Shown piece after piece: positions 1 to 64,000 of a stretch of DNA of 64,000 nucleotides. Below the pieces are notes generated by a model. It ran no database searches. It had not been told where the DNA came from and saw nothing but the letters and a program-made list of their open reading frames with translations. Every line of letters begins with the position of its first letter. The stretch's first letter is position 1. A program made the position numbers and the translations under genes. The stretch covers positions 174,346 to 238,345 of the forward strand of contig CAIKVT010000036.1 of the NCBI GenBank assembly GCA_903830945.1, read 5' to 3'. The DNA comes from an uncultured Elusimicrobia bacterium. GTDB taxonomy: Bacteria > Elusimicrobiota > Elusimicrobia > UBA1565 > UBA9628.

Positions 1-1779
1 GCGGACATCAAGCGCGTCCTGCCGGGCACGCAGGACGAGCGGCAGACCGCTTACTTGGATAATTTCTTCACGAAAGAACTGCTGCCCATACTCACCCCCA
101 TCGCGCTGGCTCCGGAGCGGGAGGCGCCGGCTCTGAGGAATTTGGGCCTTTACCTGGTGGCCGCCCTGGGCGAAGGCGCGCGCCGGTCTTCTCTCAAGTA
201 CGCCCTGGTCGAGATCCCGCAGAATTTGCCGCGCCTGGTGTCGCTGCCCGCGGATACCGGCTGCCGCTACATGCTCATCGAGGATGTCCTGCGCATGCAC
301 GCCGGCGCGCTCTTTAAGGGATTCGAACTCGTGGCCACGGGCCTCATGCGCCTGACGCGCGCGGCGGTCCTGCCTCTCGATGAGGAGCGTGACGAGGACT
401 TTATGAAGCTGATGTCCGAGGCGCTCAAGGCCCGGCGCAGCAACCCCGTGGTGCGCCTTGAGGTCTCGGCGTCCGCGGCCATGACCGCCTTCGTGCGCGA
501 CCGCCTGGACCTGGGCGCCGCCGAAGTCTACGAGTATGCGGACTGGCTGGACCTCAAGGGGATCTCGCAGTTCGCCTTCCAGGCCGGCTTTCAGTCGCTC
601 AAGCGCCCCGCCTGGGAGCCCAGGCCGGCATCCGACTTCGAGCGGGCTGATGACGTGTTCAAGCTCCTGCGCGAGAAAGACGTGCTCGTCCACCATCCCT
701 ACGAGAGCTTCGACTGCGTGGCCCGCTTCTTGCGCGAGGCCGCGGCCGACCCGGACGTTCTGGCCATCAAGCAGACCCTTTACCGCGCGGGCCGGCAGTC
801 CTCGATCATCAACTCGTTGGAGGCGGCGGCGGAGTCGGGCAAGCGCGTGACCGTCCTGGTCGAACTTAAAGCTCGTTTTGACGAGGAGAACAACATCGAA
901 TGGGCCAAGCGCCTGGAGGCCGCCGGCGTCAGCGTCATCTACGGCGTGGCGGGCTTCAAGACCCACGCCAAGGCGGCTTTGGTGGTGCGCCGCGAGCCGG
1001 ACGGCATCCGGCGTTACGTGCATCTGGGCACCGGAAACTACAACGAGAAGACCGCGCGCCTCTACTGCGATCTGGGCCTGTTCACCTCCAGGGAGGACTA
1101 CGCCTCGGACATCTCCGCCTTCTTTAACATGGTGACGGGCTATTCACAACCCGCCGACTGGGCCAAGGTCGAGGTGGCGCCTTACGGCCTGCGCCGGCGC
1201 CTGCTGCGCCTGATCACGCGCGAGGCCATGACTTCGACCAAGGCCCGGCCGGGCCTGATCACGGCCAAGATGAACTCGCTGGTGGACCCCGAGCTCATCG
1301 AGGCGCTCTACGCCGCCTCCAAGGCCGGCGTGCAGATCCGGCTCAATGTTCGCGGCATCTGCCGCTTGCGGCCGGGCGTCAAGGACTTGAGCGACAACAT
1401 CGAGGTCATCAGCGTCGTGGATATGTTCCTGGAGCATGCCCGCGTCTTCCACTTCGCCAACCGCGGCGAGGACGAGGTTTATCTCTCCAGCGCGGACTGG
1501 ATGCCGCGCAACCTGGACCGCCGCATCGAGCTGATGTTCCCGGTGGAGGACAAGGACCACAAGAAGGAGATCATCGAGCTTCTGAAGCTTTATTTCCGGG
1601 ACAACGAGAAGGCCTGGCGGCTTGCGCCGGACGGCTCCTACAGGAAGGTGGCGGGCGACGCCAAGAAACGGTTTCGGGCGCAGGAGCATCTTTGCCGGGC
1701 CGCGGCCGAGAAGGCCAAGCTCTTGGCCCTGTCCGCCCCTCTTCAGCTTAAGCCGCGCACCGCGCCTAAGCCGGCCTGA
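1..1779 (+). CDS. ppk1: Polyphosphate kinase 1, 5'-truncated by the window edge
   Basis: Frame is open from base 1 (ADIKRVLPGTQDERQTAYLDNFFTKELLPILTP); PPK1 motifs VLAIKQTLYRAG, ELKARFDEENNIEWA, HLGTGNYNEKTARLY, LSSADWMPRNLDRRIE. The ORF track's M at 55 is an internal TTG. Confidence 0.95.
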   Translation, partial: ADIKRVLPGTQDERQTAYLDNFFTKELLPILTPIALAPEREAPALRNLGLYLVAALGEGARRSSLKYALVEIPQNLPRLVSLPADTGCRYMLIEDVLRMHAGALFKGFELVATGLMRLTRAAVLPLDEERDEDFMKLMSEALKARRSNPVVRLEVSASAAMTAFVRDRLDLGAAEVYEYADWLDLKGISQFAFQAGFQSLKRPAWEPRPASDFERADDVFKLLREKDVLVHHPYESFDCVARFLREAAADPDVLAIKQTLYRAGRQSSIINSLEAAAESGKRVTVLVELKARFDEENNIEWAKRLEAAGVSVIYGVAGFKTHAKAALVVRREPDGIRRYVHLGTGNYNEKTARLYCDLGLFTSREDYASDISAFFNMVTGYSQPADWAKVEVAPYGLRRRLLRLITREAMTSTKARPGLITAKMNSLVDPELIEALYAASKAGVQIRLNVRGICRLRPGVKDLSDNIEVISVVDMFLEHARVFHFANRGEDEVYLSSADWMPRNLDRRIELMFPVEDKDHKKEIIELLKLYFRDNEKAWRLAPDGSYRKVAGDAKKRFRAQEHLCRAAAEKAKLLALSAPLQLKPRTAPKPA

Positions 1780-1783
1780 GCGT

Positions 1784-3028
1784 TTAAGCGGAATGGCGGG
1801 GCGGTTGGCCCAGCTTTTCGCAGAGGGCGTCGACTTCGCGCTTCAGTTCGACCATGCGCAGTTCGCGATCGATGGTTGTCCGCATGAAGCGGCCCAGTTC
1901 GTCGTTTTTGGCGCGGAGTTCTTCAGTCTGCTGGCGCAGCGCCTCTTCCGCCCGCTTGTTCTCGGTGATGTCTCTGACTGCTGCTTGGAGGAATGTTTTT
2001 TCGCCCTCTTCTATCCGGGAAAGCAATACCGTCGAGAAAAACTCCTCGCCGCTGATCCGCTTGTGCGTCCACTCGAAAAAGTGGGAGCCTTCGCGCATGG
2101 CTATTTCGATCATTTCTTTTGATTTCTCGGCGGAAGCGCGGCCATCCGGCTGCCGCTCCGGTGATAAATCTCCGGGCGTAAGGGAAGCGGACTCTTCCGT
2201 GTTCTTAATCCGGAACATCTCTATCGCCGCCGGGTTTGCCATGGAATATTGCCAGGAAGGCGGCTCCAGAGTCATCAAGGCGTCGTGGGAGGCTTCAAAG
2301 ATGCCGCGGAAGCGCTCCTCGCTCTTTTGAGCCGATGACAACGCCAGGCGGATGCGCCGATACGCGAACCCGATGCCAAAGAGCCCAAGGGTCCAGATCA
2401 GGAAGGAATACAGCGTCAGGGAGACGCGCGCGGTCCGCCCGGCCGCCTCCAGAGGGGCCAAGGGCACGGTGCTGGTGATGCTGCCGTTGATGTCTCCGAT
2501 TTTATACCCGTCCGCGGCATGGCAATGGAGACAAGCGGCCCTGGTGGGAAAGGCTTGGACAAACTTCATGCGCTCGCCATCCACCAGCGCCAAGGCCGTC
2601 CGGCCTGAGTCACCCTCCACATGCGACAAGCTCGAAATATACCCGCCAGGCAGGTTCTGTCGGGCGCGTGACTCATAGATCTGGCGCATGGCGTAGGCAT
2701 GGCTCAGGAGAGTGAGCCTGCGGCCGGAGGGGGTTTTGATGTCCTTTTCGGGGACGTTCAGGAAGGCGTCCGGCGGCGTCTGCTGGGTCATTGGAACGTA
2801 GACACCGTCATGTTCGATGATCCAATTGCGGAAAGAGACATCCATGTCCGCGATGGTTTTGGCCTCGTTCGCGGCGATCTTTAGGACCTGCGACCGCTGT
2901 TGACTCAGTGCCAAGTTCCACAAAAGAAGCATGCTTATCGTCCAAGCGACGGCGGTAAGACCGGCATAAAGCCTCAAGTGTCTTGCGCCAGGGCGGATGT
3001 TAAGCGGACTATTGAATGTAGTAGGCAT
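1784..3028 (-). CDS. Membrane sensor-like protein: DUF3365/Tll0287-like heme-c domain (CLHCH) + PAS, no kinase or GGDEF output
   Basis: N-terminal TM, 'RAACLHCHAADGYKIGDINGSIT', second TM, PAS domain 'EERFRGIFEASHDALM...AAVRDITENKRAEEAL', C-terminal coiled coil. Confidence 0.75.
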   Translation of the reverse strand: MPTTFNSPLNIRPGARHLRLYAGLTAVAWTISMLLLWNLALSQQRSQVLKIAANEAKTIADMDVSFRNWIIEHDGVYVPMTQQTPPDAFLNVPEKDIKTPSGRRLTLLSHAYAMRQIYESRARQNLPGGYISSLSHVEGDSGRTALALVDGERMKFVQAFPTRAACLHCHAADGYKIGDINGSITSTVPLAPLEAAGRTARVSLTLYSFLIWTLGLFGIGFAYRRIRLALSSAQKSEERFRGIFEASHDALMTLEPPSWQYSMANPAAIEMFRIKNTEESASLTPGDLSPERQPDGRASAEKSKEMIEIAMREGSHFFEWTHKRISGEEFFSTVLLSRIEEGEKTFLQAAVRDITENKRAEEALRQQTEELRAKNDELGRFMRTTIDRELRMVELKREVDALCEKLGQPPRHSA

Positions 3029-3044
3029 AAATAGTGCCGGCGCG

Positions 3045-4073
3045 CTAGAGCCGGCCGATCATCAGCGTCGTGTTGAAGGGCGTATCCTGGCGCTTGACGG
3101 CTCCGAACCCAGCTTCTTGCAGCCAGAGGCGGATCTCCGACTCGGTGTAGGTGTCCCCTCTCGGCGTGTCCACCAGCATGTTGAGCGCAAAGAACACGCT
3201 GAAGGCAGGGGCCGTGCGGTCCTCGTTGACGACAAACTCCTGGACTACGATGAGGCCGCCGGGGTTAAGGGCTCGGGCGCATTTCTCGAAGAGCTTTCGG
3301 ATCCCGGTCGGCGAGCAGCTGTGGATGATGGCGGAGAGGAATATCAGATCGTTGCCGCGGGGCAACCCGTCCCGGTTATAATCACCCACGCGCACGTCGA
3401 CGCGTTTCGCGAGCCCCGCTTTTTTGATGTAGTCCTTCGTCAGAGGCGCGACCTGGGGCAGGTCGAAGACCGTGGCGAGCAGGCCCGGCTTAGCTCGGGC
3501 GAAGGTCATGGCATAGGCGCCTGAGCCCCCGCCTACATCCAACACGCGGGAAACCTTGGCTAGAGGGATCGACCTGACTATCGCCTTGGCCTGCGGCACG
3601 GCTCGCGCGTGCATGGCCGCGATGAAAGGCATGAAGAAGTCCCGTCCTCGGCGGGAGGGAGGGGCTTTCAAGACGCTGCGGCCCCGGCGCACGGATTCGG
3701 TCAAGTCGGACCAAGTGTCCCAAAGATTCACCGTGTGTCCAAGTCCAGCGAGGTAGTCCGGCCTGCCCTGCACTAGAAAGCGCGCGGCCGTCGGCGCGTT
3801 GCGAAAATACCCGTCTTTTTTGCGTAAAAGACCCAGAGAGCATAACGCGCTCAAGAGCCTTGCCGTGGCCCGCGGGTCCGCTTTGACCGTTCGCGCCACC
3901 TGCGTCGACGTGCGCGGGCCATGCTCCAGCGCGGTGAAGACGCCTAACTCGAATCCGCTGAGCAGCACGCGGCTTTCCATGAAGCGGCGGGAAGCGGCGA
4001 GGATCCGGTCCGGGGAATCGATGCGGACGTCGGGTTCGTGTCGGAACATGCGAGAATTCATAGGCGCCATCAT
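3045..4073 (-). CDS. Class I SAM-dependent methyltransferase (O-methyltransferase family 2 type, winged-helix N-terminus)
   Basis: VLDVGGGSGAYAMTFARAKPGLLATVFDLPQV, DLIFLSAIIHSC, GGLIVVQEFVV. Confidence 0.85.
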   Translation of the reverse strand: MMAPMNSRMFRHEPDVRIDSPDRILAASRRFMESRVLLSGFELGVFTALEHGPRTSTQVARTVKADPRATARLLSALCSLGLLRKKDGYFRNAPTAARFLVQGRPDYLAGLGHTVNLWDTWSDLTESVRRGRSVLKAPPSRRGRDFFMPFIAAMHARAVPQAKAIVRSIPLAKVSRVLDVGGGSGAYAMTFARAKPGLLATVFDLPQVAPLTKDYIKKAGLAKRVDVRVGDYNRDGLPRGNDLIFLSAIIHSCSPTGIRKLFEKCARALNPGGLIVVQEFVVNEDRTAPAFSVFFALNMLVDTPRGDTYTESEIRLWLQEAGFGAVKRQDTPFNTTLMIGRL

Positions 4074-4153
4074 CTTAACAAAATGTCCGGCCCGGGGGAA
4101 AATGGACGCCCAGACCAGGCCCGCGTCTGGGCGTCCGATGAGACCGGAGCCGG

Positions 4154-4645
4154 TCAGTTCTTCTGTTGGGCGTTGCCGCGCAGCTCGCGGCGCTCCTCTC
4201 GGAGCTGTTGCCGCTCCGCGCGGATCTCCTGGCGCTCTTTGCGGACGTCGGCCTTGAGTTGGTGTTTCTCTTCGTGGAATTTCCGGCCGGTCTCGCGGCG
4301 TTGGTCACGGTAGTTCTTGTGGATACCCTGGATCTTGGCCCTCTTCTGCTCTTGGCTCAGGCTGGCGTCTGTTTTGACGGCCTCGATCTCGGACTTTTGC
4401 TCAGCGGCGAGGCCTTTCAGCGCGTCGGCGCGTTGGGTGTTGGAATCCTGGATTTCCTGGGCGTCTTTGCGGACTTCCTGCCGATCTTTCCGGATCTCCT
4501 GGCGGGTCTGCTGGATCTGCCGGCGGTCCTTCTGGACGTCCGTGTTGGCAGGTGGATCTGCGGGTGTCGTCGCGTTCTGGCCCTGGGCGCGGACGGCGCC
4601 GGACAAGCTCAGCGCTGCGGCTATGATGGCTGCGTTGATGATCAT
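4154..4645 (-). CDS. Secreted small charged coiled-coil protein
   Basis: Signal peptide MIINAAIIAAALSLSGAVRAQG followed by R/K/E/Q-rich repeats (QEIRKDRQEVRKDAQEI); strong SD (aggagg) upstream. Confidence 0.65.
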   Translation of the reverse strand: MIINAAIIAAALSLSGAVRAQGQNATTPADPPANTDVQKDRRQIQQTRQEIRKDRQEVRKDAQEIQDSNTQRADALKGLAAEQKSEIEAVKTDASLSQEQKRAKIQGIHKNYRDQRRETGRKFHEEKHQLKADVRKERQEIRAERQQLREERRELRGNAQQKN

Positions 4646-4689
4646 AAGTGAACCTCCTGTGGATAGGTGTGGATAGTTTCTCTTACACT

Positions 4690-4695
4690 ATTATA
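4690..4695 (-). promoter_or_regulatory. -10 box (TATAAT on minus strand) for the 4154..4645 gene
   Basis: Reverse complement reads agcagTATAATagtg about 45 bp upstream of the start codon. Confidence 0.45.
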
Positions 4696-4715
4696 CTGCT
4701 CCGACCACATGCTGG

Positions 4716-6062
4716 CTAAGGATAGATCCGGTAGAGCATTCGCGGGAAGGCGATGGTCTCTCGGATGTGCTCGATGCCGCAGATCCAGGACGTGGTGCGC
4801 TCCACTCCCAGGCCGAAGCCGCCATGGGGCACGGAGCCGTAGCGGCGCAGGTCGAGGTACCATTCGAAGGCGGCTTGCGGGAGCTTATGCTTGGCGAGCT
4901 GGTCAACGAGGTAGGTCAAGTCGTCGGCGCGTTGGCCGCCGCCGATGATCTCGCCGTAGCCTTCGGGTGCGAGCACGTCCACGCAGAGGGCCTTTGTGCC
5001 GTCGGCGGGGTCGCGCTTCATGTAGAAGGCTTTGACGTCCGCAGGGAAACGGTGGACCATGACGGGTCGGTCGTACTCCTCGGCGACCGCGACTTCCTGG
5101 GGCGCGCCGAAGTCGTCGCCGTAGGTGAACTCGACGCCTTTGCGCTTGAGGATGGCCGCGGCCTCGTCGTAGCTCACGCGGGGGAAGGGCGACAGGACCT
5201 TTTCGAGCTTGGCGGTGTCGCGTTCGAGCTCCTTGAGGTCGGCCGCGCAGTGGTTTAGGCAGTGGCGGACGATGGCGCAGACGAAGCGCTCCGCGAGGTC
5301 CATGACGCCGCTCAAGTCGCAGTAGGCGACTTCAGGCTCGACCATCCAGAACTCGGTCAAGTGCCGTCGGGTCTTGGAGCGCTCGGCGCGGAAGGTGGGG
5401 CCGAAGCAGTAGACCTTGCCCAGAGCCATGGCCGCGGCTTCCATGTAGAGTTGGCCGGACTGGGTGAGGTAGGCCTTGCCTTCGTCGAAGTAGTCGAGCT
5501 CGAAGAGGTTGGTGGTGCCTTCGCAGGCGCTGGGGGTGAAGATCGGGGCGTCGACCTGGATGAAGCCGTCGCCATCGAAGAAGTCGTTGATGGCGCGCTT
5601 GACCTGGGCGCGCACCCGCGCGATGGCGGCCTGCTTGCGCGAGCGCAGCCATAGGTGGCGGTTGGTCAAGAGGAAGTCGGGGCCGTGCTCCTTGGGGCCG
5701 ATGGGGTACTCGCGGCTCAGGTGCATGATCTTGAGGCCTTTGATCCCGACCTCGGCTCCGCCCGGGGCGCGTTCGTCGCCGCGCACCGCTCCGTGCACGA
5801 TGAGGGCGGTCTCCTGGGTGGCGGACTTGGCCGCCTCGAAGACTTCGGGGGGGAGGTCGCCCTGGAAAGCGACGCATTGGCAGATGCCGGAGCCGTCGCG
5901 CACCTGTAGAAAGGCGAGCTTGCCCTTGGAGCGCATGTTGTAGAGCCAGCCTTGCAGGCTGACCTCCTGGCCCACGTGGGCTTTGAGGTCCTTGATGCGT
6001 ACGGCAGGGGGGAAGCCTTCTGGGAGGATGGGCATGGTCTTTTCCTGGGAAGCGGTATCCAT
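4716..6062 (-). CDS. asnS: Asparaginyl-tRNA synthetase
   Basis: Class II aa[65 protein letters not shown]. Confidence 0.93.
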
Positions 6063-6175
6063 GGGAAGATTATACCTATTGGATTGTGGGGATTGGCGTA
6101 AGTTCGATCGTGAAAGTCATCGCGCATACGCTTTGCGCGGTGTCTGGGTGGCCTGCGATGCGCGTTAGGAAGCTT

Positions 6176-8632
6176 TTAGTTCTTCTTGGTCTTGGACGCC
6201 TTTGCCGTCGGCATCGCGGGGGCCGGCGCTGGCGCGGGATCCGCGCCCATAAGGTTTTGCAGGGCCTGGATGATCGCGAAGCGGTACTCCGCGAAGCCAG
6301 TGCGCAGGTCCTTCTCGGTCAGGTCATACGGGATGTCCGGCGTTACGCCTAGGTTTTCTAGGGGCCGGGTATAGAGCAACTCCTGGGTCTTTGGGTCTCG
6401 TTTGAATTCCCCGGTGCGAGGGTCCCGCTCCGGGCGGTAGGCGATGCTCTTGGTCAGATGCAACTCGTCGATGCCGAACTGGTTGTCGATCCCGACGGGG
6501 ACGACCATCCCGCCCGCTCCAGCCGTGCGTACTCCTAGGATGGTGACGCGTTTGTTGTCCTGCATGATGGCGGGGAAGAAGTCTCCGCCTGAGAAGTCCA
6601 GGGCGTTGGTCAAAAGCAGGATGGGCTTGGTGTAGCGCTCATCCGCCTTCGGGGCGGGATCGATCTCATCGACCGCCTGCACGTAAGTCAAATCAGTGAA
6701 ACGTTTTTCCAGCTGGTTGAACTGCATGAAGATGAACTTGAAGAAGTTGAGGTAAAGCCTCATGAACTTCTCCGTGATTGGATAGCCGCCGGCTGTTTTC
6801 TCCTCATCTTTCTTGGCGTCGGCTTTCGCTCCGGAGCGCCGGTCTTTGGCGGATTGCGGCTGCATCAGGCGGAGCAGCACGTTGGCGGCTTCGTGCGCGT
6901 CTTTCTCCCCGATGATGAGCTTGTGGCGCGGGGTGATGAGCGGATTTTCCGTCAAGTGAGAGGCCAGGGCGTAGAGATAGAAGACTGAGCCGCCCGGATT
7001 GTTGACTTGGTCGATGACCAGGGAGTCCGTCTCCTTTTGGAACTTCGTCATGATCTTGCCGAACGCCTTGGCTTCGGCCGCTTCGCCTTCGTAGCTCGAG
7101 ATGCGGATGAAGCCCGCCTTGCGGCCGTCTTTGGTCTCGAAGATATAGGCGTGGAAGGGATTCTTGTCATTGGTCTGCCAGAGCACCTTGCCCAGACGCG
7201 GCACGAAGCTCTTTTTGGTCCCGATCAGGAACGGGTTCTCCGGGGTTTCCTCACGCATCTGCGCGAAGAGGCTCGCTAATGGGTGGATGGCCTGATCGTA
7301 GACCCGAGAGAGCATGCTCTTGAGGCTGGAGGCCTGGAGCTGCAGGATGCCGAGGGACTCGTCAATGTCTGATTCCGGCCGGACCTCGGCCGGAATCTCC
7401 TGTGCCAGCAGGCCCGCGTCGCGCACCGGAACGTCTTGGCGGACCATTTCGGGGATGTAGTCCCAGGGCATCTGCATTTTGGTCGTATTCCCGTCTTGTG
7501 CGCGGATGGCGAAGGAGACCTTGCCTCGCGGAACCTGATCGCCCCGGCTGCGCCGGCGATTGGTGAGGAAAAGCTCGGCCAGCCGCATGTCCGTCTCGGC
7601 CGTGTTGCCGCCGAGCTTCGCCGCGAGTTCCTGGACCGCATCGCCCGTGGGCTTGTCGTCGAAGCTGACCACCTCGTCGCCTATATTGAAGGGGAACTTG
7701 GCCAAGGGGAGCTGTTCGCGGTCGATGTAGGCCAGGAAATACTTGCCTTCGGCGCCGGTCACTAGGAACGGCAGGCGAGCGCGCTCGGTGGAGTGGAAGG
7801 AGATACTTACGTGGTAATCGCGCATGGCGGCCACGAAGGAGACCAGGAGGTCCTGGAGCTGCGGGGTCGTGATTTTCGGATCGGCCACGATGGCGTCCTT
7901 GGCCTTGTCGTACTCGCGCTTGAGATCGAGCTTGAACTGTTCCTTCTTCCACTCGATCGGCGCGTACTGCTCGGCGAAAGCGGACGCGACAGTGTAAAGG
8001 GTGTGCAGCATCTTCTGCTGATTAAGAGACGACGCCGGCGAGGCTTGGCCGTCCTGCGCCGCGGAGGCGAGAGCGGAGCCGGCGCCATCCGCCGGGCCTT
8101 CCAGCAGGGACTTGAAGACTTTCGTCCCCAGGCCTTGGGCGTTTTCGGCGGAGGCTTGGACCACAGGGCCGGCGCTCTCCAGGACGCTCATGACCTCGTG
8201 GGATATCCCGCCTAGTTTCTGTGCGGTCGCGGCTGGGTTCTGTTCTGGGACCGCTGCGGGTGTCTGGGCCGCCGGAACGGCGGGAAGAGTTTGCGGCAAG
8301 ACCTGTGCGAGTGGTGCGACGTTCACGGGGGAGACCTGGGGCACCGCGCTCAAGGAGCCCTTGAGGGAAGGCGCGGCCAGAGAGTTCGCCGAGTTCAGGT
8401 TCATGCCTGAAACGATCTGGTTGGGCAGAGAGACCATGATCGTGGACACCCCGGACGGGCCGGTGCGTGTCATTACCGGGTAGACGGCATTGGCGGCCCA
8501 AAGGCCCGGCGGGGGGCAGGCGATGAGCAAGGCTAAAGTGGAGGCGGCGGCGGCGCGGACGCGCCGCCGTCCCGACGGCCACAAGGAAATACGTTGGCCG
8601 TCATGGGCGGCGTGTTGGAGTAAGCCCTTCAT
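6176..8632 (-). CDS. Exported S41-family (C-terminal processing protease-like) peptidase with long Ala/Pro-rich N-terminal linker
   Basis: Signal peptide; GFIRISSY, DSLVIDQVNNPGGSVFYLYALA, LTNALDFSGGDFFPAIMQDN, GVRTAGAGGMV match the S41 fold. Confidence 0.8.
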   Translation of the reverse strand: MKGLLQHAAHDGQRISLWPSGRRRVRAAAASTLALLIACPPPGLWAANAVYPVMTRTGPSGVSTIMVSLPNQIVSGMNLNSANSLAAPSLKGSLSAVPQVSPVNVAPLAQVLPQTLPAVPAAQTPAAVPEQNPAATAQKLGGISHEVMSVLESAGPVVQASAENAQGLGTKVFKSLLEGPADGAGSALASAAQDGQASPASSLNQQKMLHTLYTVASAFAEQYAPIEWKKEQFKLDLKREYDKAKDAIVADPKITTPQLQDLLVSFVAAMRDYHVSISFHSTERARLPFLVTGAEGKYFLAYIDREQLPLAKFPFNIGDEVVSFDDKPTGDAVQELAAKLGGNTAETDMRLAELFLTNRRRSRGDQVPRGKVSFAIRAQDGNTTKMQMPWDYIPEMVRQDVPVRDAGLLAQEIPAEVRPESDIDESLGILQLQASSLKSMLSRVYDQAIHPLASLFAQMREETPENPFLIGTKKSFVPRLGKVLWQTNDKNPFHAYIFETKDGRKAGFIRISSYEGEAAEAKAFGKIMTKFQKETDSLVIDQVNNPGGSVFYLYALASHLTENPLITPRHKLIIGEKDAHEAANVLLRLMQPQSAKDRRSGAKADAKKDEEKTAGGYPITEKFMRLYLNFFKFIFMQFNQLEKRFTDLTYVQAVDEIDPAPKADERYTKPILLLTNALDFSGGDFFPAIMQDNKRVTILGVRTAGAGGMVVPVGIDNQFGIDELHLTKSIAYRPERDPRTGEFKRDPKTQELLYTRPLENLGVTPDIPYDLTEKDLRTGFAEYRFAIIQALQNLMGADPAPAPAPAMPTAKASKTKKN

Positions 8633-8858
8633 TAAGATCTCCCTTGCTTATGAGATGTATTGTGTGTGTATCTTATCACCCGCTGGCCGCAAGCGAGTGG
8701 GGCGAATGGGCCCTGGCGGGGCAGACAATCGGCCTATGCGGGAATAGGAAAAAGGTCTTAGTTAAAACAGAGGCCGGGGATGAGCCGATGACGCTGCTAT
8801 GGGTTCTGTGGGCAGCCTCGGCGCGATCCCCAGCCTACTATATATACGAGCGAGGGGG

Positions 8859-9143
8859 TCATTTTGTTCCCTGACGCAGGGCGCCTTCTTTGATCAGCAG
8901 GCGGCGTTTGGCCGCGATGCCGCCCGGCGCGGAGAAGCCGGTGAGACGGCCGTCGGCTCCTACGACCCGGTGGCAGGGGATGGTCGGCGCGAAGGGATTG
9001 CGTCCCAGGGCCTGCCCCACGGCGCGCGCGGCTTTGGGCTTGCCGATGCGGCGCGCGAGCCAGCCGTAGGTGCGCACCTGTCCCTTGGGTATCTCGGCGC
9101 AGGCCTTCCAGACCGCCTGATAGAAAGGAGGATGGCCCTGCAT
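8859..9143 (-). CDS. Short MGMT/ATL-family DNA-binding domain protein (6-O-methylguanine DNA methyltransferase type)
   Basis: MQGHPPFYQAVWKACAEIPKGQVRTYGWLARRIGKPKAARAVGQALGRNPFAPTIPCHRVVGADGRLTGF; PCHRV active site. ATG at 9143 fits better than the longer ORF. Confidence 0.85.
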   Translation of the reverse strand: MQGHPPFYQAVWKACAEIPKGQVRTYGWLARRIGKPKAARAVGQALGRNPFAPTIPCHRVVGADGRLTGFSAPGGIAAKRRLLIKEGALRQGTK

Positions 9144-9169
9144 CTTTCGGAGTATGTGTTTAGGGAGTC

Positions 9170-10258
9170 TTATGCGGGCACCACCTTGCCCAGGATTCGG
9201 CGGCCTCGGGCTCCCGTGGCCTGCGGGCAGTTGTTGGTCCGGCCTTGCAGCGCTCGCAGGCCCAGCCACGCGAAAGCCGCGGCCTCCTTGGCCATGACTG
9301 GCAGGCCGAAGCGCTCCGAGGTCATGACCGGGACCGGCGACAAGAGGCGGCAGAGGTGCTCTATGAGCACCGGGTTGAGAGCGCCGCCGCCGCTGAGCAC
9401 CACTTCTCGGATATTGTGGCGGGGAAGGATGAACCGGCGATAGGACTCTGCTATGGAACGGGCGGTGAAGAGGTTGAGCGTGGCCAGGACGTCGGGTAGC
9501 TGGGCCGGCGTGATGCGCTTGAAATAGCGGCTTAAGAAAGCCGCGCCAAAAGAGCCCTTATCCAAGGATTTCGGTGGTTTGCGTTTGAAGAAGGCATGGC
9601 CCATCATTCGCGCGACCAGGCGCTCATCCGGCCGGCCGCGCCGGGCGAGCCGTCCGTCTTTGTCCATGTGCAGGCGGCAGGCCGTGGCTTGGCGAGCGGC
9701 CTCGTCCATGAGGCAGTTGCCTGGACCTGTGTCGAAAGCGGTCCAGAGGCGGCCTTGGCCCGTGACTGAGACGTTGCCGATGCCGCCGATGTTCTGCAGG
9801 CAGCGCAGAGGGCCGGCGGCGAAGCGGAATTCGTCGAAGGCTGGGACCAGGGGCGCGCCCTCTCCGCCCGCGGCCATGTCCCGGGTGCGGAAATCCGCGG
9901 CCACGGGAGTTCCGGCTCGCTCGGCGATGACGCAGGGCTCGGCGAGCTGCAGGGTGTTGGGGGGGGAGGCGTCCGGGCCGTGCCAAACGGTCTGGCCGTG
10001 CGAGCCGATGACTGCTGCCTTGCGTCCTTGCGCTATGCGCACGGCGGCTCGGCCGAAAGCATCGCCCAGCTCGAACTTCAGGCGTGAGAGCTCGGCCGCG
10101 CTCAGGCCCGGAGCCGCGAGCACGCGGCGGCGCAGGGCCGGGCCGTAGGGGTAGGTCCGGCAGCGCAGGACCTTGAGGCGTTTGCCCTGGAAGTCCACTA
10201 AAGCCGCGGTCACGCCGTCGGCGGAAGTCCCGGACATGAGGCCTATTGCAAGTGCCAT
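9170..10258 (-). CDS. anmK: Anhydro-N-acetylmuramic acid kinase
   Basis: MALAIGLMSGTSADGVTAALVDF, IGSHGQTVWH, NIGGIGNVS, FDTGPGNCLMDEAA. Confidence 0.92.
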   Translation of the reverse strand: MALAIGLMSGTSADGVTAALVDFQGKRLKVLRCRTYPYGPALRRRVLAAPGLSAAELSRLKFELGDAFGRAAVRIAQGRKAAVIGSHGQTVWHGPDASPPNTLQLAEPCVIAERAGTPVAADFRTRDMAAGGEGAPLVPAFDEFRFAAGPLRCLQNIGGIGNVSVTGQGRLWTAFDTGPGNCLMDEAARQATACRLHMDKDGRLARRGRPDERLVARMMGHAFFKRKPPKSLDKGSFGAAFLSRYFKRITPAQLPDVLATLNLFTARSIAESYRRFILPRHNIREVVLSGGGALNPVLIEHLCRLLSPVPVMTSERFGLPVMAKEAAAFAWLGLRALQGRTNNCPQATGARGRRILGKVVPA

Positions 10259-10299
10259 GATTGTACGCACACCATACTAAATTTATCGCTGATCCCGGC

Positions 10300-10334
10300 G
10301 CTCAGGCCTGACTGTGGAACTTTTCGGCCTGAGC
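10300..10334. repeat. Perfect 9-bp inverted repeat GCTCAGGCC/GGCCTGAGC, 17-nt loop
   Basis: gCTCAGGCCtgactgtggaacttttcGGCCTGAGc, just upstream of the ORF6N gene. Confidence 0.6.
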
Positions 10335-10347
10335 TCGTATATAGAGT

Positions 10348-10839
10348 ATGGACCACAAAAACAGCCTCGCCGCCGTCGTTCCCCTTATCCGCGTCGTTAA
10401 AGGCCTGCGCGTCATTCTGGACTCTGACCTGGCCCGCCTCTACGGCGTCACCACCAGCCGGCTCAACCAGCAGTTCCGGCGCAACCCCGGCAAGTTTCCC
10501 CCCGACTTCGCCTTCGTCCTGACGCCCGAGCAGACGACCCGGATGATGTCACAAATTGTTACATCATCCCCCAGAAGAAACTGGCGCAGCCTCCCCGTCG
10601 CCTACACTGAATACGGCGCCGTCATGGCCGCCAACGTCCTCAACAGCAAGCGGGCTTCCCAGATGAGCGTGGCCGTGGTGCGGGCCTTCATCCAACTGCG
10701 AAAGATAGCCGTCTCTCATGACGCCCTGGCCAAGAAACTGGGCCAGCTTCAGCGCCTTGGGCGCCATCATCGACCCGGGCCTGGGAGAGCAGACCAAGAA
10801 GCGGATAGGCTTCCTCCCGGACGGCAGAGGCGTCTCTGA
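10348..10839 (+). pseudogene. ORF6N-domain protein, probably frameshifted near its 3' end
   Basis: PLIRVVKGLRVILDSDLARLYGVTTSRLNQQFRRNPGKFPPDFAFVLT...NVLNSKRASQMSVAVVRAFIQLR is ORF6N; after KKLGQL the reading becomes RLGRHHRPGP, while a shifted frame reads SALGAIIDPGLGEQTKKRIGFLPDGRGV, closer to the usual ORF6N tail. Confidence 0.6.
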
Positions 10840-10944
10840 GAGCTAGCGCAGCGGCGGCGCGCCAAGCGAAGCCCGTCTGGATCGCAGTCGTGATACATGG
10901 CCATCCCAACGGCACAGCGGTCCCCCTGCGAGGGGGCCCGCTGG

Positions 10945-10973
10945 ACTCCGCACCTTCGGCGCGGAGTTGTTTT
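10945..10973 (+). terminator. Rho-independent terminator-like hairpin + T-rich tract
   Basis: CTCCGCaCCttcGGcGCGGAG followed by TTGTTTT. Confidence 0.5.
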
Positions 10974-10995
10974 AAAGGCGGGACGGATGCCGGCG

Positions 10996-13017
10996 TTAAG
11001 GCTGCACCACGGTGTAGCCGTAAGCGGGCAAAGTCCCCACCCAGCCGGTGTCCAGCCGCGAGTCTTGGAAGTCCACGGCCACGCTCTGGTCCGTAGGGTT
11101 GGCCAGCACCAGCGCCCCGGGCTTCTTCGCGCCTGCGGCTATCAGCGCATAGCCCACCCAGGCCGGGTCGCCTTGAGGACGCAGGGCCTTGAGCGAGGGA
11201 TCGCCCAGCTGGCCGCGCAACGCGATGGCCGCGCGGAACGTATCCTGATAGAACTGCGACACCGCAGGGTCGGCGTGCTGCCAGTCTACCAGCACCGGCA
11301 CGTTGAAGGGGATGGATTTCGGTTCCACATCCGGCCCCCCGCCCGCGTCGAAGCCGATCTCCTGCGAGCCGTAGAAAAGCTGTCCGCCCGGCAGCAGCAA
11401 GGTCAGCAAGGAGGCTCCCCGCATCCACGGTCCGAAGGCGCGTTCGGGCGAGGACTCGTCGTGGTTGCCGATGAAGTCCAGCATGTCCGAGCCGCCCTTC
11501 TGCCACTGTAGATACTCCACGCGCTCCAGCGCGGCGCGGATCCGGCCCGGTTTTCGGCTCTGCACCGCGTCGTACCAGCCCGTGTGGCCGCCAGGCCGGT
11601 CCATGTTGTTCTTGCCGTAGATGAGATCGAAGCCGCAGGCTGAGAGCGCGTCCCAGTCGTCGTAGCCCTCGGCCAGGAAGGCGGTCGCGGGATAGGCCGC
11701 CTTGATGGAGGTGATGAGCTGCTCCATGAACTCGCGCTGCGGCATGGAGACGCCCCAGGTCTTGGAGAAGTTGGCGTTTAAGTCGAGGTAGGCCATGTCC
11801 ACCCGGAAGCCGTCGATCGCGAAGCGCTCCACCCAGGAGCGCTCGATGCGTACCAGCTCGCGGCGCAGGCTCTCGTTTGAGTAATCCACCTGGGCCGTGT
11901 CGTTCCAGAAGGACACGATGCCGAAGACGCTGAAGCCGCCGTGATGGACCCACAGCTTTTTTCCCGTGGCCGGGTCGGCCTGGACGAAGTAGCCGTCATC
12001 CGGCGCGTCCGGATGGGTGGGATCGGCGTCTTTATGGAGGAAGAAGTCTGGATGGCGCATCAGGAGCGCGGAGTCCATGGACGTGTGGTTGGGCACGAAG
12101 TCGATGATGACCTTCATCCCCAGCTCGTGGGCGCGCGCGACGAAACCGCGGAAATCCTCCGGCGTTCCCAGCTCCGGGTTCAAGGACTCGTAATCCTTGA
12201 TGGAGTAGGGCGAGCCGCCGCCCGTGCCGGACTGGTTGCGTTCGCCGATGGGGAATATCCCCATCATCCAGACGGTATCGAAGCCCAGGTCTTTGATGTC
12301 TTGCAGGTCCTGGGTCTTGAGATCGGCGAAGAAAGGCTGGCCGCCGCCGGCCGGACGTCCTAAGGCGGCGCGCTTGCCCGCCAGGTTGTAGGCGCGGGGG
12401 AATATTTCGTAGATGCGGGCCTGGCGCAGCCATTGGCTCTTGTCCGAGGCCGCGACCTGCCGGCGCAGGGTCTCGGTGTACTGCCGCACGAAGTTCATGA
12501 GCTGGTCGTACTTGGCCGAGTCCGAATCGGGGCTGGAGATGAGGTCTTTGACATGCTTGCGGGCGTCTGCGGCCCAGGGGATGGGGGCGAGCAGGTCGTC
12601 GAGGTAATGGCCGTAATCCGCCAGGTGGTGGCGGATGGAGTCCGCGCCGTCGTCGGCCGCCACTCGGCCTTCGGCATAGACGAAGCCTTCCAGGCCCGCG
12701 GTTGGCGCGGTGCGGGCGACGGCGTGGTCCGGGTGGAAGACGAAGGGCCCGATCGCGGTGCCGTCGGATTTCGGGGTGCCGAGGCTCAGCAGGGAGCGCA
12801 TCTGCTGCAGGCGCTGATAGTTCGAATCGGGGCGGACCGGTACGGCGTTACGGGGGCTGCCGTCATAGAAGCGTTTGAGTCGTTCAGCCATGGAGTCTGC
12901 ATCCCTTGCGCTGCTGAGATTCTCCACCAAGGCCTTGGCCCCGGCCAGGGATGAGGATTGGGCATGGAGTGGTGCTGCGAGCAGCGGCGCCAGAAACAGC
13001 GTGACGGAGGCCAGCAT
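10996..13017 (-). CDS. Exported GH13 alpha-amylase family glycosidase
   Basis: Signal peptide; GFDTVWMMGIFPIGERNQSGTGGGSPYSI, MKVIIDFVPNHTS, FAIDGFRVDMAYLD, FLAEGYDDWD, IGNHDE. Confidence 0.9.
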   Translation of the reverse strand: MLASVTLFLAPLLAAPLHAQSSSLAGAKALVENLSSARDADSMAERLKRFYDGSPRNAVPVRPDSNYQRLQQMRSLLSLGTPKSDGTAIGPFVFHPDHAVARTAPTAGLEGFVYAEGRVAADDGADSIRHHLADYGHYLDDLLAPIPWAADARKHVKDLISSPDSDSAKYDQLMNFVRQYTETLRRQVAASDKSQWLRQARIYEIFPRAYNLAGKRAALGRPAGGGQPFFADLKTQDLQDIKDLGFDTVWMMGIFPIGERNQSGTGGGSPYSIKDYESLNPELGTPEDFRGFVARAHELGMKVIIDFVPNHTSMDSALLMRHPDFFLHKDADPTHPDAPDDGYFVQADPATGKKLWVHHGGFSVFGIVSFWNDTAQVDYSNESLRRELVRIERSWVERFAIDGFRVDMAYLDLNANFSKTWGVSMPQREFMEQLITSIKAAYPATAFLAEGYDDWDALSACGFDLIYGKNNMDRPGGHTGWYDAVQSRKPGRIRAALERVEYLQWQKGGSDMLDFIGNHDESSPERAFGPWMRGASLLTLLLPGGQLFYGSQEIGFDAGGGPDVEPKSIPFNVPVLVDWQHADPAVSQFYQDTFRAAIALRGQLGDPSLKALRPQGDPAWVGYALIAAGAKKPGALVLANPTDQSVAVDFQDSRLDTGWVGTLPAYGYTVVQP

Positions 13018-13220
13018 AGACGAGTTTAGGCATTATGGACTAAAAGACCCATATTGGGAAGAGTCTGAGGGCCTATTCCAATCTGGGACTTTAGGCCTAT
13101 TAGGGCCGGGCGATGTTATCAGAGGGGCTGGGGACATGGCCGTTGATGATACCAATCTTTGGGCTGGCGCCGTCAGGAGAAGGATCCCATGGCCCGCCGG
13201 CGGGTGCAGGGTCGCGCAGC

Positions 13221-14306
13221 CTACAGAGAGATCTTCATCCCTGATGAGGGCGAGATCTCGGGGTAGTCGGTATAACCTTCTGCGCCGCCACCATAGAACG
13301 TCGTTGGCCGAGGCGTATTGAGCGCCGCCTTCAGGGCAAAGCGCCGCGGCAGATCCGGATTCGCGATGAACAGTTGGCCGAAAGCCACCGCATCGGCGTC
13401 GCCGCGCGCGAGAATCGCCTCGGTGCTTTCTTGAGTGAACTTTTCGTTGGCGATGTAGATACCGCCGAAAGCGCGCTTGAGCCGCGGGCCGAGACTGTCG
13501 GGCCCAATATATTCGCGCGCGCAGATGAATGCGATGCCGCGGCGGCCGGCTTCTCTCGCGACGTAGCCAAAGCTCAGCGCCGGGTTTGAGTCACCCATCG
13601 ACTGTGCATCGCCGCGTGGCGCGAGATGCAGGCCGACGCGGCCCGCGCCCCATACGGCAACCGCCGCATCGACGACCTCGAGCATCAGGCGCGCGCGGTT
13701 CTCGATTGCGCCACCGTAATCGTCGGTGCGCAGGTTGGCGCCGTCCTGCAGGAACTGGTCGAGCAGATAGCCGTTGGCGCCATGCACTTCGACGCCATCG
13801 AAGCCGGCGGCCTGCGCATGCTGCGCGCCTTGTTTGTAGGCGGCGATGATGCCGGGGATCTCGCTGAGCTCCAAGGCGCGCGGAATGACGTACGGCGTTT
13901 CCGGGCGCACCAGTCTGACGGGGCCTTCCGGCGCGATCGCGCTTGGCGCAACCGGTAAGGCGCCGTTGAGAAACACCGGGTGGGAAATGCGCCCGCAGTG
14001 CCAGAGCTGCAGGAAGATGCGGCCGCCGGCTTCGTGTACCGCTTGCGTGACGAGCCGCCAGCCAGTCACTTGCTCCGGAGACCAGATGCCGGGTGTGTCC
14101 GCGTAACCGACGCCATCGGGAGTGACGACGGTCGCTTCGGAAATGATGAGCCCGGCCGATGCGCGCTGTGCGTAGTACTCGGCCATCAATGCATTGGGCA
14201 TACGCTTGGCGCCGGCACGGCTGCGCGTAAGCGGCGCCATGACGATGCGGTTGGGCAGGAGCAGATCGCCGATCCGCAGTGGATCGAAGAGAGTGGGCAT
14301 GTTCAT
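13221..14306 (-). CDS. Old Yellow Enzyme family NADH:flavin oxidoreductase / alkene (N-ethylmaleimide) reductase
   Basis: LFDPLRIGDLLLPNRIVMAPLTRSRA, QLWHCGRISHP, GFDGVEVHGANGYLLDQFLQDGANLRTDDYGG. Confidence 0.92.
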   Translation of the reverse strand: MNMPTLFDPLRIGDLLLPNRIVMAPLTRSRAGAKRMPNALMAEYYAQRASAGLIISEATVVTPDGVGYADTPGIWSPEQVTGWRLVTQAVHEAGGRIFLQLWHCGRISHPVFLNGALPVAPSAIAPEGPVRLVRPETPYVIPRALELSEIPGIIAAYKQGAQHAQAAGFDGVEVHGANGYLLDQFLQDGANLRTDDYGGAIENRARLMLEVVDAAVAVWGAGRVGLHLAPRGDAQSMGDSNPALSFGYVAREAGRRGIAFICAREYIGPDSLGPRLKRAFGGIYIANEKFTQESTEAILARGDADAVAFGQLFIANPDLPRRFALKAALNTPRPTTFYGGGAEGYTDYPEISPSSGMKISL

Positions 14307-14394
14307 CCTCCGGCCCTGTAGGGCCAGTAGAGATTATCATATGCGGCCTTTTGTCCCGCCGGCTCCGAAGGCGGTAGGGCGGAGTGATATTGTC

Positions 14395-14400
14395 TATAAT
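14395..14400 (+). promoter_or_regulatory. -10 box TATAAT, 7 nt before the radical SAM start codon
   Basis: tgtcTATAATctaattcATGgtcgag; predicted +1 falls at or next to the ATG. Confidence 0.5.
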
Positions 14401-14407
14401 CTAATTC

Positions 14408-15475
14408 ATGGTCGAGAATAAATATTCTCTCCCGAAATGGCTGGCCTGGGAGGTGACGGGCCGCTGTAATCTGGACTGCGTGCACTGCCGCGCCGGCACT
14501 CAGACCGTGGACGCCGATTTCACCACGGCGCAGGCCAAGGCGTTCATCCGTGATATCGTCTCTTTTTGCAAGCCGGTCCTGGTGCTTTCCGGTGGAGAGC
14601 CTCTGCTGCGGCCGGACCTCTTCGAGCTGGCGCGCTTCGGCACGGACCAGGGACTTAAGATGGCTTTAGCGACCAATGGGACCTTGGTCACCGATGAGGT
14701 CTGCGGCCGCATCAGGGACAGCGGAATCCGCATCGTAGCCTTGTCCTTGGATGGAGCCACGGCCGAGGTTCATGACGATTTTCGCCGTCAAAAAGGGGCC
14801 TTCGCCGGCACCATGAAGGCGGCCGAGGTTTTCCGCCGCCGCGGCATCGAGTTCATCGTCAATTCCTCCTTTACCAAGCGTAACCAAGCCGATATCCCCG
14901 CCGTCTACCGTCTGGCCAAAGCTATCGGCGCCAAGGCCTGGTATCTATTCATGGTGGTGCCCGCGGGGCGGGGCCGGGACATCATCGGCGAGCTCATCGG
15001 TAAAGAGGATTACGAAGATATCCTGGATTGGCATTACCAGGCCGAGAAGGACGAGGCCGAGATGCTGATGCGGCCGACCTGCGCTCCGCACTACTACAGG
15101 GTCATTGCGCAGAAGGCCAAGGATGGAGACATCGGCTACCACCGCCGCTCCCTGACCTTCTCCACCGGCGGGGCCAAGGGCTGCGTCTGCGCACAGAGCA
15201 TCGCTTTCATCGACCACCTGGGCAATGTGCAGCCTTGCTCCTATTTCCCGGTCGTGGCCGGCAACGTTAAGGAGAAGTCCTTCAAGGACATCTGGGTCGG
15301 CTCGGAATTGTTCCGATCTTTGCGCGACTTTAAGGGCTACAAGGGCCGCTGCGGGAGCTGCGAGTACCTGAAGGTCTGCGGGGGCTGCCGGGCCCGGGCG
15401 GAGCTTATGTCCGGAGATTATCTGGCCGAGGAGCCGATGTGCAGCTACGTGCCTTTGCGGATGAGAGCCTCCTGA
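14408..15475 (+). CDS. Radical SAM protein, AhbD-like (Fe-coproporphyrin III to heme type) with C-terminal SPASM-like cysteines
   Basis: [21 protein letters not shown] (CxxxCxxC), [17 protein letters not shown]-terminal [35 protein letters not shown]; overlaps hemE. Confidence 0.85.
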
Positions 15476-16506
15476 TGAATGACCGGTTCTTGAGGGCCTG
15501 CCGCAAGGAGAGCGTAGATACCGTGCCGGTGTGGATCATGCGCCAAGCCGGCCGCTACCTGCCTGAGTATATGGAAGTGCGCCGCAAGCATGCTTTCCTG
15601 GAACTGTGCAAGACGCCGGAGCTGGCCGTCCAGGTGACCCTCCAGCCCGTGGCGCGTCTGGGCGTGGACGCCGCCATCCTCTTCTCGGATATCCTGATCC
15701 CGGTCGAGGCGATGGGCGTGCCTCTGGAGTTCTTGGAATATCAAGGGCCGGTCCTGGGTAAGGGCGTGCGGGACCGGTCGGATGTGGGGGCTCTGCGCAT
15801 TCCGGACCCTGACCCGGCATTGGGATTCGTCATGGAGGCGATCCGCCTCTTGCGCCGCGAGCTGGCCGGCAAGGTCCCGCTCATTGGATTTTCCGGCCTG
15901 CCTTTCACCTTGGCGAGCTATATCGTGGAGGGGGGCAAGTCCCGGGACTTCGCGAGGCTGCGCTCGCTTATGAAGGATGACCCTAAGACCTTCGATTCGC
16001 TTATGGATAAGCTCGCGGCGACCACCATCGCTTATGTCGATGCGCAGATACAGGCCGGGGCGCAGGCCGTCCAGCTCTTCGATACCTGGGCCGGGGTACT
16101 CGAGCCGGACCAGTATATCTCCCAGGTCCTGCCCTACACGAGCCAGGTTGCCGAGGCTATACGGAAACGGGGCGTGCCGGTTATCCATTTCGTCGAGAAT
16201 TGTCTGCCGCTATTGCCGGCGCTGCGCCAGCTGCCGGTTGATGTGCTCTCGATAGATTGGCGCGTGCCGCTGGACCGGGCGGCCGATATCGTGGGGTCGA
16301 AGTTCGTCCTGCAGGGCAACTTGGACCCGGAGGCGCTTTTCAAATCCATTCCAGAAGTCGAGGCTGCCGCAGCCGAGGTCTTGCAGCATGGCCGCGCTGC
16401 GGGCGGGCATATCTTCAATCTGGGCCACGGCATCCTGCCTAAGACCGACCCGGAGACGGCTCGGGCTTTGGTCGAGGCCGTGCACCGGCTCGGGCGCAAG
16501 GGCTAG
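15475..16506 (+). CDS. hemE: Uroporphyrinogen decarboxylase
   Basis: PVWIMRQAGRYLPEYMEVR, DAAILFSDILIPVEAMG, GFSGLPFTLASYIVEGG, QGNLDPEAL. ATG at 15475 (TGATG overlap). Confidence 0.96.
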   Translation: MNDRFLRACRKESVDTVPVWIMRQAGRYLPEYMEVRRKHAFLELCKTPELAVQVTLQPVARLGVDAAILFSDILIPVEAMGVPLEFLEYQGPVLGKGVRDRSDVGALRIPDPDPALGFVMEAIRLLRRELAGKVPLIGFSGLPFTLASYIVEGGKSRDFARLRSLMKDDPKTFDSLMDKLAATTIAYVDAQIQAGAQAVQLFDTWAGVLEPDQYISQVLPYTSQVAEAIRKRGVPVIHFVENCLPLLPALRQLPVDVLSIDWRVPLDRAADIVGSKFVLQGNLDPEALFKSIPEVEAAAAEVLQHGRAAGGHIFNLGHGILPKTDPETARALVEAVHRLGRKG

Positions 16507-16509
16507 GTC

Positions 16510-17469
16510 ATGGCGCGCGTTGGAGTCGTGCTGCTCACCATGGGCGAGCCCGAGTCTCTCGACCAGGTCCGCCCTTACCTGCGCCAGATTTTGGCTGACC
16601 GGGATCTGGTGCGCCTGCCCATTCCGGCTTTCCAGCCGCTTTTTGCGCTGGTCGCCTCCGGTTGGCTCGGAAACGGACTGCGCCGCAGGCTTTCCGCTAT
16701 CGGCGGCGGCTCGCCCTTGGTGCGCCTGACCTACCAGCAAAGGGCGCAGCTCAAGGACGCCCTGCACGGCGTGGGAGATTTTCGCGTCTATGCGGCCATG
16801 CGCTACGGCCAGCCGTCGGCACGCGACGTCGTGGGCCGTATGATGGCCGACGGCGTGGAGAGGGCCGTGGCCCTGCCGCTTTACCCGCAGTACTGCCGCG
16901 CGACCACGGGCTCGAGTTTTCACGACTTGCACCGCAGCCTACAGGAGGCCCAGGCCCGCATTCCGGTCAGGGAGCTTCGCTCTTGGCCGCAGCACCCTGG
17001 TTATCTCGCGGCTTTAGCGGACCAGGTTTCCCGGTCCTTGGCCCTGGTCCCGGGTCAGAAAGCGCATCTCCTGTTCAGCGCGCATGGTGTTCCCCAGTCA
17101 TTCATAGACGCCGGGGACCCTTACTTGACGGAGATCGAGCTCACGGCCGAGGCGTTGCGCCGGCTCTTCCCGGACACGCCGAGCTCTTTGGCCTTTCAGA
17201 GCCGGACTGGCCGAGGCCGCTGGTTGGGTCCCGATACGGCTACGGAAGTCGTTCGTCTGGGTCGGGCCGCAGTCGAGGCTCTGGTGGTCGTGCCGCTGAG
17301 CTTCGTGAGCGACCATTCCGAGACTCTCTACGACCTCGACATCTCCCTGCGCGCGGTCGCGGCGCAGGCGGGTATCAAGACCTTCTTGCGCGTCCCGGCG
17401 CTCAATGATTCTCCGGCCTTTATCGCGGCGCTCAAGGATATGGTACTCTCCTCGGAGACGGCCGCATGA
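16510..17469 (+). CDS. hemH: Ferrochelatase family protein (HemH/CpfC)
   Basis: GVVLLTMGEPESL, LLFSAHGVPQSFID, AFQSRTGRGRWLGPDT, PLSFVSDHSETLYDLDI, RVPALNDSPAFI. Confidence 0.93.
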   Translation: MARVGVVLLTMGEPESLDQVRPYLRQILADRDLVRLPIPAFQPLFALVASGWLGNGLRRRLSAIGGGSPLVRLTYQQRAQLKDALHGVGDFRVYAAMRYGQPSARDVVGRMMADGVERAVALPLYPQYCRATTGSSFHDLHRSLQEAQARIPVRELRSWPQHPGYLAALADQVSRSLALVPGQKAHLLFSAHGVPQSFIDAGDPYLTEIELTAEALRRLFPDTPSSLAFQSRTGRGRWLGPDTATEVVRLGRAAVEALVVVPLSFVSDHSETLYDLDISLRAVAAQAGIKTFLRVPALNDSPAFIAALKDMVLSSETAA

Positions 17470-18872
17470 AGAGGATCGCGATCGTGGGCGGTGGGATATC
17501 GGGCCTGGCTACGGCCCATTATTTGCGCCAAGGGCTGCAAGCCGCGAGCCGATCCGCGGAACTCGTGCTCTTCGAGGCGCGCGGCTCGCCCGGCGGCACC
17601 ATGCGCACCTCCCGGGAGCAGGGCTTTACCATGGAATGGGGGCCTAACGGATTTTTGACAAACAAGCCTCACTCCTTGGAACTGGCGCGCCAACTCGGCC
17701 TTTCTGACCGGTTGCTGCGCTCCGCAGACCTAGCCCGCAAGCGCTTCGTCTTCTCCCAAGGCCGGATGCACCGGCTGGCGGAGACGCCCGGGGCTTTTCT
17801 GCAATCGAGCCTGCTCTCCGTGATGGGCCGTCTGCGGGTCCTGGCGGAGCCTTTCATCGCACCGCCTCTGTCGGGCGAGGATGAGTCCGTGGCCGATTTT
17901 GCGCGCCGGCGCCTGGGCAGCCAGGCGATGGAGAAGCTCATCGAGCCTATGACCGCGGGTGTGTTCGCGGGCAACCCCGACGAGCTTTCGCTGGCGTCTT
18001 GTTTTCCGCGCATCCATGAGCTGGAGACCCGCTACGGGGGGTTGATCAAAGCCATGCTGCGCCTGCGCTGGGAGAGGCGCCGCGATAGGGATCAGGCTGG
18101 GATGTCGGCCGGGCCGGGCGGCGTCATGACCTCTTTCGACACCGGCGTGCAGGCTTTAGTGGAGGTCCTAGCCGGGAAATTCTCCAAGGAATTGCAGCTG
18201 GCCTCCGAGGTCGAGACCGTGGGATACCGGGGGGGAAAGTTTCAGCTGGCGGTCAAGACCGGAGGGGCGCGTTCTGAGTGCGAGGCTGATGCTGTAGTGG
18301 TGGCGGCACCCGCCTATGCTGCCGGCGCTTTGCTGTGCGGCTTGGATGGGGCTCTCTCTGCCGATCTGGAAAGAATCCCTTACGCGCCCGTGGCGGTGGC
18401 GGCGCTGGGCTATGAGGCCGGGGCCTTGGCCTGGCCGCTGGATGGGTTCGGCTTTTTGGTTCCGAGGCTGGAAGGGCGGCGGATCCTGGGGGCTTTGTGG
18501 GATTCGAGCGTGTTCCCGGCCCGGGCCCCGCAAGGCCAGGCTTTGATCCGCGTGATGGTTGGAGGGGCGCGCCAACCGGAGCTGGCGCGTCTGCCGGAGG
18601 ATGAGTTGCTGGCCTTGGTGCGAGGGGAGATCTTGGGACTCATGGGCGTGTCGGCCCAGCCGGTCCTGGCGAAGGTCTTCTATCACAAGAGAGGCATACC
18701 ACAGTACTTGAAGGGACACGGCCGGCTCCTGGAGCGCGTTTCAACATGTCTGGCGTCTTGGCCAAGGCTGCATCTTAACAGCAACGCCTACCGGGGCGTG
18801 TCGCTCAACGACTGCGTCCTGCAGTCCAGACTGTGCGCGGAGCGCGTTTTGCGCGACCTGGAGATCCAATGA
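17466..18872 (+). CDS. hemY: FAD-dependent protoporphyrinogen/coproporphyrinogen oxidase (HemY/CgoX family)
   Basis: RIAIVGGGISGLATAHYL, EARGSPGGTMRTSREQGFTMEWGPNGFL, EPMTAGVFAGNPDELSL; 4-nt ATGA overlap with hemH. Confidence 0.92.
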   Translation: MKRIAIVGGGISGLATAHYLRQGLQAASRSAELVLFEARGSPGGTMRTSREQGFTMEWGPNGFLTNKPHSLELARQLGLSDRLLRSADLARKRFVFSQGRMHRLAETPGAFLQSSLLSVMGRLRVLAEPFIAPPLSGEDESVADFARRRLGSQAMEKLIEPMTAGVFAGNPDELSLASCFPRIHELETRYGGLIKAMLRLRWERRRDRDQAGMSAGPGGVMTSFDTGVQALVEVLAGKFSKELQLASEVETVGYRGGKFQLAVKTGGARSECEADAVVVAAPAYAAGALLCGLDGALSADLERIPYAPVAVAALGYEAGALAWPLDGFGFLVPRLEGRRILGALWDSSVFPARAPQGQALIRVMVGGARQPELARLPEDELLALVRGEILGLMGVSAQPVLAKVFYHKRGIPQYLKGHGRLLERVSTCLASWPRLHLNSNAYRGVSLNDCVLQSRLCAERVLRDLEIQ

Positions 18873-19774
18873 AACTACGAATGGGAACCCGCGGCTCGGT
18901 CCTGGCCCTGGCCCAATCCGGGCAGACGGTGGCGGCCCTTGCTTGTCTGCACCCAGGCCTGGAAGTGGAGACCATCCGCATCCAGACCAGCGGGGACCGC
19001 TTCCCCATCCAGAGCCCGGCCGAAGTCAGCGCTTTGGTTTCTGGGATCAAGGGTCTTTTCGTCAAAGAGATAGAAGAAGCCCTGGCCGATGGCCGCATCG
19101 ATTTCGCCGTGCACAGCGCCAAGGACCTACCTGCGCAACTTTTGTCCGGTTTGGCCATCGCCGCTTATCTCGAGCGCGAGGACCCGCGAGACGTGTTCAT
19201 TGGCCGGGGCGGGTTGCGTTGGGAGACTGCCGGGTCCGGGACTCGGATCGGGACATCCTCTCTGCGGCGGCGGGTTCAGCTTCTGGCGGCTAAGCCAGGA
19301 TTAGTCATGCTGCCCATGCGCGGCAACGTGGACACCCGCTTGCGTAAGCTCCAGGAAGGGTTTTGCGACGGCCTGGTTCTGGCCGGCGCCGGGCTGCGGC
19401 GTCTGGGCCTGGGCGGTATGCCGCACCAGCCGCTCTCCGAGGACCTTCTACTCCCCGCTCCGGGGCAGGGCGCTTTGGCCGTGGAGGTCCGGCAGGACCG
19501 GCGCGATGTGGTGGAACTCTTGGCCAAGCTCGATCACCGACAGACCCGTCTTGAGGTGGAGCTCGAGCGCGCCTTTCTAAAAGAGATGGGAGGCGGCTGC
19601 TCGGTCCCTCTGGCGGCCCGGGCCAGGCTGCGCGGGGCGGAAGCCGATTTCAGCGTCTTCTACTCGGAGCCCGATGGCTCGCGGTCCGTGCGTCTCGACG
19701 AGGTGTGCCGGGACCTGGCCAACAGTGAGAGCTTCGCGCGGAGCTTGGCTGACGATCTCCGCTCCCGGCGCTGA
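18869..19774 (+). CDS. hemC: Hydroxymethylbilane synthase (porphobilinogen deaminase)
   Basis: MKLRMGTRGSVLALAQSGQ, DFAVHSAKDLP, GTSSLRRRVQL, RGNVDTRLRKL, PAPGQGALAVE. ATG at 18869 overlaps the hemY stop. Confidence 0.96.
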   Translation: MKLRMGTRGSVLALAQSGQTVAALACLHPGLEVETIRIQTSGDRFPIQSPAEVSALVSGIKGLFVKEIEEALADGRIDFAVHSAKDLPAQLLSGLAIAAYLEREDPRDVFIGRGGLRWETAGSGTRIGTSSLRRRVQLLAAKPGLVMLPMRGNVDTRLRKLQEGFCDGLVLAGAGLRRLGLGGMPHQPLSEDLLLPAPGQGALAVEVRQDRRDVVELLAKLDHRQTRLEVELERAFLKEMGGGCSVPLAARARLRGAEADFSVFYSEPDGSRSVRLDEVCRDLANSESFARSLADDLRSRR

Positions 19775-19786
19775 ACGACGGGGTCC

Positions 19787-20245
19787 TCAGCCGCAGATGC
19801 CGAGCATCTGCAGGAAGGTCTCCTCCAGGCGTTGGGCCATGATGAGAGAGAACCTCCGGTAGAACTCGTAGCCCAGCTTCTGGTCTTTGTCGAACTTGCC
19901 CCGGATGCACTTGCCGTCGAAGGCCAGGGCCACCACCGGCTCCACGGCCCGGGCGGCCAGATGCCAGCGATAGGGCGGGATGAGCCAGGACCAGCCCAGC
20001 AGCTCGTCGGGGCCCAGGGTCTGGATGGTGAGGGGCCGGTGCGGCTTGGCGGGCAATTCGACCGCCACCTTGCCCTGGCGTATGAGGTAGAAGCGGTCCG
20101 CGTTCTCACCGGCCTGGAAGAGGAACTTGCCCGCTTCGGTCCGGGTGTTCTTGGCGCATCCGGTCAGAAGCTCCAGATACGGCTTCGGCAAGTCTTTGAG
20201 GAACTCATGCCTTGCCAAAATTGATTGCAGGCTTTTTTTCTCCAT
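19787..20245 (-). CDS. Cyclic nucleotide-binding (CNBD/CRP-like) domain protein, no obvious HTH
   Basis: HEFLKDLPKPYLELLTGCAKNTRTEAGKFLFQAGENADRFYLIRQGKVAVE. Confidence 0.82.
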   Translation of the reverse strand: MEKKSLQSILARHEFLKDLPKPYLELLTGCAKNTRTEAGKFLFQAGENADRFYLIRQGKVAVELPAKPHRPLTIQTLGPDELLGWSWLIPPYRWHLAARAVEPVVALAFDGKCIRGKFDKDQKLGYEFYRRFSLIMAQRLEETFLQMLGICG

Positions 20246-20276
20246 GGCGCGCCTCCTGGGGCGGTCCGCGGCGGAC

Positions 20277-20705
20277 CTATTTCCCTGAATCCGGCTTGGG
20301 TGCGGCTTTGTGGCACTTCATGCAGTTCATCGTCGAGAAGATCTTCTTGTCCTTGTCGAAGACCTTCTTGCCGTCGTGGCAGGAGCCGCAGGCCTTGCCG
20401 GCCCTCATGTCCGCCATCTTCATGCCGGTTTCGCTGTGCTTCTGCGCGAAGAGCGGCGGTCGGCCCTCGTGGCAGTCCTTGCAGGGGAACATCTTGCCGT
20501 GCTTGGCGTGGGGGAAGTTGACCAGCGGCATCTTGGCGACCTTGTCGAGCTTGATGAATTCCGGCGCTTTGGGAGTAGCCGGCGTCTTGGGAGCCGCTTC
20601 CGGGGCGGCTGAGGCCGGGGATTCAGCGGCCAAGGCCAGTTTCCCGACGAGGCAGCCCGCGGCCAACACCGCGCACAGCGTTAGATACGCAGACGTTCTT
20701 CGCAT
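20277..20705 (-). CDS. Periplasmic triheme c7-type cytochrome
   Basis: Signal peptide, Ala/Pro linker, FPHAKHGKMFPCKDCHEGRP...MKMADMRAGKACGSCHDGKKVF...MNCMKCH: three CXXCH. Start taken at internal ATG 20705. Confidence 0.85.
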   Translation of the reverse strand: MRRTSAYLTLCAVLAAGCLVGKLALAAESPASAAPEAAPKTPATPKAPEFIKLDKVAKMPLVNFPHAKHGKMFPCKDCHEGRPPLFAQKHSETGMKMADMRAGKACGSCHDGKKVFDKDKKIFSTMNCMKCHKAAPKPDSGK

Positions 20706-21802
20706 ACTGGATCTCCTAGGCACGGCGTCAGCAGTCGGGGCGCCGGCTCTTGGGCGAGCGCTTCGCAGAAATCCTCGGTCAGCTCAACGACGATGTCTTC
20801 CGCGGCCTGGAGCTCGCCGCGGCGGCGGGACAAGGTCTTGGAGATGACGGCCTCGAGGTGGTCGACATTGTAGAGGTGCACGCCCGGGAGGTCCGCCGCG
20901 GCGGGGTCCACGTTGCGCGGGACGCCCAGGTCGATGACGACGATGGGCCGGCCTTTGCGGGTCTCGGCCAGGGCGGCGAGCCGCTCTTTGGTGACGATAT
21001 AGTGGGGGCAGGCGGTGGAGGCGATGATGACGTCCATTTCGGCGATGGCGGCCATGCCTTCTTCTAAGCCCATGGCACGCGCTCTGTACTGGGAGGCCAG
21101 AGCCTGAGCCCGGGGCAGATCGCGGTTGGCTATGGTGAGCTTGGCGCCCGGTCGTTCCAGCATGTGCTGGGCCGCGGTCTCCGCCATCTTTCCCGCTCCT
21201 ACCAGGAGGATGCGCAGTGAGGCGCTGCCGGGCAGGACCTTCTCGGCCATGGCCACGGCCGCGCCGCCGCAGCTGCATATGCCCTGCGCGATGCCGGTGC
21301 GCGAGCGGACCTGCTTGCCCGCGCTGATGGAGGCCTGGAAGAGCTTATTGAGGAGCTTGTCCGTGGCGCCGGCCTGCTGGGCCAGTTGGTAGAATGTCTT
21401 GACCTGGCCCAAGATCTGGTGCTCGCCCACCACGATGGAATCGAGGCCCGCGGCCACGCGGAAAAGATGTTGGACCGCGTCCGCGCCGCGCCGGGAGAAG
21501 ATGTGGTCGGAGCACTCGGGACAGCGCCGGGTGAAGAAGGAGCGCAGGAGGTCCTCCGCGGCTTGGGCGTCGGCGGCGCTGGCATAGATTTCCAGGCGGT
21601 TGCAGGTGGAGAGAGCGGTCACGCCTCTGAGGTCTTGGCCGCGGAGCTCGGCCAGGAGCTGCGGCAAGGACTCGGCGGGGATGGCGAGGCGCTCCCGGAT
21701 TTCGATCTTGGCTTCTCGATGGCTCAGGCCGACCAGGACGAGGTCGGCCCAGGTGGTCAGCGGGCGGCTGGCTTGGACGTCTTCGAAAGTCTCGCCGAAC
21801 AT
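20681..21802 (-). CDS. hemA: Glutamyl-tRNA reductase
   Basis: LSHREAKIEIRERLA, TALSTCNRLEIYA, GLDSIVVGEHQILGQVK, GAGKMAETAAQHM, VIDLGVPRNVDPA. Confidence 0.95.
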   Translation of the reverse strand: MFGETFEDVQASRPLTTWADLVLVGLSHREAKIEIRERLAIPAESLPQLLAELRGQDLRGVTALSTCNRLEIYASAADAQAAEDLLRSFFTRRCPECSDHIFSRRGADAVQHLFRVAAGLDSIVVGEHQILGQVKTFYQLAQQAGATDKLLNKLFQASISAGKQVRSRTGIAQGICSCGGAAVAMAEKVLPGSASLRILLVGAGKMAETAAQHMLERPGAKLTIANRDLPRAQALASQYRARAMGLEEGMAAIAEMDVIIASTACPHYIVTKERLAALAETRKGRPIVVIDLGVPRNVDPAAADLPGVHLYNVDHLEAVISKTLSRRRGELQAAEDIVVELTEDFCEALAQEPAPRLLTPCLGDPVCEERLRI

Positions 21803-21828
21803 GGGGTCAGTCTAGCAATTTTCGGGGG

Positions 21829-23817
21829 TTAGAATTTCGCGCTTACGCCCAGGTCATAGACGCTGTCGCGGCCGTCATTGCTGCTGTTGATCCGATCGAT
21901 CCATGAACTCTGGCGGAAGCCGATTTTTGCCGTGACATGCTTGGCCAGTTCGTAGTTCGCATGGGCGCTGTAGCGCAGGATGCGCAGGTCCGTGGGGTTG
22001 AAGGACTGAACAGTGCTGCCGGCACCCGTCCCCGTGAAGTAAGGGTCGAACACTTGACTGGCGAGGAATGCCCCCTGGGAGTCTGTGTAAGAGGCATCCC
22101 CAGTCACTCGGACCTTCTGGTATGGCTTGGCCATGACACTGACGCTCATCACATGGTTTTTGTATTCATAAGGAGCTGAGGGATCATGGATGAGGGGCGA
22201 GACGTTATAGGGCGAGCCGCTATTGGGGGCGCTGTGGTATGCGGCGGTATTGCTGAGCCCGAACCAGGATTCGATTGTATCCGTGCCTTCTTCGAAAGTG
22301 TAGAAGAAACCGACAGATCCGCGGCCTTTGGCGTCGCTCCAGTTCAGGCCGGTCATGAAGGTGTCTTTCGTGCTCTTGAAGTTCGTCATGGTGGAGCGTT
22401 GATTCTTGCTGCGGGAATCCGTGAAGTTCCCCAGCCAGATCAGATTTTGGGGCAGCGGCACGGTGATGTCCACGCTGGGCTCATTGCTCAGGGTCGGGGC
22501 GTTTTCGTAAGCCGCGCGGTTGGCCATGAGGTATTTTTCGCCGAACTCGAGTTCGACGTCCTTTGGTAACTGCAGGGTTATCCTGCCCTGGAGATTGTGG
22601 CGGGTATCCTGGGACGCGGCCGCGTTGGCCTGACTGTTGCTGGCCGCGATGGTCACGTTTTGGTAGATGATATTGCTGGCGTCCATGAACAGTTCCGCCC
22701 ATTGGTTCGCGTTTCTGCGCTGCGTCAATTCGGGCTTGTAGCTCGCGTGCAGGGTCGTGTGGTAGATGCCGGTGTAGCGCGCATCGAAGTCCCCTTTCAA
22801 GAAAAGGAAATCGATTGCCGTGCCAGGGGATATTCCGAGAAATCCCGCATTTTGATTATTCTGAACCGACCGGTCGTAGAGTCGGGCCGATAACGAGATA
22901 TCCTTGGTCGGCCGATACGTGGCGGAGAGATTCCCGGCGTAGGTGTACTGGGTCAGGCCATTGTACTGGCTGTAGCGCTGCCGTTCCAAGGCCCCGCCGG
23001 CGAGGGATAGCGAACTGCTGGGATTGTATCGAAAAGCGATCTTGTTGGCGGTCATGTCGTTGGCCGGCCAGAACCCATTTTTCCCGGCGACAGTGGGAGC
23101 ATTGTTCTCGAATTTTTGGAACACATACTGATAATAGAGCTGGCCCTTGTCTGTGATGTCCGCATCAATCCCGGCGCTGACCTCCCGGGTATAGTTGTTG
23201 ACGCCCTGGCTGTACACCGCATTGTTGATCGTTAGAGCTCGGGCGCCATATTGCTGCTGCATCCATTGGTCCACGAATAGCCTGTATTCGGGGTGGCTGG
23301 GCAGGGAGAGGTCCAAGGACTCTTCTTGGAAGTCGCGTTTGACGATATTCTCGGCGTTGGGGTTCTTGAACGTGGTGGCGGAGGTGGCCTGTGTGCTGGG
23401 CGTCCATGCGTTGTTTATGACCATGCCGTTTTGTAGGAAATCCTCGCGGTGTGCGAGCCGGTTGAAGTCGCCCTTGAGGATTGCGGACGAGCCCCAGGAA
23501 AAGTCGAGAGCGCCCTGCTCGGTGGTGCTACGCAAATCGTCCAGGTTGAGGTCGAGGAGGGCTTTTCGCAGGCCCGTGTGTAGGCCTAAGTCGAATTCCC
23601 CGATATCGTAGCGCTTGCCGTCCCATCGGCGGTTGAAGGCTTGGCTGGGCCCCTGCTCCGTGCTGTGTACGAACCGGGCTTCGCCGCTGGCCGAGGTCGC
23701 GGCCGGCTCTTCCTGGGCCTGTACGCGGCTGGAGCTGGACAGGATGATTCCGGCACAAAACAGTCCTAAGGTCGTCATGATCGCGCGCTTCATCCTCATC
23801 ATCCCTCCGGAGTTCAC
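21829..23817 (-). CDS. MtrB/PioB-type decaheme-associated outer membrane beta-barrel protein
   Basis: Signal peptide; ~660 aa of alternating beta-strand pattern ending in terminal Phe (LGVSAKF); GTG start overlaps the stop of the decaheme cytochrome. Confidence 0.75.
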   Translation of the reverse strand: MNSGGMMRMKRAIMTTLGLFCAGIILSSSSRVQAQEEPAATSASGEARFVHSTEQGPSQAFNRRWDGKRYDIGEFDLGLHTGLRKALLDLNLDDLRSTTEQGALDFSWGSSAILKGDFNRLAHREDFLQNGMVINNAWTPSTQATSATTFKNPNAENIVKRDFQEESLDLSLPSHPEYRLFVDQWMQQQYGARALTINNAVYSQGVNNYTREVSAGIDADITDKGQLYYQYVFQKFENNAPTVAGKNGFWPANDMTANKIAFRYNPSSSLSLAGGALERQRYSQYNGLTQYTYAGNLSATYRPTKDISLSARLYDRSVQNNQNAGFLGISPGTAIDFLFLKGDFDARYTGIYHTTLHASYKPELTQRRNANQWAELFMDASNIIYQNVTIAASNSQANAAASQDTRHNLQGRITLQLPKDVELEFGEKYLMANRAAYENAPTLSNEPSVDITVPLPQNLIWLGNFTDSRSKNQRSTMTNFKSTKDTFMTGLNWSDAKGRGSVGFFYTFEEGTDTIESWFGLSNTAAYHSAPNSGSPYNVSPLIHDPSAPYEYKNHVMSVSVMAKPYQKVRVTGDASYTDSQGAFLASQVFDPYFTGTGAGSTVQSFNPTDLRILRYSAHANYELAKHVTAKIGFRQSSWIDRINSSNDGRDSVYDLGVSAKF

Positions 23818-24713
23818 TGCGTAAACCAGCTGCCGTTATCGTTGCCGTGGATATTCCAGTGGCAGTTCGTGCAGCGGGAATGCTGCAAGAGGGAGCCTTT
23901 CGGCGCTGAAAGCATGGAGTAAGAGGGCGGGGATAGCGGGTGGCCCGTAGGCGTGTCAGCGTGCGGCATCTTGTGACAGCTCAGGCAGAGGTAGGGCTCG
24001 CTTTGCTTGAGCAGCTTATCGTTGATCGAGCCATGCGGGGTATGGCAGATGGTGCAATCCTCGGCAACGGGAGGATGTTCCTGCCTGAAGGGTCCGGCTT
24101 TCTCTGAATGGCATTGGAAGCAGGTTTCGGCGACAGACTCTGCCTTCAGGTTGCGGAAATCGCCGCCGTGCGGGTTGTGGCAGTCGGCGCATTCCATCTT
24201 CCCTTCGCCGACGGGATGGTGGAAGGGGAGGTTGATCTGCTGGCGCTGTTTTTTGTGGCAATTCAGACAGACATCGCTCTTGGGTTTCGGCGCATTTTCT
24301 CCTGCCTCGTGGACCTTGTGGCAGGAGGCGCAGGCCAGGCCTTGCTGGTTGTGCGTGCTCACCTTCCAGTTGATGATGGCGCGCTGTTTGTGGCAGGAGA
24401 GACAGCGCTCGTTATTCGCGGCCGACATCTTGGTGGTCTCGAAGCCGGGGTTGGTCTTATCTCCGGCCGCTGCCGCGTGCAAGGAGCCTGGGCCGTGGCA
24501 GGACTCACAGGATTTTTCGAAGGGGACGTTCTTCATCGCGGGCATCTTGCGGCCGTGCCAGGACTTCTTGAAGGCTTCGGCGCGCTCGGCGTGGCAGCCC
24601 GTGCAGACCGCGGCGCCCACTTCCGTGGCCGTCTCCGCGGCGCGCGCGATGCCTACCGTCGAAAAAAGGCATGCCGCGACCAAGATCAGAAATCGTCTTC
24701 CAGGATTATGCAT
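23814..24713 (-). CDS. DmsE/MtrA-family decaheme c-type cytochrome
   Basis: Signal peptide and ten CXXCH: CTGCH, CESCH, CLSCH, CASCH, CLNCH, CADCH, CFQCH, CTICH, CLSCH, CTNCH. Confidence 0.9.
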   Translation of the reverse strand: MHNPGRRFLILVAACLFSTVGIARAAETATEVGAAVCTGCHAERAEAFKKSWHGRKMPAMKNVPFEKSCESCHGPGSLHAAAAGDKTNPGFETTKMSAANNERCLSCHKQRAIINWKVSTHNQQGLACASCHKVHEAGENAPKPKSDVCLNCHKKQRQQINLPFHHPVGEGKMECADCHNPHGGDFRNLKAESVAETCFQCHSEKAGPFRQEHPPVAEDCTICHTPHGSINDKLLKQSEPYLCLSCHKMPHADTPTGHPLSPPSYSMLSAPKGSLLQHSRCTNCHWNIHGNDNGSWFTQ

Positions 24714-24753
24714 CGATCAATCCTCCATATAGTATCGCATGCCGGGATATCCG

Positions 24754-25551
24754 CTACTTCGAGCCCGCATAGGAATGCATGCTGCTCATGAGATAGTTCA
24801 CTCCGAAGTAGGTGAAGAGCACCACGGCGAATCCCGCCACGGAGAACCACGCCATGCGGCGGCCCTGCCAGCGATGCGTTCGGCGCAGGTGGATGGCGGC
24901 GGTGTAGACCATCCAGGTGATCAGCGACCAAGTCTCTTTCGGGTCCCAGGACCAGTAGGAGCCCCAGGCCTCGTTGGCCCAGACCGCGCCCAGCACGATG
25001 CCCGCGGTCAGCAGGACGTAGCCCAGCCCCATGGCGCGTTCATTGAAGCGGTCCAAGCTTACGGCCGCCTGGTAGCTGGTGCGGCCGCCGTAGGCCGCTA
25101 GATAGACTGCGGAAGCCAGGAGGGACAGGGCCAAAGCCGCGTAGGCCAGCATGATGACGCTGACGTGCAGGAGCAGCCAGTTGGACTGCAGGGCCGGCAC
25201 CAGAGGGGCGATCGAGGAGTCGAGTAAGGAGCAGACCGCCAGGATGGCCAGACTTAGGCCGGAGATCGCGGGACCCAGCCACTTCCCGGCAGCGAGGCGC
25301 CAGAAAGCCGCGCAGAGCCCGGTGATGCCCCAGGACATGCAGACCAAGGACTCGAACTGGTTGGCCAGAGGGGCGTGCCCCGAGGCGTGCCAGCGCTGCG
25401 CCAAGAACGTCGTTTGCAGCAGCCAAGCCGCGGCCAGGGCGGCGTGGCCGACCTGGCGCAACCGCGGCCGCGCGAACAGAAAGGCCGCCGCGTAGGAGAT
25501 GAGGGAGGCTAGATAGCAGACGAAGGCGAGGTTGAGGCTCGTCGTGTTCAT
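24754..25551 (-). CDS. ccsA: Cytochrome c biogenesis protein CcsA/CcsB (System II)
   Basis: Polytopic; VWANEAWGSYWSWDPKETWSLITWMVYTAAIHLR (WWD-type motif). Confidence 0.92.
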   Translation of the reverse strand: MNTTSLNLAFVCYLASLISYAAAFLFARPRLRQVGHAALAAAWLLQTTFLAQRWHASGHAPLANQFESLVCMSWGITGLCAAFWRLAAGKWLGPAISGLSLAILAVCSLLDSSIAPLVPALQSNWLLLHVSVIMLAYAALALSLLASAVYLAAYGGRTSYQAAVSLDRFNERAMGLGYVLLTAGIVLGAVWANEAWGSYWSWDPKETWSLITWMVYTAAIHLRRTHRWQGRRMAWFSVAGFAVVLFTYFGVNYLMSSMHSYAGSK

Positions 25552-25552
25552 G

Positions 25553-26608
25553 TCAGGGGCGCCTCCATAGGCTGCGCAGGAAAGTCCAGATCAGTCCGGT
25601 CGTGAGCAGCAGGAAGCCCGCGTAGACCACCGGCACGCCGGGATCGTGGCTCACCAGCAGGCTCGAGTAAGCCGGATTCTCCGGGTCGTAGCCGGCCTGG
25701 TAGATGGTGTAGCCCCTCCAGCGCAAGGGCTTGTTCACCTCGATGGCCCGTCGCGCCGAGATCCAGCCGTCTTCTACGATGGCCACCTCGCTGCGAAACT
25801 GCCTGACTTGTCCGGCCGCCAATTCGTAGGCCAGCGCGTATCGGCTCGTCTGGCCCATGTGCATGCCGGGGAACCGGGCGAAAGCCCATTGATTCTCGGT
25901 TCCTTGAGCGTCCGTTATCTCCAGACGCAGAGTCGGGTTGTTTGGCATCTGCGACCGCGTGGCCGGGCCGCTCTTGTCCATGACGAAATCCGGATAGTAG
26001 TCGAGTACCGCGATGTGGACCGAACTGTTGTGCAGGACTGTCTTGGTGTTGGGCTGGACCTCGGCCGTCTCGCTCCAGCCCGCCTTGCGGTCCGTGACCG
26101 TGAGGCGATGGCGTCCAGAGCCGTAGTGTTCGATGCGGAAGTCTTCGAGCTTGATGGAGAACGGGAGCGCAAATCCCGGCTTGCCCTCGGCCGCGTCCTT
26201 GGTCTCGCCTATGTTGAGGGGCAGGCTGCCGCGCCGGCCCGCGATGCCGGTGATTATGCCGCCGGCCAGCACCGTTAGGATGGCGATATGGGTCAGGAGC
26301 ACATCCGGCCGCAACCGCACATGGACTTGGCGCTGCCAGGTGCACAGGGCCAGGTTGAGGCCCAGAAGGCCCAGCAGGAAAGTGAAGAGCCCGGAGTGAT
26401 AGATGTCGCTCAGCCGGCAGAGCGTCAGCATGCCTGCCCAACTCCCGAAGCGGCCGATGTACCAGGACGGCTCCTCGCCCTGAGGGATGAGGGTGCCGGC
26501 CACGCTGAGCAGGATAATACAGGGCAGCAGCCAGTAGAGCAGGCGCGGCGAGGCCAGGAACATCGCGTCCGTGGCGCTGTGGCTTTCCTCGGAGACTGAT
26601 CTTTCCAT
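25553..26608 (-). CDS. resB: Cytochrome c biogenesis protein ResB (System II)
   Basis: N-terminal TMs, HIAILTVLAGGIITGIAGRRGSLPLNIGE, GYTIYQAGYDPENPAYSSLLVSHDPGVPVVYAGFLLLTTGL. Confidence 0.88.
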   Translation of the reverse strand: MERSVSEESHSATDAMFLASPRLLYWLLPCIILLSVAGTLIPQGEEPSWYIGRFGSWAGMLTLCRLSDIYHSGLFTFLLGLLGLNLALCTWQRQVHVRLRPDVLLTHIAILTVLAGGIITGIAGRRGSLPLNIGETKDAAEGKPGFALPFSIKLEDFRIEHYGSGRHRLTVTDRKAGWSETAEVQPNTKTVLHNSSVHIAVLDYYPDFVMDKSGPATRSQMPNNPTLRLEITDAQGTENQWAFARFPGMHMGQTSRYALAYELAAGQVRQFRSEVAIVEDGWISARRAIEVNKPLRWRGYTIYQAGYDPENPAYSSLLVSHDPGVPVVYAGFLLLTTGLIWTFLRSLWRRP

Positions 26609-26656
26609 GGCCGAAAGGATTTTAGCATGTGTGGAGAATATAATCTTCGGCCGTTA

Positions 26657-26665
26657 TGGTATGAT
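26657..26665 (+). promoter_or_regulatory. Extended -10 (TGGTATGAT)
   Basis: cgttaTGGTATGATtttgc upstream of the NapC/NirT cytochrome gene. Confidence 0.45.
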
Positions 26666-26712
26666 TTTGCGCCCGGACTTAGGACCTTGTCGGCATCCCG
26701 AGAGCACTGATC

Positions 26713-28221
<1,509 letters not shown>

Positions 28222-28282
28222 GCTGTCCGAGTCGTGAGCCCTCCTGGCCGCTGGGTCGCAACCGGAGGCGGCGGACCGGGTG

Positions 28283-28288
28283 TATAAT
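28283..28288 (+). promoter_or_regulatory. -10 box TATAAT upstream of the RNase gene
   Basis: accgggtgTATAATatgcaggtg, followed by SD-like agggggac before ATG 28324. Confidence 0.45.
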
Positions 28289-28323
28289 ATGCAGGTGCGA
28301 CGCGTAGGCGTCTAGGGGGACTG

Positions 28324-28836
28324 ATGAGGAATAAGGGCATGCGTTGGGGTCTGTTCTTGGCGGCGGGTTTGGTCGTCGCCGTTTTAGGCCTGAGCGTCGG
28401 CCGCGGTCGGCTGGTGTCGGCCCAGGACGCGGCACCCGTCGTTTCGGGTCAGCCGGCTGTCCCGGCGGCTGCCGCGGTCGCTCCAGGAAAGGATCTCCTG
28501 CCGCATTTCTCGGATTCGGTCCGTGTGGGGGTCATCCTTAAGATCATCTCGGCCGTGTACAACGGCGATCCTCTGCCGTTTTCGAAGGATGGCGTGGTCT
28601 TCGACAATCGTGAGGGGCGCCTGCCCGACAAGCCGCTGGGCTATTATCACGAGTACACGGTCCTGCCGCCGCGAGGGACGCCGTACGTGGTGACCATCGG
28701 TGAGCAGACTTACTCGATCGAGGTGCCCCCTTCGGGCAACCGGGGCGCCGAACGGCTCATCATCGGCGGCGGAGCGGTCCTCTACTACACGCCGGACCAC
28801 TATCGGAATTTCATCCCGCTGCAGGTCGTGCGCTGA
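28324..28836 (+). CDS. Secreted guanyl-specific ribonuclease (RNase Sa / barnase superfamily)
   Basis: Signal peptide; DGDPLPFSKDGVVFDNREGRLPDKPLGYYHEYTVLPPRG...NRGAERLIIGGGAVLYYTPDHYRNF resembles RNase Sa; Glu (YYHEYTV), Arg (ERLIIGG), His (TPDHYRNF) retained. (The first residue of that stretch reads NGDPLPF in the translation.). Confidence 0.88.
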   Translation: MRNKGMRWGLFLAAGLVVAVLGLSVGRGRLVSAQDAAPVVSGQPAVPAAAAVAPGKDLLPHFSDSVRVGVILKIISAVYNGDPLPFSKDGVVFDNREGRLPDKPLGYYHEYTVLPPRGTPYVVTIGEQTYSIEVPPSGNRGAERLIIGGGAVLYYTPDHYRNFIPLQVVR

Positions 28837-28850
28837 GCCCGGGTTACGGA

Positions 28851-29228
28851 ATGGATCGGAAGCTGTTCTTGGATGGGTCGCCTGAGGAGGCCGAGGCCGC
28901 TGCGCGTGAGCTGGGGTTCTTCTGTGTCCGCATCGATGGGAAAACCGTGCCGGATAAGGTCGCCCTTCTCAAGCGGCTCGCACGGGAACTGCGCTTCCCT
29001 GATTATTTCGGCGGGAACTGGGATGCGCTCAAAGATTGCTTGACGGACCTTCCCGATTGGCTTCCGGCGCCCGGTTATCTGATCGTTTTCACGGACGCGG
29101 CAGAGGTCTGCCGGATGAAGCGGGAGGACTTTGCGGCCCTGGAGGGCATCCTTGATTCATCCGCCAAGTTCTGGCGTCAACAGAAGCCCTCGAGGATTTT
29201 TGAGACAGTTTTTGTGGGTCGGCCATGA
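28851..29228 (+). CDS. Barstar-family ribonuclease inhibitor
   Basis: FCVRIDGKTVPDKVALLKRLARELRFPDYFGGNWDALKDCLTDL is the barstar signature; directly downstream of the RNase. Confidence 0.92.
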   Translation: MDRKLFLDGSPEEAEAAARELGFFCVRIDGKTVPDKVALLKRLARELRFPDYFGGNWDALKDCLTDLPDWLPAPGYLIVFTDAAEVCRMKREDFAALEGILDSSAKFWRQQKPSRIFETVFVGRP

Positions 29229-29962
29229 TCTGGCTGCCCTTCATTCTTGCCGCCAGCCTCGCCCACTCTCAGGTCACCATCGCCCCACCCGCGATATCAT
29301 CCGCCGTTCTCGCCGAAGCCGATCGCCTTTATTTGCATCGCCACCAAGCCAAGAACCTCGAAGACTCCCTCTTTTTTCTGGGGGCCCAGCTTAAAGCCAC
29401 TACCGACCAGCCCGCCCTCCTTTGGCGACTCGGTCGCAGCCTCGTGCGTCTGGGCGAGAGGCAGAAAACCAAGTCTGAGAAGTTTGCGGCCTATACCCGC
29501 GCCGAGGAATTGCTGAGGAAGGCCGTTGAACTCGCGCCCCGCGAGCCCCAGGCCCACTTCTGGCTCGGCATCGCCATGGGCCGGCGCGGTCAGACCCGCG
29601 GCATCCTGCGCTCGCTCTTCCTCATAGGGCCCTTGCGCCGTGAGATGAAAACCGTGCTCGCACTCGACCCCACGAGCGGCGGGGCGCACCATGTCCTCGG
29701 CGAGATGCTCATGGAGATCCCCGCCATCGCGGGCGGAGACAAGAAGCAAGGAGCGCGGGAACTCGAACTCGCGGCCCAGCTCGAGCCCGACTACTCACCG
29801 CATTTTACGGCCCTGGCCGAAGCCTATATCGCGATGGGGGAAAAAGCCAAGGCTAAGGCCGCGCTTGAGCACATCGCCGCCATCCGCAATCCCGCCGATC
29901 CCGGGGAATATGACGAGAACGTTCAGGAAGCCCGGGACATGCTCAAGAAGCTTGTGGACTGA
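29225..29962 (+). CDS. Exported TPR-repeat protein
   Basis: Signal peptide; KAVELAPREPQAHFWLGIAMGRRG, ELAAQLEPDYSPHFTALAEAYIAMGEKAKA; 4-nt ATGA overlap with barstar. Confidence 0.75.
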   Translation: MIWLPFILAASLAHSQVTIAPPAISSAVLAEADRLYLHRHQAKNLEDSLFFLGAQLKATTDQPALLWRLGRSLVRLGERQKTKSEKFAAYTRAEELLRKAVELAPREPQAHFWLGIAMGRRGQTRGILRSLFLIGPLRREMKTVLALDPTSGGAHHVLGEMLMEIPAIAGGDKKQGARELELAAQLEPDYSPHFTALAEAYIAMGEKAKAKAALEHIAAIRNPADPGEYDENVQEARDMLKKLVD

Positions 29963-31460
29963 TCAGGCTTTGTTTTTTTTCGAACGGCAATGGCACGGGC
30001 GTCTCCACTCCGTCCTTGTAGAAGACCCCGCGCTTGAGTTCGAAAGTCACGGGCTTGTCCGCGTCGGGCTTGAGGGCCGTCACCTTGAATAGGCTCCCTG
30101 GCGCGCCGTAGAGCGCGGCCAAGGCTTCCCCGAAGTCCATCCTCGCCGTGGCGCGGCCTGAGATGGCGGTCAGTATATCGCCGACGCGCAACCCTGATTT
30201 CTCCGCGTTGCGCCCAGAAATCACGTGGGTCACCTCGAAGACACGGCCGGTCTCCATATCCTTGGTTTTGATCCAGAGGCCGGCTCCGGCCGGGTAGAAC
30301 TGCGGAGGTTCCGTCACCGTGATCGCCTCGGTCAATTCCAAGCGCAGGCGCGCGTCGGGCTCCAGGATGCGGGCTCCCCGGTGTTGCCTCTTTGGGTCCA
30401 AGCTCACCGGTTCGCCTAGGACCAAGGTCCCGCCCGGGCTCACCTTGAGCAGGGGCTGTTCCCCAGCCGCGTCCGTCAGACGCGCGGAGATGGGGATGAC
30501 GTGTCCTCCGGCCAAGGACGCCTTGAAGAAATGGAGGCGCAGAGCTCGAGTCCCTTCGCCGACGCTGCTTTGCAGGACCTTGGCCCAGACCGTGCTGCGC
30601 GGGGGTAGGCAGAGGAAGTCCAGGCTGGCGTCGCTGGCCACGGCCATGGTCACCTCGCCGATGAGGATGTCACCCGTAGCCACCGTGTTGGGCAGACCGT
30701 CGGGGAAGCGGATCCAAAGGACCTGTTTCGCCGGGACAAAGACCTGCAAAGGCGGCGCCTGGGCCAGCACCGCCTGCGCGGATTGGGCGGCCCGCTCCAG
30801 TAGACTGTCCTTGAGAACGGTCTCTCGAGGGGAGAGTTCGCGCGGGCCGCGTACGAAGGCTGGTTCCTCTTCGGGGAACCGGGACTGCAGATCTACCACT
30901 TGCAGACCGCGTCGTGCTACGGCCCACAGTCGAAGAGAGGGGTCCCATCCGAGCCAGGCCTGCGCGGCGTCGCCGCGCGACCGGACCGACGTGCCGTTGA
31001 GAAGGGCGAGATGGTCCTTGGTATTGAGTCCCAGCGCCCTGGCTTCGGAGTCGGGCAGGACCGCGAGTGTCTCCGCTGAGTCCTCCCCGTCGCGCAGGGA
31101 AGTTCCCAAGGTGGTGAGGGAACCAACGGCGGCCATGGGGCCGCCGACTGGGGCTGTGGTGGCGAGTTGGACTTCTTCAATCCCGGCAGGGACGGGCATC
31201 GCCACCGGAGCCTCTTTGGCTTTTTCCGGGATCTTCACCGCAGGACGCGTCTGGCGCGCCGGCGGGGATTTGCGCGCGGATCGGGCGGGCCGTTTACGAA
31301 TGCGTATTTTGTGAGGAGAATTTTTCTTGGTCCGGGAGGTGGCTGGAGCCGACAGGGCCGTGCTGGCGGCTGCGGGGGCGCCTTCCGTGGACCAGGCGGG
31401 AGCCAAAGCCAGAAGGAGCATATTCGCGAATAGGGTGAGGCGCGCGGATGGCTTGTTCAC
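29943..31460 (-). CDS. Exported PDZ-domain protein of unknown function
   Basis: Signal peptide, K/R/P-rich linker, C-terminal PDZ: VTHVISGRNAEKSGLRVGDILTAISGRATARMDFGEALAALYGAPGSLFKV. Confidence 0.65.
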   Translation of the reverse strand: MNKPSARLTLFANMLLLALAPAWSTEGAPAAASTALSAPATSRTKKNSPHKIRIRKRPARSARKSPPARQTRPAVKIPEKAKEAPVAMPVPAGIEEVQLATTAPVGGPMAAVGSLTTLGTSLRDGEDSAETLAVLPDSEARALGLNTKDHLALLNGTSVRSRGDAAQAWLGWDPSLRLWAVARRGLQVVDLQSRFPEEEPAFVRGPRELSPRETVLKDSLLERAAQSAQAVLAQAPPLQVFVPAKQVLWIRFPDGLPNTVATGDILIGEVTMAVASDASLDFLCLPPRSTVWAKVLQSSVGEGTRALRLHFFKASLAGGHVIPISARLTDAAGEQPLLKVSPGGTLVLGEPVSLDPKRQHRGARILEPDARLRLELTEAITVTEPPQFYPAGAGLWIKTKDMETGRVFEVTHVISGRNAEKSGLRVGDILTAISGRATARMDFGEALAALYGAPGSLFKVTALKPDADKPVTFELKRGVFYKDGVETPVPLPFEKKQSLISPQAS

Positions 31461-33805
31461 TGCGAGGCCTCCGTTGCGGCCGGGGTCTTGGTTTTGCCCT
31501 TGCGTTTCGGCGCCGCTTGCGAGGAATTCGGCGCCGCCGCGCCCTCCAGAGACGGGCCCTTGCCCGTCGGCGACTGTTCCGCGGCCTGCTTGGTCTGCAA
31601 CGTTGTCGCTTGCACGACGAGTTTGCGCCGTTGCGCCGCCACTTCGTCTACCGTTTTAGAGAGTCCTTCGTCGGTGGGCAGCTTGGCGGCGACGGTGTCG
31701 GGCAGGGCCAGGTCCGTGCCCGCGGCCTTGGCCAATTTTTCGGCTTGGTCGCGCGGGATAGAGAAGCAGGAGGGATTGTTCAGCGAGCCGATGCGCGCGA
31801 TGAGGGGATTCAGTTTGGCTAAGCGCTGAGCTGGAGCCTTCTCGGCCTGGGCCGCGCGCAGGTCCTCGTCGAACGTCGTGTCCCAGAGTTCGTCGGCGCA
31901 CACGGCTTGCAGATCCGTCTCCGCAAGGCCCGCGGTCTTGGAGGTCTTGCCGCAGCGAGCCTCCGGATCGGCTTCGAGGATGGCCAAGCCTCGGGCCAGG
32001 TCCTCGCCTGCCAAGGCAAAATCGCAGGCGCGGCGGTGCGCGGCCGCTTGACGCACGTCCGCGGAGAAGGCCTTCTGGTCCGCGGCGCGGCGCTCAAGGA
32101 GTGCATGCTGCCGGCGCAGTCCGGCCAGGGCGTGGTCGCAGCCGGCTGGAAGTGAGCGCGCCAGGGACATGGCCTCCTCGGTGCGTTTGAACTCGTAGCG
32201 GCAGGTTTCGGGCGCGGCGTCGGCCGCGGACTCTTTGATCGCGGCTTCGAGCTCGGCGAGTTTTGTGGCGTCGAGAGTCGCCTTCATGCGGTTCTTGCGT
32301 AACGTCGCCAAGAGGTCGCGGTATTGGGTCTTGGCATCGGCCGCTTCGGCCAGCGACTCTTCGAGTCGGGAGTAGGACTCTACTGCCTCCGGGAAAGCGC
32401 AGGAGAGAGCCAGGCCGTCCGCCGCAGCGAGCTTGAGAAGTGCCAGTTCGAAGTCCTTGGCTACGGGTACGGCGATATTGTCGGCGATGGTGCTGCCGGA
32501 GGGCGCCGAAATAACGGAGTGGAATGTGAACGGGATGGAATCCTCCAGCCGGACGCGCCGGGAGAAGGAGTATGGCCCGCCGTTGCCGCGTTTGACCGTG
32601 AGGCTTGCTACGTCGCGTAGGCCGCCGGGGGTCTCTCGGTAGGTCGTCTCTTCGACTGAGACCATCTGCTTGACGGGAAGGCCGTCGACCCAGTAGGCCC
32701 CGCTCAAGGTTATGGTGTCGCCAAGCTCGTGCTGGTGGAGCGCGACGGGCTTCTCCAGGTGCAACCCCGTCGAGCTCAATTCGGGGGCGGCCGCAGCCGG
32801 GGGCGCGGCCTGGACCACGCCTTCGAGTTCGGTCACGAGCCCGGGGCGGCTGCGCAGCACTGTCGCTATCATCTCGAGGTTGCGCAGGTCGCGGGCGAGC
32901 GTCGTCTTCTTTCCCAGTTCGGAGACTTGGCGGCGGATGCGGGCGAGAGCATGAAAGCGGCGCTGGTCGACGAGATAGCGCGTTAGGTCGGCGCGCAGTT
33001 GCGGCGAGGCTGCGCCCGAGCGGAAGTCAGCGGCCAAGCGCGAGGAGACGTCGATGTGGTCGTGGGCCTTGAGATAGTCGGTGAAATGGGCCGCGGCCCG
33101 GGGCTCGGTCCAAACGCCGGCGAGGAGCTCGTCGAAATAGACCTGAGCCAGCGGCGCGGGGTCGGCGATGATGTCGGCATGGCTGCGCGCCGCGAAGGCC
33201 TTGCCCCATGAGGTGTCGAAGAGGTCGGGCCTGGGGAAGGGCGGCAGGGCAGGTGCGGTCGCGGATTCATTCTGGGGGCCGCAGAGGGCCGTCCATTCGT
33301 GGTGATAGGATTCCAGCGCCTCGAGTAGGGCATGTAGGGGCGCGGTCATCAGGCTCTCGGCAGGTAGGTCTTCCAGGGCCAAGAACGGCAGGGGACCGGC
33401 TGGAGCCAGCGTCTGCCCGGCCTTGAGTCTTTGGAAGGCCTCGGAAAATTGCTGGACGTTCTTGGTATTGCGCGCGAGGGCTTCCAGGGACTTCCATGCG
33501 ACGACCTGGAGGCGATAGGTCCCGGGTTGGCCCTGTAAAATCATGTAGCCATGCGTCTTGAGGGCCGCGATCCCATCATTGCCAAAAACCTCCGCGAGCC
33601 ACTCGCCGGGCCAAGGGGAGGCCGGCTTGGGAGCGGTGGTTGCCTCCGGGAGAGGAACACCGCTGTCCTTCAAAGACGGTGTCTCCTGAGTCGCCGCTGC
33701 CGCAGGGGCCTCGGGCTGGGATGGGGATGGCTTTGGCTCGCCGGCTTGGGCCGAGGCGCAGGCCAGTAGTATGGAGCAAAGGCAGGCGGTCAGGGATCGT
33801 CTCAT
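31457..33805 (-). CDS. Large exported protein of unknown function
   Basis: Signal peptide MRRSLTACLCSILLACASAQAGEPKPSPSQPEAP; no recognised catalytic motif; 4-nt overlaps with both neighbours. Confidence 0.6.
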   Translation of the reverse strand: MRRSLTACLCSILLACASAQAGEPKPSPSQPEAPAAAATQETPSLKDSGVPLPEATTAPKPASPWPGEWLAEVFGNDGIAALKTHGYMILQGQPGTYRLQVVAWKSLEALARNTKNVQQFSEAFQRLKAGQTLAPAGPLPFLALEDLPAESLMTAPLHALLEALESYHHEWTALCGPQNESATAPALPPFPRPDLFDTSWGKAFAARSHADIIADPAPLAQVYFDELLAGVWTEPRAAAHFTDYLKAHDHIDVSSRLAADFRSGAASPQLRADLTRYLVDQRRFHALARIRRQVSELGKKTTLARDLRNLEMIATVLRSRPGLVTELEGVVQAAPPAAAAPELSSTGLHLEKPVALHQHELGDTITLSGAYWVDGLPVKQMVSVEETTYRETPGGLRDVASLTVKRGNGGPYSFSRRVRLEDSIPFTFHSVISAPSGSTIADNIAVPVAKDFELALLKLAAADGLALSCAFPEAVESYSRLEESLAEAADAKTQYRDLLATLRKNRMKATLDATKLAELEAAIKESAADAAPETCRYEFKRTEEAMSLARSLPAGCDHALAGLRRQHALLERRAADQKAFSADVRQAAAHRRACDFALAGEDLARGLAILEADPEARCGKTSKTAGLAETDLQAVCADELWDTTFDEDLRAAQAEKAPAQRLAKLNPLIARIGSLNNPSCFSIPRDQAEKLAKAAGTDLALPDTVAAKLPTDEGLSKTVDEVAAQRRKLVVQATTLQTKQAAEQSPTGKGPSLEGAAAPNSSQAAPKRKGKTKTPAATEASQ

Positions 33806-34359
33806 AGCTGGTAGCGCGAGGCCACGGCATCGATCTCCTTGAGGAGCACCTGGGCCGCGTGATGGGCTTCATTTTTGTCGTCGATCCCGGGCAATGCGGC
33901 CTTGAGGCGCTCCGCACCGGATTGCAGGCCGCGCAAGTCCGCGCCCAGGCGTTCGCGCAATCGTTCCTGCGCCTGCGCGAAGTCGCCGACGAGGTCCTGA
34001 TGTGTGTCGAGATTGCGGATGCGCACCGGGACGGAGAGATTTCCGTTGCCGATCCTGGACATGGCAGCGGAGAGGACCCGTAAGGGACCGGCGTAGCGGT
34101 GCGACCAGATCATGGCGACGAGGGCGCTGGCCACCATGGCGATCAGCGAGCTGATGATGATAGGGCCTCGAATGGTCTCCCAGACCCAGTCCAATGAATG
34201 GAAGACCTGGTGGGAGGCCTGGGAGGCCTCGGCCAGGCCGTGGAAGACACTGTAAGTGACTAGGAAGATGCTCGCTGTCACTAAAAGCAGGATCGTGGCC
34301 ACCATTTGGAGCTGGAGGGGGGGGTCGACCCAGAATTGTCGCCGTTTTTGGCTTGTCAT
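33802..34359 (-). CDS. Two-TM HAMP-domain protein without output domain
   Basis: Two hydrophobic helices, then YAGPLRVLSAAMSRIGNGNLSVPVRIRNLDTHQDLVGDFAQAQERLRERL. ATG at 34359 preferred over the TTG at 34395. Confidence 0.65.
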   Translation of the reverse strand: MTSQKRRQFWVDPPLQLQMVATILLLVTASIFLVTYSVFHGLAEASQASHQVFHSLDWVWETIRGPIIISSLIAMVASALVAMIWSHRYAGPLRVLSAAMSRIGNGNLSVPVRIRNLDTHQDLVGDFAQAQERLRERLGADLRGLQSGAERLKAALPGIDDKNEAHHAAQVLLKEIDAVASRYQL

Positions 34360-34480
34360 GGGCGGTATCCTAACAAGAGAGAGAGGTATTGTCAATCATG
34401 AATATTCGCGCGACTTGCCGGATGGAAGGCACTTGCACATGACAGCCAACATATCTCCCAATGGCTGTCAGGCCAGCGCG

Positions 34481-35368
34481 CTAGAGAGTTTTGATGAAGA
34501 ATTCCATGATCCGTCGGTCGTACTCGGCCCCGGCCAATTCGCGGCACTTGCCGTGCGAGGCACCCGGTATCATCCAGAGTTCCTTGGGCTCCCGGGCTGC
34601 GGCGTAGAGCGCGCGCACGTCGTCGGGCAGCATGAGCCGGTCCTGGGCCCCGCCGATGACCAGGACCGGGCGGGGCGCCACGCGGGAGATGAAGCGGACC
34701 GGGCTGTAACTGTCCACGTCTTCCCGGCCCACGCGCAGGCGCAGCAACCAGAGCACGATCATCATCAATGGAAAATAGGGGATGTGCAGGTTGTTCCAGG
34801 CCCAGCGCCTGACCACCTGCCGGTAGTCCGTGAATGGGCTCTCCATCACCACGGCCTTGACCTCCGGCTGATCAGGCACCGCCATGGCGGCTACGGCCGC
34901 GCCCATGGAAAGGCCGAAGACGCCCAGGCGCTTGAGGCTGTTTGGTTGGTGCCGGCGCAGGTAAGTCATGGCTGCCTGGAAATCGAGCACCTCCAGGCAA
35001 CCGATGGTGGTGATATTCCCGCCGCTCTCGCCATGGGAGCGGTTATCGAAGTAGAATAGGTTGAAGCCGCAAGCCGAGTTAAGGAAGTGGGTTTCGGCCA
35101 GGAGTTCGCCCTTGTTATCGCCCCAACCGTGGCACATGAGCACAGTGCGTTCGTCGCCGGTGGGCGAGGGCAGGAACCAGCCTTTGAGGGTCAGGCCATC
35201 CGAGGTCTGGAAAGAGACCTTCTTGTAAGCGAGCCCAAAATCCTCGGGGAAGATCTCCAGGGCGCTCATTTGCGGGGGGTGGAGGATGAGTCCGGCGCCC
35301 CACCAGCCGAAGCCTAAAGCCACGGCGGCCAAGCACAGCGTGACCGTGCCGAGCATCCAGAGGATCAT
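34481..35368 (-). CDS. Alpha/beta hydrolase (serine hydrolase, membrane-anchored)
   Basis: VLMCHGWGDNKGELLAE, LGVFGLSMGAAVAAMA (GLSMG nucleophile elbow), MIPGASHGKC. Confidence 0.87.
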   Translation of the reverse strand: MILWMLGTVTLCLAAVALGFGWWGAGLILHPPQMSALEIFPEDFGLAYKKVSFQTSDGLTLKGWFLPSPTGDERTVLMCHGWGDNKGELLAETHFLNSACGFNLFYFDNRSHGESGGNITTIGCLEVLDFQAAMTYLRRHQPNSLKRLGVFGLSMGAAVAAMAVPDQPEVKAVVMESPFTDYRQVVRRWAWNNLHIPYFPLMMIVLWLLRLRVGREDVDSYSPVRFISRVAPRPVLVIGGAQDRLMLPDDVRALYAAAREPKELWMIPGASHGKCRELAGAEYDRRIMEFFIKTL

Positions 35369-35847
35369 GGAAGGGACCGGACCTCCGCGGGAGTGGGATG
35401 CAAGTGGCGCAGCAGCCGCGCGGCCGTGGTCCGGCCGTCCGGACGCCAGCCCGGCGCGATGTCGCAGACCGGGGCCAGCGCGAAGGCGCGTCGGGCTGTG
35501 TCGGGATGGGGTAAGTTCAGCCAGCGGCTTTTGAGGCGGCGGCCCGCATAGTCCAGGATGTCTATGTCGAGAGGCCGCGCTGCCCAGCGTCGGCCCGGGT
35601 GTCTGCCGGCCAGGGCTTCGAGTCTCTTGAGTTCGACCATAAGGCCTATGGGCGAGAGCGCGGTGTGGTAGCGTACGGCCAGGTTGAGATATCGCCGGTG
35701 GCTAGGGCCGACCGGAGCCGTATTATAGACGAGCGAGCGAGCCAGGATCTTGCCGCCGCGCAGTCTGTTCAGGCGCAGCAAGGCGAGGTTCATATTCATC
35801 CGGCGTCGGCCCAGGTTGGCGCCTAGGAGGAGAAGGCAGTCAGGCAT
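35365..35847 (-). CDS. folK: 2-amino-4-hydroxy-6-hydroxymethyldihydropteridine pyrophosphokinase
   Basis: LLLLGANLGRRRMNMNLAL, LVYNTAPVGPSHRRYLNLAVRYHT, RRWAARPLDIDILDYAGR. Confidence 0.88.
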   Translation of the reverse strand: MPDCLLLLGANLGRRRMNMNLALLRLNRLRGGKILARSLVYNTAPVGPSHRRYLNLAVRYHTALSPIGLMVELKRLEALAGRHPGRRWAARPLDIDILDYAGRRLKSRWLNLPHPDTARRAFALAPVCDIAPGWRPDGRTTAARLLRHLHPTPAEVRSLP

Positions 35848-36247
35848 CGGTCTTTTGCGAGGCTCGGCGGATACCTTCTTGCGCGGTCCGATACAGGTGG
35901 AGCAGCGCCCAGAGCGTGAGGACGCAGAAACCTAGCGCCGTTAGGTTTCCTACCCATCCCTCGAAGACTCCCATGGCGTAGGGCGCGCGCTCGTAGCCGA
36001 AGTCCTTGATGGTCTTGGAGGTGAAGAGCACGGCCGCACTGGCGCGCAGTTTTGGAAAAAGCCCCCCTTCGTAGACCAGCAAGGTCCATAGCAGCCAATA
36101 GAGCGCTCCGATGACTACGAAGCACACGATGCAGACCGCGCCGAGCTGGACCGGGTCGAAGAACGGCTCGTCCAGGTCCTCGTCGTCGCGGAAGAATCCG
36201 AGCAGTCCGCCCCAGAGCCCGAGGGCCAGCCGCTTGAGCTGTTCCAT
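35840..36247 (-). CDS. Hypothetical membrane protein
   Basis: Several TM segments; 135 aa; between folK and dapB. Confidence 0.5.
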   Translation of the reverse strand: MEQLKRLALGLWGGLLGFFRDDEDLDEPFFDPVQLGAVCIVCFVVIGALYWLLWTLLVYEGGLFPKLRASAAVLFTSKTIKDFGYERAPYAMGVFEGWVGNLTALGFCVLTLWALLHLYRTAQEGIRRASQKTDA

Positions 36248-36955
36248 CTACCTGGCCGAGAACAGGTCCGGCATGTCGTAGAGTCCGGGTTTCTTGCCGC
36301 AGACACAGAGGGCTGCGCTTAGGGCTCCTTGGGCGAACACGTCTCGCGATTGGGCGCGGTGGGTCAGTTCCAGGCGCTCGCACGGACCGGCGAAAGTCAC
36401 GGTGTGGTCCCCCACCACGTCGCCGACGCGTTGGGACACGATGGCCGGCTCCGCGCCGCCGCGCGCATCCATGATGACGCGGGCCAGGCGCAGGGCCGTG
36501 CCGGAGGGGGCGTCTTTCTTGCGGCTGTGGTGCGTCTCGCTGATGGAGACCTCGTAGTCCTTGAGCAAGGACGCGGCGGCGCGCAGCAGGACCCCCAGAG
36601 CATGGATGCCGGGGCTGAAATTCGGGGAGAGGAAGATCGGGATGCGGCGGCTGGCGGCCTTGAGCTGGGCGAGCTGGACTTGGGTGAAGCCGGTCGCTCC
36701 GATGACCGCCGGTTTGCGTGCCGCCGCGGCCAGGCCGGCGAAGCGCACCGCGGCCTCGGGAGTGGAGAAATCCAAGAGTATGTCGGCATGGACAAGGGCT
36801 TCGGGGAGGCTTTCCGGCTTGGTGAGTCCCTCGCCTTCGCTGCGGTCCACCAATGCGGCCACCTTGAAGCGTCCATCTGCGGCCGCCAAGGCCGCCACGC
36901 GCCGGCCCATGCGGCCGGCGGCGCCGGTCACGACCAGGCGCAGGATCTTCTTCAT
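36248..36955 (-). CDS. dapB: 4-hydroxy-tetrahydrodipicolinate reductase
   Basis: RLVVTGAAGRMGRRVAALA, ILLDFSTPEAAVRFA, VIGATGF, SPNFSPGIHAL, ETHHSRKKDAPSGTALRLA. Confidence 0.94.
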   Translation of the reverse strand: MKKILRLVVTGAAGRMGRRVAALAAADGRFKVAALVDRSEGEGLTKPESLPEALVHADILLDFSTPEAAVRFAGLAAAARKPAVIGATGFTQVQLAQLKAASRRIPIFLSPNFSPGIHALGVLLRAAASLLKDYEVSISETHHSRKKDAPSGTALRLARVIMDARGGAEPAIVSQRVGDVVGDHTVTFAGPCERLELTHRAQSRDVFAQGALSAALCVCGKKPGLYDMPDLFSAR

Positions 36956-37051
36956 GAGTGTCGCACATTATACCACAGTGCTTCAGCGCGGGGTCGCAGA
37001 AGATATCGAGAATCAGAATGCCGATTTGTCTAATTTTGTAGAATAAAACCC

Positions 37052-38377
37052 ATGACTGCCCGCCGAGAGCCATTTTTCGATGCTTGGGAGTCGGCTTCCG
37101 AGGCGACCCGCCGCCGGGTCATCCGGAAGCGCCTGAGCGAGTATGTCGGCTACGCGCGGCGGCGCGCGCCTTTCTACCGGGACCGGCTTTCTCGCTTCAA
37201 GTGCGGATCCGAGCAGCCCTTGGCCGAGGTCCCGGTCCTCAGACCAGATGACTGCCGGTTGCTCCTGCCGCCTAAGAGCCGGCGCCTGGTCGTGGGTCGC
37301 GAAGCGGGCTGGACGGTCTTCCAGAGCGGCGGCACCACGGGTTTTCCCAAGACCGCGCTTTTCAGCCACTCTGAGATGGAAGCCCTCTATCTGCCCAATG
37401 CGCGCGGCTACCATGCCGTGGGGTTGAGCAAGAGCGACCGGGTCGCCAATCTTTTCGCCGTGGGCCAGCTCTATATGGGCTTCCTCCACGTGCACCGCGC
37501 CCTTGAGGCTTTCGGCTGCACCAACTTTCCATTCTCTAACCATACGCCGGCCGAATTCGTGCGGAGCTGTGCGAGGCTTTTTCATATCAACTGTATCACC
37601 GGCGTGGCGAGCGTGGCTCTTAACTGTCTGCGTGAGATGGAGAAGCTTGGGATGCGCGGCGTGCGCATCGAGAAGCTCTATTACAGCGCCGAGCACCTCT
37701 ACGACGCGGATAAGGCGGAGTTGCGCGAGCGTTTCGGCGTGCGTCAGGTCGCCACGCACGGTTACGGCACTGTGGACACCTGGTACCTAGGATACCAGTG
37801 CGCGGCCTGCCCCACCGGGGTCTTCCACGCGCACGACGACCAGGTTTTTCTGGAGGTGTGGGATGAGGAGGCGCGCCGCCCCTGCGCCGCGGGCCAGGCT
37901 GGCATGCTTTACGCCACGGTCTGGTCCAGGCGTCTGACGCCTTTGGTGCGCTACCGGGTCGGAGATCGTGCTCGTTGGCTGGTCGACCGTTGCCCCTGCG
38001 GTCGAACCACGCCGCTCTTTGAGCTTCTGGGCCGCGGCGACGATATCCTGCGCATCGGTTTTGATTCAATAGACTATGGCTACGTCCAAGGCTGCGTCAG
38101 CCGAGTGCCCGGCTTGCTGGGATCGGTGCAGATGCAGAAGCAGCGCGAGGCGGGCCGCGATCGGCTGGTGGTCCGTGTCGAGACCTTGGCTCGTTCTAAG
38201 GTCAGGCCGGCCTTGGCCGCGGCGCTTGAGCGCGAGATCCTCTCGCGCCGGCCTACTCTGTGCAGAGGGACGGCGCAGAAAACCGTCTGGCCTCTGCGCG
38301 TGGAACTCCTGGATGAGGGCCGGCTGCCCCGCAACCCGCGCACGGGCAAGCTCATCCGGGTGATTGACGATCGATGA
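37052..38377 (+). CDS. PaaK/LuxE-type AMP-forming acyl/aryl ligase (phenylacetate-CoA ligase-like)
   Basis: VFQSGGTTGFPKTALFS, PLVRYRVGDRARWLVDRCPCGRTTPLFELLGRGDDILRIG, C-terminus GRLPRNPRTGKL. Confidence 0.85.
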   Translation: MTARREPFFDAWESASEATRRRVIRKRLSEYVGYARRRAPFYRDRLSRFKCGSEQPLAEVPVLRPDDCRLLLPPKSRRLVVGREAGWTVFQSGGTTGFPKTALFSHSEMEALYLPNARGYHAVGLSKSDRVANLFAVGQLYMGFLHVHRALEAFGCTNFPFSNHTPAEFVRSCARLFHINCITGVASVALNCLREMEKLGMRGVRIEKLYYSAEHLYDADKAELRERFGVRQVATHGYGTVDTWYLGYQCAACPTGVFHAHDDQVFLEVWDEEARRPCAAGQAGMLYATVWSRRLTPLVRYRVGDRARWLVDRCPCGRTTPLFELLGRGDDILRIGFDSIDYGYVQGCVSRVPGLLGSVQMQKQREAGRDRLVVRVETLARSKVRPALAAALEREILSRRPTLCRGTAQKTVWPLRVELLDEGRLPRNPRTGKLIRVIDDR

Positions 38378-39849
38378 CTGCTCCCACCGCCAAGCTCGAG
38401 ATCCCGCCGCAGCGGATTTTCCTGGAGCCCACCGTGGGTTTCGTGCTCGCTTACGCTGCGCGCTTCGCTCGGGGTGAGACTGAGCAGGCCGAGCTCAGAA
38501 TCGCGGTCTCGGCCGTGCTCGACATGGTCATCGAGAACAACGCACGTGGCGGCGAGTCGGTGGCCGTGGAAGTCGGAGAAGCCGCGGGCAAGTTCAGAAT
38601 CTCGGTCATCAACCGCGGCGCGCCTATCCTGCTCAAGGGCGGCCGCAGCGGAATCCATTCCAATTATTACGCCAAGTTCCACGAGGCTTCCCAGCATGCG
38701 GACTCGGTGACTTTTGAGAATTCGGGCCGCCAGGGCCAGGCCGTGGTGCTTGAGATCCGTCTTGGCGCCGTGGCCGCGGCCATGTCGCTGCTGGCCAAGC
38801 CTGCACCGCAGGTTCCGGCGATCCCGGAGGACGAGGCCATCACGGTGCGCAGACTCGCTCCGGGGGAGGAGGACGCGCTCAGCCGTCTTTTCTACCTGGT
38901 CTACGGCTATGACTACATCAATGAGTTCGTCTACTATCCGGAGAAGATCAAGGCCATGATCGAGGCCGGAGACCTCCTTTCCATCGTGGCCGCGCGGCCT
39001 AACGGCCGGCTGGTGGGGCACGTGGGGCTGGTGCGCCGACATCGCGAGCCAGCGGCCTTCGAGGCAGCTATGGGCGCGGTGGACCCCATGGTCAAATCGC
39101 GCGGGCTCTTCGGCCAGCTTTTCGCCAAGACGATGGAAGCGGTCCAGAAGACGCCCATGCAGTACTGTCTCTGCGATTGCGTGACCAACCATGCCTTCAG
39201 CCAGAGGCACGTGGCCAAGTTCGGCGGCACCGAGCTTGCCCTCTACGCTGGCTGCCAGTCTCGCGAGACGCAGGCGCGCCTCGAGCGTCTTGGCTTGGGC
39301 AAGGACCCGGAGAGCATGTTGCGCTACAGCCTGCTGGTCTCGGTGATCCCTCGCGTGCCTCGTCCCTTTGGGGAGAGCATCATCCTGCCGGAGAGCATCG
39401 GCGAGAGGTTCGGCTTCCTGCTCAAGCCTTTCGGGTTGGCCTATTCGCCGGCGCCGCGCTTCCAGACCTTGCCCGCCATGGGGAGCTTTACGACCAGCAC
39501 GCTGCGCGCCCAATCCGCCGCGTTCTTCGACCTCTCCGCGCCAGGCCAAGAGGCCGCCGAAGACATCGTCGAGGAATGGCGGGAACTGCTGCGTGACGGC
39601 TTCGAGTACGCGGCTGTGGAGGTCCCGCTCGACGCGCCGGGCCTGGGACCTCTGTACGACATCCTTTCCTCGAACGGGTTCTTTGCCGCCGGGTTCGTCC
39701 CGTATCAGAGCTCGGCGCGGCTGGGATTCCGGTTCCAGGCGCTCGGGCCGACCAAGGTCGCCTTCGACGACATCAAGGTCGCGACCGAACATGGCAAGAA
39801 GCTTTTGGCGGCCGTGAGGAAGGACTACGAGGCCAACTGCCTCCTATGA
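38374..39849 (+). CDS. Fusion: HATPase_c/RsbW-like N-terminal domain + GNAT acetyltransferase domain + C-terminal acetyltransferase-like half
   Basis: ELRIAVSAVLDMVIENNARGGESVAVEV...FRISVINRGAPILLKGGRSGIHSNYYAK (anti-sigma-like ATPase pattern), then ITVRRLAPGEEDALSRLFYLVYGYDYINEFVYYPEKIKAMIEAGDLLSIVAA; ATGA overlaps on both sides. Confidence 0.7.
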   Translation: MTAPTAKLEIPPQRIFLEPTVGFVLAYAARFARGETEQAELRIAVSAVLDMVIENNARGGESVAVEVGEAAGKFRISVINRGAPILLKGGRSGIHSNYYAKFHEASQHADSVTFENSGRQGQAVVLEIRLGAVAAAMSLLAKPAPQVPAIPEDEAITVRRLAPGEEDALSRLFYLVYGYDYINEFVYYPEKIKAMIEAGDLLSIVAARPNGRLVGHVGLVRRHREPAAFEAAMGAVDPMVKSRGLFGQLFAKTMEAVQKTPMQYCLCDCVTNHAFSQRHVAKFGGTELALYAGCQSRETQARLERLGLGKDPESMLRYSLLVSVIPRVPRPFGESIILPESIGERFGFLLKPFGLAYSPAPRFQTLPAMGSFTTSTLRAQSAAFFDLSAPGQEAAEDIVEEWRELLRDGFEYAAVEVPLDAPGLGPLYDILSSNGFFAAGFVPYQSSARLGFRFQALGPTKVAFDDIKVATEHGKKLLAAVRKDYEANCLL

Positions 39850-40964
39850 GACTGGTGAACTGCGAAGCCGTCTGCCGCGTGAAGGACCCGCATGTCTGGA
39901 CGCCGGCCAAGACCCGGCTCATGGTCGCGGCCTGCCGGGAGATGGCCGTCTTCCACGGCCGCAACTCACGGGAACTCTCCGCGCTCTACCGTCGCAAGGG
40001 CTTTACGCCGTGCTCAATCCGGACCGAGGCGGACCTCAAGCGCATCCCCATGCTCGGCGTGAGCGCTATGAAGCGATTCCTGCTCACCTCCTTGCCTCAT
40101 GAGAGATCCGTGCTGCGCCTGACCTCCTCGGGAACGCGCGGGCAGAAGACCCAGATCTGGTTCGACGCGGCGAGCCTGGAGCGCTGCCAGTCCCAGTTGA
40201 GCGTGCTTTGGGAAGAAGAAGGCCTGCTCTCCCGGGAACCGACCAACTACCTCATGTTCGTCTACGACCCGAAAGAGGCCAAGGACCTGGGCATCGCATT
40301 CTCGGACACGAACCAGCAGCGCTTTGCGCCGGCCGCGCGGGTCTTCTATGCGGTGCGCAAGGGGCGCGGCGGCGCTTGGGATTTCCGTAAGGCCGATGCC
40401 TTGCGCGCTCTCCGGGAATACGCCGGCGCGGGCTTGCCTGTGCGCATCTTCGGCATACCCGGCTTCATCTACGAGTTCCTTGAAGAGATGAAAGAGCCAG
40501 TGCGCCTGCCGCCGCACAGCTGGATGGTGACGGGCGGGGGCTGGAAGGCCGCGGAGGATAAGAAGGTCTCACGGGAGTTCTTCCGGGAGCTGGCCGCCAA
40601 GATGCTGGGCTTGGACGCGGAGAATATCCGCGACGGCTACGGCATGGCCGAGCACTGCGCGCCGTACTTGGAATGCCGGAAGCACCGTTTTCATGTGCCG
40701 GTCTACAATCGCGTCTACGCGCGAGATCCGGTGACCCTGGCGGTCCTGCCGCCCGGCCAGCCGGGGCTTCTAGAGCTCATCACGCCCTGGAACGCCATGA
40801 TGCCCAACCTCGCCATCCTTTCCACGGACCTGGGCCGGATCGACGAGGGACGCTGCCCCTGCGGCTACAATTCGCCGACCTTCACCTTGCTGGGCCGGGG
40901 CGGCCTGAGCAAGCACAAGGGCTGCGCCATCCACGCGGGCGAGATCGTGCGGAGGTCCTCGTGA
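39846..40964 (+). CDS. LuxE-like acyl-protein synthetase / AMP-binding enzyme
   Basis: VLRLTSSGTRGQKTQIWFD, GDGYGMAEHCAPYLEC-like region (RDGYGMAEHCAPYLEC), LGRIDEGRCPCGYNSPTFTLLGRGGLSKHKGCAIH. Confidence 0.85.
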   Translation: MRLVNCEAVCRVKDPHVWTPAKTRLMVAACREMAVFHGRNSRELSALYRRKGFTPCSIRTEADLKRIPMLGVSAMKRFLLTSLPHERSVLRLTSSGTRGQKTQIWFDAASLERCQSQLSVLWEEEGLLSREPTNYLMFVYDPKEAKDLGIAFSDTNQQRFAPAARVFYAVRKGRGGAWDFRKADALRALREYAGAGLPVRIFGIPGFIYEFLEEMKEPVRLPPHSWMVTGGGWKAAEDKKVSREFFRELAAKMLGLDAENIRDGYGMAEHCAPYLECRKHRFHVPVYNRVYARDPVTLAVLPPGQPGLLELITPWNAMMPNLAILSTDLGRIDEGRCPCGYNSPTFTLLGRGGLSKHKGCAIHAGEIVRRSS

Positions 40965-43558
40965 GGTCCCAGTACTGGTTCGGCGAATGGCATGATGGAG
41001 AACTTTTGGCTGCCGACGCCTCTCGGCTTTGCCGCAGGGCCGCGGGATTGCGGCAGGCCATGGCCGACTATCCTCTCGATAAGGTCCTGCGGCTGTTGAG
41101 CCGCGTGCAAAAGCGTTGGCAGGCTCCGTCCTACGGCCCGCGCAGGGCGGCTGAGAAGGCCTTGCCAGGCGTGACCGGTTTTTCTCCGGCGATGGTGCGC
41201 CGCGGGCTTCAGGAGCTCTGCTGGACTTTCGATCCGGATCTCCTGCGCCAGAAGATGGACGCGGAGCTTCCCGGCCATGAGGGCCTAGGCGCCTGCCGTT
41301 GGGAGCCTTTGGGCACGGTCCTGCATGTGCTGGCGGGCAATGTGTTCGTGGGCGCGGCCGGCTCCTTGGTCGAGGGGTTGCTGACTCGGAACGTGAACAT
41401 CCTCAAGATGTCCTCCTCGGAGGGCGTGTTCCTGCCTTTGCTCATCGAGTCTTTGCGTGAATGCGATGAGGATGGGATCATCTCTGGATCGCTGGCTGTG
41501 GTGCAGTTCGGGCAGAAGCAGACGGACGTGATCGAGGAGTTCAAGCGCGATGCGGATGGGATCGTGGTCTGGGGCGGGGAGTCCGCGGTGCGCGGCTGGC
41601 GCGGCGGCTTGCCCGCGCGCGCGCGCCTGATCGTGTTCGGGCCGAAGCTCAGCGTAGCCGTGGTCACCAAGGCGGGCCTGCGTGAAGGCAGGCCTGATGA
41701 TTTGGCCGGGCGTCTGGCCAAGGAGATGAGCATCTGGGACCAGAACGCCTGCACCGCTCCCCAGGCTTGCTACGTTCAAGGCGAGGACAACGCGCGCCGC
41801 CTTTTGGATGCGCTTCCCAAGGCACTGGACAAGGCGGCTCAGCTGATGCCTCCTGGAGAAGTGGACACGGACGCGGCGGTGGAGATTTGGAAATTGCGCG
41901 CCGTGGCTGAGGTGGCGGAGGCCCGGGGCGAGGGCGCTCTGCGCGAGTCCGCCCGACGGTTGGACTGGACCGTGCTCATGGACCGGGACTTGACCTTGGC
42001 GCCTTCGCCTTTGCACCGGACCTTGCGCGTGATCCCTTTCAAAAAGATCTCCGATGTCGTGGAGCAGCTGGCCGCCTTGCGCGGCTACATCCAGACTGTG
42101 GGCCTGGCCGCCGGGCCATCTGAGCAGGAAGAGCTGGCGGATGGTCTCTCGGACGCGGGCGCCCTGAGGATACTCGAGCTCGGCCATATGGCCGAGGGAG
42201 AGATCGACGACCCTCACGACGGGGCCAAGGACCTGCCGCAGTTCATGCGCCTGGTCCTGCGCCGACTGCCGGGCCGCAAGGACTGGACGCCCGCGGAGAC
42301 GCTGTCGCAGGCCCGGCGACAGGAGCTCATCGACGCGAGGCTGCGTCGTCTCATGGATGTCGCGCGTAAGTCTCCTTTTTATAGCCGCAGGCTCAGGGGC
42401 ATGAGCATCGCGACGGTCGCGGATTTGGTCAGGGTCCCGGAGCTCACTCGGGAGGAGATGGAGGCGAACATGCCTCCTCAGGGCGAGGCTTTGGGCACGG
42501 GCGCTTGGACCGGGGGTTATGTCTCAAGAAGCGGCGGCTCTACCGGCGTGCCCAAGTTCTCGGTCTATGACAGGCACGATTGGGAGGCGATGATCGAAAG
42601 CGGCGCGGATGTGTTCCGCGGCCTGGGGCTGCAGTCGGCGGACCGGCTCGGCAATTTCATGCTGGCCGGGGACCTTTATGGGAGCTTCGTCTCTTTCGAC
42701 CATGTCAATCACCGGCTGGGGCTGGCGACCTTCGGCTTCGCCGGCAATTCCAAGCCCGAGACCTTCGTGGAGGTCTGGCGGCAGTTCCGCATCAACGCGG
42801 TGGAGGGGATCCCGACGCAGCTCGTGCCGTTCCTGCGCGAGGCTAAGAGGCAGGAGCCGAAGCTGACCTTGGAAAATGTGGTCTATGCTGGCTCACCCAT
42901 GAGCTTGTTCGATCATGATTGGCTGAAGTCGGCTTTGAAGGTGAAGCGCATCTCCTCTGTCATCGGGGCCAACGACGGCGGCCAACTGGGCTATCAGTGC
43001 GAGCATATGCGCGGGTCCTTGCATCACACTATAGACGAGTTCAACTGGATCGAGGTGGTGGACGATAAGGGGCGGGCGGTCCGGGAGGGGGGGACAGGGA
43101 GGATATTGATCACGAGTCTCCTGAAATTCGCCTATCCTTTGATCCGCTATGCGATCGGAGACGTCGGCCGTATCGTAAAGGGCGCATGCCCTTGCGGCCG
43201 GCCGGCGCGGCGTTTCGAGCTATTGGGGCGCAGCGACGACATGATTTCCGTGGGCAATATGAACATGCGCCACCGCGACTTCGTGGCGGCGCTCAAGGGC
43301 CTGCCGGTCTCGGCCTTGCAGATCGCGGCGCTGAGCGACGAGGAGGGGGAGTCTTTGGCCGTGCGCGTGGAGACGCCCTTGGCGTCGCCGGAGCTGGAGA
43401 AGCGGGTGCGGCGGGCCCTGCTTGCCGGCATGGGGAAACTCAAGGAGCGGCTGGCCGACGGCAGTTTGAAGGAGTTGTCCTTGTCGCTGTACAAGTCCGG
43501 CGAGTTGCCGCGCAATCCGCGCACGGGCAAGCTCAAGAGCCCGGTGGACGAAAGATGA
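40961..43558 (+). CDS. LuxC-like acyl reductase fused to a PaaK-type adenylation domain
   Basis: GTG at 40961 (GTGA overlap). N-half: GTVLHVLAGNVFVGAAGSLVEGLLTRNVNILKMSSSEGVF and catalytic-Cys region WDQNACTAPQACYV; C-half: SRSGGSTGVPKFSVYD, PLIRYAIGDVGRIVKGACPCGRPARRFELLGRSDDMISVGN, GELPRNPRTGKL. Confidence 0.87.
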   Translation: MRSQYWFGEWHDGELLAADASRLCRRAAGLRQAMADYPLDKVLRLLSRVQKRWQAPSYGPRRAAEKALPGVTGFSPAMVRRGLQELCWTFDPDLLRQKMDAELPGHEGLGACRWEPLGTVLHVLAGNVFVGAAGSLVEGLLTRNVNILKMSSSEGVFLPLLIESLRECDEDGIISGSLAVVQFGQKQTDVIEEFKRDADGIVVWGGESAVRGWRGGLPARARLIVFGPKLSVAVVTKAGLREGRPDDLAGRLAKEMSIWDQNACTAPQACYVQGEDNARRLLDALPKALDKAAQLMPPGEVDTDAAVEIWKLRAVAEVAEARGEGALRESARRLDWTVLMDRDLTLAPSPLHRTLRVIPFKKISDVVEQLAALRGYIQTVGLAAGPSEQEELADGLSDAGALRILELGHMAEGEIDDPHDGAKDLPQFMRLVLRRLPGRKDWTPAETLSQARRQELIDARLRRLMDVARKSPFYSRRLRGMSIATVADLVRVPELTREEMEANMPPQGEALGTGAWTGGYVSRSGGSTGVPKFSVYDRHDWEAMIESGADVFRGLGLQSADRLGNFMLAGDLYGSFVSFDHVNHRLGLATFGFAGNSKPETFVEVWRQFRINAVEGIPTQLVPFLREAKRQEPKLTLENVVYAGSPMSLFDHDWLKSALKVKRISSVIGANDGGQLGYQCEHMRGSLHHTIDEFNWIEVVDDKGRAVREGGTGRILITSLLKFAYPLIRYAIGDVGRIVKGACPCGRPARRFELLGRSDDMISVGNMNMRHRDFVAALKGLPVSALQIAALSDEEGESLAVRVETPLASPELEKRVRRALLAGMGKLKERLADGSLKELSLSLYKSGELPRNPRTGKLKSPVDER

Positions 43559-45474
43559 TGGCGCCCGCCCCGCTTCATGCCGGCCTGCCCCCGCTCATCC
43601 CGCGAGAGGTCCTCTTCGGCAACCCTGAAAAGGCCAACCCCAAGCTCTCCCCTGACGGCAAGCGGCTCGCCTGGATCGCCCCCGACCAGAAGAACGTACT
43701 CCAGGTCTGGATCAAGACCATCGGCCAGGACGACGATAAGATCGTCACGGCCGACAAGAAGCGCGGCATCCGCAGCTACTTCTGGGCCCACAATAATAGG
43801 GACCTTATCTACATGCAGGATGCCGACGGAGACGAGAACTGGCACGCCTATGGCGTCGATCTCGAATCCGGCAACGTCCGTGACTACACCCCTTTCCAGG
43901 GCGTGCGCGCCGACATCACGGCCGCGGACCCCAAGTTCCCTGACGAGCTCCTGGTCCAAATCAACCTGCGCGACCGTCACCTTTTCGATGTCCATCACCT
44001 TGATCTTAAGACCGGCGCCTTGGTCCTCGATACGCCTAACCCCGGCGACGTCGAGTCCTTTACGGCGGACGCCGACTTCAAGGTCCGCGCCGCGCAAGTC
44101 AATACCCCGGACGGCGGCACCGAGATCCGCATCCGAAAGGACGCCAAATCCTCCTGGCAGTCCTGGATCATGGTCGGGGCCGAGGATATCCTTGGGTTTC
44201 AGGATTTCACGGCGGACGGCAAGTCCGCCTATCTTGTTTCTTCGGTGGGAAGCGACACGGCCCGCGTCGTGGAGAAGAACATCGCGACCGGGGTCGAGAA
44301 AGTGGTGGCCGCCACGGTCGACGTGGACGCGGCCGGGGTCATGATCCACCCCCGCCGCCACATCGTGCAGGCCGTGGGGTTTGCCCGGGGCCGCACTGAA
44401 TGGACGGTGGTGGACCCCTCGGTCAAGGCCGATTTTGAGGCCATCAAGAAGATCTACGACGGCGACTTTACGGTCATCAATCGCGACGATCAGGACGCGG
44501 TCTGGCTCGTGGCTTTCACCGTGGACAACGGCCCGATCCGTTTTTACTCCTGGGACCGTTCGGCCAAGAAGGAGACTTTCCTGTTCGCGCACCAGCCTAA
44601 GCTCGAAGGACTGCGGCTGGCCAGGATGCAGTCGGTCACCATCAAGTCCCGCGATGGCCTGGACCTGCACTCCTATCTGACCTTGCCCGTGGGCATCCCG
44701 GCCAAGGATCTTCCGCTGGTGCTGTTCGTGCACGGCGGGCCCTGGGGCCGCGACATGTGGGGCTACAGTTCCTACGCCCAATGGTTCGCCAACCGCGGCT
44801 ACGCCTGCCTGCAGGTCAACTTCCGCGCCTCCACCGGCTACGGCAAGAGGTTCCTCAATGCCGGCAATAAACAGTGGGGCCTTAAGATGCACGACGACCT
44901 CATCGACGCGATGGACTGGGCCGTGGCGCAGGGCTATGCGGACCCCGGGAAGGTCGCGGTCATGGGCGGCTCCTACGGCGGCTACGCGGCCCTGGCCGCC
45001 GTCGCCTTCACGCCCGAGGCATTCGCCTGCGCCATCGATATCGTGGGGCCCTCGAATCTTAAGACCTTGGTCCAGTCCATCCCGCCTTACTGGAAGCCCA
45101 TGCGCGCCACGTTCGACGTGCGCATGGGCAACATTGACGACCCCAAGGAGGCGGAGCTCATCAAGAACGCCTCGCCGCTCTTCAAGGCGGACCGGATCGT
45201 GCGGCCGCTCTTGATCGGACAGGGCGCCAACGACCCGCGCGTCAAGCAGGCCGAGTCCGAGCAGATCGTCGCGGCCATCGAGAAGAACAAAGGCAAGGTC
45301 ACCTACGTCCTCTACCCGGACGAGGGGCACGGCTTCGCCCGGGCGGAGAACCGCATCGACTTCAACGCCCGCGCTGAGGCCTTCCTGGGGGCCAACCTGG
45401 GCGGCCGCGTCGAGCCCATGCCGGCAGACCCTGCTCCGGGTTCGACGGCTGTGGTCAGAGTCATCGGGAAGTAG
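43555..45474 (+). CDS. S9-family prolyl oligopeptidase-like serine peptidase
   Basis: FVHGGPWGRDMWGYSSYAQWFANRGYACLQVNFRASTGYGKRF, GGSYGGYAALAAVAFTPE, YPDEGHGF. ATG at 43555 overlaps the upstream stop. Confidence 0.93.
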   Translation: MMAPAPLHAGLPPLIPREVLFGNPEKANPKLSPDGKRLAWIAPDQKNVLQVWIKTIGQDDDKIVTADKKRGIRSYFWAHNNRDLIYMQDADGDENWHAYGVDLESGNVRDYTPFQGVRADITAADPKFPDELLVQINLRDRHLFDVHHLDLKTGALVLDTPNPGDVESFTADADFKVRAAQVNTPDGGTEIRIRKDAKSSWQSWIMVGAEDILGFQDFTADGKSAYLVSSVGSDTARVVEKNIATGVEKVVAATVDVDAAGVMIHPRRHIVQAVGFARGRTEWTVVDPSVKADFEAIKKIYDGDFTVINRDDQDAVWLVAFTVDNGPIRFYSWDRSAKKETFLFAHQPKLEGLRLARMQSVTIKSRDGLDLHSYLTLPVGIPAKDLPLVLFVHGGPWGRDMWGYSSYAQWFANRGYACLQVNFRASTGYGKRFLNAGNKQWGLKMHDDLIDAMDWAVAQGYADPGKVAVMGGSYGGYAALAAVAFTPEAFACAIDIVGPSNLKTLVQSIPPYWKPMRATFDVRMGNIDDPKEAELIKNASPLFKADRIVRPLLIGQGANDPRVKQAESEQIVAAIEKNKGKVTYVLYPDEGHGFARAENRIDFNARAEAFLGANLGGRVEPMPADPAPGSTAVVRVIGK

Positions 45475-45600
45475 GTCCCAGGTATCCCGCCGTTAAGATA
45501 ACTTGGCCGCCTTAACTCCGGAATATGTTGCCCGTGCTTCTTGGTTGAGACAGTGGCCCGTAAATTTAATACCTTGTAATCTTAATGTTGCTATTATAAA

Positions 45601-46776
45601 ATGCAATACATGATTTTAAAGCGTGACGAGGCCGCCGCCTTGCGTTCCCACCTGCGTATATTCCCGGTCGTCCTCGTGGCCGGACCCAGGCAGTCGGGCA
45701 AGACGACTTTGGTGCGCAGTGAATTGCCCTCCTGGAAATATCTCGATCTGGAAAACCCTACCGACTTCGACCTATTGGCGTCTGATCCCGAGACATTCCT
45801 GACCGAGAACCCGGGCCAGCTGATCATAGATGAGGCCCAGCGGCATACGAAACTTTTCCCCGTTTTGCGCGGAATCATCGATCGCAAGCGGCATCCGGGA
45901 GCTTTCGTGCTGACGGGCTCAGCCGCGCCCACCCTCATGAAGCAGGCCGGCGAGAGCCTGGCGGGACGCATCGGGATTCTGGAGATGACCCCTTTCGGCA
46001 CTTCCGAACTGGCCTCCAAACCGCAGTGGTTGACGCAGCGTTGGTTCTGGGGAGGGCTTCCGCCCCTTTATACCCTCAAAACTTCCGCCCAGAAAACGAC
46101 CTGGCTGGAGCAATACGCCCGCAATTTCCTTGAGCGGGACATCCCTGGCTTGGGGGTCCACGTGCCCGCCGTTCGCTTGCGCAAGCTCTGGACCATGCTG
46201 GTCCATGTCCACGGCGGCCTGCTCAACCTGTCCGACTTGGCGCGGGCCTTGGACCTGTCCGTCCCCTCGGTCGCTCATCATCTGGACATATTGGAAGGCG
46301 CCTTCATGATCCGCCGGCTGCAGCCCTTCCACGCGAACATCTCCAAACGCTTGGTCAAAAGCCCGAAACTCTATATCCGCGACACAGGCCTCCTGCACCA
46401 TCTGGCGGGCCTGCGCCAGCCACGAGACTTGGATACTTGGCCCGGCCGTGGGCAGTCATGGGAAGGATTCGTCCTGGAGGAACTCATTAGGCGAGCCAAA
46501 CTTCGCTGGCCCGCGCCGAACTTTTATTTCTGGAGGACGCAGGCAGGGGCGGAAGCCGACCTGATCATTGAGAATGGCCGCACGCGCCTTGCCATCGAGA
46601 TCAAATCTGGAGTTTCGTTACCGGCCAAGAGCCTGCTCGGGATCCGTCAGTGCATGAAGGACTTAGGCCTGCGTTCAGGGTTCGTCATTTATCGCGGAGA
46701 CAGAACGCTTCGGGTCGCTCCAGGGCTCTCAGCCATCCCCTGGGCGCAGCTCGAAAAGGGCGGGTTTCCAGCCTGA
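45601..46776 (+). CDS. AAA ATPase with DUF4143 domain
   Basis: VLVAGPRQSGKTTLVRSELPSWKYLDLE, LIIDEAQRHTKLFPVLRGIID, FVLTGSAAPTLMKQAGESLAGRIGILEMTPF. Confidence 0.92.
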   Translation: MQYMILKRDEAAALRSHLRIFPVVLVAGPRQSGKTTLVRSELPSWKYLDLENPTDFDLLASDPETFLTENPGQLIIDEAQRHTKLFPVLRGIIDRKRHPGAFVLTGSAAPTLMKQAGESLAGRIGILEMTPFGTSELASKPQWLTQRWFWGGLPPLYTLKTSAQKTTWLEQYARNFLERDIPGLGVHVPAVRLRKLWTMLVHVHGGLLNLSDLARALDLSVPSVAHHLDILEGAFMIRRLQPFHANISKRLVKSPKLYIRDTGLLHHLAGLRQPRDLDTWPGRGQSWEGFVLEELIRRAKLRWPAPNFYFWRTQAGAEADLIIENGRTRLAIEIKSGVSLPAKSLLGIRQCMKDLGLRSGFVIYRGDRTLRVAPGLSAIPWAQLEKGGFPA

Positions 46777-46870
46777 ATGGCACACTCTCCAGCTTAAAGC
46801 GGCTGCAGCCTTCAAGAATCATGCCCCTGGGCCCAAAGACCCTCCCGGCATGCCTTCAGGAAGATATAAT

Positions 46871-47923
46871 ATGTGGCTTATGATCCCTTCGTGGGCTTCC
46901 CGCCTCCGGGTCTGCGGCCTGCTAGCTTTCGTTCTGGTGCTGGCATGCTGCGGCTTGTCTACCCCAGTCCAGGCGCAGGTCAGCCTGGAGCGCATCTACT
47001 CTCAAGCCCGCCTGCTGGACCCTGATCTTCCCGCCCTTTCCGCCCTGCAGCCGGCTGAGGTTCCGGCCGTTATCGCGACTCTTAAGTCCGTGTCTTCGGC
47101 AGCGGCTGAGCCCCGAGCCCTGTACAGCGAGATCGTCCGCGGCAAAGCGGCCTTGCAGGGGTTGGCTGCAGAGCAACGCCAGCAGCTTTGGGACGCGGTC
47201 TTCCGGCATCCCGTGGCGGGCCTGGACGACGAGAAGAAGCTGAAGAAATACGACCCTCAGGGCGTCATCGGCTTCTGCTTCGGTCGCTCCATGGCCGCGC
47301 ACCTGCTGGCGCGCAAGCTGGGCCTGGCCGAGGATTCGGTGCGCAACCTCTTCGTCATCGGCGACCTGCGCGAGGGCGCAGACCCGGAGTGGCGGTTTCA
47401 CGTGACGGCCCTGGTCAAGGGCGAGGACGGGGCTTGGTACGCCATAGACCCGATCATGGAGGGCCCCATGACCTCCTCGGCCTGGATGGCCGCGGTGCGC
47501 AACACCTGGGACAAGGGCCGCAAGGCCAAGTTCTACATGACCCCGGCTTCCACGATCTTGCCGGACGTGACCGTGGTTCCTGAGTCGGGCCAGGAGAAGG
47601 GCGTCCATATCATCGAGCTCTCTTTCGATTCCGCGGGCAAGGCCGGCTTCTCGACCATGCCCGGGCTGGGAGACGAGGTTTTTTCCGTGTCCGCGGATGC
47701 GGTGCTGAATTATTTCAAGGATGTGGACGCCGCGGCCGGCGCCTTCGACTTCGCGGGCACCCCGGTCAACGACATGCATATCTCCTACAACGGCTACTTC
47801 GCAGACCTCCTGCGAGACATCACGGCAGGGGTCCAAGGCATGATGCAGTATGCGGAGCCGCGGCCGGCCGGCCCCAAGGTGCGGCCGCTGGGCCTGCGCC
47901 CTGGCAGACTGCAGCCGCGTTAG
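46871..47923 (+). CDS. Exported protein with protein-glutaminase/transglutaminase-like Cys-His-Asp region
   Basis: Signal peptide; GFCFGRSMAAHLLARKL...NLFVIGDLREGADPEWRFHVTALVKGEDGAWYAIDPIMEGPMTSSAWMAAV, patterned like bacterial protein-glutaminase. Start 46871 or 46880. Confidence 0.65.
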   Translation: MWLMIPSWASRLRVCGLLAFVLVLACCGLSTPVQAQVSLERIYSQARLLDPDLPALSALQPAEVPAVIATLKSVSSAAAEPRALYSEIVRGKAALQGLAAEQRQQLWDAVFRHPVAGLDDEKKLKKYDPQGVIGFCFGRSMAAHLLARKLGLAEDSVRNLFVIGDLREGADPEWRFHVTALVKGEDGAWYAIDPIMEGPMTSSAWMAAVRNTWDKGRKAKFYMTPASTILPDVTVVPESGQEKGVHIIELSFDSAGKAGFSTMPGLGDEVFSVSADAVLNYFKDVDAAAGAFDFAGTPVNDMHISYNGYFADLLRDITAGVQGMMQYAEPRPAGPKVRPLGLRPGRLQPR

Positions 47924-47924
47924 C

Positions 47925-49145
47925 ATGGATGCCCTAGCCCTGCGCACTCCGCTCATCCTGCGCAACCGGAACATGTTCCTCATCTGGTCCGGCCAGGCCT
48001 TGAGCCAGATGGGTACGCGCATGTACCAGATCGCGCTGGCCTGGTGGATCGTCACCACCGGCGGGGGGGGCAAAGAGGTCGGCCTCTTCATGGTCGCGGG
48101 CGCCCTGCCCGCCCTTGCCTTCGTCAAGGTCATCGGCAAGGCCGTGGACCGCCATCAAAGCCGCTCCACGCTCATCGCCTGCGACCTCTGCGCCTTCGCC
48201 GTCACCATCGTCGTCGTCCTCCTGTTCCGCGCCGAGCGCCTGGGATTTTCCGGCGCTTGCATCGCGGGCTTCTTCCTGGCCCTGGCCCAGGCCTTCTTCG
48301 ATCCGGCGCTGAGCAAAGCCGTGGCCGAGGCCGCCCCACCCGAGGACCTTGAAGCCGCGGTCGCTTTTCAGTCCTCCACCCAGTCTTTGGCCAGTTTCGC
48401 CGGCGCCATGGCCGGCGCCCTGCTCATCGACCGCATCGGCATACTCGGAGTCGTCATCCTCAACGCCTTGAGCTTCATTGTCTCGGCCGGAGCCAACGCC
48501 CTGCTCGACATCCCGCCCGCCGCACATTCTGCGACTCCGGCTCTGGAGGCGGTCTCAGCCTGGGAGGCGCTACGGCAGACACCTTGGCTCAAGAAAGTCC
48601 TTATTGGATTCGGCTGCGTCAACTTCTTCCTTACGCCGATCCTCGTGATCCTGCCCCTCTACGTGAAGATCACTTTGGGCGGTACGGCAACTTTGCTTGG
48701 AGTTCTGGAAGCCGCAATCTGGCTCGGCATACTTGCCGGCACCTTTGGCGCCAAACGGATTCTCACCGGCGGCACGACGTCTGGCGTCCTGCGCCTTGGA
48801 GCCGCTTGCATGCTGCTGCTGGGTGTGGCGCTCTTTGTGCCTGGCGTCTTCATGCACGGAGGACTTTTCTTCGTCGCGCTTTTCTGCGCCGGCTGCGCTC
48901 TGGGCGTCAACAATGTCAAGTTCGTCACCCTCTTCCAGGAGCGCGTGCGGCCCGAGCTTAAGGGCCGTTTCTTCGCCCTCATGCAGGCGCTCTTGAGCTT
49001 CACCTTCCCCGCCGCCTTCTTCCTTTTCGGGCTCCTCGCCGAGATCATGGCCCCGCCTAAGGTCTGCATCATCCAGGCCCTCGGCGTGTTGGCTCTTTCG
49101 GGATACTTTTTGCGCCTCTCCCAGACCACGGAGGTCAGACCGTGA
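47925..49145 (+). CDS. MFS transporter
   Basis: RNRNMFLIWSGQALSQMGTRMYQIALAWWIV, ~12 TM; real start ATG 47925. Confidence 0.88.
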   Translation: MDALALRTPLILRNRNMFLIWSGQALSQMGTRMYQIALAWWIVTTGGGGKEVGLFMVAGALPALAFVKVIGKAVDRHQSRSTLIACDLCAFAVTIVVVLLFRAERLGFSGACIAGFFLALAQAFFDPALSKAVAEAAPPEDLEAAVAFQSSTQSLASFAGAMAGALLIDRIGILGVVILNALSFIVSAGANALLDIPPAAHSATPALEAVSAWEALRQTPWLKKVLIGFGCVNFFLTPILVILPLYVKITLGGTATLLGVLEAAIWLGILAGTFGAKRILTGGTTSGVLRLGAACMLLLGVALFVPGVFMHGGLFFVALFCAGCALGVNNVKFVTLFQERVRPELKGRFFALMQALLSFTFPAAFFLFGLLAEIMAPPKVCIIQALGVLALSGYFLRLSQTTEVRP

Positions 49146-50284
49146 CCAATAAGAAAGGATTCGATTGCCGGTTCGTCGAGTTGGATGACGCCTTCGACCT
49201 GATGCGTCTCTACCAGGGCTCCATCCCCAGGATAAAATCTGATGCGTTGTTCCTGGACCTCGCGCGTCTGCGCGGTGAGATCGAGACTAACGGCCGTTAT
49301 TGGGCGGTGGCCTTGTCCAAAGGTCAGATCGTCGCCCTGATCGCGCTCCAGCACGACGCGGAGAACCGCCTGGGGCGCGTGCGTCGGATGTACGCGGCCG
49401 GGCCGGAGATCGAGCGGCGCGAGGCCCTGTCGGTCGCGCTGTCCTTCTTGATGGAGAGGCTCGTGGCCGACGGCGCCACCGACGTGGTCTACTCCACCAC
49501 GCGCACCTTGACGCTCGAACAGCAGGACCTCGCTCTGGAGCAGGGCTTCAAAGTGCTGGGCGTCTTCCCCAATGCGGTCCATGCCGATCCCCGACGGCTC
49601 AACGGCCTGAGCGCCTGGTACGCGCCGGAGGTGCTCAGCAAGCGCCGGCACGCCGAGTTCAGCCTGCATCCCGTCGTGGAGCCATTCTTCGAGATCGTGC
49701 GCAAGCAATGCGACTTGCCCAAGCAGGGCACGGCGAAGGTCCCGGCTCCATCCGCGGACCTCGAGCCGGCCCCGGCCCTGGAGATGGTCGAGGCGCCGCG
49801 CTTTGTGGCCGAGCGTTATCGCCAGGTCAAGGCCCGCAAGAACCTCTCGGTCAATTTCTTTCCCTTCGAGACGCCTAACATCCTCTTCACCAGTCCCGAT
49901 GGTAAGGTCGAAGTGTTCGTGCGGCTGGTCAAGCAGACGCGCTTCGCCTGCATCCTGGGAGAGCACATCACCGGCGCGGTGGACCCTGTGCGCCTCTACC
50001 GCGACGTGGCCGCGGCTCTTTACGCCAGCCGCATCACTTATATCGAGGTGATCAACGACGCGGCGGACGTGCTGAGCACGGAGTGCATCCTGCGCGCGGG
50101 CTTCGTGCCGTGCGGCTATCTGCCTTGCCTTAAGCCGGCGGGCGAGAAGCGGCGCGACTACGTGGTCTTCGCCCGTTCTTATGAGTATTTCACCTATCCG
50201 CGGCTGAAGGTCAATTCCCTTTACCTTGATTATCTGCGGGAATACTGCAAGGCCCGGGCCGCCATGTCCACCCGCGACGCCTAA
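49142..50284 (+). CDS. GNAT-like double-domain acetyltransferase
   Basis: GTG start overlapping the MFS stop; NGRYWAVALSKGQIVALIALQHDAENRLGRVRRMYAAGPEIERREALSVALSFLMERLVADGATDVVYSTTRTLTLEQQDLALEQGFKVLGVFPN. Confidence 0.65.
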   Translation: MTNKKGFDCRFVELDDAFDLMRLYQGSIPRIKSDALFLDLARLRGEIETNGRYWAVALSKGQIVALIALQHDAENRLGRVRRMYAAGPEIERREALSVALSFLMERLVADGATDVVYSTTRTLTLEQQDLALEQGFKVLGVFPNAVHADPRRLNGLSAWYAPEVLSKRRHAEFSLHPVVEPFFEIVRKQCDLPKQGTAKVPAPSADLEPAPALEMVEAPRFVAERYRQVKARKNLSVNFFPFETPNILFTSPDGKVEVFVRLVKQTRFACILGEHITGAVDPVRLYRDVAAALYASRITYIEVINDAADVLSTECILRAGFVPCGYLPCLKPAGEKRRDYVVFARSYEYFTYPRLKVNSLYLDYLREYCKARAAMSTRDA

Positions 50285-50294
50285 ATTTCATATA

Positions 50295-52271
50295 ATGCCG
50301 TTTCCCGTGTTCGAGCGAATCCGGCTCTTCCTGTTCGGCGCGCCCCGTGACCTCAACGACCCGCAGCTTCACCACCGCGTGTCGCTCGTCGCCTTCCTGG
50401 CTTGGATCGGTTTAGGCGCTGACGGACTGTCTTCTTCCTGCTACGGCCCTGACGAGGCTTTTCGGGCCTTAGGACCTCACTCGCACCTAGCCATCCTGCT
50501 CGCCGTCATGACGGCGGTCACCATCTTCGTCATTGCCGTCGCCTATTCCAACGTCATCGAGCATTTTCCCGGAGGCGGGGGCGGCTATCTGGTCGCGACC
50601 AAGCTCCTGGGGGAAAAGGCCGGCGTGGTGTCCGGCTGCGCTTTGATCGTGGATTACGTCCTCACCATCACGGTGTCGGTGGCCAGCGGCTGCGACGCCC
50701 TCTGGTCGTTCTTGCCTCCGCACTGGGCCGCCTACAAGCTCTGGGCGGAATTCGTGGTCCTGTTTTTCCTCGTGCTCCTTAATCTGCGCGGGGTCAAGGA
50801 ATCCGTCACCGCGCTGGCCCCCATCTTCCTGCTTTTCGTCGGTACTCATGTTTTCCTGATCCTCTATGCCTTGGGCAGCCATCTGACCGGCCTGCCGACG
50901 ATCCTCCACGGAGCAGCTTCCGACCTGCACGCTTCGATCAGCTCTATCGGAGGATTGGCCGTGGGTCTCATCGTCCTGCGCGCCTACTCCATGGGCGGCG
51001 GTACTTACACAGGCATCGAGGCCGTGTCCAACGGCATCACCATGCTGCGCGAGCCCCGGGTGCAGACCGGCAAGAAGACCATGGCTCTCATGGCCGCGTC
51101 TCTCGCCTTCACGGCCGGAGGCATCCTGATGGGCTACCTTCTGGTGGATGCCTTGCCGGTGCCGGGCAAGACCATGAACGCGGTCTTGCTGGACAGACTC
51201 TTCTCTTCCTGGATGCTGGGCGGGTTCCCCCTGGGACAGGTCGTCATCATCACGACCTTGATCACCGAAACGGCCATCCTTTTCGTGGCGGCGCAGACGG
51301 GGTTCTTGGGCGGGCCTCCGGTCTTGGCCAACATGGCCGTGGACTCCTGGGCGCCCCGCATGTTCGCGCAGCTCTCGGAGCGGCTGGTGGCCAAGGATGG
51401 GGTCCTGCTCATGGGCGCCGCGGCCATCGCCGTGCTCTTCTACACCCGCGGCAACATCTCGACCTTGGTGGTCATGTACTCCATCAACGTCTTCCTCACC
51501 TTCTCGTTGACCGAACTGGGCATGACGCGGCATTGGAACGCGGCACGGCGGGGGAAGGACCCGCGCTGGAAGGTCCAATTGCCCATCCATGTCACGGGAC
51601 TGGTCATGTGCGTGTGCATCCTCGGCGTCACCCTCTACGAGAAGTTCTCGGAAGGCGGCTGGGTCACCGCCGCTATCACCGGCTGCGCCATCGGCCTGTG
51701 CTTCCTCATCCGGCGCCATTACAATGCGGTGCGCCATGAGATGAGGCGACTCGACAGCCTGCTCGAGATCCCGGTGCCGCAGGATAAGCCGGAGCTCTCC
51801 CCGATGGACAAAAAGGCGCCTACCGCCGTGGTCATGGTGGGCGGGTTCTCCGGCTTCGGCCTGCATCAGATCCTCTCCATCCAGAAGCTGTTTCCCTATT
51901 ATTTCAAGACCTTCGTCTTCCTGTCCGTCGGCGTTGTGGATTCCGGCAACTTCAAGGGCTCGTCCGAGATCAAGCGGCTCGAGGAGCGGACCGGCCAGGA
52001 GCTGCAGCGCTATGTGGACTGGTGCCAGGCCAACGGCTTCCAGGCGGCCTGCCGCTTCTCCATGGACACCGAGGTGGTGCCGGCGCTGGAGGAGCTGTGC
52101 CACGAGGTCGCGCGCGAGTTCCCGCGCGCCATCTTCTTCACCGGCAAGCTCATCTTTAAGGAGGAGAAGCTCACCCAGCGGCTTCTCCATAACGATACCG
52201 CCTTCGCCCTGCAAAGGCGCCTGCAGTTCTCCGGCCTGCAGACCGTGGTCCTGCCCATCCGGGCCACCTGA
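50295..52271 (+). CDS. KimA-like APC-superfamily potassium transporter (copy 1)
   Basis: FPGGGGGYLVATKLLGEKAGVVSGCALIVDYVLTITVSVASGCDALWSFLP and C-terminal RLLHNDTAFALQRRLQFSGLQTVVLPI match KimA/YdaO pattern; ATG 50295. Confidence 0.85.
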   Translation: MPFPVFERIRLFLFGAPRDLNDPQLHHRVSLVAFLAWIGLGADGLSSSCYGPDEAFRALGPHSHLAILLAVMTAVTIFVIAVAYSNVIEHFPGGGGGYLVATKLLGEKAGVVSGCALIVDYVLTITVSVASGCDALWSFLPPHWAAYKLWAEFVVLFFLVLLNLRGVKESVTALAPIFLLFVGTHVFLILYALGSHLTGLPTILHGAASDLHASISSIGGLAVGLIVLRAYSMGGGTYTGIEAVSNGITMLREPRVQTGKKTMALMAASLAFTAGGILMGYLLVDALPVPGKTMNAVLLDRLFSSWMLGGFPLGQVVIITTLITETAILFVAAQTGFLGGPPVLANMAVDSWAPRMFAQLSERLVAKDGVLLMGAAAIAVLFYTRGNISTLVVMYSINVFLTFSLTELGMTRHWNAARRGKDPRWKVQLPIHVTGLVMCVCILGVTLYEKFSEGGWVTAAITGCAIGLCFLIRRHYNAVRHEMRRLDSLLEIPVPQDKPELSPMDKKAPTAVVMVGGFSGFGLHQILSIQKLFPYYFKTFVFLSVGVVDSGNFKGSSEIKRLEERTGQELQRYVDWCQANGFQAACRFSMDTEVVPALEELCHEVAREFPRAIFFTGKLIFKEEKLTQRLLHNDTAFALQRRLQFSGLQTVVLPIRAT

Positions 52272-52280
52272 TCCCGGATT

Positions 52281-52289
52281 TGCTATAAT
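52281..52289 (+). promoter_or_regulatory. Extended -10 (TGCTATAAT) driving the riboswitch leader
   Basis: ggattTGCTATAATcaaatc immediately upstream of the ydaO aptamer. Confidence 0.6.
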
Positions 52290-52299
52290 CAAATCACAC

Positions 52300-52436
52300 A
52301 GCCTAAGCCGGTGCCAACGGCATCGGCGCGGGGGACCCAAACTCCTCGGAAGTCACGGGGATGGGGCGTAGGGCGCGAGAAAAGCGCGTCCAGGTCACTT
52401 CCATGACCCAGCCCGTCAGCTAACCTCGCCGGCATT
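52300..52436 (+). ncRNA. ydaO/yuaA-type cyclic-di-AMP riboswitch aptamer
   Basis: GCGGGGGACCCAAACTCCTCGG, GGGATGGGGCG, and 3' signature CCCGTCAGCTAACCTCGCCGGC (cf. ydaO ...GACAGCUAACCUCG...); closing helix GCCGG (52307-52311)/CCGGC (52429-52433); lies before a KimA-like gene. Confidence 0.9.
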
Positions 52437-52468
52437 TGGAAGGGTGATCCTGCCGACTGCCGTCGCGG

Positions 52469-52489
52469 CCCTGGGTCCCCCAGGGAGAG
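52469..52489 (+). promoter_or_regulatory. Hairpin overlapping the Shine-Dalgarno (possible expression platform)
   Basis: CCCTGGG tcc CCCAGGG followed by AGAG; SD AGGGAGAG (52482-52489) overlaps the 3' arm; ATG at 52498. Confidence 0.55.
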
Positions 52490-52497
52490 TGACTCGT

Positions 52498-54459
52498 ATG
52501 CTCGACAGGATACGGCTGTTCCTTTTCGGCGCGCCCCGCGACCTCAACGATCCCCAGATTTACCATCGCGTCTCGCTCGTCGCTTTCCTGGCCTGGGTCG
52601 GCCTGGGCGCGGACGGTCTCTCCTCCTCCTGCTATGGACCTGACGAGGCTTTCCGGGCTCTGGGTCCTCACTCGCACCTCGCCATACTGCTCGCCGTCAT
52701 GACCGCGGCCACCATCTGCGTGATCGCCATCGCCTATTCCAACGTCATCGAGCATTTCCCTGGGGGCGGGGGCGGCTACCTGGTGGCGACCAAGCTTCTT
52801 GGCGAGAAGGCCGGCGTGGTGTCCGGCTGCGCTTTGCTCGTGGACTATGTCCTGACCATATCGGTGTCGATCGCGAGCGGCTGCGACGCTTTGTGGTCGT
52901 TTTTGCCTCCGCAGTGGGCGGCTTACAAGCTGTGGGTGGAATTCGGCGTCCTCTTATTCCTCGTGGTCCTTAACATGCGCGGCGTGAAGGAATCCGTCAC
53001 CCTCCTGGTCCCCATCTTCCTGCTCTTCGTCTGCAGCCACGTTTTCGTGATCCTCTACGCTCTGGGCAGCCATTTGACCGGTTTGCCCACGGTCTTCCAT
53101 GGCGCCGCCGCGGACCTGCACGCTTCCCTCCATTCGATCGGCCCTCTGGCTGTGGGCCTCATCCTCCTGCGCGCCTATTCCATGGGCGGCGGTACTTATA
53201 CGGGCATCGAGGCCGTGTCCAACGGCATCAGTATCCTCCGGGAGCCCCGGGTGCAGACCGGAAAGAGGACCATGGCGCTGATGGCCGGCTCGCTGGCTTT
53301 CACGGCCGGCGGCATCCTGCTGGGATATCTGTTGGTCGGAGCCATGCCGGAGCCGGGCAAGACCATGAACGCGGTTCTGCTGGAGAGGCTCTTCACGTCC
53401 TGGAGGCTCGGGCCTCTGCCTCTGGGGCAGGGCATCGTCATCACGACCTTGGTTTCCGAGGCGGTGCTCCTCTTCGTCGCGGCCCAGACCGGCTTCCTGG
53501 ACGGGCCGCGCGTCCTGGCCAACATGTCCGTGGACTCCTGGATGCCCCACCGCTTCGCCCAGCTCTCCGAACGACTGGTGGCTAAGGACGGCATCCTGCT
53601 CATGGGCGCCGCGGCCATCGCCGTGCTCCTCTACACGCGCGGCGATATCACGATGCTGGTGGTCATGTATTCCATCAACGTCTTTCTCACCTTCTCGCTG
53701 ACCGAGCTTGGCATGGCGCGGCATTGGATAGAGTTGCGGAAGACGGACCCGCTCTGGAAGGTCCAGCTGCCCATCCACTCCACGGGGCTGGTCATGTGCC
53801 TGAGCATCCTCGTCGTCACGCTTTATGAGAAGTTCTCGGAAGGCGGCTGGATCACCGCGGCCATCACCGGCTGCGCCATCGCCCTGTGCTTCCTCATCCG
53901 TCGGCATTACCGGCAAGTGCGCCATGAGCTGCGGCGGCTCGACAGCCTTCTCGAGATCCCGATGCCGCGTGATAATCCGGGCCTCTTCCCGTTGGACAAG
54001 GAAGCGCCTACCGCCGTGGTCATGGTTGGGGGCTTCTCCGGCTTCGGCCTGCATCAGATACTCTCCATCCAGCGTCTGTTCCCGTATTACTTCAAGAACT
54101 TCGTCTTCCTGTCCGTGGGAGTGGTGGATTCCGGGAATTTCAAGGGCTCGGCCGAGCTCAAGCGGCTCGAAGAGCAGACCGTCGCGGATCTGAAGCGCTA
54201 CGTCTCCTGGTGCCAAGCCCATGGCTTCCAGGCCGCCTATCGTTTCGCGCTGGACACCGAGGCCGTCACCGCTCTGGAGGGACTCTGCCGCGAGACAGCC
54301 CGGGAATTCTCCCGCGTCATATTCTTCTCGGGCAAGCTGATCTTTAAAGATGAGAGATTCGCGCACCAGATCCTGCACAACGACACAGCTTTCGCCATCC
54401 AGCGGCGTCTGCAGTTCGACGGCCTGCAGACCGTGGTCCTGCCCATCCGGGCTACATGA
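52498..54459 (+). CDS. KimA-like APC-superfamily potassium transporter (copy 2, riboswitch-controlled)
   Basis: MLDRIRLFLFGAPRDLNDPQIYHRVSLVAFLAWVGLGADGLSSSCYGPDEAFRALGPHSHLAILLAVMTA nearly identical to copy 1. Confidence 0.88.
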   Translation: MLDRIRLFLFGAPRDLNDPQIYHRVSLVAFLAWVGLGADGLSSSCYGPDEAFRALGPHSHLAILLAVMTAATICVIAIAYSNVIEHFPGGGGGYLVATKLLGEKAGVVSGCALLVDYVLTISVSIASGCDALWSFLPPQWAAYKLWVEFGVLLFLVVLNMRGVKESVTLLVPIFLLFVCSHVFVILYALGSHLTGLPTVFHGAAADLHASLHSIGPLAVGLILLRAYSMGGGTYTGIEAVSNGISILREPRVQTGKRTMALMAGSLAFTAGGILLGYLLVGAMPEPGKTMNAVLLERLFTSWRLGPLPLGQGIVITTLVSEAVLLFVAAQTGFLDGPRVLANMSVDSWMPHRFAQLSERLVAKDGILLMGAAAIAVLLYTRGDITMLVVMYSINVFLTFSLTELGMARHWIELRKTDPLWKVQLPIHSTGLVMCLSILVVTLYEKFSEGGWITAAITGCAIALCFLIRRHYRQVRHELRRLDSLLEIPMPRDNPGLFPLDKEAPTAVVMVGGFSGFGLHQILSIQRLFPYYFKNFVFLSVGVVDSGNFKGSAELKRLEEQTVADLKRYVSWCQAHGFQAAYRFALDTEAVTALEGLCRETAREFSRVIFFSGKLIFKDERFAHQILHNDTAFAIQRRLQFDGLQTVVLPIRAT

Positions 54460-54621
54460 ACAGCGCCTTGAGGTCGAAGTCGTTCAATCGGGCTGGCGCG
54501 GCGTGCGGGTCTTTCCGGGCAGCCAACCGAGTCTCTCCCTAAGTCCTTTGGCCCACTACGGCTTGGGTCATCTAGCTGATCCGCGTTGGGCCTTTGGCTA
54601 CTATGGGGCCTCAGGCCTCCA

Positions 54622-54630
54622 TGTTACACT
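54622..54630 (+). promoter_or_regulatory. Extended -10 (TGTTACACT)
   Basis: ccaTGTTACACTctgcgcaatATG; 9 nt between the hexamer and ATG 54640. Confidence 0.4.
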
Positions 54631-54639
54631 CTGCGCAAT

Positions 54640-56628
54640 ATGTTATCAAAGCGCGGGCCATGGCTGCGGGTCGCGCTTTGCCTGCTCCTTGCAGGTTCGG
54701 AGATTTTTCCCGCCGCTCCCGCGATGGGCGCTATCATTCAGGCACGGAGCGCCGCAGTCGAGGTCCGGCCGGGTTTCCAGGGCTTTCCCGTTAGGTCGGC
54801 CTCGGCCATGTCGGGCGTTGCCCGGCTCGGCGCCTCCCTGGGCCCGGGCCTTATAGGGGCCATCCCGTCCTTGACCGCGGCCCCGCTGATCGCGCCGGCC
54901 CTCGCCATGTCGGAGGCATTGGCCGCCTCTGAGCCTGTCGTCAAGACTGTGGCGGGACCCCCGGAGAACCTGGTCGAGGGGTTGGTCCGCACGGAGTCCG
55001 CTTTCGAGGCCGCCCAGGAGCGAGGCGACGCGAAAGTCGGAGCTGCCCTGGACTCGCTCTACGGAGAAAAAAAATCGCACTCTGTCGAGGAAGCGGGGCT
55101 CGTGGTCGGCGCCGAGGTCCCTGCCGTGGTCTTTGCGGCTAGGCTCCTTAAAGAGCCGGTGGTGCGCGCCGTCGGCACGGTCCTCTCCGCGCGCATCCTG
55201 CAGATCTTCGATGCCTCGGGCCAGAATTCCCGAATCGAAGTCGACGTTTCTGACCTGTTGCGCTTGACGGACGCTCAGCCCCGCTCCGACTTGAGCCGTC
55301 GGCTCTCCCGGGAGGCGCTCGGCGCCCTCGGCTCGGCAGACCCCGGCGGCCGACAGGCCGCCGCGCTCGCCGATTTCCTGCGCGACATCGTCGACGACCA
55401 GCCCGTCGGCGCCGTATCGGCGCGCCTCGAGATGGACGGGCGGAATCACTACAGGCTCGTCTTCGAGCGCGCGGACGGCAGCCGCAAGATCCTGTCCGCG
55501 CAGTTCCTTCCCGCTAGAACGAGCGATGGTCCCCTCGGCCCTACGGCCCTCGTCCTGATGGGGCCTGCCGAGGTCTCCTCTGCGGGACAGGTCCGGCAGG
55601 GCCATCCCGGATACTGGCGGGAGTACGCGGGTGGAGACCGTCGCTTGCAATGGAGCGCGGCGGTGCGCGTCGAGAAGAGGGGCTGGGGTCCTTGGGCTTA
55701 TTGGGTGGGGCTCCGGGACGCGTCGGTCACGGAGCAGTCCTGGCGAGAGGGCAGCTGGCGGGACGAGACGAGAAGGCTGGTCAAGACCGTGATCTCCGGC
55801 CAGACCCGGTCCTGGCTTGGCCGCGCCGAGGGCAAATTCATGCAGCTCCCTGTCCTGAGCTTGGTCCTCAAGCTCTGCGACGACATCGCCGAGACCATCT
55901 TGACCGGGTTGCTGATCGTTCCGCACGGGCTCGTCGCGGCTGCCGCGGGCTCGCGCCTGCATAATCTTGAGGCCGGCGCGGACCTCGCGAAGAACCCTTT
56001 GCTCAAGTTCCTGAGGCGCGATCAGTGGCATCTCGATCGGCTTGGCCAGGTCTCTCGGGACAAGCTCTTCGCCGAGGTCCGCGAAGAGCGCGGGCGCGCC
56101 GTGAACGGCCGGCCCTTCCCCGTGTCGCCGGAACTCATCCGACAGATCGTGGACGCCCCCATCGGCGCAGAGGAGGCCGTGACCGTTCTGCGCCGCCATT
56201 ACGGCATCGGCACCTTCGGCACGAGGATCATCCAGGCGGGCGCCGCCGCTGCCGGATGGAAGCGCGTGGTTTTGACCACCGGCGGGGTCCTGGCCGGCGC
56301 TCTGGAAGGCGCGGCCGATAGCGTGTGCAACCCGCTCTTGTGGGCCATGCTGGGTCTGAGCGCAGCCCTAGGCGCGACCGAAGGCATAGCGGCCGGAGCC
56401 TCCGTACTTCAGGCTGCCCCGGCGGCGGGCGCGCTTGCCGGCACCTATGCTCTTAAAGCCGTTTTTGCCGCGGCCACGGTGCTCTGGGGGGGGCCGTGGC
56501 TCTTCTCCGCCGCGGACCATGTGGGCCGGATCGTTGAGCTCACCGCTCAGGGCGAGTTCGACCAAGATTTCTTCGAGCAGCTCAGTAAGGTCGGCACCGA
56601 CGCCCTTTATTGCTTCGTCATCCCCTGA
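54640..56628 (+). CDS. Exported/membrane protein of unknown function with shared N-terminal leader-linker
   Basis: MLSKRGPWLRVALCLLLAGSEIFPAAPAMGAIIQARSAAVEV...LVEGLVRTESAFEAAQERGDAKVGAALDSLYGEKK; C-terminal hydrophobic segments. ATG 54640. Confidence 0.7.
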   Translation: MLSKRGPWLRVALCLLLAGSEIFPAAPAMGAIIQARSAAVEVRPGFQGFPVRSASAMSGVARLGASLGPGLIGAIPSLTAAPLIAPALAMSEALAASEPVVKTVAGPPENLVEGLVRTESAFEAAQERGDAKVGAALDSLYGEKKSHSVEEAGLVVGAEVPAVVFAARLLKEPVVRAVGTVLSARILQIFDASGQNSRIEVDVSDLLRLTDAQPRSDLSRRLSREALGALGSADPGGRQAAALADFLRDIVDDQPVGAVSARLEMDGRNHYRLVFERADGSRKILSAQFLPARTSDGPLGPTALVLMGPAEVSSAGQVRQGHPGYWREYAGGDRRLQWSAAVRVEKRGWGPWAYWVGLRDASVTEQSWREGSWRDETRRLVKTVISGQTRSWLGRAEGKFMQLPVLSLVLKLCDDIAETILTGLLIVPHGLVAAAAGSRLHNLEAGADLAKNPLLKFLRRDQWHLDRLGQVSRDKLFAEVREERGRAVNGRPFPVSPELIRQIVDAPIGAEEAVTVLRRHYGIGTFGTRIIQAGAAAAGWKRVVLTTGGVLAGALEGAADSVCNPLLWAMLGLSAALGATEGIAAGASVLQAAPAAGALAGTYALKAVFAAATVLWGGPWLFSAADHVGRIVELTAQGEFDQDFFEQLSKVGTDALYCFVIP

Positions 56629-56644
56629 ACATGAGGCGATATCT

Positions 56645-58033
56645 ATGGCCATAAGCCGATCAGATGAGAGGCGGGCGCGCCGTCGCTGGCTGAGGGTTTC
56701 CCTAAGCCTTCTCCTCGCCGCCCCCGGGTCCTTCCTTATGGTCCCGGCTTTCTCCGCCATTGTCCAGGCGCCCGGCGCCGTAGAAGGCGTCTTGCCCCGC
56801 ATCGGAAGCATCCCCATCTGGTCGAACCCCGGCGGGTTCGGCTTTCCTCGGCTCAGCGGCTCCTTGCTGGCGCCTCGCCTGCTTTCGGGTATCCCTTCGT
56901 TGCCCGCTCCGGAGGTCATGGTCAATGCCATTCTGGCCATTCCGGTTGCAGTTCCGCAGGTCGTGTCGGTCATCTCTCCATCCAAGCTCCAGGCCGCGCC
57001 TGCGGCTCCTGCTTCTGAGAACGGCCAAGTCTCCCTTTTCCAGGGTTTGGCCCGCACCGAGTTCGCCATTTCCGCGGCCCAGGATCAGGGCGGGGAGCAG
57101 GCTGGTCAGGCGCTTGATGCGCTCTATGGGGAGGGCGTCAGGCGCCAAACCGAGGTTTCCGATCCTGATAAGTTCGTCGATTTCGCCAAGGGACTCTTCT
57201 TCCCGGACGGCCGCGCGGCCGGTGTCATCTCCCACCGCGGCGCGGTGCGCTCGGAGGACATGCCCACGGACGAGGAGATGCGCAAGGAGATGGAACTCTC
57301 GCCGCTGACTTACGAGCAGCGCCTGCAGGCGGTCGTCGAACTCTTCAAGCACGGGGGCGCCAAGCCTGAGGAGATCATCTTGCAGGACGCGGGCCGGGGC
57401 CAGAAGAATGTCTATGTGGTCAAGAGGGGCCGCACGGATCGTGTGATCGTGGTCGGGTCCCATCACGACAAGGCCGACGAGGGGGCGGGCACTATCGATA
57501 ATTGGACCGGCACCACCATGGTGACCAACCTCCATCAGGCCATGCGCGACATGGACACCGAGGCGACCTATATCTTCGCGAGTTTCGCGCGCGAGGAGGA
57601 CGGACTCATCGGTTCGGCCAAGTACCTCAAGTCTCTGACCCCGCAGCAGCGCCGCAAGATTGATGCCATGGTCAACCTGGACACCCTGGCCGTAGACGGG
57701 ACTTTTTCCTGGCAGAACAACTCCACGCAGTCCCTCCTCGATATGATCAAGAAGGTCGCGGGCAGGGAGAAGCTGGATATTAAGGATCAATACCTCGACG
57801 GCGGCGATGCGGACTCTAGTTCCTTCCGCCAATACGGCATCTCCGCGCTCACGATATTCGGGGCGTCTCCGGATGTGATCTTTGACATCATCCATTCGGC
57901 GCGTGACACCATGGCGGCTTTCTCCATGCCGCACTACAAGAACGCCTACTTGCTGACCTTGGCTCTGCTCAAGACACTCAACCTGACCCCGGTCGGCCCT
58001 GAGAACTTGGCGCTTGCGGCCGCCTCAGCTTGA
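56645..58033 (+). CDS. Exported M28-family metallopeptidase with shared N-terminal leader-linker
   Basis: RRRWLRVSLSLLLAAPGSFLMVPAFSAIVQAPGAVEGV...LFQGLARTEFAISAAQDQGGEQAGQALDALYGEGV, then VIVVGSHHDKADEGAGTIDNWTGTT, SFAREEDGLIGSAKYL, DGGDADSSSF. ATG 56645. Confidence 0.88.
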   Translation: MAISRSDERRARRRWLRVSLSLLLAAPGSFLMVPAFSAIVQAPGAVEGVLPRIGSIPIWSNPGGFGFPRLSGSLLAPRLLSGIPSLPAPEVMVNAILAIPVAVPQVVSVISPSKLQAAPAAPASENGQVSLFQGLARTEFAISAAQDQGGEQAGQALDALYGEGVRRQTEVSDPDKFVDFAKGLFFPDGRAAGVISHRGAVRSEDMPTDEEMRKEMELSPLTYEQRLQAVVELFKHGGAKPEEIILQDAGRGQKNVYVVKRGRTDRVIVVGSHHDKADEGAGTIDNWTGTTMVTNLHQAMRDMDTEATYIFASFAREEDGLIGSAKYLKSLTPQQRRKIDAMVNLDTLAVDGTFSWQNNSTQSLLDMIKKVAGREKLDIKDQYLDGGDADSSSFRQYGISALTIFGASPDVIFDIIHSARDTMAAFSMPHYKNAYLLTLALLKTLNLTPVGPENLALAAASA

Positions 58034-58132
58034 CGAGGCGCATTGCATCATGGGTCGAAGGGGGTATTTATTTTTAGGTCTGAAAGTGTTGCTAACGTGG
58101 GACTTATGACTCAAGCCTATCTGGCAGGCCCT

Positions 58133-58141
58133 TGCTATTAT
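58133..58141 (+). promoter_or_regulatory. Extended -10 (TGCTATTAT)
   Basis: gcccTTGCTATTATgtgtg upstream of the 58174 ORF, with SD gcggaggaaag before ATG. Confidence 0.45.
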
Positions 58142-58173
58142 GTGTGTGCCTTTCATGCGGAGGAAAGTAATTA

Positions 58174-59238
58174 ATGAAAAGAAGCAAGCTGATCGGATTG
58201 GCCGTTGTTTCATCTTTGTTGGGGACTTGCGGTTCTGCGGCCCTGGCGCAGATTAAGGCCGTATCGAACGTGCGCTTTTCCGGTGTGCCGACAACGGTCG
58301 GAGCCGCTATCCAAACGCGCGGGACTGCCTCCAATTCAATCTCACGTCTTGGGAGCAGTAACGGGCTTATATCCTTGACGTCAGTGCTCCAGGCGCCGTC
58401 GGTCATGGGGCCGAATGCTTATCTTGGAGAGGCTTCTGTTTCTGCTGAGGCTGTTCAACCAGCAGCTCGGATCGAAGCGGTCAATCAAATTTATGTGGAT
58501 ATGGATGTTGACGGCCTCCTTCAATCCCTGTCCGCCTCCGGCAATGCGGGGGGAAGCTCGGACTTCTCAGGGGAAAAAGTCAAGCAAGAGCATGCGGCCG
58601 TATTGCCTACGCTGCAGAAGTTTGGCACGGTGGCGAGTATGGCGCGGATCGTTAATGCGAGCAATGGCGCAGAGGTTTTTGATAACAGAAAAAGTGGTGC
58701 GTCGAGCAGCGGCATCGAGGTGCGCGGTCGGGAGATGGATGGCGAGGACGTCATCGCGGATATCCTCACCGCGATGGGAGCGACCGGCAAGACACGCATG
58801 GGCAATTTCGAGCATCTCGCCGACTGGAGGAGAGACAACAATGTCGATGGACTCTTGCGGGATGTCCGGCAGATTCTCGTCGGAAAGGATGCGGCCGTCA
58901 TAATAGGGGCGGAGGCTTGGTCCCAAGCGCGGCGGGCGCTCGCTCGTGCGGAAGTCGGCCTGCTGCTTCAGTACGCGGCGGATCGCGGGGACGGCGGGTG
59001 GAGTGTGTCCTCGGAAAAGATCTCGAAGAATATGATAGCGACCATGCGGCGCGCGCTCGTCTCCACGGACATCTCGCGGATCGAGAGGAACACTCACTGG
59101 TTCTCTCTGGCGACGGATATCCGGGAAAAGTCCCTGGATGAGAACTATTATCGCAATCCCCGGCGAGTCGTGACGGCCCGAGGGGCGCTTCGGAAGGCAG
59201 CGCGCCTGTCGCGGGATCCGTCGATCTCGGGTATTTAA
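58174..59238 (+). CDS. Exported protein of unknown function
   Basis: Signal peptide MKRSKLIGLAVVSSLLGTCGSAALAQIKAV; good SD. Confidence 0.6.
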   Translation: MKRSKLIGLAVVSSLLGTCGSAALAQIKAVSNVRFSGVPTTVGAAIQTRGTASNSISRLGSSNGLISLTSVLQAPSVMGPNAYLGEASVSAEAVQPAARIEAVNQIYVDMDVDGLLQSLSASGNAGGSSDFSGEKVKQEHAAVLPTLQKFGTVASMARIVNASNGAEVFDNRKSGASSSGIEVRGREMDGEDVIADILTAMGATGKTRMGNFEHLADWRRDNNVDGLLRDVRQILVGKDAAVIIGAEAWSQARRALARAEVGLLLQYAADRGDGGWSVSSEKISKNMIATMRRALVSTDISRIERNTHWFSLATDIREKSLDENYYRNPRRVVTARGALRKAARLSRDPSISGI

Positions 59239-59384
59239 CTTTAGGTCTTTGGGTTCTGGTTATTGGATTTCAAAGGGACAAATTTTCTTAATCCTGCCTA
59301 GGACCTTTGCCGCTCTTCCCTTGCCCCTGCGGCCCAACCTTTTCGTTGGGCTATTGTTATCCTAGTAACGTGGCAACCAATGTT

Positions 59385-62300
59385 ATGCGCTATGGCCGCA
59401 AGATACTGAGCGTCGCCGTCATCGCGGCGCTCCTAGCGCTCACGCCCGGCCTGGGTTGCTATGAGGCCCTGGCTGTCGTCATCCGCAGCCAGACCGGCGC
59501 CGTCGCGGCTCGGGTCGCGGTCCCCGGCCAAGTCGGCGGCCTGACCAGCCTTCCCACCGTTTCCTCCCAGCTTAAACTCTTCCCCCTCAGCCTTGCCGCC
59601 CCGCTTGAGGCTATTCAGCAAGTCCCTACAGTTCCTGCCCAGATTCCTCCGCTCAGTGCCGTCGCAACGGTCTGGCAGGCTCCTGCGGCCGTCGCCCCGA
59701 TCACCACCCAGGAAGTCCTTCAGGCCGGCGTAGAGAAGCTTTCCCATGCCCCTGCCGGAAGCGAGACTAAGACCGTCCTCGATGAGGTCTACACTGGCGC
59801 CCAGAAATCCGTCGATCCGGCCGGCGCCGTTGTAGTGCTCGAACTCTCAGGTTCCGCCGTCCTGACGCCGGCCCTGGCCGCAGTGACTCCATCCTCCCAG
59901 AAGTCCGTCTCCGAACTTCAAGCCGTCGCCAACGATTGTGGCCGTCCTTTTGATGAGCGCGTTGCCGCGGTCAGCGCTATCGCCGCCAAGGCCGACGGCG
60001 AGGTCAAGGCCGGCCTTAAGTCTATTGGCCGGGCCAACCCGGATGGCAGCGCTACGGACTATGAGGTCAAGCGTAAGGCCCTACAGGCTCTGGCCGGCTT
60101 GGGCGAGGTGGTGAGCCTGCCGCCCGTATCCCGGGCGCATGCCGATGAGATCTTGCGGAGCCTGTCGTTGGATAAGCCCCAGGCCGCCATCTTCGACTAC
60201 GACGGAACCTTGGAGGCCAATCAGGTTCCGGCCTCGGCCGAGACCGCCGAGGCTTTGAAGGCTTCTGCAGACGCGGGTGTCGAGACCATGATCCTGACCG
60301 CGCGCTCGGACCGGGTCGCAGACCACATGGGTTCCTCGATCCTCGAATCGCTGAGCACCCTGACCCCGGAGCAGAAACGAGGTCTTGTGGTGGGATCAAA
60401 CCGCGGTTCGCGTCTGCTCATCTTCGACGATAAAGGCGACGCTCGGCTCATTGACGCATCCCCGGTCTGGACCGCGCAGGAGCGCGAGGCTATTAACGTC
60501 TTGGCCGCGGAGGTCAAGGCGCGCTACGGCGAGGTCGCTTTTCAGGGCCAAACCGGGCAGATGACGGATTATGGCTATTCCCTCTATCTCCCCGTTGGTG
60601 CCAGGTCCGCGGACGTGGATGCCGCAGCCCAGCTCATGCGAGAGGGGCTGGCCAGACGCGGCATGCCGGTCAAGGTCGAGGGTCGCACCGCAGCCAACCC
60701 TCGGAACCCTTCTTATCTCGTGGTCAGCAAGTTCGACAAGTCCCATGGGGTCGAGCTCCTGCGCAAGAATCGAGATCTCTACCCCCGGATACGCGACGTG
60801 CTCCAGAAGCTGCCCGTGAAGCTCCAAGGCCTGGGGATCAAGCTGGTCGGACTGCTGCCACGGAGCACGGTCCCGCAATCCAGGACCCTCGTGGTGGGCG
60901 ATCATCTCTTCGGGATGCGCACCGAGGACCTCGACATGCATACGGCCGCACCCCACGGCTTGGCCTTGGCTGTTGGCGGGGAGGGGGACCCGCGCCCCGA
61001 GCGCGTATTCGTGTGGCCGACCCGGGGCCACGCCGCCACACAGGAGATCCTGGGCGCTCTCGGCCGCAAGGACGCCGATGGCGTCGATCAGAGATCGCTT
61101 TTCGGCATCTTCACTTCGCGCACGGCCAGCATCGCAGCATTTTTTCTCACTTCTACCGCTTATGCTTTCATCGCCATCCCGGCGGTGGGCTTGGCCGCTT
61201 ACGGTGCCCTGATGGCTTTGGGTCCCCTGGCCGCCATCGCGCTGGGGCCCTTGAACGGCTTGCTGGCCCAGAAGCTCTCAGCGCGCAACGCCATGGCGCT
61301 CAACACGGTCTTAAACGTCGTCATGCTCCTGACCTTGCCGATCATGAGCGCTTTGGGCATCGTGAATTTCTGGACCCTCCTCGTCGCTTCCATCGGCAAC
61401 GGCTGGGTGCTTTCCTCGGTCATGACTACCGAGGGCATCTACGTCAAGCGTTTCTCGGGCAAGTACCTGGGAACGGTCAACGCCTTGACCATGATCGACT
61501 ACCTCTCTGTCCAGTCGCTTTTGGGCCTTATCCTGCGCGCCGGGCGGCTGACTGACTACCTGCAGGCGACGTTCCCGCACCTCCTGGTTCCTTTTATCAT
61601 CGCCGCCGGGGTCAACATCCTGGTGGTGCTGCCTTTGATCTGGAGGTTCGTCTCGAATACCAAAGCCTCGGAGCAGACGCAGGCGGGAAAGCCCGCCGCC
61701 AGGACCTGGTCTGAGGTGGCGGCCGGAGTCAAGGCGTTCCTGAATAGATATTGGAAGGAGGCCCTCATCTTCGGCGCCGGCCTGGCCCTCTTTCCTATCC
61801 TGCACACCACCTTGCCCGCTGTGTTGGGGCTGCTCTACTGGGTGACCCGCACGGACGGCTTCAAGGTCCTTTGGGCCAGCAAGCCTCTGCGCTACGGCCT
61901 GCTCGCCGCGGGCGTGCTGGCCTTCCTCGCATATCCGATCCAGTCCTTCGGGCTGCCCTTGATCGCGCAAGCCTTGGTCGGCCAGGCGGGTAAGTCGCAA
62001 CTCCTCGGCCAGCTCTTGGGCGCCCTGTTCTTCGGCCAGCTCATCTCCAGCACCAGCCAGGCCCAGTTCCCCGAGCTCCGCGTGCCTTTCCTGGGCAGGA
62101 TCAATATCCAGCGCTTTATCCAGGCGGGAGTCCTGGCCATGCTCGGGACCTGGACCTTCCTGACCTTGGCTCCGGGCAGCATCCTCCTGGCCGCCGCGGC
62201 CGCCGCTGCGGGCGCGGTTTTGATGGCCTGGACCGGAAAGCTCACGGACCGCGGCTGGATCAAGTACGTGGGCGTTGGATTGTCCTGCCTGGGACTACCG

Positions 62301-62645
62301 CTCCTGTTCTGGGGCAACATCGCGGCGCTCTTCGCCGCCGCCCTGATGATGGGGTTGTTCCTCGGGCCCGCCCACAATGCTTTAGGAACCTACTTCTATA
62401 AGCATATCCCGGCCGGGCAGTCCGAGGGGGCCATCGCGGTGCGCGGTTCGATCTTCAATGGTGCCGTCTCCTTGGGCTATGCGGCGGTGAGCCTGCTCAC
62501 CTCGCGGCTGCACCTGGTCGTCCCAGCCCTGCTGGGGCCGATCTTTATCGCTTGCCTTCTGGTCGGGCTGGGCTTCTTCTTCCTGCCCAAGCTTCTGTCC
62601 GGCCTGCCGGATCAGTCGCTGAAGGACAAGAAGCAGGACCGATAA
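59385..62645 (+). CDS. Chimera: shared exported leader-linker + HAD-superfamily hydrolase + MFS-type transporter
   Basis: Leader/linker with VLDEVYTGAQKS; HAD: AAIFDYDGTLEANQVPASAETAEALKASADAGVETMILTARSDR ... TLVVGDHLFGMRTEDLDM; then MFS-like TM domain from FTSRTASIAAFFLTSTAYAFIAIP. Start ATG 59385 or GTG 59370. Confidence 0.8.
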   Translation: MRYGRKILSVAVIAALLALTPGLGCYEALAVVIRSQTGAVAARVAVPGQVGGLTSLPTVSSQLKLFPLSLAAPLEAIQQVPTVPAQIPPLSAVATVWQAPAAVAPITTQEVLQAGVEKLSHAPAGSETKTVLDEVYTGAQKSVDPAGAVVVLELSGSAVLTPALAAVTPSSQKSVSELQAVANDCGRPFDERVAAVSAIAAKADGEVKAGLKSIGRANPDGSATDYEVKRKALQALAGLGEVVSLPPVSRAHADEILRSLSLDKPQAAIFDYDGTLEANQVPASAETAEALKASADAGVETMILTARSDRVADHMGSSILESLSTLTPEQKRGLVVGSNRGSRLLIFDDKGDARLIDASPVWTAQEREAINVLAAEVKARYGEVAFQGQTGQMTDYGYSLYLPVGARSADVDAAAQLMREGLARRGMPVKVEGRTAANPRNPSYLVVSKFDKSHGVELLRKNRDLYPRIRDVLQKLPVKLQGLGIKLVGLLPRSTVPQSRTLVVGDHLFGMRTEDLDMHTAAPHGLALAVGGEGDPRPERVFVWPTRGHAATQEILGALGRKDADGVDQRSLFGIFTSRTASIAAFFLTSTAYAFIAIPAVGLAAYGALMALGPLAAIALGPLNGLLAQKLSARNAMALNTVLNVVMLLTLPIMSALGIVNFWTLLVASIGNGWVLSSVMTTEGIYVKRFSGKYLGTVNALTMIDYLSVQSLLGLILRAGRLTDYLQATFPHLLVPFIIAAGVNILVVLPLIWRFVSNTKASEQTQAGKPAARTWSEVAAGVKAFLNRYWKEALIFGAGLALFPILHTTLPAVLGLLYWVTRTDGFKVLWASKPLRYGLLAAGVLAFLAYPIQSFGLPLIAQALVGQAGKSQLLGQLLGALFFGQLISSTSQAQFPELRVPFLGRINIQRFIQAGVLAMLGTWTFLTLAPGSILLAAAAAAAGAVLMAWTGKLTDRGWIKYVGVGLSCLGLPLLFWGNIAALFAAALMMGLFLGPAHNALGTYFYKHIPAGQSEGAIAVRGSIFNGAVSLGYAAVSLLTSRLHLVVPALLGPIFIACLLVGLGFFFLPKLLSGLPDQSLKDKKQDR

Positions 62646-62700
62646 GGACGGTTTTGTCCCCCTTTAATCTTCGCTGCGGAAATTGGTAACATCATCCGCG

Positions 62701-63030
62701 ATGCCTGTGATTCCCCGCATCCGTCACATCGAGTTCCTTTCGAAGCCGCCGGAGAACCCAGATTCCGGGGGGGGCGACATGCGCGTCGATCTGGAGGACG
62801 GCAGCGCGTCGAGCTTCGCGGCGCTGACCCCGAGCCACGTGGGGCACCGGATGAACGAAGCGGGTCAGGACTTTTCCTACGGCGCCCCGGCGCTCTTCGT
62901 CAAGCGGCTGGATCAGGAGGGCTTGGCCAAGGCGGTGGAGGCCATGGCCGCCGACATGAGCGGTTTCTGGCTGCGCTACTACAACTCTAAACGCGACGAT
63001 AAGAAGAAGGCCAAGGGCAGGAAGAAGTGA
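62701..63030 (+). CDS. Small conserved-looking protein, paralog of the next ORF
   Basis: MRVDLEDGSASSFAALTPSHVGHRMNEAGQDFSYGAPALFVKRLDQEGLAKAVEAM. Confidence 0.6.
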   Translation: MPVIPRIRHIEFLSKPPENPDSGGGDMRVDLEDGSASSFAALTPSHVGHRMNEAGQDFSYGAPALFVKRLDQEGLAKAVEAMAADMSGFWLRYYNSKRDDKKKAKGRKK

Positions 63031-63368
63031 GTCCGAAACTGCGCGTCGACGCCATAGAGCTCACTCAGTTCGAGCCTCCCGAGAGTCCTGGCCTTTGCAG
63101 TGCCGTGGTGCAGGTGAGCCTTTCGGACGGCAGAGAGTTCTCCATACTCGCGGCCACGCCGCCGTGGTTTGCGGAGGCCTTCGCCAAGCTGGGCCTGGAT
63201 TTCTATTTCGGTCCGCTGGTCCTTTTCGTGCGTGCCATGGACCCGGGTCTTGTCCGCCGCGCCATCACGGACATGGTCAAGGACGGTGACCAGTGGCTTT
63301 GTCGTCACGACACGCCCCGCACGACCCTCGGCAAGGTCCTTGTCGAGTTCAAAGCAAAGCATCCTTAA
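63027..63368 (+). CDS. Small protein, tandem divergent paralog of the preceding ORF
   Basis: GTG start overlapping the upstream TGA; VQVSLSDGREFSILAATPPWFAEAFAKLGLDFYFGPLVLFVRAMDPGLVRRAITDM. Confidence 0.6.
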   Translation: MSPKLRVDAIELTQFEPPESPGLCSAVVQVSLSDGREFSILAATPPWFAEAFAKLGLDFYFGPLVLFVRAMDPGLVRRAITDMVKDGDQWLCRHDTPRTTLGKVLVEFKAKHP

Positions 63369-63465
63369 AAGACGATTCGGCTGAGGCGCCGTGGCCTTTG
63401 GCCCACCCACGATTAGGCCTTTCGCTCCTGGTCGCTGGCGCGCCCATACGCTAACATCTCCTTAG

Positions 63466-64000
63466 ATGCGGTCAAATAGATTGTTGTTGCTGGGGGCACT
63501 GCTTTCGGTCATCTCATGGCGCTCGGCGGTCGCCAGCGCGGCTCAGGTGACTGCGCCATTGCGCCTCGATACCAATCTTGGCGCAGTTGCGCCCGTCCCT
63601 CTCATTGCGCCAGGCTTTCATCTCGTCTCCTATCAGGGGTTCGCCTTGAGCCTCCTGGCGCCCGGCGCTGCGGTGGCCTATGCGCCGATCCCTGTGCCCG
63701 TTCTCCGGCCGGCGTTCCTTTCTGTCGATTCTGCGCCTGAGGAGCGCGGGCAAGTGCTTGCTCTGCAAGGATTGACCGGCGTCGCCGGCCGTCTGTCTGA
63801 GGACCGGGGAGGCAGAGACGGGAGGCCCGTGCTCGACGTTTTCTTCGAAGCGTCCCAGGCCCAGTATGTCGCGCCCGCGTTCTCCGGCTTTCCTGAACCC
63901 AGGCTGCCGGTCGGCTATCTGCCCCTGCCCATTACGGTGCAAGAGACCAATTATAGCTGCGGTACGGCTTCGGCGCTATCGGTGCTGCGTTACTGGCAGG
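63466..64000 (+). CDS. Exported C39-like cysteine peptidase with shared leader-linker, 3'-truncated by window edge
   Basis: Not in the supplied ORF track because it has no stop; manual translation MRSNRLLLLGALLSVISWRSAVASAAQVTAPLRLD...PVLDVFFEASQ...PITVQETNYSCGTASALSVLRYWQ, a C39_2-like Q...CG motif. Confidence 0.75.
   Translation, partial: MRSNRLLLLGALLSVISWRSAVASAAQVTAPLRLDTNLGAVAPVPLIAPGFHLVSYQGFALSLLAPGAAVAYAPIPVPVLRPAFLSVDSAPEERGQVLALQGLTGVAGRLSEDRGGRDGRPVLDVFFEASQAQYVAPAFSGFPEPRLPVGYLPLPITVQETNYSCGTASALSVLRYWQ

Follow-up and report, generated by a model that had tools for sequence, protein, structure and literature searches.

The locus lies in a 64,000-nt stretch of DNA (hereafter, the window) from an Elusimicrobiota MAG, an uncultured Elusimicrobia bacterium. 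Five genes follow one another on the plus strand, at 37052-38377, 38374-39849, 39846-40964, 40961-43558 (GTG start) and 43555-45474, and each is joined to the next by a 4-nt overlap (ATGA, ATGA, GTGA and ATGA, in order). These coordinates and junction sequences bear out the initial annotation, which had read them as real genes with 4-nt overlaps. The first gene, A, encodes a PaaK-like adenylating ligase (441 aa; A3 motif SGGTTG, A10 lysine Lys433), and the second, B (491 aa), combines a degenerate RsbW-like domain with a tandem GNAT. C is a LuxE acyl-protein synthetase (372 aa; A3 motif SSGTRG, acyl-carrying Cys360), and D (865 aa) joins a LuxC acyl reductase (Cys264) and a PaaK-like adenylating module (A3 motif SGGSTG, A10 lysine Lys857) in one polypeptide. 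The three adenylation modules and single LuxC described earlier are all there, and in their motifs SGGTTG, SSGTRG, SGGSTG and QNACTAPQ the key residues are conserved. The fifth gene encodes an S9 peptidase (PF00326, E 4e-44), which we judge to be a bystander.

An operon ending at 45474, as first drawn, is too narrow. Neighbourhoods of D homologues in related genomes display the order G-A-B-C-D-MFS-GNAT, with G upstream of A; in the window, G, the MFS gene and the GNAT gene are found 3′ of the S9 peptidase gene and of a second bystander, an AAA_14/DUF4143 ATPase gene (45601-46776, plus strand), both of which intervene after D. All three are again on the plus strand: G (46850-47923) encodes a secreted-looking protein resembling transglutaminases and protein-glutaminases, H (47850-49145) an MFS transporter that probably starts somewhat 3′ of 47850, and I (49142-50284) a tandem GNAT-fold protein of 380 aa whose start overlaps the end of H (GTGA). 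The operon, and with it the conserved set, extends to 50284, with G, the MFS transporter and the tandem GNAT as conserved neighbours. Across 11 homologues of G we found a weak match to the protein-glutaminase family (best E 1e-5) and invariant Cys143, His184 and Asp200. Directly after the operon, 50226-54459 holds two successive, very similar membrane-transporter genes of 670-680 aa, a tandem duplication that looks amino acid permease-like by eye. Beyond it, at 54586-62645, lies a series of secreted-looking proteins with a common N-terminal stretch (A-I-I/V-x-x), among which we recognized, by eye only, an M28-like peptidase and a HAD-MFS fusion at 59307.

We scanned a genome collection with a 20-sequence alignment of D, kept the best 80 of 449 relatives and added two plasmid loci. 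Among the 52 of these loci with full flanks (from the best 80 of 449 relatives plus the two plasmid loci), which carry about a dozen phylum labels, LuxE lies beside D in 51, a tandem GNAT (I or B) is present in 50, the PaaK ligase A in 31, an MFS gene in 27 and G in 4. LuxC and PaaK are fused in all 82 loci, a count that is biased because the query is itself a fusion. The core is made up of LuxE, the LuxC-PaaK fusion and a tandem GNAT. In other Elusimicrobiota families than the window's, the triad I-C-D stands alone in 15 of 16 loci, and the sixteenth is cut by a contig end before I. Gene order, whose conservation in relatives the initial annotation had left to be checked, is indeed conserved. 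We saw no obvious aldehyde-using enzyme (aminotransferase, oxygenase or SDR) conserved in the set. An anti-phage defence function was rejected, as a PADLOC scan of six of the proteins returned no match.

By our count, full-length fusions occur in about 60 of 295 sampled Elusimicrobiota genomes. In a tree of D, one clade comprises Actinomycetota, Bdellovibrionota and Pseudomonadota, another contains the window's D and carries A-B-C-D, and a further one mostly has I-C-D alone. Some phyla are scattered over the tree (three changes for Elusimicrobiota, seven for Bdellovibrionota), which suggests transfer of D between phyla, and no more than suggests it, since MAG binning and paralogues can scatter phyla in the same way. 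In Streptomyces, both plasmids and chromosomes carry PaaK, MFS, GNAT, LuxE and LuxC-PaaK in one row; a strict pairing of PaaK with GNAT fails in this clade. Two Salmonella IncF conjugative plasmids (L163:6719-12476 and L167:9420-15178) carry LuxE, LuxC-PaaK, PaaK and a GNAT, and no near match to the Salmonella copy was found in E. coli genomes. One of the two has a disrupted GNAT reading frame, and upstream there is a short MFS-like fragment. A link to peptide modification, raised by a peptidase-type ABC exporter upstream on one of the plasmids, was dropped because the second plasmid has the same 5.3 kb with different genes upstream.

The assignments of C and of the N-terminal half of D are clear at the family level: C matches LuxE (PF04443, E 1e-32) and the D half matches LuxC (PF05893, E 3e-80). 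Against the solved LuxC-LuxE complex (7xc6), C aligns to LuxE with E 8e-20, placing Cys360 on the C-terminal acyl cysteine, and the LuxC half of D aligns to LuxC along its length. Cys360 is kept in 77/77 LuxE homologues and Cys264 in 84/84 LuxC homologues, and the A5 glutamate is Glu in 76/77 of the LuxE proteins. Scores for the NCBIfam equivalogs are far under their cut-offs (105.1 of 750 bits for LuxC, 80.4 of 550 bits for LuxE). The luciferase family (PF00296, LuxA/LuxB) has no match anywhere in the host genome, whereas control genomes did match, in agreement with the earlier statement that luxAB is missing. The LuxD family (PF02273) has no match in the host genome either, in a search in which no control genome matched. 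With the catalytic residues of the LuxC and adenylation domains kept on alignment, reduction of an acid to an aldehyde by a LuxE-to-LuxC acyl relay appears to be the best reading, and the carboxylic acid reduction first proposed for the locus is well supported by residue conservation and gene order.

For the two PaaK-like modules, A matches the NCBIfam PaaK and DVU_1553 families (E 1e-24 to 5e-32) and phenylacetate-CoA ligase 4r1l (E 1e-23). Nearly all homologues of A and of the D C-terminal half retain the ANL P-loop, A7 Asp, A8 Arg and A10 Lys, with the A10 lysine kept in 83/84 for D and 43/46 for A. The A5 glutamate of classical ANL enzymes is replaced by Asp in 44/46 A and 81/84 D homologues, a substitution that, as read from the alignments, would count against a pathway built on acyl reduction. 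A and the C-terminal half of D had been called paralogues because both contain 'LPRNPRTGKL'. Because this string represents the A10 motif, which holds the catalytic lysine of ANL enzymes, any two of them are expected to have it in common, and that argument falls. The proper evidence is a full-length BLASTP alignment, in which the two ligases are 30% identical over 444 columns.

B has no Pfam match of its own below 0.01, and its make-up, an RsbW-like domain followed by a tandem GNAT, was read from the family alignment, an AlphaFold2 model and PDB fold matches. The model (pLDDT 86.6) has an N-terminal RsbW/SpoIIAB-like domain and then GNAT, and matches RsbW 6m37 (TM 0.87 by target), 1tid and 1th8 as well as GNATs. 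In the window copy, the N-box Asn, G1 Asp and G2 GxG of the ATP site are gone; these motifs are also gone from the operon copies in the window's clade and are kept in most distant homologues. HATPase_c_2 matches 12 of 26 B-family members, the window's B not among them. Of the 'HATPase-GNAT fusion' first described, the RsbW fold and the GNAT part therefore hold, but an active HATPase is not supported, the ATP motifs being lost in the operon copies. Elsewhere in the host genome (contig C82, L156:2307-3839), a B paralogue with intact RsbW ATP motifs lies beside STAS-like and amidohydrolase-like genes, a pairing also seen in four further genomes (L152-L155).

The model of I (pLDDT 92) shows a GNAT with a further GNAT-like domain after it, and its fold matches include the tandem-repeat GNAT MAB_4324 (7q3a). 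B and I are homologous across the GNAT part (hhalign probability 98.1). The strongest invariants of I are in the second domain. In the window copy, the acyl-CoA loop of the first domain is degenerate, which would argue against an acyl-reduction pathway in which the GNATs take part.

Domain identity, conserved catalytic residues and a conserved partnership are established here at the level of sequence, and from them we consider it somewhat better than an even bet that the locus encodes a pathway to a small molecule with a lux-type acyl reductase at its centre. In it, LuxE (C) would adenylate a carboxylic acid and carry the acyl group on Cys360, from which it would move to Cys264 in the LuxC half of D, to be reduced there to an aldehyde, putatively with NAD(P)H. 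Ligase A and the PaaK module of D would turn that acid, or another one, into acyl-AMP or acyl-CoA. Acyl groups activated in this way would most likely be transferred to an amine by the tandem GNATs I and B, and the MFS protein H would export the product. That the gene set makes a small molecule is probable; the aldehyde as the end of the reaction, the order of the steps, the use of the GNATs and the export are what we infer. The lack of a conserved aldehyde-using enzyme counts against this pathway. A more specific and widely spread version, which we consider unlikely, would have PaaK and GNAT build an N-acylated acid, the LuxE-LuxC relay reduce it to an N-acyl (amino) aldehyde, and the MFS transporter export this as an inhibitor or signal.

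For the GNATs, the strongest competing account is acetylation control of the A10 lysine. Here the acyl-reductase core would be kept, and the tandem GNATs would be regulators that acetylate Lys433 of A and Lys857 of D to switch the ligases off, with the RsbW-like domain of B as the remnant of a partner-switching input. Control of AMP-forming CoA ligases by GNAT (Pat) acetylation of the active-site lysine is an established mechanism (PMC4053389, PMC11619455), and every cluster here has ligases with an invariant A10 lysine. Distant B homologues with an intact RsbW ATP site adjoin STAS-like genes in some genomes, and RsbW-like and sensor genes lie near the Azonexus, Sulfurimonas and Dokdonella loci. 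Nevertheless, the RsbW-like domain in the window is degenerate, the set has no conserved deacetylase gene, and the GNAT is tied to the core as tightly as LuxE is, three-gene clusters included (50/52 full-flank loci from the best 80 of 449 relatives plus two plasmid loci). Because of this tight tie, a pathway enzyme fits better than a regulator, and we regard regulatory GNATs as rather improbable.

A further alternative is that LuxE and LuxC form an acyl relay without reduction, in which no aldehyde is made and LuxC hands the acyl group on as an ester, amide or thioester with the PaaK module or the GNATs. Such a relay would agree with the fusion partner of LuxC, which is a ligase and not an enzyme that consumes aldehydes, and with the fact that no gene for aldehyde use is conserved, and PaaK-like ligases tied to bond formation do exist (the BagE/FevW family, a weak match). 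However, the LuxC half retains the whole ALDH-like fold region together with its nucleophile, and its match to the LuxC of a solved fatty acid reductase is not confined to a part, so that we hold a non-reductive relay to be quite doubtful.

That the five genes, S9 peptidase included, form one pathway operon is highly improbable: the 4-nt overlap at 43555 is real and would couple both genes in the host genome, but none of the 82 related loci (the best 80 of 449 relatives plus two plasmid loci) has an S9 gene on the same strand near D, and other congeners have the MFS gene directly 3′ of D. In the congener G002, D and the S9 gene are 1.2 kb apart, with an epimerase-like gene between them, and the S9 product starts with a signal peptide, MNNPLRAGRRIPYEIIAALFTIAMTAAPLHAG..., whereas the window copy starts MMAPAPLHAG... 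and misses that region. Compared with G002, both the signal-peptide region and the epimerase-like gene are gone from the D/S9 junction at 43540-43600. Since the window S9 has no signal-peptide region, the overlap looks like a deletion junction, probably made by a recent deletion. The membership of the peptidase, as read in the initial annotation from that overlap, is accordingly rejected, there being no conserved operon joint.

The locus had been called undescribed, and we likewise found no description of the gene set in the open PMC literature (subscription journals lie mostly outside it), although relatives in kind, the lux LuxCE proteins and GriC/GriD, are known. Here lux-type chemistry appears to lie at the heart of a small, conserved gene set with about a dozen phylum labels and with partners not known from any lux operon. 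Its carriers include culturable Streptomyces species, among them S. avidinii and S. eurocidicus, and two Salmonella plasmids, and it can be tested in Streptomyces. If an exported aldehyde or derivative is made, this class of biosynthetic locus would probably be overlooked by rules keyed to enzymes of polyketides, peptides or terpenes.

Several parts of the set resemble known proteins. A and the D C-terminal half are homologous to PaaK-like CoA ligases such as phenylacetate-CoA ligase 4r1l and keep the ANL motifs, but differ in the A5 Glu-to-Asp change in nearly all members and in scores far under the PaaK equivalog cut-offs. The N-terminal domain of B shares the fold of RsbW/SpoIIAB-type HATPases without their ATP motifs, and I shares that of the tandem-repeat GNAT MAB_4324. 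LuxE-LuxC pairs also occur in non-luminous bacteria, on plasmids of Pantoea, Azospirillum and Streptomyces europaeiscabiei; unlike in D, LuxC is not fused to PaaK there, and the partners are other ones (SDR or RiPP-like genes). On the Pantoea and Azospirillum plasmids (L165:4685-8032, L166:4670-10511), a LuxE-like ligase and an unfused LuxC have an SDR gene nearby, as if to take an acid to an alcohol. The S. europaeiscabiei plasmid (L164:886-9344) has LuxE and unfused LuxC with YcaO-like, DUF692 and MBL-fold genes, and resembles a RiPP-type cluster that includes an acyl reductase.

GriC/GriD, which are PaaK/F390-synthetase-like and LuxC-like, are to our knowledge the nearest described non-luminous precedent. 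In the grixazone biosynthesis of S. griseus, they form an ATP-dependent two-protein acid reductase, in which an adenylating protein and a reductase turn a free acid into an aldehyde in a non-luminous bacterium (PMC10179220). At the locus, A, C and D likewise bring adenylating proteins and a reductase together in one operon; GriC/GriD are, however, two separate proteins without LuxE or GNAT, and the likeness is one of description.

The best-known task of LuxC and LuxE is to provide luciferase with its substrate. With the lux fatty acid reductase (LuxC, LuxE and LuxD; 7xc6), the locus shares the C-terminal acyl cysteine of LuxE, the nucleophilic cysteine of LuxC, adjacent genes and homology along the length of the proteins. 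It differs in having no luciferase, in the fusion of LuxC to a PaaK module, and in its second ligase, tandem GNATs and MFS transporter. In its working, the locus would resemble the lux fatty acid reductase, yet it is no lux system.
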